DNA of 41,080 nt from a virus. The stretch is from IMG/VR virus record IMGVR_UViG_3300006751_000030, positions 1-41,080 of that record; one strand, given 5' to 3'. Shown one piece after another: positions 1 through 41,080 of the stretch (position 1 is the first letter of the stretch; every line of letters starts with the position of its first letter). Below the pieces are notes generated by a model. That model searched no databases and had not been told where the DNA came from. It saw only the letters and a program-made list of their open reading frames with translations. A program made the position numbers and the translations under genes.

Positions 1-3000
1 GTCATCATTAAACATTAGTCCATTTTCAAATCTTCCGGGGCGGAAATCTAGAACCCCCTCATATTTTACATCATTTGGATGCAAATGATCACGGCCAAGG
101 ATCCAATTCCCAAAAACTGATTCTGTTATATTTGGCTCAATATCAGTAAATGATTCAACTAATAATTTAAAAGCAGGAACTGTCGGCCCCTTTGTAAACG
201 CTTGCATCGTTCCTGCGAGGGCACTTCTGTAAACTTCTCGATCTGAACTTTCGCCAAAATTACTAAAAAATGGAATTTTAGTTAGAACCCCAAAATTTCT
301 CCTAAGAGCCTCTCTTAATGCTCCATATTTATATGTAACATAATAATCTTCATCCTCTTGAACCGAATCGCTTATCGCCCAATTTATCTCATTATCTCCA
401 TATTCGTAAGATATATAAATGTCATCATAAGAATAAAGATAGTCAAAATAAATGCTTCCGGATCTTGCATCTACATTTACCTGATCTCCTACTTCTGGAA
501 CAGATTTTGTTTTATAAGTTATATCAATTGGATCAAAGGGGTTAACAAATGAATCTGTTGGAAACTTTATAGTAACGCCCTTATCCCCGGCATCAACTGT
601 AGCTTTTACAATAATCTTGCAGGCACCTGTGGCTGGCAAGGTTTCTCCAGAGTCATTTACCGCCGGACTAGATATATCAACTGTAGACAAGTCTAAGTCA
701 GCAGAAAGTATTTCAAAGTACATTCCGTTATCATCTATTAAATAATCAGCAGTATTGTCTACTGTGCTTAGATCAACACCCGACTTTATACTGACTACTG
801 CTGTATCTTCATCTTCATTTAATTCAGATGCTGCTATTTCAAGATTATCTAGCTTTAAAATATTTAATTCACTATCAAATACCTTTGTATTAGATGGCGT
901 ATGGATCACCGAAATAAGCTTATCAAAGTCTGAATCCTTTACAGCGATAGTAAAATACCCCGCATCTGCAAGCAGTCTTGTAGAAAAAACCTTTTTCAAA
1001 TCAATAATATTTTCAGAAAAAGACATATATTTAGAATTATATATATTTCCTCCGCCCGCTTCCAGAGGTACATTGACATTATCTTTATTAAAATCTTCTG
1101 CCCTATTACCTTGCTCAGAAGAGTCAAGACCCTCTCCTTCTAATACGCCATCTGTGTATACTCCTTTGACATCAACTATATCATATGGAAGAGCGATTAT
1201 ATAATCATCTAAAATTTCACATATATATTGAAGCTCATTATTCTCATCAAAGGCGGTTGTTTCTCCGTCATATGACGTAATTGTATTTTCAAGATCTAAA
1301 ATACTAGCAGTGGTGCTTGTATTAGATAATTTTTCATAAAGCCTTGTTGCATCTATTGCAACATCAGAGGAAATTAATTTTTTCGCCGCCTGTGTAACAT
1401 TTAATATATTGTAGTTTAAAGTTGTTATAGAATTATGTCTATAATTAATTGTTCCAACCTCATACTCTTGCTCATATTCAATTGCCAGATAAATATGCCC
1501 ATTTTTATAATCAACGGCATAGTCTCCTACTCGCCTGAGTCTGGATAGATTGTCATAAAAATCTTCTCCTTTTTCTGCGGATATTGTAGACTCCAGAGTA
1601 TCTGTTGATACTCGACTAAGCCCAGGATTAGAGTCAATTGCTTTAAAATATTTTTCATTTATAAATAAATCTGTTCTTTCTAACGAAATAGAAGAATTAT
1701 TGTGAGAGCCTATTGCGTCTTGTGATTCATTTAATATCATGCTATTTTCTAACGCAAAGGTTAAGCCTTTTGTTCCAATATTTGCGTCACTTCCAATATC
1801 TGGAGTCGTTGCCGTAGAATTTATGGCGAAAGAATTTATTAAATTATCTGAATCTGGATCTCCAAAATACTTTATTTGCAAATCTTCTATGCCGCTATCA
1901 TTTGAGGATCCAAAATCTCTAGCAAAATAGTTTTGTGAGTTATAATCAATTAATTCTGCCGGTATTCCTGGAGAAAACGCAATATAATTATTTGATGCAT
2001 TTTCGGTTATTACAACAGAAAACGCGGGACAAACGAATTCGCCTATCGGCTCAAGCCTCTCTAGCTCAATCAAGTCAAATTTTACAAGCTCATTTGATTG
2101 CGTTTTAAACTCTGGAGACCTTGTGCCGAAAAAATGTATTTGCTCTTTGGTGTGATATAATGACTGATAAACCTCCCCAGTTGTTTGATTATATATTCTA
2201 AACACGTCTGTTACGGGGGTATTTGCAGGACTTATAACAAACGATGACTCAAAATTATTCTCAACATGCTCGTTGAACACCTCAATGTGGCAAGGCGCAT
2301 TATAATCGATCCCTTCGATATATATTTTGTCATAATTAAAATCTATATTTACAGACTCACTGGCCAGGGTTCTGCTTGAAGATGGAACTAAATTATTGTC
2401 CTCTATATAATAATCTAAATTTTCTGTAAAAGAATTTCTATAATAATAAGATGCAAAATTATTTTTTGTTCCAGTTCCATCTCCAATTTCTTCTGCGCCA
2501 ACTACAATCACCTCTCCGGTGCTATAATTTATTGTATATTCTCCAAGCAATGATGGGAGCTTTGATGCGTTGAATACCAACTCTGTTCGAAATTCTTCTG
2601 GAATTACTTCTGAATTTTCACCATCTGTAAAGATAACTCCATCTAATTCATATACTTCATTTTCAGAATTTACAATTGGTGCATTTTCTAGAAAAAATCT
2701 AGTGATATTTGCAGGAACAGCTTCTGTGATAGCATGCTTTATATTATATACCTCTATAGACTCATTGTTTACAGAAACTCCCAGGTCTCGATAAAGATAT
2801 GAGATTGTAATCTTGTCCGTAATCATCGGCTCTGTTATGTTTCCAAATTCCGACAGAAGCACCTGATTGCTGTCTAGCGCATAATAACTAAACGCACTTT
2901 GTGGATCATATTTATTATCTTTTATAGAATACTTATATCTTTCTATATTATATTCTGTGCCTATATTTCCATCACAATCTTCTTCATCATCTTCTTTTTC

Positions 3001-3777
3001 TAAAACTAAACTTATAACTTTAATTACATTTTCATTTGCAAGATCCAATAAAAATCCTTTAAATCCATTATTTTCAGAAGAAATTGAAATCTCTTCCTCA
3101 GCGTATTCTTCTTGTAGAGAGATTGGGTTTACTGTAAGTTCCGTATGGTTCTCTATCTCAGAATCTACATTATAATTTAATGATTTAAAAATTAAATTAT
3201 TGCCCGTTAAATTTGGAGAAATTCTTTCTATCAAATATGCATTTTCGTTCATTAGCCTATCTGTAGCTCCAGAGCCTCTTATTCTTTTTTCATCAACGGC
3301 TCTTACAGATATAAAGTTATCACTTAAAATTTTGCCTAAATCTTTTTGTGCTTGATAAATTTCAGTTGCTTGTGCCGATAAAACAGTTGTTAGATTTGAG
3401 TTTTCAACATTATATATCTTTGGAATGTTTAAAAACATTCTTTCTTTAACTGGATTTAGATTATCAATTCCCGTAAAGTACAAATCTCTGCTTACATCGT
3501 CGTTTACTAACTCTTCTCCAGATTCTGATAAAAACAATACATCGTCAGAGTCCTGAAGTTTTAATATATAAAAATTTCCAGCAATTTGGGGGCTAGTCTT
3601 TATGACGACTACGCTTTCGTCTATTGACACCTTGAGTATGTCTAACCCATCTGTGTGCCCGCTTACTGAGATAACTTCAAAATTATCTGTAGTTACAAGC
3701 TCGCTTATTGAGCTGTTAAATGTTACTTTTAATTCTGTACTAGACGGAATTGAAAAAGATATTGGCCTTAATAGCAT
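1..3777 (-). CDS. Large baseplate wedge protein (gp7 / tail protein I-like), 3' end beyond window
   Basis: The frame is open from an ATG at 3777 to the left window edge with no stop, giving at least 1259 residues; I translated it from the sequence. An AGG overlapping the J stop lies seven bases before the ATG. Several beta units of the type YKNGHIYLAIEYEQEYEVG and ARSGSIYFDYLYSYDDIYIS recur, as in many phage baseplate proteins. About residues 1145-1230 (YKYGALREALRRNFGVLTKI, DREVYRSALAGTMQAFTKGP, TVPAFKLLVESFTDIEPNI) resemble the tail protein I or gp7 region that follows J in many phages. The last visible residues (LDFRPGRFENGLMFND) resemble the start of a concanavalin/LamG-like domain. The gene order gp25, gp6, this gene supports a wedge role. 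Confidence 0.65.
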   Translation of the reverse strand, partial: MLLRPISFSIPSSTELKVTFNSSISELVTTDNFEVISVSGHTDGLDILKVSIDESVVVIKTSPQIAGNFYILKLQDSDDVLFLSESGEELVNDDVSRDLYFTGIDNLNPVKERMFLNIPKIYNVENSNLTTVLSAQATEIYQAQKDLGKILSDNFISVRAVDEKRIRGSGATDRLMNENAYLIERISPNLTGNNLIFKSLNYNVDSEIENHTELTVNPISLQEEYAEEEISISSENNGFKGFLLDLANENVIKVISLVLEKEDDEEDCDGNIGTEYNIERYKYSIKDNKYDPQSAFSYYALDSNQVLLSEFGNITEPMITDKITISYLYRDLGVSVNNESIEVYNIKHAITEAVPANITRFFLENAPIVNSENEVYELDGVIFTDGENSEVIPEEFRTELVFNASKLPSLLGEYTINYSTGEVIVVGAEEIGDGTGTKNNFASYYYRNSFTENLDYYIEDNNLVPSSSRTLASESVNIDFNYDKIYIEGIDYNAPCHIEVFNEHVENNFESSFVISPANTPVTDVFRIYNQTTGEVYQSLYHTKEQIHFFGTRSPEFKTQSNELVKFDLIELERLEPIGEFVCPAFSVVITENASNNYIAFSPGIPAELIDYNSQNYFARDFGSSNDSGIEDLQIKYFGDPDSDNLINSFAINSTATTPDIGSDANIGTKGLTFALENSMILNESQDAIGSHNNSSISLERTDLFINEKYFKAIDSNPGLSRVSTDTLESTISAEKGEDFYDNLSRLRRVGDYAVDYKNGHIYLAIEYEQEYEVGTINYRHNSITTLNYNILNVTQAAKKLISSDVAIDATRLYEKLSNTSTTASILDLENTITSYDGETTAFDENNELQYICEILDDYIIALPYDIVDVKGVYTDGVLEGEGLDSSEQGNRAEDFNKDNVNVPLEAGGGNIYNSKYMSFSENIIDLKKVFSTRLLADAGYFTIAVKDSDFDKLISVIHTPSNTKVFDSELNILKLDNLEIAASELNEDEDTAVVSIKSGVDLSTVDNTADYLIDDNGMYFEILSADLDLSTVDISSPAVNDSGETLPATGACKIIVKATVDAGDKGVTIKFPTDSFVNPFDPIDITYKTKSVPEVGDQVNVDARSGSIYFDYLYSYDDIYISYEYGDNEINWAISDSVQEDEDYYVTYKYGALREALRRNFGVLTKIPFFSNFGESSDREVYRSALAGTMQAFTKGPTVPAFKLLVESFTDIEPNITESVFGNWILGRDHLHPNDVKYEGVLDFRPGRFENGLMFNDD

Positions 3778-3785
3778 CTTTAAAC

Positions 3786-6700
3786 CTAACTTATCCTAAA
3801 TTTATTTCTTGAAATTGTTTCAAAGGTTACCGCTCCGGGAGAAATCGTTTGATTATCAAGAGCTTTTATAAATGCCTTTCTCCCCGTCTTGCCTGTTTCA
3901 TTGAACAAAGATATATTCACAGAGTCCACTCCCGTAATTGCAGCAGCAGAAGAGATAATGTCTGAATAATCTATTACAGACCCTAGCTTAGTGGAGCTAA
4001 GGCGTGAGGTTACTGCGTTTGAAACATTTTGAACAATAGTTCCGGCCTCATTAAGCGCATCATCATTTATTAATAATGTTCCAGTGACATCTACAGTTAT
4101 TTCCTCTGCTTCCTTTATTAAAACATCTGCAGTCACAGGTCTGACAGATTCTATTTCCGTGGTTGCATTAATTATAAGGCCATTTACATTATAAGAAACT
4201 GTGATTCTTTCTCCTTCTTTTGGAGATAAAAACTCATAGTCAACAAAATATGTCTCTCCGGTTCCAGGCTGATTAGCAGGCCGAACTTCTACCATTCCAA
4301 TAAGATTTCCAGTTGAAGATCTAAACCCAGAAGTAACAGAGATTCTGTCTATTCTGCCGAATCTGTTTTCTGTTGCCCTAGAGCCTGAATTCGAATAATA
4401 TAACTCTTCAAAGCCATCCTCATTATATACCAAAAGATGCAGCTGGACAGTATCTCCAGAGCTAACAGATATTGCTGAATTATTCTCTGTAGACGGAAGG
4501 GTAAACTCATAATTATTTAAATCTGAATCTAATTCTGCAGATCCTACATCATAATCTATATTATTTAATGAGTAGCCAAGTAAATCATATTCGTCACTTA
4601 CATCTCCATATGAATCCAAAATACAAACCTTATCAACCCGTGCAATCCCTATGTTTGTTGGTATTTCACTTAAATCCAATTCTGTTTCTAAATCCGAACC
4701 TATGTCAAAGTTCGTCCCCGTCATTGTTGTTCCGGCAGTAACCTCTAAGATAACCCTGTTGATTGTTGTTCCTGTTATTTTTATCTTCCCAGCACTACTG
4801 ACGCCAGAAGTAGTTACAGATAATTCAGTTGGCGCAAATCTTAAAATAGACTCTATATCTCCAGCATCATCAAAGTTAAAAAATATTGGCTGATTTGTTC
4901 CGCTTAAATTTGATGCTCCAAATCCAAGCAAGCTGTTTGTAGAAGGTCCCCCAGTAATGGGAAGGCTTGCCAAAGCAATATTCGGATGAATTATAGTTAT
5001 ATCTGCAACATATTTAACATATACAGATTCCGTTGCAAAATATAGATCCTCTACTGATTCGAACAATTCTTCTGCCTCAAGAATACTTTCCGAAGGAAAG
5101 GCTACAACGTTATTATAACTAGAGCCGTCTGTTTTGTTGATGTCAAAAAACTCAACCTTATTATAGTGCACAGTAACTACATCATCTATTGCAACCGGAG
5201 AATCAGATGGAAACAAAATAGTTCGACTAGAGAAAGAGCCATCGTTTTCTTTAGTTATATATAGCTCAAGATTATCACTATCTCTTCTTATGGAAATTAC
5301 ATTTTCAACTTCATCATCTTCGGAAGCTAACTCTATACCAACAGCGGTTGTGTTATCAGAAGTGGCTATAGTATCTACTGTCGCGCTTGCTTCCGTCTTC
5401 TGATACACAGAGATAACCTTTGATATTTTATTCTCTAATTCTACAGAAAATTCAGAAGTTGCACTATCCTGCAATATAGTTGCCTCTTCTTCAAGGATGC
5501 CACCACTTGAGGTCCAATCTATTGCATCAACTACACTTTCGTCTCTAAATTGAGACAAACTTTCAGAGCCGCCATAATCTATATACGGATCAAAGATACG
5601 CCTCCAAGTGTAATTTACGCTCAATATGTCAGAAGCAGTAGGCAGGGCGCGCCCAGAAATTTCTATCAGGCCGGTTGAATTTACTCCAGAAGAATCTATA
5701 TTTTGTGACGCAACTATATATATCTCGCCAGTTGTTGTGTTTTGGACTCGACTTACTTTGACAACTGGCGTATGATTTAATTGAATATAATTATTTCCAG
5801 CAATACTTATAGTGGAGTTTTCTCCTATTTCACTTATATCTTTATAAACTTGACTTATTTCGTCTACTTCAGAAAATGATAGAGCATCTATGCTGTTTAA
5901 TTCTGCCTTTATAACGCTCTCTGAATCTACAGCTTTAGTATTTGATACAAAATGTATTTTATCGAATCCGAAAGGACTTCCGCCAGTTTCTGGATTTAAA
6001 TCTTTTTCTAATTCATAATTGCCGATAACTACGCCATTTTCATCTGTATATGCTTCAATTAAAATTCCAGATGCAGTTCCTGACACTGATACCATCGAAT
6101 CAACTGGCTGTGCAGGCAAGATTCCATTTTTAAAAGATAAAACTCTTCTTTCTTCCGAAGTTCTGGTGGGGTCTTGTCCCGTCTGTCCTAAAATGTAATC
6201 ATTTCTTTCATCAATAAGGTTACCAGTTCCAGACAAGTCAGTAAAAATAAAAGATTCTGAAACTTGCTCTATCTTTCTTCCGAGTATATATACATCAACC
6301 TTGCCTCCGGTGCCAGAGTTCAATATTCTAAATGACCCATCATCTGTTTCTAAAGTTTCTGTCCCATCTCTCAACATTAGTGTATTTCCCGGCTCTACTA
6401 CGAGGGCGTCCACTACTCCCTCGACTCCCAATAATACATTCCTGTATCCGGCAGAAGTCCCAACATTAGCTCCGCTAAAAACAGCTAAGATTCTAGATCT
6501 AAAGGAATCATCTGTTTCTCGGTTAGATCCTCCGCTCATGCCGACTAAGTTTGTTACAGAAACTCCCGAAGCATCTGCACTTATAATTTGTAAAGACGCA
6601 ACATTTCCAGTTGTTCCAGATCTAGTTGCTTGCACTGGGATCTCTAAAGCATAAGAGCTATTTAACCCAGCTATATTTAAAGCTCTCCTCATTCTATTTG

Positions 6701-7109
6701 CATTGGCAGCAAAAGTGTTTTTTTCTGCCGGCGTCATTGTAAAATTGCCTATTGTTTTAAATTTTATACCATTTCTTGCAGCAACTGTTGTTCCGCTTGG
6801 TATTGATACATCAGAAGTTAAACTATTTGTTGTAAATATAACTATTCCACTCGCAGCAGTGCCGGTTCCTCTTGCTACTCCAAAATTTGCAGCCAATAAA
6901 TCTAAATCTCTACCTGCAGTTGTCGCTAAAGACTGCTTCTGAGAAACTAGAGATAATGATGTATATAGCCTAGAAAGTTGATCTGCAGAAAGATCAACAA
7001 ATAAATCTCTAGCTACAGATCCTGGCTTTGTATCAAGATTTGGCTGAGTTAATTTTAGCCGATCTATCATCGTTGCCACTATTTCGCTAAAAGTTCTATT
7101 TGACGCCAT
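3786..7109 (-). CDS. Baseplate wedge protein, gp6 / baseplate J-like, enlarged
   Basis: A 1107-residue protein with AAGGA before the ATG. The N-terminal ~270 residues match the baseplate J family: TKPGSVARDLFVDLSADQL, AGRDLDLLAANFGVARGTG, IPSGTTVAARNGIKFKTIG, GGSNRETDDSFRSRILAVFS, and YRNVLLGVEGVVDALVVEPG. The last ~140 residues (ETVTADVLIKEAE-like start, VDVTGTLLINDDALNEAGTI, KLGSVIDYSDIISSAAAITG, VDSVNISLF) match the family C-terminus. Between them lie about 650 residues of beta-rich, Asp/Ser/Glu-rich insertion. Typical J proteins are about 350-400 residues and T4 gp6 about 660. The protein forms the ring that joins wedges around the hub. Its stop codon TAG overlaps the weak AGG binding site of the next gene. 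Confidence 0.88.
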   Translation of the reverse strand: MASNRTFSEIVATMIDRLKLTQPNLDTKPGSVARDLFVDLSADQLSRLYTSLSLVSQKQSLATTAGRDLDLLAANFGVARGTGTAASGIVIFTTNSLTSDVSIPSGTTVAARNGIKFKTIGNFTMTPAEKNTFAANANRMRRALNIAGLNSSYALEIPVQATRSGTTGNVASLQIISADASGVSVTNLVGMSGGSNRETDDSFRSRILAVFSGANVGTSAGYRNVLLGVEGVVDALVVEPGNTLMLRDGTETLETDDGSFRILNSGTGGKVDVYILGRKIEQVSESFIFTDLSGTGNLIDERNDYILGQTGQDPTRTSEERRVLSFKNGILPAQPVDSMVSVSGTASGILIEAYTDENGVVIGNYELEKDLNPETGGSPFGFDKIHFVSNTKAVDSESVIKAELNSIDALSFSEVDEISQVYKDISEIGENSTISIAGNNYIQLNHTPVVKVSRVQNTTTGEIYIVASQNIDSSGVNSTGLIEISGRALPTASDILSVNYTWRRIFDPYIDYGGSESLSQFRDESVVDAIDWTSSGGILEEEATILQDSATSEFSVELENKISKVISVYQKTEASATVDTIATSDNTTAVGIELASEDDEVENVISIRRDSDNLELYITKENDGSFSSRTILFPSDSPVAIDDVVTVHYNKVEFFDINKTDGSSYNNVVAFPSESILEAEELFESVEDLYFATESVYVKYVADITIIHPNIALASLPITGGPSTNSLLGFGASNLSGTNQPIFFNFDDAGDIESILRFAPTELSVTTSGVSSAGKIKITGTTINRVILEVTAGTTMTGTNFDIGSDLETELDLSEIPTNIGIARVDKVCILDSYGDVSDEYDLLGYSLNNIDYDVGSAELDSDLNNYEFTLPSTENNSAISVSSGDTVQLHLLVYNEDGFEELYYSNSGSRATENRFGRIDRISVTSGFRSSTGNLIGMVEVRPANQPGTGETYFVDYEFLSPKEGERITVSYNVNGLIINATTEIESVRPVTADVLIKEAEEITVDVTGTLLINDDALNEAGTIVQNVSNAVTSRLSSTKLGSVIDYSDIISSAAAITGVDSVNISLFNETGKTGRKAFIKALDNQTISPGAVTFETISRNKFRIS

Positions 7110-7119
7110 TATTTATTCC

Positions 7120-7551
7120 TTAAGCTATTCTTACTGTAATATTGTTTCTTACTTCTGTCAACTCTTCTGTCAAAACTGATACAAATATATTGTACATCCT
7201 TGGGTCTAAAGAGTCTCGCTCTACCAGTACGCTCAATACTTCTATAATTTTCTCTCCAGAGGAAAGAGCCTGTCTTCTAGATTGAGATCTTTGCAATGCC
7301 ATTAGATTTCTTACAGCTTTCATGGCCGACGATTGAAGGTCTAAGTTTATAAGAGCTTTGTCTGCATAATGCCCTATCTGCAAAGCACCGACATGACTAC
7401 CGTAATTTGGATGAAATTTATTATCACCAAGCTCTGTTAGTAAAATTTTTATAATATCCTGTCTAAGCTTAGAGTTGCCAGTAACTATGGATAAAGCTCC
7501 ATCGTCCTGCACTTTTATGTCGCCTCTAACTAGTGATAAATCAAAAGACAT
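7120..7551 (-). CDS. Baseplate wedge protein, gp25-like (GPW/gp25 family)
   Basis: I place the start at the ATG at 7551, giving 143 residues, because AGGAGG lies seven bases before it; an in-frame ATG at 7557 would be only one base from that site. The sequence has the family pattern: an N-terminal strand (SFDLSLVRGDIKVQDDGAL), then LRQDIIKILLTELGDNKFHP with the conserved NYGSHVGALQIG motif, and a C-terminal strand (MYNIFVSVLTEEL). The length matches T4 gp25 (about 132). In contractile tails gp25 is part of the wedge core and helps start sheath assembly. It stands directly before the gp6/J-like gene, the order found in many myoviruses and in related injection systems. Confidence 0.9.
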   Translation of the reverse strand: MSFDLSLVRGDIKVQDDGALSIVTGNSKLRQDIIKILLTELGDNKFHPNYGSHVGALQIGHYADKALINLDLQSSAMKAVRNLMALQRSQSRRQALSSGEKIIEVLSVLVERDSLDPRMYNIFVSVLTEELTEVRNNITVRIA

Positions 7552-7641
7552 AAACATCCCTCCTATCTCTGTTTTTTACTTTAAAAATAATAGAAAAATT
7601 TAAACACAAAAGATAGTTATAACACTAATATTAGCCTTATT

Positions 7642-7659
7642 AATAAAAATATTTTTATT
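7642..7659 (-). repeat. AT-rich palindrome after the 697-residue gene
   Basis: An 18-base perfect palindrome (AATAAAAAT / ATTTTTATT) begins at the stop codon of the upstream gene, inside the 107-base gap before the chosen gp25-like start. A second, 10-base palindrome (CTAATATTAG, 7625-7634) follows. With no GC content in the stem, it would be a weak hairpin, though it includes short T runs. A weak terminator or processing site is possible. Confidence 0.35.
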
Positions 7660-9752
7660 TACTCCGCATCTTGGTTGAATACAAACATATTGGTTGGGCC
7701 TTCCAATATTCGCAAAAATAACTTATATACACCATGAGCTCTGTTTGTAACATCATTAACTGCCTGAGCAATAGGGGTTCGGTTTATTTGCTCAAAAAAG
7801 CCGCTTGAAAACTCACGTTCTAAAGACTCAAATTGCTCTGGTGTTAATAAGGATAGCAGCGAATCTTCTTTCATGGTAAATAAGGCAATCGCAAATGCCA
7901 AGATATCTATTGCCCCTGTTCCTTTTGAGACCCCTAATTGTGAAGATATCTCTGACTGTATTTCATCTGCAGGTCCAGCCGCAGCATCTTCTCTTTCCTT
8001 CTTTATTTCTCCAAGCCTATTATTTAAAAACTTTTGAGGCAAAGTAACCGCAGAAAGTACAGCGCTCATAAGATGAGAGCTTCTAACTCCGGAATTTCTA
8101 TGAACATTTGCTTGCATCTCTAGACCTTCTGGAACAGAATTATCTCCAAATAACATTAATAATGAATCTTCTATTAAAAGTGCAGTTTGCAATTGCAGCA
8201 CCTCTGGATCTGTCTCCTCCCCCTCTTGTTCTATCCCGGCATGGGCGTTATCATCATCTATGCTTCTGTCTGTTCTTGGCACATATCCTGTATGCGCTTG
8301 GGCTTTATGAAGATCTCTAATTCTTTCTGATAAATTAATTGCAAATCCATGAACTGAAGACAAAAGCCTAACTATAATCAATGATTCTAAAAGCCCAAGA
8401 GAATCTGCTATATCTTCATATGTTAATTCAACATTTTTATGTCCTGCAGAGACAGGCGGGCTTTGTCCGGGGTCCCCTTGGGCGCTGGGGGCTGGCATAT
8501 AGGTTGTAGTGCCACTAATTGTATCTAATCTAATTCTTATTATAGCCTCTAATAATGTTGATTTTAAAGGCTGTCCATTAACCGTTCTTAAAGATTCTTC
8601 TAAAAATGGAGGAGCTACCATTTTTCTTGGCTCATTAATACAAGAGGCAATTCTTCCATCTTGAACGGGCGGATACAATAAATATGAAAGTTTAAAGAAA
8701 TTTGCCGGAGTAGCAATATCTTGCATCGTCTCAACTATATTGCCGAGAATTAATTCTTGATATAATCCATCTTTCAAAGTTTGATTGATGGCTTTAAATG
8801 TAGCCTGCCTATCTTCAGCTTCTGCGCGAACTACAATGTCTCTTATGAATACAACTTTGCTTTGATCTGACACTTGATCCTCCGTCCTGGAATAATCAGT
8901 GCTGCTATCTATTACGCCTACAAAAAATTCTAGGGTAGGCTGAATAACCGCTTTATCTCCACCCAGTGACACCAAATTGTTCAGCAGAGTCTTTGCTGTA
9001 GTTCTAAGCGTTTCTGCGGCATCATCTCCCTCTATATTTGCGCCACCTGCTCCCGCCCTAACTATTTCCGAAAGTAATTCAGAGTTAGTTATAAGGGTTG
9101 CCGTGGCTTCTGTCGAATAACCAAGAGCTTGTAATTTTTTTAGATATGAGTCAGATTCTGCTACCATATTATACATGGCATTACTCGCCGTAAACGGCCT
9201 ACTAGTTTTATCTAGCTGCCTTGTATCTAAAATTGCCATATATTTTTCTTTAACAAAGGACGGATCCTCCTTCAAAACTCCATCCATAGTTATATATGCC
9301 AAATAATCAGAATCATCTATATCAGTTGTAGATGGCATTCCAAGCAATCTAAAAAATGTATTTTCATTAGATTCCATCAGAGCTTCTGCGTCAATAATCT
9401 CCTCAAGAGTTTTATATTGTTGATCTGTATCTACAGTTTCTGTCGCTAAAGCAAAAGGAAGATAGCTAGATCTCATGCCTTTAATTTCTCCAAATAAACT
9501 TTCAAAATTTTCAATAACCTCTGCAAACATCTGGGCAATTTGCGCTCCTTGGCTATCTGGGTCTGTCAGCATTCCAAAGTTTGAATCTGTAATCTGAAAA
9601 CGAGTTTGCAAAGTGCCAATTGCAGCATCTAGCGTAGCCTTTAAATTATTGGACTCAAGCTCTCCCAACAGTTTGGACATTCCCTTTAAATCATTATCAT
9701 TTAAAGCTTCTTGCGATGAAGCTGTTGCTGTCAAATCGGGTTCTTCTGCCAT
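7659..9752 (-). CDS. Hypothetical helical baseplate-region protein, 697 residues
   Basis: I do not recognise a family. The ATG has GGAGA upstream and begins two bases after the stop of the giant gene, implying coupled translation. The sequence is mostly helical with many Leu/Ala/Glu/Asp residues (LKGMSKLLGELESNNLKATL; LLESLIIVRLLSSVHGFAIN; AIDILAFAIALFTMKEDSLL). A proline-rich low-complexity break occurs at about 420-440 (MPAPSAQGDPGQSPP) and an acidic loop near 500. There are no signal peptides or catalytic motifs I can see, and the two hydrophobic stretches are short. Its place between the giant baseplate protein and the gp25-like wedge gene suggests a structural or assembly role in the baseplate; that is inference only. 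Confidence 0.5.
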   Translation of the reverse strand: MAEEPDLTATASSQEALNDNDLKGMSKLLGELESNNLKATLDAAIGTLQTRFQITDSNFGMLTDPDSQGAQIAQMFAEVIENFESLFGEIKGMRSSYLPFALATETVDTDQQYKTLEEIIDAEALMESNENTFFRLLGMPSTTDIDDSDYLAYITMDGVLKEDPSFVKEKYMAILDTRQLDKTSRPFTASNAMYNMVAESDSYLKKLQALGYSTEATATLITNSELLSEIVRAGAGGANIEGDDAAETLRTTAKTLLNNLVSLGGDKAVIQPTLEFFVGVIDSSTDYSRTEDQVSDQSKVVFIRDIVVRAEAEDRQATFKAINQTLKDGLYQELILGNIVETMQDIATPANFFKLSYLLYPPVQDGRIASCINEPRKMVAPPFLEESLRTVNGQPLKSTLLEAIIRIRLDTISGTTTYMPAPSAQGDPGQSPPVSAGHKNVELTYEDIADSLGLLESLIIVRLLSSVHGFAINLSERIRDLHKAQAHTGYVPRTDRSIDDDNAHAGIEQEGEETDPEVLQLQTALLIEDSLLMLFGDNSVPEGLEMQANVHRNSGVRSSHLMSAVLSAVTLPQKFLNNRLGEIKKEREDAAAGPADEIQSEISSQLGVSKGTGAIDILAFAIALFTMKEDSLLSLLTPEQFESLEREFSSGFFEQINRTPIAQAVNDVTNRAHGVYKLFLRILEGPTNMFVFNQDAE

Positions 9753-9754
9753 GT

Positions 9755-12700
9755 TTAGTTCTCCAACTTAGTACCAAAGGTTTGTGGGCCGGGCTTCGCA
9801 GATCTGGCGCTTTCATCTCTATCTGGATCACCAAGCTTGCTGCCCGCAGACTTCTTGGCCGTAAAGAATATAGTTAACAATCTATCAACCTTCATTAATG
9901 CTCCTGGGGCAAAAACCTCTTCGCCTTCTGATGTTTCTCCAACTTCGGGAATACAATCTACTTCAGCCAAATCCTCTGTCACAGACTGAATACCTCTGTC
10001 AGTAACGGCCTGAATTACAACTCCACAAATACTCCCTCTTATTACCACTTTTCCTGGAGTTTCTGAAGATACAGCAAGAGTATATGTATTATCTTCCTTC
10101 ACAACAAGCTCTTCGGTTCCATCTACAACGGGAACCAATTCTGCCCCAGTCTCTGTTTCGTCTTCAACAAAGTCTATCTTAATTTTTTCACGCTCAACTA
10201 GATCTAAAGCGCCTGAAATTTCGCTATCATCAGCCTCTCTTGGAATTATTGTAATATAAGCTTTTTCTTCCGCCTCTAGAATAATCATATCTCCAATTCC
10301 AGAGGCATATTCCATAGCTCCCGTTATTTGCGGCAATCCAGACAAGTCATCGTCTGTAGCTGCTATATCTGCTAGCTGAGCAAGGTCGGCCTGCTCCGGA
10401 TTAACAAACTCCGGTAATGGCGTTTCGTCTTCATCCCCAGAGAGCATAAATGTTGTATTTAATGGATTTATAACAAATTCGCAACAATCATCTATAGCGG
10501 TATTAACACAGTCTACAAGATCATCATACTTCTGCTTTATTGAAACCTTAAATGGACCATCTGGATCTATATCTCTTTCTTGAATTGGACATTTCGGAGG
10601 AATTTTGCCTTGCGCCAAATAAAATCTTGACTTCGGAATGAATCCTTCTGGCTCTTCTGTTATTGGATCTATAATAGCTTCGCTCTTAAAAAAGTTTAAG
10701 AAGTCTGTAAAGCAATCTTCTACAGGTGAAACTACTTCGGCTGCAAAGTCTCTATCTGAGTCAATCAGGTCCATTAGAAGCTCTAGAGGGCCAGAGGCAC
10801 CGCAGGCTGATGCTATATCGTCCGCTACCTGCCTCATATCGATCATGTAAAGCCTTGGGAAGTCAAACACCCGTATGGAGTCTAGGGCGGCATTCAGAGC
10901 CTTCTGATCGCTTTTTGTCCCATAAGCAAAGTCTTTAGCGCCGTAACCGGGGAACGGAATATCATCTATCGTAAGTGGCTCCCCCTCCTCTCCCGTAAAT
11001 GTATACGACATTTCTGATTTCGCCGTTGAAGGCCAAGGGATTATTTCCCCACAGGTGGTATCCTCATTTATCCAAGAAACTGAAAATGGACTTCCGTCAG
11101 TCAGGTGGTTTTTGATCGTACTCCAAGATATAGCATCGCCAGCAGGCTTGTCGCTAGCTAGCCCCTCATCTTTTGAATCAGGATTATAACCCTCAGACAC
11201 TACAGATTCTCCAGTATCACAATCTTCCCCCGAGTCCACCGTGACGGGATCAGCTAACTTCCCGGCCTTGTCTCCAATTGCATTTGCATTTGCTTGCATT
11301 TTTACGAGTATTGATCCGTCTGGTTCGACTGTTGTATAATCAATAGTGTCATCAGCGTTGTACTCCGCACCAGAATGGGTTTCCGCAACAACAGTTTCTC
11401 CCAACTCTCCATCTGGATAGTCGTCAAGATCTCCCTGAGATATGCCCGAAGTTCCAGTAAAGTCATAAAAATCACCCAAATAAAACTCAAATACCTCCCG
11501 CGCTTCTCTTGAGAGCTTTTGTTTTGGAGCAGATGGCTTGTTTATCATCTTTGCAGATATGCTTGCAATCTTCCAAACTCCATCTTCTTTAATGGCCTTA
11601 ATTCCATCATCTTCTATGAAATAAACATTAAAATCATGATCTATAAGAGCAACCATGGGAATGCCGCCAAATGTCTTCTTTACTGTTCTGGGAATGAATT
11701 CAACGTCATAAGATTCATTATCGTTTGACGGCTCCATAAGATCTATATCAACAGTTAAAGGTAGTGGGGTAAAGGTTGTAAAGTCACCATCTACGCCAGA
11801 ATACTCAATAAATGTTCTAACATTATTGCTGACATCTCCTCCGGCCCCGTCAATTGGGCTTACAAAGTCTATTTCTTCTTTATCTATATCTGTAGTTGAA
11901 ATTTTCAAATCGCCAGCGCCAACAGTTAAAAATGACGGCATAGAATCACAAGTTTGAAGCATATCAATATTCTTCTTTCTAAAGAATATAGCGATTAACC
12001 AAAATCCAAATGCAAGCGCATGAGTTTCGCCTCGCCCCTTAAATTCAAAGCTTACAATTCTTGGATCTGGTCCCGTCCAGATCTTGAATTCTTTTTTAGA
12101 CTTTGTAAATGATAATCCAAATGTTGCCTGGAAATTATTTAAGCCATTTATCGTTATAGTTTCTCCATCTTGCTCATACTCTACTTCGTTAGCATGTCTG
12201 TCTGGCCCATTAAATCTCAAGTGGCTATAGTCAACATTGTGTATTTGCTCTAAATCATAATATGTCCCGGCTGAAGAGAAAAATCCACCTGCCTCTGTTT
12301 GCTTATTTTCGCCTGTAGCAGAATCCTTTAATCCAGGCAAGTCTGTTCCGCCAGGAACTTCTGATGCAACTATGCCTTTAGATGTCCCTGCAACTTCATA
12401 CGGATGAATAAAGAAGTTTGAAGCGTCCGTATTGCCCATGTAGTTTCCGGCCATAAATGCCTCATCCTCTTCTATTTTATCCGGATCAGCATTATCTGGA
12501 GGGGTATTGCCTTTTACTCCAATATTTTCTAATGGAATAGTTGTATAAGTCTGAGCAAGCGGGATTAATGCATCAGGCTCAATTCTGCCATTTGGAGCAA
12601 CCTTACTCAAGATAAGTCCAGCCAACATTGACGAATCAATACAAGCCTCTTCGTCGTCATCTGCCCCGACCTGACATGGGAAGGCGAATAATAGCTGTAA

Positions 12701-15700
12701 TAACTCTAAGAATAGAGCCAAGATTGTCAAAATAGGCTCAAGAACTTCAAGGTCAGCCTCAAGGCTAAATAGGTGTTCGTTTATTGCCTCTTCTAGAGCC
12801 ATAATTGAGGGATAATTTTTATTCTCAATCGCCAACTCTAATGCAGTCGCAATTTCATTTATTGCATTGATGATGCTCAAAATCTTAATTATGACACAAA
12901 GCAAAAGCTCCAGAATGTGAAGCAATAATGCCAACATCATGCAAGGAACTGATAGCTGCGGAAGTAGACATATCAAGTCATATAGGCATAAGAATAATCT
13001 AATGATTGCAAAGGCTAATCTAATCGGATGAAGCAGAGCGCATATAACATCAATAATACAGAAGATAATCTTAATTGGAATTAAGAGGACTTTAAGGTTT
13101 CTTAGCTGCAAAGATAGCTCTGCCGTTAGGTGGAACGAGAAATCGCAGAAGCTCTGCATAAGCTCTTTTGCAATATTTGCCTTATCTAATTTAACTGCTG
13201 TAAACTTTAAGAAGAACTTTTCTATCTTTGCCTTCAGGTCTCCTGCGGGGCCGGTCTTGCTCCTATTTCCACCGAACATCTGCTTTATCCAGTCTGGATC
13301 CAAATCAACGGGCAAGTTTCCGCCGACAGTTCTGCCTAGCCTCAATCTATTTTCGTTGGTATTTGAAATGCTTATCTTTATGCAAGGATTTGTTCCAAAT
13401 ATAGAAAAACTACTTAAATCAGGAATCTTTATATCGAAATCCAAATATATACCTGTAGATGTTGGGCTGTATTTGCCCTTAACTCTCTTGCCTCCCACTT
13501 CAAATTTTGTATCTAAAGTGGTCCCAATAGTTCTTATTGTTAGAGTGTCACCCTGGGTGATTTCCAAAGAAGCATATTTATTGTCACCATCTTGAGTGTA
13601 TCTGGCGTCACCTTTGGTGACATCAATTATTTCAGGAACATTAAATTTTATAGCAGCAGTTTGATAATATGTAGTTTTCAAGAACATTTTCCATTCTAAT
13701 GTCCCATCAGTCGGATGATCCCTAACTGCCCCAGAGCTTACAACTGCACCATCTGGAATGTATGTGTGTAAAATGTTTGCTTTAGCAAAATCACTAGGCC
13801 TAGACGCAAATGCACTAGCCGCATCTTCAATTGCCTCGCCTATTGATTGAACAATGCTTGACAACTTATCCGTTAAGGCTAGGATTGAATTCGCTAAATC
13901 AGCCAGCGCACCGACCGCATCTTCTACCGCATCTCCTGCATCATTTAAGGCCCCCAAGGCTGCATCAGCTGCTGCGGCAGCATCTGCCAAGCCAGACCCT
14001 ATGGCTCCGTCACCGCTTGCAACTTCATCTGACCTTGCTTGTTCCATAGCTTCTGCTGCCGCTTCGTCTGCTGTTACAGCATCTTGTGATTCAGCAGCAA
14101 CACTATTAAATTCACTTTCTTGTTCCGAAAAGCCATCAATGCTGTCCTGCAATTCCTGCGCAGCCTCTCCAAGCTCTTCCCCTGCCTCTGCTGCAGCGGC
14201 AGCCGCATCATCAATCGTAGATTGCACATTAGAAGCTACAGAGGTTACCTCGGCAACCAAGCTTTCACCTGCCGCAACAAGCTCGTCTAAACTAAATTCA
14301 ATTTCAACATTTCCACTAGTGCTGATTGTTAGAATGTCTTCTTTTAATTTTCCGTCGTCATCTATTTGAAAATCAGATACTACAACGCCTCTTGTTTTTT
14401 CACTCGTGCTGGTTTGTACTTTCGCTCCAAGCTTTAAAGTTACGCTCGGAATCACCTTAATTGGAGAACCAAAAGTATAATAGGCATTAGACCCACCATC
14501 GTCTACAGCGGCTTCTCCTGGCAAATTTGGGTGACTACTCTGCGAAAGAAGCGGGAATGGCGAAAGATGCGAATTTCCTCCTGGAAAAATAACACTAGGA
14601 GCATATAAAGTATCGTCTGATCCTTCTTCGCCTTTGGTAATTTTAGCAATCTGCTTATCTCCGCCAATGTCTAAAACCTTGGTTCCTTCAGATGTCGTCA
14701 AGGGATGTGTGCCTGTTGTTTCACCTTTCGCGTTTTGTGTTAAATCTGTTTCATCAAACTTAATGGTTGTAATATTATAAACGGTGGAATCATAAGTAAC
14801 ATTAAACCTCTTATCTTTCTTCAATACAGTTACATCTGTCCATCCTTCGTCCGTTATTCCTGTTATGTTTCTGAAATTTGCAACAACATTGTTATCCCCA
14901 GCATATTTTATTCTGCCGGCTCTATATTTTTTGAGCTTTTTGGTCCCAATGTAAACTTTATATCTTGCAGACAGTCTTGGCTCATCTGGCCCAGTAAACA
15001 CAACTGCCAATCTGGTCAATGCATCTGCGGCAACTATTTTAACAAGCTTATCGCCATCGGATTTCCCTTCAACTAAATGTCGTTTTATTCTAGGTCTTAA
15101 AGCGTCCTTTACGCCATCTGTAATGCCTGCGGTATCAATTGAAGAAGCAATTCTATTCTCTCCCCTGGCGGCTGGCAGTTCAGCTATTGAGCCCAATACC
15201 TGCGGAGGGCTTATAAATGCCGGCCCGGTCCCGCTCCTGGCAGCGCCTCCTAATGGAATTATAACATAATTTTTTGAGCCCTCTGTTACTCCGCCTTTAA
15301 TCTCGCCTGTTAAAGATGCATTTGCTATTAATAAAAAGGCAGGACTAGTACTTTTTCCAGACTCTGCCTCTAGCTCTGTAAATCTGCTTAAGTTATAACC
15401 TGCACCGGCGGTTCCAGGAAATTTTAATATTGCTTTTCTTTTATTTTTTGAATAAAAATCAGACCCATTAAACTCATACTCTAATATTGTAGGAACTAAA
15501 AGTGTTTGGTTTAATCCAGAGCTTACTCCTACAGAAACCTCTTTGCATTCGTCAGCAGAATCTGTAAAGCAGAAGTCATCCAGAATATCTTTGTTCGCCG
15601 CAGTATTTGCTACGGCTATATAAGCATATAGCTTGCCGCCATCTTCGAAAATCTTTTCTTTAGACTTCATTTTGATCTCAGCACTTTGTCCGTCCATAAG

Positions 15701-18046
15701 AAGCGGAATTGAATGCAGGCCATCTTTAAACTTCGGAACCTTAAGATGAAAAGGATCTTTAGGCTTAACTGGCGTAGAAACCTCTTTGGGCAAATCTGGC
15801 CCCAAGGTGCCAGGAGATGCAACATAAAGAGCCTTAGGGGCGCCTACAAACCCTGTTGCAGATTGTAAGGCAAGATAAAAAGTTCCTACATTGCTTCCAA
15901 CAAAATCGTCCCAGGTTCCAAATGTTTGTATAGTTAAGGCCGTGTCAGATTGACTTGTAAAATAAACAGAGTTTCCATTTATTTCATCTCCATCTTGAAA
16001 CGAAGTAATTAAATCTTGACCGTTTAGATCTGAATAAACATTAACACTGGACACCTCTCCCATGGCTGTTCCTGACAGCCTTAGAGTAACTGTCTCACCA
16101 GCTTCAAAAACTGTATTTGCCGCCCTAAAGCCATTTGGAGTAATGCCGGTCACTTGAGCCACTGGCGGATATATAGTTACATTTTCCCCAGGCACTCTAA
16201 CTATCTGCCCAACAACATCTACAACATAAAGGGCATATTCCGTTGTGGCGGATCCATTAAATATCTCTAATGCTCCCACCGTTTTTAATTCTAAGGCTAT
16301 ATTTGACTCAGACAAATCTGAATCAGACGGGGTCGCTGCTTTTAGCTCAATCCATAAAGACGGTATTTGCGCATCTTCATCTGTCAAAATGTTTGGCATA
16401 ACAGAAGATACAATATTTTTCGATCCAGCAGTTTTAGGCTCAAAAAACTTTTCGTTATTTTTTTCATCTGCGGCTAGACCATCTCTGTATCCAATAAGAA
16501 TTTCCGGTCTATTTATCTCTCCAAGAATATCTTCGGTTTTGTCTACCCCTATATCTGAAAGGCTGGTTTGAAGGGGCACTCCTAAGTCAACAATATTTAA
16601 CGCTGATCCTGCCGTCAATGTAGTGGCAGAAGAGCTCATGCCGTCCAAAACGGAGGTATTGAACAGCCCCTGATTTGAAGAATCTATTTTTTGATCTTGC
16701 ATATAATCAACAAAGTCTTCATATATTGTCGAAAGAGTACTCGCTGGAACTGGCGTTGGTGACTCCTTAGTATCACTAGATGGTTCAAAATATGTCTTTG
16801 TTAAAACAGGTGCCGTAAATACCTCTATCCCCTCATCAGATTCTCTAAAGCCACTTGCTTTAACCTTGCCCTTTGGAGTAAATATTGGCGATAAATAATA
16901 TCGATATGTTCCTGTTTCCAGCCCATCTTTTGATATAATAATTTGCTCTTCGGGGGTGGTCCTGCCCTTGGGGGGGTAATTTAAATCATTCTCTATCATT
17001 TCCGGACATGGCGGGGCCTTATATTCAAAAGCTTTAGCCGAGTATAAATGATCTTTTAAAAATTCAAAAGTTAAAGTAAGAACTTCTTCGTCTGCATCAT
17101 CTTCTTGAGATAAATTATACATATTTTGAGAAAATCCAGAGCTATCTCTTCCTGACATATCTGGCATCTTTACATATATAGAATCTCCATATGCTGTAAA
17201 AAATCCAATATCTTCGGCCAACTCTCTCCCAACAATTGCATCATCGTCAAGTCTTCGTATTGGAAAAAGCTCCAATATAGCTTTAGTTATATATTCATCG
17301 GCGTTTTCTTCGAGGTCTGCAAGGCTTTTCTTGCCGCCCAAATTGCCGTATAAAGTTCCAAAGGTTTCTCCAGAATACCCGACATAATTTTCTAATCCAT
17401 ACTCAGTTTCATCTTCTGCGCACACGCTGCCAAGAATCTTTTTGATAGTATCAATGGGAATAAACTTAAAATTTCCAATTATCTTAAGTCCATAGAACCT
17501 TGGGTTAATGCCCTCCTGATCTTCGGCATCTATTTTTTTCTGCAAAGTAGCGGCATCTTTTACGCTTCCATCTCCAGACATATAGCTAGACAATATAAAT
17601 GATGGAACTCCAAATGCATGCCATTCCGCAGAAAGAGATGGCATTGCTAGCAGAGCTTTGTTTATCCTTACTCTTGCGTCATTAAGATCAGATAAGCTAG
17701 GTGTTTTTGGTGTATTTGACTCTATATATCTTTTGAGTCTATTCGTCTGCCTATCATATTTGCCGGTAAGATCTTTTGCATTTTTAACTTGCTCATGTAT
17801 TGATTTCTCTCCAGTCGCGTCTGCATTTTTAAATGTAATCTTAACTATTGAGCCGCCGATAAGCGGAACCACCTTTAGTGTTCCAGCACCAGCGGGAAAC
17901 AGTGTTTCTATTTTTTCTACTTCACAATCCGGGCGGCCAGCAGTCGCCTTGCTCTCCGGAAAGCAATTTACTTGTATTGTTGCAAATTCTTCATTTGTCT
18001 TTATAGCGCCAACAACTAATGGAAGAATCTGTGAGTCATAACCCAT
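9755..18046 (-). CDS. Giant 2763-residue virion protein with long hydrophobic Cys-rich segment
   Basis: I do not recognise this as a named family. The start has AGAGG eight bases upstream. Visible sections: a mixed N-terminus (1-400); an IPT/TIG or Ig-like beta-sandwich at about 627-742 (VTGITPNGFRAANTVFEAGE); a second Ig-like region around 1000-1120; an Ala/Glu/Asp-rich helical or coiled-coil stretch at about 1253-1415; an extremely hydrophobic helical segment at 1652-1732 with Cys at 1663, 1669, 1687, 1693, 1702 and 1717, plus a further hydrophobic helix at 1770-1790; then acidic beta-rich sequence to the end, with another Cys-rich patch (DDCCEF). It lies between the spike and the gp25-like wedge gene, so it is most likely a baseplate component. 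The hydrophobic part could be a buried core or a membrane-inserting element released on contraction. Confidence 0.6.
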   Translation of the reverse strand: MGYDSQILPLVVGAIKTNEEFATIQVNCFPESKATAGRPDCEVEKIETLFPAGAGTLKVVPLIGGSIVKITFKNADATGEKSIHEQVKNAKDLTGKYDRQTNRLKRYIESNTPKTPSLSDLNDARVRINKALLAMPSLSAEWHAFGVPSFILSSYMSGDGSVKDAATLQKKIDAEDQEGINPRFYGLKIIGNFKFIPIDTIKKILGSVCAEDETEYGLENYVGYSGETFGTLYGNLGGKKSLADLEENADEYITKAILELFPIRRLDDDAIVGRELAEDIGFFTAYGDSIYVKMPDMSGRDSSGFSQNMYNLSQEDDADEEVLTLTFEFLKDHLYSAKAFEYKAPPCPEMIENDLNYPPKGRTTPEEQIIISKDGLETGTYRYYLSPIFTPKGKVKASGFRESDEGIEVFTAPVLTKTYFEPSSDTKESPTPVPASTLSTIYEDFVDYMQDQKIDSSNQGLFNTSVLDGMSSSATTLTAGSALNIVDLGVPLQTSLSDIGVDKTEDILGEINRPEILIGYRDGLAADEKNNEKFFEPKTAGSKNIVSSVMPNILTDEDAQIPSLWIELKAATPSDSDLSESNIALELKTVGALEIFNGSATTEYALYVVDVVGQIVRVPGENVTIYPPVAQVTGITPNGFRAANTVFEAGETVTLRLSGTAMGEVSSVNVYSDLNGQDLITSFQDGDEINGNSVYFTSQSDTALTIQTFGTWDDFVGSNVGTFYLALQSATGFVGAPKALYVASPGTLGPDLPKEVSTPVKPKDPFHLKVPKFKDGLHSIPLLMDGQSAEIKMKSKEKIFEDGGKLYAYIAVANTAANKDILDDFCFTDSADECKEVSVGVSSGLNQTLLVPTILEYEFNGSDFYSKNKRKAILKFPGTAGAGYNLSRFTELEAESGKSTSPAFLLIANASLTGEIKGGVTEGSKNYVIIPLGGAARSGTGPAFISPPQVLGSIAELPAARGENRIASSIDTAGITDGVKDALRPRIKRHLVEGKSDGDKLVKIVAADALTRLAVVFTGPDEPRLSARYKVYIGTKKLKKYRAGRIKYAGDNNVVANFRNITGITDEGWTDVTVLKKDKRFNVTYDSTVYNITTIKFDETDLTQNAKGETTGTHPLTTSEGTKVLDIGGDKQIAKITKGEEGSDDTLYAPSVIFPGGNSHLSPFPLLSQSSHPNLPGEAAVDDGGSNAYYTFGSPIKVIPSVTLKLGAKVQTSTSEKTRGVVVSDFQIDDDGKLKEDILTISTSGNVEIEFSLDELVAAGESLVAEVTSVASNVQSTIDDAAAAAAEAGEELGEAAQELQDSIDGFSEQESEFNSVAAESQDAVTADEAAAEAMEQARSDEVASGDGAIGSGLADAAAAADAALGALNDAGDAVEDAVGALADLANSILALTDKLSSIVQSIGEAIEDAASAFASRPSDFAKANILHTYIPDGAVVSSGAVRDHPTDGTLEWKMFLKTTYYQTAAIKFNVPEIIDVTKGDARYTQDGDNKYASLEITQGDTLTIRTIGTTLDTKFEVGGKRVKGKYSPTSTGIYLDFDIKIPDLSSFSIFGTNPCIKISISNTNENRLRLGRTVGGNLPVDLDPDWIKQMFGGNRSKTGPAGDLKAKIEKFFLKFTAVKLDKANIAKELMQSFCDFSFHLTAELSLQLRNLKVLLIPIKIIFCIIDVICALLHPIRLAFAIIRLFLCLYDLICLLPQLSVPCMMLALLLHILELLLCVIIKILSIINAINEIATALELAIENKNYPSIMALEEAINEHLFSLEADLEVLEPILTILALFLELLQLLFAFPCQVGADDDEEACIDSSMLAGLILSKVAPNGRIEPDALIPLAQTYTTIPLENIGVKGNTPPDNADPDKIEEDEAFMAGNYMGNTDASNFFIHPYEVAGTSKGIVASEVPGGTDLPGLKDSATGENKQTEAGGFFSSAGTYYDLEQIHNVDYSHLRFNGPDRHANEVEYEQDGETITINGLNNFQATFGLSFTKSKKEFKIWTGPDPRIVSFEFKGRGETHALAFGFWLIAIFFRKKNIDMLQTCDSMPSFLTVGAGDLKISTTDIDKEEIDFVSPIDGAGGDVSNNVRTFIEYSGVDGDFTTFTPLPLTVDIDLMEPSNDNESYDVEFIPRTVKKTFGGIPMVALIDHDFNVYFIEDDGIKAIKEDGVWKIASISAKMINKPSAPKQKLSREAREVFEFYLGDFYDFTGTSGISQGDLDDYPDGELGETVVAETHSGAEYNADDTIDYTTVEPDGSILVKMQANANAIGDKAGKLADPVTVDSGEDCDTGESVVSEGYNPDSKDEGLASDKPAGDAISWSTIKNHLTDGSPFSVSWINEDTTCGEIIPWPSTAKSEMSYTFTGEEGEPLTIDDIPFPGYGAKDFAYGTKSDQKALNAALDSIRVFDFPRLYMIDMRQVADDIASACGASGPLELLMDLIDSDRDFAAEVVSPVEDCFTDFLNFFKSEAIIDPITEEPEGFIPKSRFYLAQGKIPPKCPIQERDIDPDGPFKVSIKQKYDDLVDCVNTAIDDCCEFVINPLNTTFMLSGDEDETPLPEFVNPEQADLAQLADIAATDDDLSGLPQITGAMEYASGIGDMIILEAEEKAYITIIPREADDSEISGALDLVEREKIKIDFVEDETETGAELVPVVDGTEELVVKEDNTYTLAVSSETPGKVVIRGSICGVVIQAVTDRGIQSVTEDLAEVDCIPEVGETSEGEEVFAPGALMKVDRLLTIFFTAKKSAGSKLGDPDRDESARSAKPGPQTFGTKLEN

Positions 18047-18094
18047 ACTTTGAACCTCTTAAACTAACTTTACTTATTTTACCTAAATAACATT

Positions 18095-18113
18095 AACTAA
18101 TTAAAAATTAGTT
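18095..18113 (-). repeat. AT-rich inverted repeat between spike and giant protein genes
   Basis: A perfect 8-base inverted repeat (AACTAATT / AATTAGTT) with a 3-base loop lies in the 86-base gap between the spike stop and the start of the 2763-residue gene. It is followed on the minus strand by AATGTTATTTAGG, not by a run of T. It could be a weak transcription or RNA-processing signal. Confidence 0.4.
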
Positions 18114-18132
18114 GATTATAAATATAAAAATA

Positions 18133-20553
18133 TTACTCACTAGTAAGCTTTTCAGCCTCTTCCACAAGACACTCTAACATCTCCACTATTTCTTCAGGAG
18201 TAATGCTTTCTCCATTCTCCGAAGGAGTATCTTGAGATACAGGCGCTTTATACGTAGGCCTTGGCGGTCGATTGCCCTCTCTGCATTCAATTGAAGATCC
18301 TGCGAGGATTAATTTTGCAACACTCTCTAGCATCAAGTTGCCTTCATTTCGAATTATCATGGGGGCCGCCGTCATGCCTGCAATTACAAGGCCATTTTCA
18401 CTTATAGATATAATATAATCAGAAGCTTGCGGGCCGCCATCGGGAGCGAAATTCTCATCGCCCACAATCCCTTTGTCTGTTATATTTACGCGCAGATCAA
18501 GCCTTCCGGGATTAAAACCGCCCTTGTTTGTTCCTCCTACATTTATCATTACACTTCCATCTGTCTGCATAATCACGCTCCTTCCCATCTTGTCTTTGCC
18601 GAACCAAGCAACTAAACTTCCGGCGGTGTCTAATACTATGCTTTTTTTATCATGCGCATCTGCTCCAACAGACATCTCTAAAGAGCCCTCTAGGTTTATA
18701 TTCGCACTTTTGCCTGCCGGACTCAACCTTCTGCGGCCACTACTGTCAATATTATTTACCGAAAATTGTCCTGCGGAGGCTCCCGTTCCTTCTGATACAG
18801 AAAATGAATTTGTATATGGAACATTAATAGGGCTTGAAGCACGATCAGCCTCTAATGTATAATCCATGCCTCCAACCGAGACTCCGCCTCCTGGAGATAT
18901 TGCTGGCGGTTGCGGCTCAACTTGAACTGTAGACATAAAGGTTACAATATTTGGATCTTTACCACCGCCAGTCAAATTGTCCCTCAATCTCTCAAAAGGC
19001 TCATGTATCGGAGAGCCATGAACCATTCCTGAACATTTAACTGTTGTCGGAGCAATATTCAGCCCTGTAATATAATTTGCTATTAACATTTCTGCCGCAG
19101 CATACATATTATGATGTTTTGTTGTATTTACTCGCACTCCATTTATAACTGGAGTCATGCCCGTAAAGTAACTATCATCGTTTGAATATCTAACTCCAGT
19201 TTCTCTCTGAGGCATGCCCTCTTCGTTCATAGAAGATTTTGCCGAAACTTGTGGAATAATGACATTATTCTTCTTGCTTCGCAACAAAACAGGCAAGTCT
19301 TCTGTGGTAGACTTGGTGTCACTATCTGGAGAAGATGTAATGCTTCCGTTCGAACTATAAAATATAGAATTTGTTACATATGGAATATTGCCAGAACTTG
19401 TAGATCTCGGAACATTAACTTTTAAAACGCCCTCTTTATCAACTGAAAATATAAAATTGTCTTTATCGTTAGCCAAAGATTCAGTGTTGGATGCCGTAGA
19501 CACCTGAAAATGATAAGCTATTCCTCTTCTGGTGAGCCTTCTTGCCTTTTCGTAACTAACAGTAAGGTCTGACTCAGGAGGGCTGCCGTTAGTTTGCCCA
19601 ATCATTATTGGGTTATAATTTATATCTAAAGACTCCCCTCTATAATTAACAACATTGCCACCTAAAACTTCAATTAATTGATGCGGCTCTAAATGTAAAA
19701 TATTTCTAGAATCAAGAGATCTTATTTGATGTCTGAGTGCTCTCTTGTGAAGCTTTTTGTCTCTAACCTTTTTAGCCTCATCATCAAATCCCATAAAGTT
19801 TGATGTTTCGGCAAACTCATTAATTACAAGTCTATATTCCGATAAGGGCACGTTTCTGGCCTGGCCCATATATGAAGAGTCTGCCGCTTTAGTTCCTGGA
19901 AATAATCCCCGAACCTCTCCATATCCAGCTTTTATATTGGTTGTAAGCCTATGTCCAACTTGACCATTATCCCCAGATGAATTATACTTAGAGGGCCTAA
20001 GAACTACTCCGTGCCTCTGTCTGGAGCCGTCGCTTACCTGCTGTATTGTATCGCTAATTATTGAAGACTTTGTAGAAACACCCTTTTGAGATATAAAAAT
20101 TCCAGAATTCATAGAATTTTTTAATGAAATTGATGAATTTGAAGGCCTTCCTTTTAAAGAGAGGGCAGCGCCACTATCTCCTGACAATATGGCGTCTCCA
20201 GCTTTAACATCCGGGTATCCTATGGAGCCTGAGCGCACATTTGCATCCAAGCTAACACCCGCAATGCCCTTATTTCTGTTTGAGCTATAAATTTCTCTTT
20301 CAATTTGGACAGGGCCTGAGCTGGCTGGCTGCACATATTTGCAAAGAACCTTTGAGCCTATCGCTGGATATCGATATAACCCCCCAGAGCCGACTCCGCC
20401 GAACGTAGCAGGGACACGAATTTCATTTTGCTCATCTGGCGTACCACTTAAAATTATTATTTCTTGATTTGGCTCATCAATCCCTATGACTGTTGCCTCA
20501 AAATTTCTTAATCGTCCTAATGCGCCACTAAATTCACTATTTCGTCTAGCCAT
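18133..20553 (-). CDS. Central tail spike protein, OB-fold N-terminus (gp5/gpV-like)
   Basis: An 806-residue protein with AGGA six bases before the ATG. The binding site overlaps the hub stop codon. Residues about 15-95 (FEATVIGIDEPNQEIIIL, then EIRVPATFGGVGSGGLYRYP, then IGSKVLCKYV) fit the OB fold of phage spikes and VgrG proteins that docks on the hub. Near the C-terminus, about 620-770, repeated short strands (NINLEGSLEMSVGADA, SIVLDTAGSLVAWFG, SVIMQTDGSVMINVGG) resemble the triple-stranded beta-helix needle. Unlike T4 gp5, I find no lysozyme domain between these parts; the middle is Ser/Asn-rich beta sequence. The very C-terminus is a helix rich in Glu rather than a metal-binding HxH tip. 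Expected role: membrane-piercing spike under the hub. Confidence 0.68.
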   Translation of the reverse strand: MARRNSEFSGALGRLRNFEATVIGIDEPNQEIIILSGTPDEQNEIRVPATFGGVGSGGLYRYPAIGSKVLCKYVQPASSGPVQIEREIYSSNRNKGIAGVSLDANVRSGSIGYPDVKAGDAILSGDSGAALSLKGRPSNSSISLKNSMNSGIFISQKGVSTKSSIISDTIQQVSDGSRQRHGVVLRPSKYNSSGDNGQVGHRLTTNIKAGYGEVRGLFPGTKAADSSYMGQARNVPLSEYRLVINEFAETSNFMGFDDEAKKVRDKKLHKRALRHQIRSLDSRNILHLEPHQLIEVLGGNVVNYRGESLDINYNPIMIGQTNGSPPESDLTVSYEKARRLTRRGIAYHFQVSTASNTESLANDKDNFIFSVDKEGVLKVNVPRSTSSGNIPYVTNSIFYSSNGSITSSPDSDTKSTTEDLPVLLRSKKNNVIIPQVSAKSSMNEEGMPQRETGVRYSNDDSYFTGMTPVINGVRVNTTKHHNMYAAAEMLIANYITGLNIAPTTVKCSGMVHGSPIHEPFERLRDNLTGGGKDPNIVTFMSTVQVEPQPPAISPGGGVSVGGMDYTLEADRASSPINVPYTNSFSVSEGTGASAGQFSVNNIDSSGRRRLSPAGKSANINLEGSLEMSVGADAHDKKSIVLDTAGSLVAWFGKDKMGRSVIMQTDGSVMINVGGTNKGGFNPGRLDLRVNITDKGIVGDENFAPDGGPQASDYIISISENGLVIAGMTAAPMIIRNEGNLMLESVAKLILAGSSIECREGNRPPRPTYKAPVSQDTPSENGESITPEEIVEMLECLVEEAEKLTSE

Positions 20554-20561
20554 TTATAATC

Positions 20562-23500
20562 CTAAATATTCTTAGTCAATATGCTGTTTGGTATATCAAT
20601 AATACCAACTTCAATCGCATTAATTTCGCCAGAGAAATTAATGTTTGCAACTTCATCTCTAAAATCTAACCACGTATTTTGAGTGGGGCCTCCTTTCGGA
20701 AAAATCCCCAAAGTGCCCGTAGGGTCAACTTCATTACTCTCAAGGAGCAGTGCCGCCATTAATTTTCTATTCAAACATTTTATTTCACCGGTAGAGCTTT
20801 CATCTTCATCTTTACTCAAATATACAATTTGTTCAATTATTTTAGTTGCAGAGATAGGAGTTGCTGGCATATTATTGGGAAGCTGCATTGTATTTAAACT
20901 ATTTGTTGTGCCTACCGAACCTCCGCCGAACACAGAGCCAACGCTTGTAATGGCTTGTCCAAATCCTTCTACTAAATCATCTCCTCCGGAATAGGCATGA
21001 TTTTGACTAACCTGACTTGGGTCCTGAAGCAATGCACTTACAACAGACATTTTTTCTCTAATATTGTTTACTGCATCTGTATCATTTGAGTCTTTTACAA
21101 ACCCTCGTATTAATACATAACTATTTGCTACAGAGCCTCCCGAGAGATCTATCATCATATTCGTAAATCTAAGCTGATTATCTTTATATGATAATAACTC
21201 TGCCATGCTAGCCCCACCTGTTGGGAATACCAAAGAGCAATCAGGCTGCAAAGCTCTATAATTATCATCCTCAGAAGATTCGGTTCTATAATTTATAGCC
21301 GGGTCCTCCATCTGGTTGCCAACATACTCCTGACCTATTACGTCTAATGGGCTTGGCAAGTAGCGGCCTGGAGCATGCCCATAAACCAATGACAGGTCTG
21401 TTGTAAAGTTGCTTCCATATTGAAATTTATGATTAACTTGCTGAACATAATATAGCAATCCCCGAGAAGGAATATAAACGGTATCTCCTGGCTGATAAAA
21501 TTCATTGCCAACAACCGATAAACTAGCTGTATTAACGCCAGCTTTTTGCAAAATTAATTCTAACATCGCATATGGCCTAGCCTGACCCTCTGTGTCACTA
21601 ATAAACGGAAGCTCCATAGAAGTATCTTTATATCCATACTGCCTCCATAAGTCAAAGTCTGTAGCTCCAGCCCAATAATATTTACCCTCTGTACTGCTCA
21701 TTAAGTCTTCTCCTACAAATGGCGCAGTTCCTGATACGTTTATCGAAGTAAACTCAGGAGGTTTTTCTCTAAAAGTAGCAGTCACTATGTGCTCGTCAGT
21801 TATTATATATCGCTTCCCAGAGCCATACCCCAAAAGATTTCTAGTGTCGTCTTCTATTAAATGATCATATACGGTCCCTTCTGCAGCTTTGCCTGTAATA
21901 ATGTCTACTGCACTTTGCATGCTAGTAGCCAGCTTTTCTAAAAAGTCAACCGCAGGGCCATCTATAGGGCCCTCTCCAACCTCTATGTCATCCCCAGATG
22001 AAAGATCTCCGCTCAAAATGCCCGATATTTCTTCAAGCTCTTCTTGCTTTGATATATTCGCCTGCAGCATAGAAACGTAACTATCCCTCTGAGATATTGT
22101 CTTGTTTATTTTTTCTAAAATGCCATTAGACCCAAGAGTTAATTGATCTAACTCATCCGGATCTTTATTCCATATAATATCTTTAATCTGGAATCCCTTT
22201 TCCGTATCTATGCCGGTCCCCTGCCCGGGATCTCTGCCGAATTGGCTTTTAAAATCATCTCGTATTGCATTTAAATTATCAATTGTAGACAAATGAGCCG
22301 CAGGTGGACGAATTCCGCCCGACGACCCGGCGGCCGGAGCAGGAGCCTCTGCCGCAGTTAGTAAGTCATTTAAAATACCAGCTTCTTCTTGGAATACTAC
22401 GTCAAAGGTTCCGAGCAACGTCTCAGTATCTCCGTCCAAAACATCCCCTTTGTCTTGAAATGATGCAGTTATTTTTAACCCGTCTCCAAATAATTCATTA
22501 TTTATCTCCGTTAAAGATCCCGTACTAGACGCATACTCTCTCTGCTTTAACTTTATATCTCCAACCTGAGGCGCAGTGCCTGCGCTAAAAAAGTTTGCAA
22601 TATCTCCAAATACGCCTCCTGCAACGGGGGCTTGAACTCCAAAGAAGTCAAGAGAGTCTCCTCCAGTAAGCTTAACGTTTGGAATCATCGTCCTATCTGG
22701 ATAGCGACCAATCATCAGGGCTAACAGTACTAGCCTGATATTTAAAGAATGAACTTCTAAATATAATGCTTCAATTCTCGTGCTAAATAAATTAGTTATA
22801 AAATCAGGCATTATAACCTTGCCCGTTTCTTCTTGTATTCTTATGGCCTCTTTTAATACAGTCAAAGGGGTCCTGTTCCAAAGTGGAGGCCTAAACTCCA
22901 GGTGTCCTTGGGTATTACAAAAGAATTCCATATGCATAAATTTTGTTGCAGAAACAGCCTGTGAATACGCATTGGCAAAAGTGCCAGACCACCTATTATA
23001 ATTAGTGTTGCTAATTTTTAAAATAAAGGGCCTGATATCAGCCATGTCATACTGATCAGATACGATAAACAAGTTTCTGTCTCTATTTAGACGCACATCT
23101 TCGATTCTTCTTTGGGCTCCCACCAGCATCATGGCCCTAGTTACGTCGTGATTTTCATCTTCATCATCAGATACCGGCAAACCAGTGCTTGCCGAGGTTA
23201 AGCTAATTTGAATTCCAACCTCATCCATCGCATCAACTGCACCGCCATATTTGGTTCCAATTCGAACCTTCTCGCCTATTGCTTTGTCTACTGTATTTAT
23301 TTCGGCCTGAAGAGTACCTATCATGGCAGAAGGGGGGATTCCCACTCCATCTGAATTACTTTTCTTGAGCTTTCTAATTTGTTTTCTCAATGCAACTTTT
23401 CGTCTTTGCAAAAGCTTTACTTGTGTATTCGCAGTTTCTCTCATTCCATATTGATTGACTATTTGCTCACTAGTAGCCGCGCTAACTGATAACATTCTAT

Positions 23501-25841
23501 ATGGAGAAAAATTCCCGTAATAACTGTTTTGTTTTCTAAGCGTTTGTAATACTGCAGTTATTGGATCAGACGGATTTAGTGTTGTCGATGTTCTCGAACT
23601 TACATTCTGAGCCATAACTGCTTGCTCTAAGAATGACACCATATTATAGGGTTGACCAACAATTAAAACGCTTAATATGTTTGCCATATCAAGATTATTT
23701 AGTACACCTGCAGACCCAGACCCAGACCCGGCAGGAGTTACAGAATAATTTTGAGAAAATGTTTTAACAACCCTTGACCCCTCCCCCTCTGAAGATCCTG
23801 CTTGCAGCCCTGCTGTTGCGGTTATAATTCCGTCCTTCCACCTATAAATAAATCCACCGGGATGCTGAAGAACCTTCTTTCCGTTTAGTGATCCAAAATC
23901 ATTAAATTGACCTTGAAGCAAGTTTCCCTCTGTAGCATTTTGCCCCGCAAAAAGGCCAGAATCATAGCTCAAAAGGCCCGATTCAAGCAAAGCTTTGTTT
24001 TCATATAATAAATCTGTCTCAGAACTGATAACATTTCCTAAAGAATCTTTAACCAACTCATATGGAGTAAGAGGATCTTCTAAAATTCCTCTCGGATCAG
24101 AAAGCGCAGGATGAGTAGCAAACCTGCTCCACTGCAGCCAGCCCATATTATCTGTACAGCTTAGACTGAGATTCCAATAGCCTCCACTGTAAGCAACGGT
24201 TACCTCTCTTACAAATCCTCCAAAAATGTGGATCATCCCAAACGAATTATCTTGCCTTCTCCTTATTGCTTTATATTGCTCAAAAGAAATACCCTGATTT
24301 GTATATAGCTGATATTCTGCTTTTAGTATAGTCTGATCTATTTCTAGATATTCTTTATCAAAAGGAGAATCTGTTACAGCGCTAGAATAATCTGACGCAG
24401 CCTCTGTTAGGTCCTCAAGTGTTCTGTTTCCACGAACATATATGTGAATAGGGTCCGCAGCATTAATAAATGCTTTTCCTAAATAGAAAGTCGTTAACCT
24501 CTCACGAACATAATCCATGTCTAACGATGAGTCTAAATCTCCCGCGCCACCCATTTCTAGTGCCGCAGAAACAATAGAGGCCCCGTCTATAGGCGGCATT
24601 CCTCCAGAAAGGCCCTCTGACCTTAGCCCTCCAGAGACAAGATCATTTAATACTCCAATTGTTCCATTTAAAGCCTCTTCTAATGCCGTTTCTATATCGT
24701 CTTCTAAAATTGTTCCAATTTGATATGGATATTGCACAGTTACACTCGCAGAACTAGGAGCAGACTCTATGTTAGAGTTGCAATTAAATGACTCAAAAAG
24801 CGCAAGCTCTATAACTCCGGTTCCAGGGCCAATAGTATAATTTTCTGCACTATCCGGGTCAACAATCCATGTTGTTAGATGATTATCTATCGAAAAAGCA
24901 TTTCTCTTAAGAAGATCTACAATATCTGCGTTTGCTGCATCATATTGCGTAGAATTTGTACTATATGCAAGCAAGTCTCCAAGGTCTTTAAAAAATCCTT
25001 CCCCATCAAAAATATCTTTGTATGTTAATTCATTATTTGTGCCGTCTGCCGTACCTTGCTCATATTCTGCTTTAAATTGAGTTTTCTTTGCATCCAATAT
25101 AGCCTTTGCTTGCGAAGAAGAAAGTGTTGCAATATATTCTCTATTTGTAATTGAAACATTTTTATTAAAATAAGAAGTAGAAATTCTAGATACCGCATCT
25201 GGATCGCCAGGAACGCCTAAGCTTTCGGATAACAGCTTATCTTCTGTATTATAATAATTTCCAGATGCAACATCGTAAGTAACTCCGGTTCCATCATCTG
25301 AGGTCAGAGTTGTCTCCATATTGCTATCTAGCCAAGTTTGTAATTTCGCACTAGCGTATTCACTGGCGGTATATTCTAGCTTATCTAAATCTAAAAGGCT
25401 TCCTTCTTTTAAAAAAGAAGATAATAAATTCATGCTATATTCTTGATTATTTGAATAATATGTTTCAAATTTTGTCAAACTCTCATAGGCTCTTATTTGC
25501 TGAACCTTATAAGCGAAAAGCGCTTTAGTGGCCCTCAGAAGCATTTTTTCTGTTTTATCCATCCATCTTAAATCATTTACACTCTTTAATGAAGAAAATG
25601 CTTTCTTTTTTATTAAAATGGTTGCCTCTGGAGACATAGAGATAACGTTTCTTGTCTTAGGCGTAACAGAATTTGCATGATTTTGGTCTAAAAATACAGA
25701 AACTCCTGTTCCAACTAAAGATGGAGATCTAGCGTTTATTGTATTAAAATCTAAATGAAATGGATGATTTCCATTTATAATATCTGAAAATGCTTTATCC
25801 TTTACATGGGCTGCGCGTGTTGAAAATGCTTTTTTATCCAT
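20562..25841 (-). CDS. Giant baseplate hub protein (gp27/XkdQ-like domains)
   Basis: A 1759-residue protein with AAGGA before the ATG. Hub-like sections are dispersed through it. About residues 534-575 contain IHIFGGFVREVTVAYSGGYW followed by LSLSCTDNMGWLQWS, a hub barrel pattern. About 950-1050 contain MEFFCNTQGHLEFRPPLWNR and TPLTVLKEA, as in gp27-type hubs. About 1442-1497 contain YQPGDTVYIPSRGLLYYVQQ and VNHKFQYGSN, the late beta-domain of such hubs. Between them are a helical N-terminal region, a coiled coil near 810-858 and several Ser/Asp-rich linkers. Hubs of other phages are usually 300-600 residues, so this one has large insertions, perhaps docking sites for extra baseplate proteins. 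It sits between the tube initiator and the spike, as expected for the trimeric hub that connects tube to spike. Confidence 0.75.
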   Translation of the reverse strand: MDKKAFSTRAAHVKDKAFSDIINGNHPFHLDFNTINARSPSLVGTGVSVFLDQNHANSVTPKTRNVISMSPEATILIKKKAFSSLKSVNDLRWMDKTEKMLLRATKALFAYKVQQIRAYESLTKFETYYSNNQEYSMNLLSSFLKEGSLLDLDKLEYTASEYASAKLQTWLDSNMETTLTSDDGTGVTYDVASGNYYNTEDKLLSESLGVPGDPDAVSRISTSYFNKNVSITNREYIATLSSSQAKAILDAKKTQFKAEYEQGTADGTNNELTYKDIFDGEGFFKDLGDLLAYSTNSTQYDAANADIVDLLKRNAFSIDNHLTTWIVDPDSAENYTIGPGTGVIELALFESFNCNSNIESAPSSASVTVQYPYQIGTILEDDIETALEEALNGTIGVLNDLVSGGLRSEGLSGGMPPIDGASIVSAALEMGGAGDLDSSLDMDYVRERLTTFYLGKAFINAADPIHIYVRGNRTLEDLTEAASDYSSAVTDSPFDKEYLEIDQTILKAEYQLYTNQGISFEQYKAIRRRQDNSFGMIHIFGGFVREVTVAYSGGYWNLSLSCTDNMGWLQWSRFATHPALSDPRGILEDPLTPYELVKDSLGNVISSETDLLYENKALLESGLLSYDSGLFAGQNATEGNLLQGQFNDFGSLNGKKVLQHPGGFIYRWKDGIITATAGLQAGSSEGEGSRVVKTFSQNYSVTPAGSGSGSAGVLNNLDMANILSVLIVGQPYNMVSFLEQAVMAQNVSSRTSTTLNPSDPITAVLQTLRKQNSYYGNFSPYRMLSVSAATSEQIVNQYGMRETANTQVKLLQRRKVALRKQIRKLKKSNSDGVGIPPSAMIGTLQAEINTVDKAIGEKVRIGTKYGGAVDAMDEVGIQISLTSASTGLPVSDDEDENHDVTRAMMLVGAQRRIEDVRLNRDRNLFIVSDQYDMADIRPFILKISNTNYNRWSGTFANAYSQAVSATKFMHMEFFCNTQGHLEFRPPLWNRTPLTVLKEAIRIQEETGKVIMPDFITNLFSTRIEALYLEVHSLNIRLVLLALMIGRYPDRTMIPNVKLTGGDSLDFFGVQAPVAGGVFGDIANFFSAGTAPQVGDIKLKQREYASSTGSLTEINNELFGDGLKITASFQDKGDVLDGDTETLLGTFDVVFQEEAGILNDLLTAAEAPAPAAGSSGGIRPPAAHLSTIDNLNAIRDDFKSQFGRDPGQGTGIDTEKGFQIKDIIWNKDPDELDQLTLGSNGILEKINKTISQRDSYVSMLQANISKQEELEEISGILSGDLSSGDDIEVGEGPIDGPAVDFLEKLATSMQSAVDIITGKAAEGTVYDHLIEDDTRNLLGYGSGKRYIITDEHIVTATFREKPPEFTSINVSGTAPFVGEDLMSSTEGKYYWAGATDFDLWRQYGYKDTSMELPFISDTEGQARPYAMLELILQKAGVNTASLSVVGNEFYQPGDTVYIPSRGLLYYVQQVNHKFQYGSNFTTDLSLVYGHAPGRYLPSPLDVIGQEYVGNQMEDPAINYRTESSEDDNYRALQPDCSLVFPTGGASMAELLSYKDNQLRFTNMMIDLSGGSVANSYVLIRGFVKDSNDTDAVNNIREKMSVVSALLQDPSQVSQNHAYSGGDDLVEGFGQAITSVGSVFGGGSVGTTNSLNTMQLPNNMPATPISATKIIEQIVYLSKDEDESSTGEIKCLNRKLMAALLLESNEVDPTGTLGIFPKGGPTQNTWLDFRDEVANINFSGEINAIEVGIIDIPNSILTKNI

Positions 25842-25863
25842 TATTATCCTTAAATTAACTTAA

Positions 25864-26868
25864 CTAAGAGCCTTTTGTGCTTTTTGCTCGTCTGCTTATA
25901 CCTTGATCATTGTCTTCTGGAGAAAATCTTTGCTCTTCTGTAAATTTTGATTTTGACCAACCTAGTCCAGTATCGCTTAATAAATTTTCATCTTTATAAG
26001 TAAATGCATCATCGTTCGTAGTCTCTATCGGAAAGCTCAATGACTCAACAGATGGGTAAAGTCCTTTTGAAACAGTTGGAATGTCTGCCATTCTCGTTCC
26101 GCCATCTGCATCTAATGGGTTTCTGTGCCATGGCATAAAGTTTTTTCTTTCTCCAGTTCTTCTTGTAACAACAAAAGTAAAAGTATAAGAAAATACTCCT
26201 GGAGTTTCGGCTGCTTCTTTTGAATTAAATGACTCAAAATAACCTCGAAAAAATTCACCCTGATAAAACATATCTATTCCAGTGGCAAGTGCCGCCAGAG
26301 TTGGGACACTGCCGAAAACCTTTCTTTCTGAATAATTTGAGCTTGAGCCAGAAAACGGATCGGTAATTATATCAATAGCGTTTCCAATGCCATCTACGGC
26401 CTGAGAAAATGCACCACCAGTTGCTAAATCTGCCATATTTGTCAACGTTCCCCCAAGCCCCGTTCTTTCTTGCGCCATAGCGGCCGCTTCTGCCGCAGCT
26501 TCTTTTGCCTTTTCTGCTAAATCTCGCTGCCTTTTTGCTAAAATATTTCTAAAATGAATTTGTTCATGTCTATATATGCTTCTTAATACATTTATTCCCT
26601 CTATACCAGAGGAGCCAGTTGTGCCTGCTGCTGTAATTTTCGTTAACTCTTCTCCCCAATATTGAACCAAGAAACCACCTTTGGTAAGGCTTTTTCTTAT
26701 CAGTTTGGCGTCTTGCATGTCAAATGATTGTGGATTTAAATATAATTGACGACGATCATAATATTCGTTTTCATTGCCAGATCCTGTGTATGGATTAAAT
26801 TCACTTGTCAGCGCTTCCATGCCCAATGGAAGAAAAAAGATTATTGTTTGTCTGCCTATTTCTGCCAT
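25864..26868 (-). CDS. Probable baseplate hub / tail-tube initiator protein
   Basis: A 334-residue protein immediately after the tape measure gene, with GAGAGG before the ATG. The N-terminal third (QLYLNPQSFDMQDAKLIRKS, then GGFLVQYWGEELTKITAAG, then TTGSSGIEGINVL) resembles structural proteins at the distal end of phage tubes, where an NPQ.. strand and a GG..V.YWGEEL..I...G segment are common. An Ala/Lys/Arg-rich helix occupies about 112-140. The later beta-rich part (FFRGYFESFNSKEAAETPG, then FSYTFTFVVTRRTGER) is typical of a tube-like barrel that nucleates tube growth. The C-terminus is polar and probably disordered. In T4 the tube-initiating proteins gp48 and gp54 have this role; the equivalence here is by position and pattern, not by a decisive motif. 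Confidence 0.55.
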   Translation of the reverse strand: MAEIGRQTIIFFLPLGMEALTSEFNPYTGSGNENEYYDRRQLYLNPQSFDMQDAKLIRKSLTKGGFLVQYWGEELTKITAAGTTGSSGIEGINVLRSIYRHEQIHFRNILAKRQRDLAEKAKEAAAEAAAMAQERTGLGGTLTNMADLATGGAFSQAVDGIGNAIDIITDPFSGSSSNYSERKVFGSVPTLAALATGIDMFYQGEFFRGYFESFNSKEAAETPGVFSYTFTFVVTRRTGERKNFMPWHRNPLDADGGTRMADIPTVSKGLYPSVESLSFPIETTNDDAFTYKDENLLSDTGLGWSKSKFTEEQRFSPEDNDQGISRRAKSTKGS

Positions 26869-26908
26869 GGCTTTCCTCTCTTCATATTAATGTAATATTA
26901 TTAACTGA

Positions 26909-26933
26909 CTAAAATAAATTTATTATCAGTCTT
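26909..26933 (-). repeat. AT-rich hairpin at the tape measure stop codon
   Basis: On the minus strand GACTGA pairs with TTAGTC, with one bulged T and an inner AATA/TATT stem around AATT. It includes the last codon and the TGA of the tape measure gene. No run of T follows, so it is not a standard terminator; it may slow ribosomes, protect a 3' end, or have no function. Confidence 0.35.
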
Positions 26934-28893
26934 GATTAGTTACTGCCAAATTAGATCGAATCTCTGTAAGCATATGCTCCGCCTCTCCTGCAAAGCCAAT
27001 CGTGACTGTTTGTCCAGCAACAGCTTCAGCTATTGCATCTGCTATAACTCTAGCAAATTCTTCTCGACTTGCAAATCCACCCTCTTGCAAAGTGGCCTTA
27101 GAGGCAGACGCGGCCGCCTCCATTGCAGCCCTAGTTATTTCATCTCCAAGCTCTTCTGAACTCATTCTTCTGGCTCTAGAAAGATTTTGGTTAACAGCTG
27201 TTGCTGCCTGCCTAGTCCCCTCTAAGTCTCTGGTCCCTCTTGCTGCAGTTGTTTGCAGATACCGCTCTCCCTCTCCAGAGCCAATTCTAGACCCTCCAGA
27301 GCCCCCTCTTGCTCCGGAAATTGTTTGCTGCATTCTTGCCCTTTCGGACTCGTCCATATTTTCTACTATTCCGCCCTCTATATCATCAAGCATCGCGCTA
27401 AATTTTGCCCCGGTAGCATTTATAGCGCCCTCTGTCTGACCAACAACGTGCTCGCCCATTCTTCTGGGAGTTTCTATCAATATTCTATTTTGTGCAATTA
27501 ATAATTGAACCTGTGCATAAGCATGTTGCTGCACTTTTTCTAAGTTAGATACTGTAGCATCTTTATTTTCAGTAGCTCTAGTTAACTGCTCTGCAACCTC
27601 TGCGGCTCTATCTGTATTCCCAGACGCTTGAGCCTCTTCTAATTGTGAAAGAAGGTCTAAAACTTGATTTTGAGTTCCCGTATCACTAATTCCATATTGA
27701 CCTTTTAACATTTGTTGCTGAGTAAAGAATTGAGCTTGTAATGATTGATCTTGATTAGCTTGCTCTACAGTAATTATATCTCCTCCGCCAAATTGCTCTA
27801 ATACATCTCGCATTCCACCGGCCATCTGCATGGCAAGCTCTCCTTGATCAATTCCAGAATCTGGCCTCATCGCTGCCTGTAAGGCAATTCCCGAGCCAAG
27901 AACGCCGCCTCCAGTTGCCCCAGGAATCTCTAAAGCCCCAGATTGCATCGTCAAAAAGGCCTGCGCGTAATTTCCCGACAAGCCGATCAATGCTCGACTC
28001 AATGATTGCGTTACCTCTGCAGCCACCTCTACGCCAAATCCGGCCTCTTGAACAGTCTTTCCAAAGGCCGCCAATAGCGGTGCTCCAAAGGCTGCAGTGA
28101 CACCAAGCTTTTCAAATCCTGACGCCATTCTATTTAAAGAAGTGGCAACGCTATCTGCAGACATTCCTATTTCTTTGCTTACGCTTGATATTTCAGCAAG
28201 CTGCTCGACCGCCTGAGTTGCACTCATTCCCTGCTTTGCTATCATCTGATTTAACATATTTGCCCCAGCTGATGCGCTAATGTTCATGTCTTCAAGTTGA
28301 GTATAAGCAACAGCAAGAAATGGGGCTGCACCAAGAACGGTATTAACACTTTCTGCTTGTTTATCTAACGTTATGTTTGTTCTGCCCAACTGTCCTGCGA
28401 ATCCCTCCATGGCCGTAGTGTCCATTAGCATAGCGCGCCCAAATCCTGAGGCAGGAATTGTTCTTAGCATATCCCCAAAGCCCTTGGCCTCATCAGCGGT
28501 TCCGCCAAATCTTCTTGCCAGGTCTGTCATTTTTTTATCATATTCCAAATATTCTTTTGGAACATCAAGAACTGTGCCCAATGCCTCTGCGCTGGATGCA
28601 ACAGTATTTGAGATTTCAGATATAGTGCCACTTAAAGCGCCAATTCCTTGCCCAACTAAATCAAAAGCGGGCCCGATGCCGTCAATGTGACCCAACAGGC
28701 CTGTGATGGCGCCTGCTGACTTAGCAAACCCTTCTTGAATTCCGTTTAAATGTTGTGCTGCGGTAGACAGAGGTGTGCTCATATCTCTAGTCGTTGACAT
28801 AAAGGAGCCCATTGAAACGTGGGCATCCTTAATTCCGCCAGAAACGTCCCTGAGCGCGTCTCCCATTTGTGTTAATTTATCTAGATAACTCAT
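26926..28893 (-). CDS. Tail tape measure protein
   Basis: A 655-residue, largely helical, Ala/Gly/Gln-rich protein in the tape measure position after the chaperones. Typical features include a helical N-terminus (MSYLDKLTQMGDALRDVSGG), small-residue hydrophobic stretches (AITGLLGHIDGIGPAFDLVGQGIGAL as part of about 60-95; AAFGAPLLAAFGKTV near 265), long Gln/Ala helices, and a Gly/Ser/Arg linker near 525-545. At about 1.5 angstrom per residue the length predicts a tail of very roughly 100 nm. No peptidoglycan hydrolase domain is seen, unlike many tape measures of phages of Gram-positive hosts. The ribosome binding site is weak (GGGA-like), compatible with low copy number. Its TGA is part of an AT-rich hairpin. 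Confidence 0.85.
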   Translation of the reverse strand: MSYLDKLTQMGDALRDVSGGIKDAHVSMGSFMSTTRDMSTPLSTAAQHLNGIQEGFAKSAGAITGLLGHIDGIGPAFDLVGQGIGALSGTISEISNTVASSAEALGTVLDVPKEYLEYDKKMTDLARRFGGTADEAKGFGDMLRTIPASGFGRAMLMDTTAMEGFAGQLGRTNITLDKQAESVNTVLGAAPFLAVAYTQLEDMNISASAGANMLNQMIAKQGMSATQAVEQLAEISSVSKEIGMSADSVATSLNRMASGFEKLGVTAAFGAPLLAAFGKTVQEAGFGVEVAAEVTQSLSRALIGLSGNYAQAFLTMQSGALEIPGATGGGVLGSGIALQAAMRPDSGIDQGELAMQMAGGMRDVLEQFGGGDIITVEQANQDQSLQAQFFTQQQMLKGQYGISDTGTQNQVLDLLSQLEEAQASGNTDRAAEVAEQLTRATENKDATVSNLEKVQQHAYAQVQLLIAQNRILIETPRRMGEHVVGQTEGAINATGAKFSAMLDDIEGGIVENMDESERARMQQTISGARGGSGGSRIGSGEGERYLQTTAARGTRDLEGTRQAATAVNQNLSRARRMSSEELGDEITRAAMEAAASASKATLQEGGFASREEFARVIADAIAEAVAGQTVTIGFAGEAEHMLTEIRSNLAVTNQD

Positions 28894-28908
28894 CTTTTCC
28901 CGGCACTA

Positions 28909-29346
28909 CTAGTCTGTATTGTCCTTAGTTATTTTCAAGATATTAGACAAATTTTTCGGCAATCTAATGTCTCTTGGATCTCTAGATCTACCAATATTAT
29001 TAGTATTTTTATACTTATCCTTAATAGTCTTAACAAAGTCGTCTGCTTTATGCCAATCTTCCTCGGAAAATTTCCCAAACTCTTCATCTGACATAAATCG
29101 TTTATCTTCTTTTGCGTCTCGCATACTGCGTATGTGCTTAACTGCATCGGAATTGATAAATGATGCTAAATATTCTGTAAAGTTCAATTCTTTTTTATAG
29201 GAAGCTTCTTCTTCTCCTGAAATCATCAAGCTATACCAAGCCCACTGAGCTACGGTCATATCAGAAAATACCTGGTCATCAACTTGGCATTGCCAAATTT
29301 TACATAATTCCCAGCGCAGCCAACTTTCGGGCTCCGCGATTATGCT
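28909..29346 (-). CDS. Tail assembly chaperone, -1 frameshift extension (T-like part of GT)
   Basis: This frame is open from a TGA at 29355-29353 to the TAG at 28911-28909. An ATG at 29259 exists, but the codons before it also read as good protein (IIAEPESWLRWELCKIWQCQ), which favours entry by frameshift rather than a separate start. A -1 slip on T TTA AAA joins it to the upstream chaperone, re-reading base 29346 and adding 145 residues for a total of about 306. The section with ESWLRWE and TVAQWAWYSLMISGEEE resembles T-parts of tail chaperones, which are rich in Trp and acidic residues. The C-terminal half is charged and helical (MSDEEFGKFSEEDWHKADDFV). No clear binding site precedes the ATG at 29259. 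The fusion would contact the tape measure during tail assembly. Confidence 0.7.
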   Translation of the reverse strand, partial: SIIAEPESWLRWELCKIWQCQVDDQVFSDMTVAQWAWYSLMISGEEEASYKKELNFTEYLASFINSDAVKHIRSMRDAKEDKRFMSDEEFGKFSEEDWHKADDFVKTIKDKYKNTNNIGRSRDPRDIRLPKNLSNILKITKDNTD

Positions 29347-29352
29347 TTTAAA
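29314..29352 (-). promoter_or_regulatory. Programmed -1 ribosomal frameshift signal
   Basis: In the frame of the short chaperone the RNA reads GAU UUA AAA GCA UAA, which contains U UUA AAA, a heptamer of the form X XXY YYZ (29352-29346). Eight bases later a stem-loop begins: GCGGAGCC (29337-29330) pairs with GGCUGCGC (29321-29314), with one central G-G mismatch and the loop CGAAAGUU. The -1 frame entered is open for 145 codons. This is the arrangement of the lambda G/GT and P2 E/E' signals. Confidence 0.78.
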
Positions 29353-29828
29353 TCATCTACCTCAAAAGTCTTGCTAGATTCTTCTATAAGTTCTTCATAA
29401 GCTTTAAACAAAGACTCTATAAGGCCAACTTGGAGGCTCATTATAACAGAAATTCTTTTATCAAAAGAATCTTCTAGATCTTCGTCTTCACAAATATCTT
29501 CTAAATTAACGTCATTAACGGTTTTTAGCGCAAAAGCTAATGTGACAGGCTTTGCATCTAACAGCCTAGTAACATCATCTACAATCATTATTTTTTGCAT
29601 AACTGTTTTTTGCTCTTTTGTAGTCAATGTTGTTAGAAAGAAATTATATCCACCTATTTCAACTTCTTTTTGTAATCTTCCTAAAAATATTAAATCTTTC
29701 AAATTACTTAAATTTAAACTTTTGGAGCTGTTATCATCAGACTCTTCGCTCACAATAGTTTCCTCAGGATTATTATCCTGCTTTTTTGAAGAGCCTGAGC
29801 GATCTATAGTTGCTGTTCTCTTTGGCAT
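29340..29828 (-). CDS. Tail assembly chaperone, short (G-like) product
   Basis: A 162-residue protein lying between the tube and tape measure genes, the usual place of tail assembly chaperones. I chose the ATG at 29828 because AAGGAG sits five bases upstream; a TTG at 29843 would place the binding site inside the gene. The N-terminal ~40 residues are polar and probably disordered. The body (DLIFLGRLQKEVEIGGYNFF, LTTLTTKEQKTVMQKIM, PVTLAFALKTVNDV) resembles phage tail chaperones with their LTTLT..E pattern. The end of the gene carries a slippery heptamer (T TTA AAA at 29352-29346), one codon before its TAA, which would let some ribosomes continue into the next frame. Tail chaperones bind the tape measure and recruit tube subunits. 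They are normally absent from the finished virion. Confidence 0.75.
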   Translation of the reverse strand: MPKRTATIDRSGSSKKQDNNPEETIVSEESDDNSSKSLNLSNLKDLIFLGRLQKEVEIGGYNFFLTTLTTKEQKTVMQKIMIVDDVTRLLDAKPVTLAFALKTVNDVNLEDICEDEDLEDSFDKRISVIMSLQVGLIESLFKAYEELIEESSKTFEVDDLKA

Positions 29829-29883
29829 CTGTTCTCCTTGCAATAAGCACTTTAAAGGTAATACTATTTTACTCCTTATAAAA

Positions 29884-29914
29884 CAAAAACACCGCCAAAA
29901 AGACGGTGTTTTTT
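29884..29914 (-). terminator. Rho-independent terminator after the tail tube gene
   Basis: On the minus strand the RNA forms a stem of up to 12 pairs (core AACACCGUC with GGCGGUGUU, one G-U pair) closed by a UUUUU loop and followed by UUUUUGUUUU. It lies about 20 bases after the tube stop and before the chaperone gene. On the plus strand the same hairpin has one C-A mismatch, so the minus strand is the better fit, although a run of T also follows on the plus strand. Confidence 0.88.
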
Positions 29915-29933
29915 AATTTAATAGCTACTAGTA

Positions 29934-30590
29934 TTAATAAGCTGCGGAAATAAGCCCAGGGAAGTCCAGAGAGCCTCTGCGTCCGTCGAGACCGACATCT
30001 GCTGCCTGCTCAATGTTATCTATCTGTCTATTTGCAACCTCTCGGCCACCACCAGTGCCTTGTCCATTCGCCACTGGAGTATCCTTGCCGCCACGGTAAG
30101 ATGTAACATATTCAGCGTCCATTCCACAATCTTCCGCTACAACATAGTCTGTAGTCGTATAGCTCTTTTTAAGACTTGTGAACCAACAGTTATGATATGT
30201 TGTGACTATTGAGTCTTCAGATCCGCCGCCTGAGAACTTATCAATAACTACTATATCAAAAGGGATTCTCTGTGACTGTATGTTTACAAAGCCTCTTGAC
30301 ATAGACTCTGTTAGAGACAGTCCGTCAAACATGATTCTATTGCAAGTTAGGCCAACCTTCGTTGCTGAGTTTGGTATTATTTCTATAATTCCATCTGTGC
30401 CAACTTCTGTAATTTGCTTTACACCTCTTGATTGATTTGCTGCAAAAGTCTGAATTGCGCCAACCGGCTCATCGTTAACGTAAACAATTACCTGAGTCGA
30501 TAAACTCGTTCTTGTTTTTGCTGCGGTTCCCGTAGGCCCTTCGACTGTTGCACTATCTAAAATGCTTGCTGTATTTGGATAATCTGCCAT
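29934..30590 (-). CDS. Tail tube protein (gp19-like)
   Basis: A 218-residue protein directly downstream of the sheath, with AGGAG before the ATG. The central region (VYVNDEPVGAIQTF, then ITEVGTDGIIEIIPNSA, then RIMFDGLSLTESMSRGF, IPFDIVVIDKF) matches the beta-barrel pattern of myovirus tail tube proteins, which form stacked hexameric rings through which DNA passes. The Gly-rich stretch about residues 165-185 is probably a surface loop or the flexible C-terminal region. The gene is followed about 20 bases later by a strong hairpin terminator, which would keep sheath and tube transcripts, needed in high copy, separate from the low-copy chaperone and tape measure genes. Confidence 0.9.
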   Translation of the reverse strand: MADYPNTASILDSATVEGPTGTAAKTRTSLSTQVIVYVNDEPVGAIQTFAANQSRGVKQITEVGTDGIIEIIPNSATKVGLTCNRIMFDGLSLTESMSRGFVNIQSQRIPFDIVVIDKFSGGGSEDSIVTTYHNCWFTSLKKSYTTTDYVVAEDCGMDAEYVTSYRGGKDTPVANGQGTGGGREVANRQIDNIEQAADVGLDGRRGSLDFPGLISAAY

Positions 30591-30604
30591 GTTATTCTCC
30601 TAAT

Positions 30605-33600
30605 TTATATGACCCCAACTTCAATATCGATAAAGATATAATTTATTGGGTAAGCTGGTGAAAACTGCAAGAAAACGTTTATTTGTCTCGGATCCACTTT
30701 GTCTTGCTGAACCCTAATATTTTTATATGTTGTGATCAAACCCTGCTGAACTAATCCGGCTAGAATTGATCCAGTTCTATTCCCCACTAATATATTTGTA
30801 TCAGCGCTCTGTACTCCCCCGATAAATCCTTTTAGCGAACTGCGCAATACTTGCTTGACCCTATCCCTAATAAACATTATAGAAATTTCTTCATCTTCTA
30901 CGTATCCTGTATTGCTAGTGGTCCTTCCTGCTAAGACTTTCCCGCCGCCTGTAACCGGCTGAAGCACTGTTGCTCCAACGTTCCCAAGGCTATTGAGAGT
31001 AACAGGCCTTAAGACTTTATCTCTTAGTATGGAGAACCCAGATAATGATTTATGAGTTAATGGAATGGCCACATTTTGCTTGCTAGATAAAAATCCAGCT
31101 GCACAAGGCGCTATATAAAATCCGTCCAATGTAATGTTTGTTCCATTTACATTTCTCACGATGGAGTCCGGCCAGAAGTATACGCATCTAGTGCTGGTAT
31201 AATTTTCATCTAATTGAAAGTTTACCAAATCTTCTACATTTTGGTCCAAAACCTCAGCAGGATCGTCCCCTTGGATTCCTTCTAATATTCCTATGTCTTC
31301 AACTGCCACTTCTTCTTGGCCAATTAGCGCTGCTGCTGTCACACCCTCGATTGCTCCAATGAATGCCAATCTTTCTTTTCTGTTAGCAATGGAGCTCATA
31401 TTTTCACAGTGATTTACAACTGCTCTAAAAATAGATGACTTAGCCTGAAGCGGAAGCGGAACAATAATCTGTGCTTCTGCGGCCTCTAGTGCTTCGAGTG
31501 CATTAAACCAATTTGTATCAAAATAATCTGCATCATTTTCATCTATATATGAAATTTTAATTCCATCGCCTTCTTGTAAAACTCCGCTCTCTACCAAGTC
31601 CTGATGAAGCAATAGTGATGCGTCCACATTTGTTGTGTCCCCAACATCCTTAACAAAGAATTGCACGTCCTTATAGGAACCTGCAGTTAATGCAAATGCT
31701 GCGCCAGTATCATAATATGGTAAGATATAAGCCTTTTTGTCGCTAGCAACAGTTGATATTACAACTTCTGGATTATCAAGATGAGCGGCTGCTTCTCCGA
31801 ATAACTGATCTGCAATTTCTTCTCCAGTAGTATATACTGTGCCATCCGATGGATGCTCCATACTTGTTATAACTATTGTCGTTTCATTTGCGGTAAACTC
31901 CATGCTTCCGTCAAAGTCCACCTCTAACGTTTGTAAGTATGTTCCGGTTTCATCTGTAGCGATATCGCCATCTATGCCATCCCCAAGGATATCAAAGCTT
32001 GTATTTGCTATAGTATAAGAAAAGGCATAATCAGAACTTGATATAAAATTAGTTTGCTGAGTAACAGACTCAAGCTGTGAGTTATAGAAATCAACTTTAT
32101 TTGGAAACACTTGAATGTCTACGCCATCTCTAACTATAAATAAGTTTACTCTGCTATCCGGATCTGGCCTACCCTCTCTGAGCCCTGTTATTGGCCTTGG
32201 AATAATAAAGGTTAGGTCATCTACTTCGCAGTTGGAAGCGCTTTCGCTTGCGCTACTATAACAAGATGCAAATCCACCATTGCCATCTGAATCAACTTCT
32301 TCTACTAAAGTAGTTGTGGTTCTTCTTGGTATGGGCGGCTTACACTGAAGGGCGAGAATTCCAGGTGCTCCATTTTCAAGAGTCATTTGAGCGCCTAATG
32401 ATAAAGTATTTGTTTCTCCAGGGTCTCCATGCTTTTTGAACATATCTGCTGCATCAGTAAAAAACTCAGGATCATCAAGATCGCCTTCGTATATATATTT
32501 TGCATCTAATTGATCACCTCGCGCCAAGGCTCGCCCTGCCACATCAACATAAAATCTATCTCCGACCTCAAAAGTAGTAGTGCCTTCGGCTATTCCCAGT
32601 AGTAATATTCCGTTTGTTTCTAACAAATATACTGTCAAGCTGCCTTCTGCGATACCTTCGGTCAATGTGCTATCTTCGTCCATCTCTGGGAAGGCAGATG
32701 TTGAATCCCCATAAAGGGAAACTCTGGCCCTTCTGGAGGAGGTTACAGCGTCTATAACATATTTTCCTTCTGCATCTCCAGAGCAAATAATAGCTATCTT
32801 GCCTATATCTTCGCTGCTAAACGTCCCAGCGCTAGCAGGGTCTCCCCAGTCGTCCTCGTCACTATCATCTTCGTGAGCAACAGTGGGGTCATCAATCAAT
32901 ACGTTTGTAGCTCTAATCTCCCAGGTTGTCAAAGCGCCAGATACCGTAAGAGTATCGGCTACAACTGTAACTGTTGACTTTGTAGTATCGGTAGAATCCG
33001 TAGTGGATCCCACCTCAATGCTTTTTATCTCATAAGCTGTCTCGCTAAGTATTAAATAATCACCGGCCATTACCTGGCCGTGAGAAACCAAGTCTTCACT
33101 TACAACAAACTTATTTGTACTAGTTGCCGTGGAGTCTCCAGACACCAAAGTTGGCGTACCTGACGCTGAACCTGCACCGCCTCCAGGCCCTATAGAGTCA
33201 TTGGCGACAACTAGGCCGTCTGTTATAGGGTCTATATTTGCACTTACTGCACCAGCAGATAATGTCTCATAAGAACTTGTAAAAACCTTAGCGGCCCCAG
33301 ATGCATCATAAAGCTGTCCAGAGCTAGAGCCAGTTGCCGTAAAAGTGGCCTGCCCTGCAATTGGAGTTCCCGAAGAATCTCTTTTGACAGCTACACACTT
33401 AATGGTCCATCTTTCAGGAGGCGCAGAAGAATCAATTACCTGCAAGGTATTCCCACCCGCACCAGATGTAGTTCCGCAAGTTGCCTCTACAATATAGCCA
33501 TCGCCAACGTTTGATGAAGAAGCAGAATATCCATCTCCGCCCTGATCTTCAATATATGCGCCCTGAAGCTCTATAGCTCCAGTGGTAACGTCAATTCTAT

Positions 33601-33955
33601 AATCAAATTGTGTATCAAAGCCGCCCGAAGTCCACTTGCTATCCGAGGAACCAACTGTGTCTTGCACTCCAAATAGCAAAGTGCCATTTAGTCTTAATTC
33701 TGTTCTTCCGCTTACAACAGGAACGTTCTGTAAATCAAAATATCTTCCATCTCCAGAGCCTGTGGGGCTATAAGTTGAGCTTCCGTCTGTGCCGCTTCCG
33801 GCTGCGGAGTCAATAATAGTCTCTTCTCTGAGACCCTCTCCCATTACACAAACAATTCTAATTCCGCCAGGAATTGAAACTCCTCGCGAAATAACCCTGT
33901 CTCTAGCGAAAGCCCCTGGCTGTATGAAGCCTGAAATTCCGGGTATATTAGCCAT
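30605..33955 (-). CDS. Tail sheath protein (contractile), enlarged
   Basis: A 1116-residue sheath protein with a strong GGAGG binding site before its ATG. The C-terminal ~320 residues carry the conserved sheath core: NALEALEAAEAQIIVPL near residue 818, GFYIAPCAAGFLSS, SILRDKVLRPVTL, ISIMFIRDRVKQVLRSSLKGFIG, and the final strand ending IFIDIEVGVI that links subunits. The N-terminus (PGISGFIQPGAFARDRVISRGVSIPGG) is also sheath-like. Between them lie several hundred residues of Ser/Thr/Gly/Asp-rich beta sequence, so it is far longer than T4 gp18 (about 660). The extra domains probably sit on the outside of the sheath. It is followed after 13 bases by the tube gene. Sheath subunits polymerise round the tube and contract at infection. 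Confidence 0.93.
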   Translation of the reverse strand: MANIPGISGFIQPGAFARDRVISRGVSIPGGIRIVCVMGEGLREETIIDSAAGSGTDGSSTYSPTGSGDGRYFDLQNVPVVSGRTELRLNGTLLFGVQDTVGSSDSKWTSGGFDTQFDYRIDVTTGAIELQGAYIEDQGGDGYSASSSNVGDGYIVEATCGTTSGAGGNTLQVIDSSAPPERWTIKCVAVKRDSSGTPIAGQATFTATGSSSGQLYDASGAAKVFTSSYETLSAGAVSANIDPITDGLVVANDSIGPGGGAGSASGTPTLVSGDSTATSTNKFVVSEDLVSHGQVMAGDYLILSETAYEIKSIEVGSTTDSTDTTKSTVTVVADTLTVSGALTTWEIRATNVLIDDPTVAHEDDSDEDDWGDPASAGTFSSEDIGKIAIICSGDAEGKYVIDAVTSSRRARVSLYGDSTSAFPEMDEDSTLTEGIAEGSLTVYLLETNGILLLGIAEGTTTFEVGDRFYVDVAGRALARGDQLDAKYIYEGDLDDPEFFTDAADMFKKHGDPGETNTLSLGAQMTLENGAPGILALQCKPPIPRRTTTTLVEEVDSDGNGGFASCYSSASESASNCEVDDLTFIIPRPITGLREGRPDPDSRVNLFIVRDGVDIQVFPNKVDFYNSQLESVTQQTNFISSSDYAFSYTIANTSFDILGDGIDGDIATDETGTYLQTLEVDFDGSMEFTANETTIVITSMEHPSDGTVYTTGEEIADQLFGEAAAHLDNPEVVISTVASDKKAYILPYYDTGAAFALTAGSYKDVQFFVKDVGDTTNVDASLLLHQDLVESGVLQEGDGIKISYIDENDADYFDTNWFNALEALEAAEAQIIVPLPLQAKSSIFRAVVNHCENMSSIANRKERLAFIGAIEGVTAAALIGQEEVAVEDIGILEGIQGDDPAEVLDQNVEDLVNFQLDENYTSTRCVYFWPDSIVRNVNGTNITLDGFYIAPCAAGFLSSKQNVAIPLTHKSLSGFSILRDKVLRPVTLNSLGNVGATVLQPVTGGGKVLAGRTTSNTGYVEDEEISIMFIRDRVKQVLRSSLKGFIGGVQSADTNILVGNRTGSILAGLVQQGLITTYKNIRVQQDKVDPRQINVFLQFSPAYPINYIFIDIEVGVI

Positions 33956-34023
33956 TTAAAATCCTCCGAGCTTACAATAACTTACCAAATCATTTATTAT
34001 TAGTAGTTTCATTTTTAGCATTT

Positions 34024-34833
34024 TTAAGTAATATCTGTCATCTCAATAATATCGTCAAATTTAGTAGATAAGACATCAGCTGCCGTTTTAACACCAGGAA
34101 TTGGAGTTAAATCTGACTGAAATCTAAATACCATTTTTTCTACAACATTATCTATAGGGATTTCAACTCGCCACTCTGATAATGTACTAGCAGTAATACT
34201 TGTGCTATAGACATAATCATTAGCATATTGTTCAGATGATTCTGCCCCAATTTGCAATCCCTTTATAAATAACCCACTGGCTCTCAAATCGTTCCATAGA
34301 ACATATTGAAGCGCCAAACTAACTATATCAACTAACTCTTGTAACTCACTCTGACTTTCGGAATAAATGCCTATTTCAAACCCAAGGTCCCACATTCCTG
34401 CATAAATTCTATGCGTTGGAGAGCTAAGGATTTTTACGGCCCCATAATCATTCTGAACTGCTTCCGTCTTATATTTATAAGTCATGTTCTGATTAAAAGA
34501 AACAGGCTTATATGATCCGCCATTTGACTTTATAACTATAGCCGGAAAAAACTTTACTTCATATCTAAAGGTATCGCTTATGAGTATTTTTGTTGTATAC
34601 TCTGTATCTACATCAATCCCAGTTTGATCTGGAGTTAAAGGATACCCATATTCATCATCTCTATACGTAAAAATAGAATCATTTCTAAAGATTTTCCTTA
34701 ATCCGTCAATTAGCAAAGTTTTTGGATGAACAATTGCCGTTTGCTGAACTATATGATTATCATTAAAAAAGCTAGAATAAACTACATGATCGCCATTAAA
34801 TCCTGATCCTGGCAAATTCTGTTGGTCTATCAT
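34024..34833 (-). CDS. Probable tail completion / tail terminator protein (gp15-like position)
   Basis: A 269-residue protein with AAGGA seven bases upstream of its ATG. It lies directly before the sheath gene, where T4-type phages carry the tail completion protein gp15, and T4 gp15 has almost the same length (272 residues as I recall it). The C-terminal half has the strand, long helix, strand pattern expected of tail terminators (GMWDLGFEIGIYSES, then ELQELVDIVSLALQYVLWNDL, then FIKGLQIGA and EWRVEIPIDNV). Such proteins cap the tube and sheath and mate the tail to the head. I see no decisive sequence motif, so the call rests on context, length and predicted fold. A neck protein is the main alternative. 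Confidence 0.45.
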   Translation of the reverse strand: MIDQQNLPGSGFNGDHVVYSSFFNDNHIVQQTAIVHPKTLLIDGLRKIFRNDSIFTYRDDEYGYPLTPDQTGIDVDTEYTTKILISDTFRYEVKFFPAIVIKSNGGSYKPVSFNQNMTYKYKTEAVQNDYGAVKILSSPTHRIYAGMWDLGFEIGIYSESQSELQELVDIVSLALQYVLWNDLRASGLFIKGLQIGAESSEQYANDYVYSTSITASTLSEWRVEIPIDNVVEKMVFRFQSDLTPIPGVKTAADVLSTKFDDIIEMTDIT

Positions 34834-34835
34834 TA

Positions 34836-35186
34836 TTATTCCTTTTTAAGTTTTCTTAAGTAAACAGGTGTATACTCAACGTCTTCAATTATAGCAGCTT
34901 GTTTGCAAAAATGCTTAATTTCTTTAATATACTCATCTAACTTTTCACGATCATTTAAATCACTTGACTTAATTGTAATAACTTTCTTGAACATTAACTC
35001 GGCAATAACCTCACCATTATTAATATCTAAATTACCAGAAACCATTTCGATTGAATTATTATCTAAAATAATATTTACATCTCTACTCATATCTTTCTTT
35101 AGAAAATCAGATATATTTTTAATAGTCTTGTTTAAAATATTATTTTTTCTAATTTTATCATTAAAAATTTTTACAGCAAACATCAC
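34836..35186 (-). CDS. Hypothetical 116-residue protein between fibre and sheath genes
   Basis: I do not recognise this protein. It is small, Lys/Ile/Asn/Asp-rich, and alternates short helices and strands (NKTIKNISDFLKKDM, VIAELMFKKVITIKSSDL, EYIKEIKHFCKQAA). The first possible start is GTG at 35186, overlapping the preceding TGA by four bases; an ATG follows immediately at 35183, so either codon may be used with a difference of one residue. Its last codons contain the AAGGA ribosome binding site of the next gene, so it belongs to the same transcription unit. The position just before a candidate tail terminator and the sheath would suit a neck or tail-completion factor, but nothing in the sequence shows this. 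Confidence 0.45.
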   Translation of the reverse strand: MMFAVKIFNDKIRKNNILNKTIKNISDFLKKDMSRDVNIILDNNSIEMVSGNLDINNGEVIAELMFKKVITIKSSDLNDREKLDEYIKEIKHFCKQAAIIEDVEYTPVYLRKLKKE

Positions 35187-35659
35187 CTAACCTCGTGTTC
35201 ACGAATGTCCTGTGCCAGCTTTATTGTTCTATTGATTGGCATGAACTTCTTGTGAATATATTCTACCCCATAATCTCCAGAAGGCAACCTAACTTCCCAA
35301 TATCCATCATTATTGGTTTTTACATTTTTAATTAATTTATTTTTATTATCGTAAATATTCACAACAACACTCTCTAATGGTTGCCGCGCTTTATTTACTA
35401 TATATCCGAATGTTTTTACTTTCCCCAAAACAACTCTATCTATTTGTGTAGAAGAATCATCCGCCTGAGGTGCGGCCGCAGAAGGTCCGCTGCTCGGCGC
35501 TATGGCCTTCGGGCTAGACCCTGAGCTTAGTTTAACAATCTTGTTGTTTAATAACTTTACATTATTATCTATAACTTGAACTTTTTTATCTAAAAACTCA
35601 AGCTTGTCTAAAATTTCATATATCGCATCTATTGCGGATTGTTCTCGTGTTTCAGACAT
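35183..35659 (-). CDS. Small virion protein: coiled coil plus Ig-like/transthyretin-like domain
   Basis: A 158-residue protein with AAGGA six bases before the ATG. Residues about 8-45 form a heptad-like coiled coil (YEILDKLEFLDKKVQVIDNN and on). A low-complexity Ser/Ala/Pro linker spans about 46-70. Residues about 76-150 read as a carboxypeptidase-regulatory-like or Ig-like beta-sandwich (GYIVNKARQPLESVVVNIYD, then NNDGYWEVRLPSGDYGVEY), a fold phages often use as a decoration or fibre-linking module. It follows the large fibre gene and its TGA overlaps the next gene's GTG in a 4-base GTGA junction, implying translational coupling. A trimeric fibre connector is plausible but not proven; no enzymatic motif is visible. 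Confidence 0.55.
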   Translation of the reverse strand: MSETREQSAIDAIYEILDKLEFLDKKVQVIDNNVKLLNNKIVKLSSGSSPKAIAPSSGPSAAAPQADDSSTQIDRVVLGKVKTFGYIVNKARQPLESVVVNIYDNKNKLIKNVKTNNDGYWEVRLPSGDYGVEYIHKKFMPINRTIKLAQDIREHEVR

Positions 35660-35668
35660 AATTTATCC

Positions 35669-38600
35669 TTATGATTCATATTTAATAACATTTGAGGTTT
35701 CTTGGAAACCTGTTAGCGTCTTCCCAAGGCCGGCACTGTCTACGTTTCTATAGCAAACAAGGCCATGATCAGAATGAATTGCGCCAATTGAAATATTACC
35801 AAAAACATTTATATTTTCAAAATCATTATCTGGATTTAAATAAACCACACCTTCTCCATAGCCAATCCCCTCAAATTGGCAGCCAGATATTATTATATTG
35901 CTGTATAGGCCATCCTGGGAATTACCAATATGTATTGGCGTCTCATTGGGAGTAGAATCGTTATCCCAATCATTTATATTAGAGCTTGAATTATCAACAA
36001 CATAATCACTTGCTCCGATAAATTTAATATTTCTAATAGCAAAATGAGCCTCAACATTGCCTCCAGAACTATTTAAAAGATTATGCTTCAGCATAATAAC
36101 GGAATCTCCAACACCTGCGCTAAGATCCTCTAGCCCTTTATATGTAAAGTCTCTAAGCTCTACGCCACTTACGATGAGATCGTCTGTTGAGAAATATCCA
36201 ATTTTAAACAAGGGGTCGCTTATAGACCTCGCGGTGGTGCCTCCGGGAGGATATGATGGGTCCCTGGTTATAATCGTATTTGGTCCAGATCCTTTTAATA
36301 TCAAATCATGATAAATTTCTATAGCTTCTGTAATTTTATACTCCCCTTCTCTAATATGAATAGTTGGAGTTCCAGAGTTTGGAAATAATTTTGTAAAATG
36401 TTCACTATATATAACTGCTTCATTTATTGAAGTGAAATGACCCAATTCTCGATTATTTGCAACTATAAGATTTTTTGTAACTTTATAGTCTAGACGACTA
36501 ACATATAGTCTTAAATCATATACTGTATTCTCAGTAGAGCTAGTTACATTTATATAGGCTAAATGCAATATATCTTGATCTTTAAATGGAGAAAAATATT
36601 CTCCAGGGTTATCTGGATCTTCTACTTTATTTTCAACCTGTATACATCCTTCTCCGTCTATTGCTATATAAAAATCATCAGTACTAGCAGTAACGGTTCC
36701 TGTAGGCGAATGTGTATACAACATATCTTGAATTCCAAGATATTCAAATCTTATTCCATTTACAACAAGAACTCCGGGATCAATTGTTATTAAGCAAGTT
36801 CCATCTCCTGCAGAGTTATCTACAGAAGAAACTAATCCATTTCTTATTACACCATTGCCCCTTAGATCGTTTCTTGGCCCCTGAATATATCTTTCAAGAA
36901 ATGGCTCTGATATAATTGTGTCATCAACAGTTCCTGTTGTTCTTTTGTCTATAGTTCTCGGAACCCCCAGCCCCGAGTCCCCAAGCACCATTCCCATATC
37001 TGTTGAATAGGTTCCTCTACATAAATGCAGACAAGCCCTAGAAGGCTCGCTATAGCCAGTTATCTCTACTGTCATATTAGAGGTTGGAGCGCCCGTTGTA
37101 TGTACCTCTAAAACTATATATGACATTTTATCGCTAGAGTATATCTTGTACGTTCCACCACCGGCCACAAATACAGCCTCTCCAGAAACTGACGTTGGGT
37201 CAGTTAGGGTTGCATATCTATCTGTAGTAATTGTCAAAGATGCTTCATCACCATCCGTTATGAATCCATATGAAGCATCAACAATAGATGCATAAAAATT
37301 TGGATCTTTAAAGCTTGAAGCAATAAGCATTCTTTTGTCAAAGAATATATCCATATCCTCTGTTAGAAAAACATCAAAAAGTATCGATCCATTCCCTGCA
37401 ATTTCATCAAACTCCATTTCGCCAACTGGAGCGGAGCTTCTTAGGATATATAATGCAGAATCATCTCCAAGCTCTCCCTCCAAAACTGAGCCCAAATAAT
37501 CTAGCGATAACAACTCATCGTTTACAGATGTAATCCTATATGTTCCATCGTCTGTAGAAACACTTGATCCGCTTATTACGCAAATATCTCCAATTCTGAC
37601 TCCATCCTCAAAGAAGTTATTAGATGTAGTCGACAAGTTTGCAGTTCCCATATTAATTTGAATTGTTGTAGAAGTATATGCAATCCTTGTATTAAAAGTT
37701 TTTAGCAATGCGCCATTTATGTGGTAAGCATTTCCATACAACCCCTCTACTTCTCGGTCTAATATATAAGAAAGGCCCAGAGTGCTTGTTGCGTCTTGTT
37801 CAGAAGCTGCCGTTATCTCTAAAGTTCTATTTTTTACATCATCTGCAAAATTTGGAACAATATGTGTTATGGCCAATTCGTAACAACGCAACGAGCGCAT
37901 CTTGTACGCCATAATATTTAATTTATTTTCTACAGAGTAAGTGTTGATCATGTTAACTATTGTGTCAAGAGTCTGAACGTCAAAATTTGAATCATAAACC
38001 TCTATTTTAACTGCATCTTCTCCATCTATTTTTATAGCAATAGTGTCTGAAGTGCCGCTTACAATTCCGTCTGCTCTCAAACCAGAAGATATTATTGTAG
38101 CTGCGTTTGGAAGGGCTACATGTATATCTGGCGTATTGGTTCTATCATATCTTGGCCTAACAACGCAATTAAACCCATTTTCATTATAATTTGTATACTT
38201 GCCCTTAGTTATCTGGCCCGTTATACCCGCCACATAAGAGCTAAGCGGCTGCCCATAAACGTCTATGTAGTCAACCCCTAGGCCATCCCCTGTTAGCTCA
38301 ACATCTGCAATAACATAATCTCTATTATCATCCTCATTAGGAGACCCTATCATTGTAAATATATCAAATTTAGAAATTGTGCCATTAAAAGAAGGCTGCG
38401 AAGTAAAAGACACTCTATCTTTAGAGGCGGCATTTGGGCCGCTATATGTTATGGCAGACTCTTCTACCAAAACCGACCCTTCGTCATTCTCTTCAAACGC
38501 ATCATACGTAGAGCCGGTTCGAACTATTCCATTAGAATTAAAATTTAGATTTACATTTTTTAAACTTTTTTCTTCAATTGCGGCCAGGTCATCCAACGCT

Positions 38601-39271
38601 CCTTGAACATCATCTGAAGGGATAATTGTGCTATAATCTTCATTATTATAAAAAATTTGATTTGCCAAATGAGAGCTATTAGTTGACGAAATCGATTCTC
38701 CAGTATAGTATATATGAGCGTTATAAAGTTCCTCTAAAGCCTCTTGCAGCGTTCCGTCTGCAAGCTCCATTGTAGCAGAAGTTGATGCATCTATATCTGC
38801 GGAGGCAACGGTTATTGCGACAGCTTTGTGCCTATCTATGGCATCTTCGTGAACGTGCGCTGAAACTATTCTGTTTAACTCTTCTAATGTATCTATAAGG
38901 TTTTGTAGTCTGTTTGATATTTGAGATATTTCATCTTGCAGCAATTGAGTTGGGTATTGTAATTTTAGCTTAGACTCATCGATGGCCGCCACTTTTGATA
39001 CATCTTCATTTCCGATTGGTCCAGAGAGAATGCTAGATCTATCTAATGCTACTTTTAAAAGATTTCCATTTTCATCCAAAACATTCGCAAGACGTGCAGC
39101 AACAGTATTGCCTATAGCCCCTTGGGGATTTATTCCTAAAGTCTTTTCGATTTGAAATAATGCAGATCGCAAAGAGTTTAATACATCAGAGCCTATTTCT
39201 GTTATATTATCTCTAACAACAGGTATTTCTACAGATGTATCTAATTGATTTGGATATTTTGATTTAGGCAT
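35669..39271 (-). CDS. Large tail fibre protein with C-terminal beta-helix
   Basis: This 1200-residue protein starts at an ATG preceded by AAGGAG with 7-base spacing. The N-terminal ~75 residues (YPNQLDTSVEIP.. then NPQGAIGNTVAARL) resemble an attachment region I associate with fibre-like structural proteins of large phages. A predicted coiled coil follows (about 105-140). Two VQGALDDL-like segments (about 175-235) resemble fibre shaft repeats. The centre is beta-rich with no recognised catalytic motif. From about residue 934 to 1170 there is a pectate-lyase-like right-handed beta-helix (INEAVIYS, IHIREGEYKITEAIEIY, LILKGSGPNT, IIISGCQFEGIG). It lies between another fibre gene and a small Ig-like protein, so a baseplate-attached adhesin is likely. 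Beta-helices in this position can bind or cleave surface polysaccharide; I see no residues that prove catalysis. Confidence 0.72.
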   Translation of the reverse strand: MPKSKYPNQLDTSVEIPVVRDNITEIGSDVLNSLRSALFQIEKTLGINPQGAIGNTVAARLANVLDENGNLLKVALDRSSILSGPIGNEDVSKVAAIDESKLKLQYPTQLLQDEISQISNRLQNLIDTLEELNRIVSAHVHEDAIDRHKAVAITVASADIDASTSATMELADGTLQEALEELYNAHIYYTGESISSTNSSHLANQIFYNNEDYSTIIPSDDVQGALDDLAAIEEKSLKNVNLNFNSNGIVRTGSTYDAFEENDEGSVLVEESAITYSGPNAASKDRVSFTSQPSFNGTISKFDIFTMIGSPNEDDNRDYVIADVELTGDGLGVDYIDVYGQPLSSYVAGITGQITKGKYTNYNENGFNCVVRPRYDRTNTPDIHVALPNAATIISSGLRADGIVSGTSDTIAIKIDGEDAVKIEVYDSNFDVQTLDTIVNMINTYSVENKLNIMAYKMRSLRCYELAITHIVPNFADDVKNRTLEITAASEQDATSTLGLSYILDREVEGLYGNAYHINGALLKTFNTRIAYTSTTIQINMGTANLSTTSNNFFEDGVRIGDICVISGSSVSTDDGTYRITSVNDELLSLDYLGSVLEGELGDDSALYILRSSAPVGEMEFDEIAGNGSILFDVFLTEDMDIFFDKRMLIASSFKDPNFYASIVDASYGFITDGDEASLTITTDRYATLTDPTSVSGEAVFVAGGGTYKIYSSDKMSYIVLEVHTTGAPTSNMTVEITGYSEPSRACLHLCRGTYSTDMGMVLGDSGLGVPRTIDKRTTGTVDDTIISEPFLERYIQGPRNDLRGNGVIRNGLVSSVDNSAGDGTCLITIDPGVLVVNGIRFEYLGIQDMLYTHSPTGTVTASTDDFYIAIDGEGCIQVENKVEDPDNPGEYFSPFKDQDILHLAYINVTSSTENTVYDLRLYVSRLDYKVTKNLIVANNRELGHFTSINEAVIYSEHFTKLFPNSGTPTIHIREGEYKITEAIEIYHDLILKGSGPNTIITRDPSYPPGGTTARSISDPLFKIGYFSTDDLIVSGVELRDFTYKGLEDLSAGVGDSVIMLKHNLLNSSGGNVEAHFAIRNIKFIGASDYVVDNSSSNINDWDNDSTPNETPIHIGNSQDGLYSNIIISGCQFEGIGYGEGVVYLNPDNDFENINVFGNISIGAIHSDHGLVCYRNVDSAGLGKTLTGFQETSNVIKYES

Positions 39272-41080
39272 TATTACTCTCCTTCATAGCCCTCTCGGCG
39301 TCCCTCATGGCTATCGCGGCCTTTCGCTGCTTAGCCTTTTCTTTTTCCGGCTCTGTCTTTGCTCGCTCAACACCCTTCCAGAGCCTCTCCGCAGCCTCGT
39401 CTTTTCTTGTGCCAATAATCAAAATATTATACTTACCAGGCTCATTAACAGTTATTGTTGCAATATTATCATTAACGTCGCCATACCCGGCTCCGAAGTG
39501 TCCTGCTGGAGAAACCCAAACCATAGCATCTTTATTTAATAAATTAAAATAGTCAGGAAGCTCTAAGCTATTGTCTCCCGAAGTTAACTCTTTTGTCCAC
39601 CTGTATAAATTGTCCCCTGTGGTCGGAGATTCAACAGCAGAGTGTTTAAGCCAATAGTCATCAGTTTTGGCTGGATCTGGATGATCAATAGTGAAATTAT
39701 TAGTTTCAGAGGTAATACCACCCAAGGCAACAACTCCATGCTCATTCATCATATCACCAATTTCCAAAGGAGCATCTGCCACATTTACAATTCTAAATGG
39801 ATTTGAATTGCCAACATCTCCGCAAATTAGATAGTGACTTGCAGTACGCCCGTTGCCGAGCCAAGTTCCTGAAAAACTAAAAACTAAAAACTGAAATTCG
39901 CCTGTTTGTATAAAACTTCCAGAAGAGTCAAATACTTTGAGCATATATGGGCTACTGCTAGTTGAGCTCTCAACACTCAAGAGAGCCACACCATCTCCTA
40001 ACCTTCTGTCTCCATAAATACGACAAAATGGATCATCATCAGTTGGTGGACCTACCTTTAAGCTTCCAGATGCCCCAGAAGCTGTAGAGACAACGTGAAG
40101 CATCGCCTCTGCATCCTCTTCTCCAATCCCAACCCTTCCTTCGATTGCAACATTTGTATCGGAGCCCAGGGTGCCAGAGGCTGTCCAGCCTGAGGTGGAC
40201 TCATTATCTGCGATGGCGACACGGCCAATGGAGGAAATAGCCCGAGTAGTGTTTCCCATCTCGGCCCCATTTATGCTGACCTGGCCAACAAGTGTTGCGT
40301 TTTGATCTGAGTCTAATGTAAGAGCTACCACCTCATCGGCAGTTTTAAAGCGTACTTTCCCCGAAGAATGGTTGGTGGCCAAAGTTAATTGAGGGCTAGC
40401 GCTATTATAATTTCCTCTGATATAGCTATTTCTATGCAAAGTTGGGGTGCCAAAATTTATCTGGCTATAATTGGCATCAGGACAAAGAAGCATCACTCCC
40501 ACATGGCCGCTATTCTCTATAATCACATCATCAGCCGTGCTAATGCCAGAGTTAATAACTCCGGAATCGCCAGCTTTTATGTGTAGCGTAACGTCATCGT
40601 CTATATCAAATATAGAAGTTCCGATTCCAACTTTATTTCCTACGAATAAATTGTTGCTAATTCTATCTCCCCAGAGATGAGAGCCGGAGGCGTCAGGAGT
40701 TCCCGAGCTATTGGTAATTATATTCCCTCTCCATTCTATATTATTTTCAGGAGGAGCATCATTAAAGTCGAATATATGCCCAGCCCCCCCTACATACATA
40801 GCATAATCTGGCGCAGTAGTCTCTCCGTTGCCCCTAAAGGCATTATTCGATAACGTTATATTTTTTAACTTAGCAGCAGTAATACCGCTGAAAGAAGCTA
40901 TAACAGAGTTTAAAAATTGGCAATTAGATATAGTTACGTTTCCTATATCATCGCTTGAATTTATCCTACTTAAAACAACGCCGAAATTAAAGGAGCTAAA
41001 GCCATCTTTTTCTGAATTATCAAATGTTACATTATTTATATTTACACCAAAATTATGAACATTGCTACTAGAATCTTCAA
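39264..41080 (-). CDS. Tail fibre / tailspike-like protein, 5' end beyond window
   Basis: The reading frame is open from the right window edge to a TAA at 39266-39264, giving at least 604 residues; the true start lies outside. An internal ATG at 40799 is not a convincing start because the frame continues upstream with the same kind of sequence. That upstream part shows repeated rungs of the type NVTISNCQF and NITLSNNAF, typical of right-handed parallel beta-helices in phage adhesins. The middle has fibre-like repeats (VGIGT...LHI, VGIGEED..MLHV) resembling shaft repeats of marine-type tail fibres. The last ~45 residues are a highly charged Lys/Glu/Arg/Ala helix, and no S74 (intramolecular chaperone) domain follows. 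The gene overlaps the next fibre gene by 8 bases. The stretch around 40140-40260 is clearly richer in G+C than its surroundings. Role as host-binding fibre is inferred from repeats and context. Confidence 0.7.
   Translation of the reverse strand, partial: EDSSSNVHNFGVNINNVTFDNSEKDGFSSFNFGVVLSRINSSDDIGNVTISNCQFLNSVIASFSGITAAKLKNITLSNNAFRGNGETTAPDYAMYVGGAGHIFDFNDAPPENNIEWRGNIITNSSGTPDASGSHLWGDRISNNLFVGNKVGIGTSIFDIDDDVTLHIKAGDSGVINSGISTADDVIIENSGHVGVMLLCPDANYSQINFGTPTLHRNSYIRGNYNSASPQLTLATNHSSGKVRFKTADEVVALTLDSDQNATLVGQVSINGAEMGNTTRAISSIGRVAIADNESTSGWTASGTLGSDTNVAIEGRVGIGEEDAEAMLHVVSTASGASGSLKVGPPTDDDPFCRIYGDRRLGDGVALLSVESSTSSSPYMLKVFDSSGSFIQTGEFQFLVFSFSGTWLGNGRTASHYLICGDVGNSNPFRIVNVADAPLEIGDMMNEHGVVALGGITSETNNFTIDHPDPAKTDDYWLKHSAVESPTTGDNLYRWTKELTSGDNSLELPDYFNLLNKDAMVWVSPAGHFGAGYGDVNDNIATITVNEPGKYNILIIGTRKDEAAERLWKGVERAKTEPEKEKAKQRKAAIAMRDAERAMKESNNA

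What the first reader, a model, noticed from the sequence alone, without database searches (positions are those of the whole stretch)
12660..13100. Long hydrophobic, Cys-rich segment buried in a 2763-residue baseplate-region protein
Residues 1652-1732 and 1770-1790 are almost entirely Leu/Ile/Val/Phe/Ala/Cys, broken by isolated charges and prolines, with six Cys between 1663 and 1717. This contrasts sharply with the polar sequence on both sides. Soluble virion proteins rarely contain such a stretch. It may be a membrane-inserting or pore-forming element held in the baseplate until contraction, which would be a host-entry device in an otherwise ordinary tail. A buried oligomer core is the main alternative.
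Basis: partly seen in the sequence, partly recalled or inferred. Interest (0 to 1): 0.75.

Follow-up and report, generated by a model that had tools for sequence, protein, structure and literature searches.

The report
Greasy helix domain in phage baseplate
A very hydrophobic, strongly conserved bundle of helices sits in a tail-tip protein of uncultivated giant phages; its pattern of conservation looks more like a tightly packed protein core than a membrane-piercing device, but brief membrane insertion during infection is not ruled out.

Summary
In detail: residues ~1633-1802 of the 2763-aa protein (window 12641-13150, minus strand) form a domain, 66% hydrophobic over 1633-1787, far beyond shuffles. 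It is not a local oddity. Seventy distinct viral loci carry it, in one cassette: hub, spike-like protein, THIS, 697-aa protein, gp25, J. In 33 it lies near the start of a stand-alone protein (mostly ~600-880 aa); in the window's clade it is, with one split exception, fused into ~2000-2760-aa proteins, where it is the best conserved piece of the cassette. AlphaFold2 gives the same long-helix bundle for two sequences 27% identical. No PHROG, Pfam, NCBIfam or PDB family matches it convincingly. The pore idea was tested by conservation: in three real membrane families (TatC, TolQ/ExbB, SecY) hydrophobic columns of membrane-like windows vary more than polar ones; here, in both clades, they vary less, as in soluble ferritin. 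The best reading is a protein-packed, probably oligomeric, hydrophobic core next to the spike; packing in the virion followed by insertion on contraction remains possible (about 0.3). Virion location rests on gene order only; no isolate was found in the phage collection.

The parts
9755..18046 (-). 2763-aa giant protein that carries the hydrophobic domain
   Evidence: ORF list and translation; no Pfam match above cut-off, only weak PHROG tape-measure/tail hits (E 0.03) to the Ala-rich stretch
12641..13150 (-). hydrophobic domain, residues ~1633-1802 (predicted helices 1633-1669, 1674-1693, 1696-1741, 1745-1767, 1770-1787, then Cys 1791 and 1802)
   Evidence: hydropathy; most conserved block of the protein, identity 0.54-0.75 per 50 residues over 1601-1850 against at most 0.45 in all other full blocks (12 full-length relatives; the last 13 residues reach 0.74); AlphaFold2 and the same layout in stand-alone relative L089
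13040..13096 (-). membrane-like window 1, residues 1651-1669 (includes Cys1663, Asp1666, Cys1669)
   Evidence: Wimley-White octanol sum -4.9; acid at 1666 in 67 of 67 rows, Cys1669 in 67 of 67
12980..13036 (-). membrane-like window 2, residues 1671-1689 (includes Arg1683, Cys1687)
   Evidence: octanol sum -10.1; base at 1683 in 65 of 67, Cys1687 in 64 of 67
12887..12943 (-). membrane-like window 3, residues 1702-1720, inside a predicted 46-residue helix
   Evidence: octanol sum -11.0; helix 97-142 of the model
12680..12736 (-). membrane-like window 4, residues 1771-1789
   Evidence: octanol sum -11.6; followed by Cys1791 and Cys1802, each 67 of 67
13757..18046 (-). N-terminal ~1430-residue part present only in the fused (window) clade; in locus L028 this region is separate ORFs
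   Evidence: stand-alone relatives lack it; split in L028, where one N-terminal ORF is weakly similar to giant N-termini
13817..14359 (-). Ala-rich, probably helical, poorly conserved stretch, residues ~1230-1410, before the hydrophobic domain
   Evidence: sequence; weak PHROG tape-measure hits; identity 0.09-0.20 and gaps 0.37-0.51 over 1251-1400
9860..10453 (-). approximate C-terminal Ig-like region, residues ~2532-2729
   Evidence: strands 933-1130 of model 1; filamin/Ig matches without a stated range, best E 0.011; in stand-alone L089 residues 561-693 match invasin/intimin/filamin domains, VIA Z up to 13.5, and Pfam Invasin_D3 below its cut-off
18133..20553 (-). 806-aa spike-like protein, immediate upstream neighbour
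   Evidence: profile weakly matches Pvc8 (E 9.3e-4), Afp8 (0.011) and All3320 (0.014) in the PDB; Gly/Ser-rich repeats at the C end (my reading); upstream of the domain protein in 61 of 61 testable loci
20562..25841 (-). 1759-aa hub-position protein
   Evidence: gene order and similarity to Bacillus phage G gp185 by iterated profile, E 3e-25; 'hub' is inferred from position
7659..9752 (-). 697-aa protein, immediate downstream neighbour, with a C-terminal hydrophobic segment in relatives
   Evidence: 57 of 58 testable loci; alignment and hydropathy
7120..7557 (-). gp25-like sheath initiator
   Evidence: phrog_2669 1.4e-13; PF10934 4.8e-6, below its cut-off
3786..7109 (-). baseplate J
   Evidence: PF04865 1.6e-26, phrog_6 5.4e-45
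26926..28893 (-). 655-aa protein in the tape-measure slot (control: lacks strongly hydrophobic segments)
   Evidence: position before the 334-aa gp184-like gene; Kyte-Doolittle maximum median 1.23, range 0.82-1.71 in 17 distinct relatives

Best explanation
The segment is a discrete, conserved helical domain of a baseplate protein, encoded between the spike-like gene and the gp25/J wedge genes of a group of large contractile-tailed phages; I infer that a stand-alone ~700-aa protein is the older form and that the window's giant is a fusion. In the assembled virion its helices (hairpins, with one helix of ~46 residues) pack against each other and against copies of themselves or a partner, because a domain of this size with 66% hydrophobic residues has more hydrophobic surface than a monomer is likely to bury. 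An acid at 1666 and a base at 1683 on neighbouring helices, plus conserved Cys, probably lock the hairpin. Its job is to hold the central tip assembly (spike, hub, inner wedge) together and perhaps to plug the channel until contraction. Shown: sequence, conservation, synteny, predicted helix layout, conservation pattern. Inferred: virion location, oligomeric packing, salt bridge and disulfides, mechanical or plug role.
For: Calibrated conservation test: entropy of hydrophobic versus polar columns within membrane-like windows is 0.88/1.26 (stand-alone, 30 rows) and 0.83/1.04 (fused, 34 rows), against 1.60/1.13 TatC, 0.83/0.24 TolQ/ExbB, 0.92/0.39 SecY; ferritin as soluble control over the whole domain 1.29/1.84. 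Pooled Spearman of hydropathy with conservation over the predicted helices 0.32 (p=0.0001, stand-alone), similar to ordinary helices of the same protein, 0.31. Strong constraint: median identity to the window 60% for the domain against 52% J, 53% gp25, 48% hub, 40% spike-like, 35% for the 697-aa protein in the 15 fused-clade loci that have all genes. Fixed cassette position. One helix predicted at 46-47 residues, longer than a membrane span, in both models. Charged pair inside the hydrophobic helices: both in 65 of 67 rows. Hydrophobic fraction 0.66-0.67 against a mean of 0.40 for ferritins and 0.56 for TatC.
Against: Hydropathy is membrane-grade: 19-residue maxima up to 3.71, and four windows with octanol sums of -4.9 to -11.6; stand-alone members are nearly pure Leu/Ile in the first part of helix 3. 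The entropy contrast within the domain's windows is not significant taken alone (p=0.12 and 0.27); the argument is its opposite sign to the three controls, and on the fused clade the pooled helix correlation is weak (0.14, p=0.08). A domain that is packed in the virion and inserts later could show the same pattern. AlphaFold2 confidence is low (57-64 in blocks of ten) over model residues 51-100 of the window sequence. No multimer prediction was possible, so oligomeric burial is not shown. Solved structures gave no counterpart for the helices, and the structural comparison barely tested that part.
Confidence: 0.5

Rival explanations
1. Membrane-inserting or pore-forming device: the helices are kept shielded in the baseplate (by oligomerisation, by the 697-aa partner or by the spike) and on contraction are delivered into the host membrane, where they line a channel for DNA, doing the job that hydrophobic tape-measure segments or megatron iris/penetration helices are proposed to do in non-contractile phages.
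For: Membrane-grade hydropathy in 81 of 81 distinct sequences; the tape-measure-slot protein lacks such segments (maximum 1.71 in 17); gene lies next to the spike-like gene in 61 of 61 testable loci; precedents with hydrophobic tail-tip helices proposed to form pores: R4C and RcGTA megatron (passages read), T7 gp14 with 4-5 predicted membrane helices (passage). Weak profile similarity of stand-alone members to tape-measure families (phrog_305 E 5.5e-4, 2 of 5 members).
Against: Conservation pattern opposite to TatC, TolQ/ExbB and SecY; predicted 46-47-residue helix; conserved charges inside the helices; the recalled Hessa central-position scale gives sums of +1.3, +0.4, -2.1, +1.4 for the four windows, so mostly not favourable. 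Tape-measure similarity is likely compositional. Phage G's tape measure also lacks strong segments (1.45), so a missing membrane segment there is not special to this group.
Confidence: 0.3
2. Assembly element not exposed to host membranes: the hydrophobic domain is a docking surface for another hydrophobic baseplate part (for instance the C-terminal hydrophobic segment of the 697-aa protein) and, in some phages, is escorted by a dedicated small helical protein before assembly.
For: 697-aa protein next door in 57 of 58 testable loci, with a conserved hydrophobic C-terminal stretch (median maximum 1.84, up to 2.60 in 77). A ~118-aa protein family lies directly upstream of the domain gene in 15 loci, all of the stand-alone clade.
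Against: No interaction data; the small gene was not found in the fused clade nor in the other stand-alone loci; a docking surface alone need not be 66% hydrophobic.
Confidence: 0.13
3. Non-virion membrane protein (for example an assembly-site anchor or lysis-related protein) that happens to lie in the tail operon.
For: Hydropathy; no proteomics exists to contradict it.
Against: Fused in the window's clade to a ~1430-residue N-terminal part, with an Ig-like C-terminal region; strict cassette position; rank correlations of its identity with that of J, hub and spike-like genes of 0.71-0.82.
Confidence: 0.05

Closest known systems
Iris/penetration domain of megatron proteins (RcGTA; roseophage R4C)
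   Same: Hydrophobic helix at the tail tip, proposed to close the channel and later to form an outer-membrane pore; part of a large multidomain baseplate protein (passages of PMC7296036 and PMC10276861).
   Different: There ~45 N-terminal residues in a non-contractile tail; here ~150 residues of four to five long helices inside (or near the start of) a contractile-tail cassette protein. No sequence relation was tested.
Tape-measure proteins with hydrophobic segments
   Same: Large tail protein with hydrophobic segments; weak PHROG tape-measure hits to the domain and to the Ala-rich stretch.
   Different: Gene lies after the hub-position and spike-like genes, not in the tape-measure slot, which is filled by a 655-aa protein.
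T7 gp14-type ejection proteins
   Different: Podophage ejection protein; no sequence test made here.
T6SS effectors with prePAAR and transmembrane domains shielded by Eag chaperones
   Same: Hydrophobic helices carried next to a spike, with a small accessory protein in some loci (search listing and abstracts only).
   Different: No PAAR motif or toxin recognised in the sequence by reading; only an analogy.
Bacillus phage G tail cassette
   Same: Related tube, sheath, gp184 (334-aa protein), gp185 (hub position), gp25 and J by iterated profiles.
   Different: Only one gene (gp186, 334 aa) between hub position and gp25; no hydrophobic-domain protein found in the 49 kb held.

Membership tests
Contractile-phage baseplate cassette component | Gene lies among hub, spike, gp25 and J genes | tested here: met
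   61 of 61, 57 of 58 and 50 of 50 testable loci have the spike-like, 697-aa and J neighbours; gp25/J by Pfam and PHROG
Contractile-phage baseplate cassette component | Protein is present in the virion | not testable with these tools
   no proteomics; no isolate found
Tape-measure protein | Gene in the slot between chaperone genes and the hub region | tested here: not met
   slot holds the 655-aa gene
Tape-measure protein | Significant profile match | tested here: inconclusive
   phrog_305 in 2 of 5 stand-alone members (best E 5.5e-4), phrog_167 E 0.03 for the window protein; likely compositional
Transmembrane (lipid-facing) helical domain | Segments with membrane-grade hydropathy | tested here: met
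   19-residue Kyte-Doolittle maxima 2.24-3.71 in 81 of 81; octanol sums negative
Transmembrane (lipid-facing) helical domain | Hydrophobic columns more variable than polar columns within the segments | tested here: not met
   ratio 0.70 and 0.80 against 1.41, 3.50, 2.39 in three membrane families; the within-domain contrast alone is p 0.12 and 0.27
Transmembrane (lipid-facing) helical domain | Observed in a membrane | not testable with these tools
   needs liposome or tomography work
Megatron iris/penetration domain | N-terminal helices of a megatron protein of a non-contractile tail | tested here: not met
   contractile sheath gene present (phrog_2839 1.5e-16); domain internal in the window protein
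Known solved fold for the helical domain | Structural match in the PDB | tested here: inconclusive
   Foldseek and VIA rows are dominated by the Ig-like region (model 561-693); helices barely tested; sequence profile best E 1.8

The most novel reading that the evidence does not exclude
A whole group of large uncultivated contractile phages carries a dedicated membrane-entry module next to the spike: a four- to five-helix hydrophobic bundle, packed in the virion, that is driven through the envelope on contraction and inserts into the inner membrane as a DNA channel, replacing the hydrophobic segments of a tape measure; in part of the group a small ~118-aa upstream gene is its chaperone.
Probability: 0.27. 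Interest if true: 0.75.

Novelty: new variant of a known kind. Interest (0 to 1): 0.45.

Why it matters
How contractile phages get DNA across the inner membrane is still poorly understood (my general knowledge). A conserved, membrane-grade hydrophobic domain fixed next to the spike-like gene is a concrete candidate to test in purified form, even though the conservation pattern argues for a packed core. It also marks a broad group of uncultivated phages (contigs up to 447 kb) that share one unusual baseplate cassette without a named family in the libraries searched (PHROGs, Pfam, NCBIfam, PDB).

Tried and rejected
Whole-protein scan of viral contigs and tblastn of the giant, of the domain and of stand-alone members against the phage collection gave no relative (low-complexity filter on). 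The hub-position protein of one stand-alone locus also had none; the window's had one, an unannotated 485-kb record, in which no domain protein was found in 45 kb; the same for Tunturi_5 (49 kb) and phage G (49 kb). Genome contigs: 112 pattern stretches, none a relative.

Weak Pfam hits (INTS7, SF-assemblin, CdvA for the small protein and others) are below cut-offs and rejected. NCBIfam hit PhnS at E 0.0099, far below its cut-off, rejected. Foldseek and VIA rows concern the C-terminal Ig-like region, not the helices; the absence of a helical match is not read as novelty of fold.

First idea that conserved polar residues form a pore-lining stripe was dropped: the stripe positions in helix 3 (1710, 1713, 1717, 1721) are polar or Cys in the fused clade only; the stand-alone clade has mostly Leu, Ala, Tyr and a mixture led by Gln, and the conservation test goes the other way. 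A disulfide Cys1634-Cys1717 was considered (Cys in 35 of 35 fused rows and none of 32 stand-alone rows at each place), but the labels follow one split of the tree and prove nothing.

A close-relative TatC set (identities 79-100%) was too uniform for calibration and not used; the phylum-wide sets were used instead, from the 30 loci returned of 58, 32, 40 and 39 genomes with a match (two ferritin loci found no match to the reference chosen and dropped out, leaving 28 rows counting the reference).

Literature: searches (listings and abstract starts); passages read in PMC10276861, PMC7296036, PMC8954989, PMC11126660, PMC9723584. None of what I saw describes this domain; that is no proof that it is not in print.
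Full report
What is there. The window is a 41,080-base virus record. The 2763-aa ORF (9755-18046, minus) contains the described stretch. Its best 81-residue hydropathy mean is 2.01 against at most 1.40 in 1000 shuffles, and all of its 78 windows above 1.6 fall in the stretch. The other 17 ORFs examined have at most one such window each.

Setting. Neighbours by family search are J (3786-7109), gp25-like (7120-7557), sheath (30605-33955) and a tube-like protein (29934-30590). Profiles iterated over the fetched loci link the window's tube, sheath, 334-aa, hub-position, gp25 and J genes to Bacillus phage G, whose annotated tape measure precedes the 334-aa-like gene. So the tape-measure slot here is the 655-aa gene, and the giant is not the tape measure. 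The 806-aa gene between hub position and giant weakly matches Pvc8, Afp8 and All3320 (E 9e-4 to 0.014), which I read as spike-like.

Relatives. Scans with J, the hub-position protein and the domain brought 20, 13 and 48 viral loci. Distant stand-alone members (714-882 aa) then led to 5, 1 and 37 more. Several loci are the same contig met twice. Among the 128 loci held a domain profile matched 112 ORFs; 81 were distinct sequences, window included, and 70 loci were distinct by the last 300 residues, the window not counted: 37 of the fused clade (one of them, L028/L077, split) and 33 stand-alone. Of these 70, the spike-like gene lies upstream in 61 of 61 where enough sequence is held, the 697-aa gene downstream in 57 of 58 (exception L081), and J downstream in 50 of 50. 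A tree of J (53 rows, quick method) separates 25 fused from 27 stand-alone rows by one change, SH-aLRT 99; the split loci are not in that tree because their J is not held. In L028 the N-terminal part and the domain part are separate ORFs; one of the N-terminal ORFs has weak similarity to giant N-termini (E 2e-6).

Conservation. Across 12 full-length relatives the domain is the best conserved block of the giant (0.75 identity over 1651-1700); only the 13 C-terminal residues come close (0.74). Among 15 fused-clade loci that have all genes, median identity to the window is 60% for the domain, 53% gp25, 52% J, 48% hub position, 40% spike-like, 40% for the part after the domain and 35% for the 697-aa protein; across the 27 stand-alone loci it is 30%, below J (38%) and gp25 (35%). 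So it is outstanding within the clade, not across the whole group.

Anatomy. In 67 aligned rows, Cys1669, Cys1791 and Cys1802 are invariant, Cys1663 is in 65 and Cys1687 in 64, and an acid at 1666 with a base at 1683 occurs together in 65; the window's Cys1693 and Cys1702 are its own (1 of 67 each). Stand-alone members add two Cys after the helices (32 of 32 rows). AlphaFold2 on window residues 1600-2763 (37 rows, mean pLDDT 71) gives helices 1633-1669, 1674-1693, 1696-1741, 1745-1767, 1770-1787. On the stand-alone L089 protein (56 rows, mean pLDDT 81) it gives helices 76-113, 117-136, 140-186 and 189-228, the same layout in a sequence 27% identical to the window in the domain. The two jobs share part of their alignments, so they are not fully independent. 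Downstream lies a beta-rich region and an invasin/filamin-like Ig domain.

Membrane or core? For a membrane role: membrane-grade hydropathy in every relative, median 2.77 against 1.23 for the tape-measure-slot protein and below 1.5 for all other cassette proteins except the 697-aa one (1.84). Against: the pattern of variation. In genuine membrane families the lipid-facing hydrophobic columns vary and the polar ones are kept. I measured this in 21-residue hydrophobic windows of TatC (31 rows), TolQ/ExbB (30) and SecY (30) from a spread of genomes of one phylum: entropy ratio hydrophobic/polar 1.41, 3.50 and 2.39, each p<0.05. The domain gives 0.70 (stand-alone, 30 rows) and 0.80 (fused, 34 rows), not significant taken alone but opposite in sign. 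Ferritin over its whole domain gives 1.29/1.84, that is 0.70. Over the predicted helices hydropathy correlates with conservation (rho 0.32, p=0.0001, stand-alone; 0.14, p=0.08, fused), like ordinary helices of the same proteins (0.31 and 0.25). I therefore favour a packed hydrophobic core, oligomeric or partnered because 66% hydrophobic residues (ferritin 40%, TatC 56%) exceed what a monomer of this size is likely to bury. A protein with two states would also fit, so insertion keeps about 0.3.

Precedent. Non-contractile tails offer examples of shielded hydrophobic tip helices proposed to form pores: the megatron iris/penetration domain of RcGTA and R4C (passages); T7 gp14 has four or five predicted membrane helices (passage). 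phi29's pore-forming loop I saw only in a reference list and a search listing. These show how such a domain could work; none was shown to be related.

Limits. Virion location is inferred from gene order. No isolate was found in the phage collection, and no host is known. Multimer modelling and a fold of the helical domain alone could not be run.

Noticed in passing
15 loci (L105, L107, L109-L120, L122) between the spike-like gene and the domain gene, e.g. L112:7630-7977: A ~118-aa probably helical protein family lies directly upstream of the hydrophobic-domain gene in 15 loci of the stand-alone clade and has no Pfam match above cut-off; a possible chaperone.
   Followed up: partly
window 7659-9752: The 697-aa neighbour has a conserved hydrophobic C-terminal stretch around a G.G..D motif and an ESR.NAF.RM.G.P-type motif near the N-terminus; no solved-structure match.
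   Followed up: partly
window 1-3777: The protein after J shares a J-like part in many relatives (each profile hits the other gene, E down to ~1e-40) and reaches about 3300 residues there; in the window it is cut by the record's end.
   Followed up: no
window 35669-39271: 1200-aa protein whose C-terminal half reads like a right-handed beta-helix tailspike (reading only).
   Followed up: no
L081/L096 between the spike-like gene and the domain gene: A 2.8-kb interval with an ORF that reads like an IS200-type transposase and one that reads like a phosphatase (my reading); the 697-aa and gp25 genes were not found at their usual places.
   Followed up: no
L093, L107, L124 between the spike-like gene and the domain gene: Cys-rich ORFs of ~275-350 aa that read like homing-endonuclease-type genes sit in this interval (my reading).
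   Followed up: no

Follow-up and report, generated by a model that had tools for sequence, protein, structure and literature searches.

A very probable programmed −1 ribosomal frameshift in the tail assembly chaperone genes of an uncultivated phage and its relatives

Two overlapping reading frames between a tail tube gene and a presumed tape measure gene

The window, by which we mean the whole 41,080-nt viral stretch analyzed here, encodes on its minus strand a 162-aa reading frame (29828..29340) that ends in GAT TTA AAA GCA TAA, and a second frame, displaced by −1, runs on past this stop to 28909. The locus therefore raises the question of whether the second frame is a gene of its own or whether the two are joined by a programmed −1 ribosomal frameshift that makes a tail assembly chaperone pair, here called G and T after the chaperone of phage lambda; a preliminary description of the sequence had proposed the latter. 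We hold the frameshift to be very nearly certain. A frameshifted tail chaperone pair is a well-known viral trick and the finding is of a kind already known; fresher are the turnover of the slippery site through hybrid sites, the terminator that precedes the chaperone gene, and one relative that does without the frameshift. The coordinates of the features are collected in Table 1.

Table 1. Features of the chaperone locus and neighboring genes in the window
Feature	Position	Strand	Description
Tail sheath	30605..33955	−	1116 aa; phrog_2839, E 1.5e-16; matches phage tail sheaths by tblastn
Tail tube-like protein	29934..30590	−	218 aa; homolog of phage G gp180 (BLASTP E 8e-21); phrog_985, E 2.7e-10
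Intrinsic-terminator-like hairpin	29885..29913	−	In the gap between tube gene and chaperone gene; recurs among relatives (see text)
G-like tail assembly chaperone ORF (0 frame)	29340..29828	−	162 aa; ATG after a strong Shine-Dalgarno sequence (AAGGAGAACAG-ATG); C-terminus LKA*; family alignment of 42; fold match; phage G gp181 by profile and fold
−1-frame TGA	29353..29355	−	Abuts the 5' side of the heptamer; slip window of 10 nt
Slippery heptamer T TTA AAA	29346..29352	−	−1 slip; next codon AGC, from 29346; conserved among relatives (see text)
0-frame stop TAA	29340..29342	−	One sense codon (GCA) past the heptamer
Presumed stimulatory hairpin	29314..29337	−	GCGGAGCC 29337-29330 / GGCTGCGC 29321-29314; 8-nt loop; one G-G mismatch
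T-like domain (−1 frame)	28909..29346	−	145 codons and TAG; homology to the C-terminal part of phage G gp182
In-frame ATG, gene-caller start for T	29257..29259	−	Judged not the start: no Shine-Dalgarno sequence, conserved protein 5' of it
Probable tape measure protein	26926..28893	−	655 aa; assigned by position only

The chaperone pair lies between the tube-like phrog_985 gene and the presumed tape measure gene, as is typical of the lambda G/GT type. The order sheath, tube, chaperone, tape measure is that of Bacillus phage G and of Mycobacterium phage Myrna, both of which have annotated joined chaperones, and the sheath of the window is homologous to the sheaths of phage G and of actinobacteriophages. 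The tape measure candidate had no family match in Pfam and PHROGs searches, and its similarity to gp183 of phage G is weak and insignificant. Two further features of this tail region are unusual in size: the sheath is very large, with known sheaths matching only its C-terminal ~190-300 residues, and a single reading frame of 2763 aa (9755-18046, minus strand) stands amid the tail genes.

The coordinates of the slippery heptamer, proposed to lie in frame and one sense codon ahead of the TAA, check out on the minus strand, where TTTAAAA (TTT and then AAAA, GATTTAAAAG) has the X XXY YYZ phasing. The 8-nt spacer between heptamer and stem (GCATAATC) and the stem-loop with one mismatch are likewise confirmed, and the −1 frame is open for the 145 codons claimed. 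A TGA that closes the −1 frame immediately 5' of the heptamer is missing from the preliminary description; both frames are open together over 10 nt only, and this whole span is occupied by the heptamer and one codon. Bare TTTAAAA is frequent in the window (36 occurrences, against 26.5 expected), so that the motif is by itself weak evidence and its meaning rests on its register, its place, and its relatives.

We posit that most ribosomes would read the G frame to the TAA and release the 162-aa chaperone, and that a minority, paused by the hairpin while at TTA AAA (29351-29346), would slip one base back, whereupon both tRNAs would re-pair on TTT AAA and reading would go on in the −1 frame. The resulting GT fusion, join(29828..29346, 29346..28909), would have 161 + 145 = 306 residues, in agreement with the approximately 306-residue product by joined coordinates of the preliminary description. 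In Escherichia coli, nearly all X XXZ ZZN heptamers shift when a stimulator is present, and the motifs listed as most efficient do not include U UUA AAA (PMC4066793); the yield at this site may accordingly be low, which would suit a rare product.

Conservation of the slippery heptamer and of the T domain ahead of the annotated start

The T part was used to scan viral contigs, which brought in 4 loci at first, 12 next, and 64 in the last round; with the most distant relative as query, 20 loci were returned, six of them on contigs new to the set. After removal of copies and of the divergent locus L083, the analyzed set comprises 43 distinct loci, window counted, of which the 42 others show 31-53% identity in the T part. 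Scanned contigs of bacterial and archaeal genomes yielded no relative, and hence no clue to a prophage or a host.

The preliminary description had suggested that heptamer, frame, and stem be compared among homologous loci. In 43/43 loci the G stop is preceded, at a distance of 0 or 3 nt, by an X XXY YYZ heptamer in register. AAAAAAA alone accounts for 20 of these sites, TTTAAAA alone for 13, AAAAAAC for 7, and TTTAAAG for 1, while two sites hold both TTTAAAA and AAAAAAA. Within the bodies of the G reading frames of the same loci, in-register XXXYYYZ takes up 0.7% of the codon positions, and a set of six heptamers of the A or T3A3 type, which includes those found at the site, takes up 0.2%. The more distant loci L098-L103, one of which is on a contig of 358,993 bases, have AAAAAAA in the same place, as does Eggerthella phage LE2-3; Bacillus phage G has AAAAAAC there. 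The frameshift layout is thus kept among homologs, with L083 as the one exception.

A single gene broken by an indel, whether through sequencing error or as a pseudogene, would also present two adjacent frames that resemble one protein. However, the same layout recurs with different heptamers in more than 40 contigs, two further contigs have a T part identical to that of the window, and a cultured phage has the same layout; judged from these sequence comparisons, the reading is already refuted by the relatives.

The frame could alternatively be changed by transcriptional realignment, in which RNA polymerase rather than the ribosome slips on a homopolymer run. Relatives with TAAAAAAATAA do contain a run of 7 A, and AAAAAAA is strongly avoided in E. 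coli genes, which has been ascribed to slippage of this kind or to mutation by indels (PMC4066793), so that polymerase slippage is possible in the A7 relatives. Yet the TTTAAAA class, which makes up about one-third of the loci and involves at least three changes on the tree, has no long run, and the conserved downstream hairpin described below fits ribosomal frameshifting. The window itself offers TTT and then AAAA only, and runs as short as these are too short for efficient polymerase slippage. We therefore consider this explanation ill-suited to the window and very improbable.

The remaining alternative is that T is an independent gene, translated from the ATG at 29259 or from an alternative start upstream, with the slippery motif being incidental. 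A reading frame of 116 aa does exist from this ATG, and L083 has a separate T gene preceded by a Shine-Dalgarno-like AGG and an ATG. Against this, no Shine-Dalgarno sequence was found ahead of the ATG in the window, and the best-conserved N-terminal stretch of T, EPxSxLRWELCKIW, directly follows the shift site and lies 5' of the ATG. The claim that the part before the ATG (ESWLRWELCKIWQC) reads as real protein is borne out, since few parts of the T domain are conserved better. An in-frame start codon ahead of the LRWELCKIW motif is absent in nearly all loci, and a start codon with a ribosome binding site ahead of the conserved T domain was found in L083 only. These observations make an independent start very unlikely in this group; together with the heptamer present in every analyzed locus and the codon-level selection on the hairpin directly past the stop, they leave the separate-gene explanation scarcely credible for the window. 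The annotation is corrected accordingly, to a 306-aa fusion in place of a separate gene at 29259.

Selection on the downstream hairpin

The stem of the window, as first described, stands and can be refined: its conserved core is GGAGCC - 8 nt - GGCUCC, located at a fixed distance past the stop in most loci; the core stem starts 10 nt past the heptamer in the window and 7 nt past the A-rich heptamers. Since the hairpin is coding in the −1 frame only, selection on it can be tested through codon choice. Codons in the stem differ strongly from those elsewhere in the T genes: GAG encodes 32/34 Glu residues (28.5% elsewhere), CTC encodes 25/36 Leu residues (4.7%), and at the Arg positions AGG is used in 23/25 (20.5%) and CGN in 35/38 (22%). 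The family mean hairpin energy is −14.3 kcal/mol, compared with −5.7 +/- 0.37 kcal/mol for synonymous-codon randomizations, with 0/500 randomized sets as low, and 37/43 loci fall within the lowest 5% of their own randomizations. As the sequences share ancestry, these counts do not represent independent events. Taken alone, the hairpin of the window is moderately better than its randomizations (−12.7 vs. −6.8 +/- 2.4 kcal/mol; 14/500 as low, 2.8%). In register, 86% of cells form the stem pairs, compared with 29-52% when the register is slid, and some loci (L064, L069, L073, and L080) have lost the usual stem and have a differently registered hairpin instead. Because the core stem is nearly invariant, covariation by pair count is modest (6 cells changed on both sides against 2.0 in shuffled data, with further pair types not in excess), and the test by synonymous codons was used in its place. 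A downstream structure is thus present and selected for, a feature of the lambda G/GT type that is not universal there, and we presume that the hairpin stimulates the shift.

Slippery-site turnover, the terminator, and a relative without the frameshift

On a tree of G and T together, each of the two types of site, TTTAAA and AAAAAA, forms clusters, and at least three to four changes are needed to explain their distribution. Two loci have hybrid sites (TTTAAAAAAA; L024 2990-3001 and L059 2990-3001) that contain both T TTA AAA and A AAA AAA. L024 is the sister of the large TTTAAAA clade, and such hybrids possibly represent intermediates on a path between the two types of site. The window's TTTAAAA groups with two A7 loci (96/86 support), apart from the large TTTAAAA clade, suggesting that it arose by a separate change. 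The relatives thus show a slippery site that changes, from A6N to T3A4 with some loci holding both, while its position and the hairpin stay constant.

A hairpin of the intrinsic-terminator type is found between the tube gene and G in 33 of the 42 loci with enough sequence, window counted, compared with 0.26 expected from shuffles, and it is kept in place though not in sequence. Such an element would lower expression of the chaperone and the tape measure protein relative to that of the tube protein.

L083 (IMGVR_UViG_3300025316_000336, 2826-2893), a single diverged contig, stands alone among the relatives found in having no frameshift. Here G and T appear to be separate genes: no heptamer accompanies the G stop, T has its own AGG followed by an ATG at 2891, and the gap between them contains a 12-bp terminator-like hairpin with a T8 tail (−20.4 kcal/mol by folding), whose long loop kept it from being picked up by the simple terminator scan. 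Upstream of G, the search for a terminator in this contig gave none. A relative without the slippery site and with its own T start had been named in the preliminary description as the case that would tell against the frameshift; it is encountered here alone, and the arrangement in the window is not refuted by it. We tentatively speculate, while regarding the idea as somewhat doubtful, that the amounts of G and T in this chaperone family may be set by two stacked devices, an intrinsic terminator before the gene and a frameshift within it, that are exchangeable in evolution, and that L083, which is without both, may ration T through transcriptional read-through of its G-T hairpin instead. L083 provides a natural case without the frameshift in which to ask whether the G:T ratio can be set otherwise.

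Comparison with known tail assembly chaperones

The link to phage G came via the tube and sheath hits and by profile comparison. A tblastn search of cultured phages with the T part returned nothing at E up to 1, and neither G nor T matched a Pfam family. In PHROGs, the window G protein has weak chaperone matches (E 0.037-0.14) that other members do not share, and the PHROGs matches of the T part (e.g., a transcriptional regulator, E 0.0066), which differ from member to member, were taken as chance. Both halves are homologous to the tail assembly chaperone of phage G (NC_023719), which is annotated as a joined CDS, gp181/gp182, before the tape measure gene: the family profile matches gp181 with an hhalign probability of 98.5% (E 3.4e-15) and the C-terminal part of gp182 with 97.2% (E 3.2e-11). 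The G part was modeled with AlphaFold2 (mean pLDDT 77, more than 90 in the core), and the model matches HK97 gp13 (PDB 2ob9; Z 7.3) and Bacillus subtilis YqbN (PDB 3klu; Z 7.2), with the next match at 4.2 and all Z values below 8. Foldseek comparison of this model with BFVD returned gp181, gp182, and the tail assembly chaperone of phage Finch, and the top Foldseek match of the T-part model is gp182. By prediction, then, the G part has the tail-chaperone fold of HK97 gp13 and YqbN, although its sequence identity to these proteins is low, at 18% and 8%, respectively.

Phage G is the closest parallel. Its pair follows the tube-like gp180 and precedes the tape measure protein gp183, and its annotated −1 fusion has A AAA AAC directly ahead of the stop; it differs from the window in its heptamer, in a shorter G (115 aa) and a longer T (about 252 aa), and in its sequence, with about 30% identity. 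A frameshift annotated in one cultured phage is thus extended to a large uncultivated group that includes contigs of about 180-360 kb. Myrna (gp126/gp127) and LE2-3 (LE23_86/LE23_87) have a related sheath and a chaperone pair at the same place. Myrna gp126 is not convincing as a homolog of G and is at best a very remote one (16.7%). The G of LE2-3 matches the family profile with 96.8%, and A AAA AAA stands ahead of its stop with an open −1 frame. No such fusion is annotated in LE2-3 (L008, 7752-8117), where the annotated chaperone probably continues, by a −1 frameshift at this heptamer, into the "hypothetical protein" that follows.

Frameshifting in tail assembly chaperone genes is reportedly widespread, as described by Xu, Hendrix and Duda in 2004. 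The slippery site of lambda is G GGA AAG, unlike that of the window. The preliminary claim of a G/GT-like chaperone stands with regard to the match to gp181/gp182 and the predicted fold of G. No homology between the T part and lambda T was seen (no family match in Pfam or PHROGs), and the window phage has a contractile tail. The likeness to lambda G/GT lies in a small chaperone and a rare, C-terminally extended −1 product encoded between the tube and tape measure genes (PMC5009743). The binding partners in lambda are the tape measure protein for G and the tube protein for the T domain, with a product ratio of 30:1 that is crucial (PMC5009743). By analogy, the G protein of the window would coat the tape measure protein and its T domain would recruit the tube protein, the G:GT ratio would matter, and neither product would be expected to remain in the virion.
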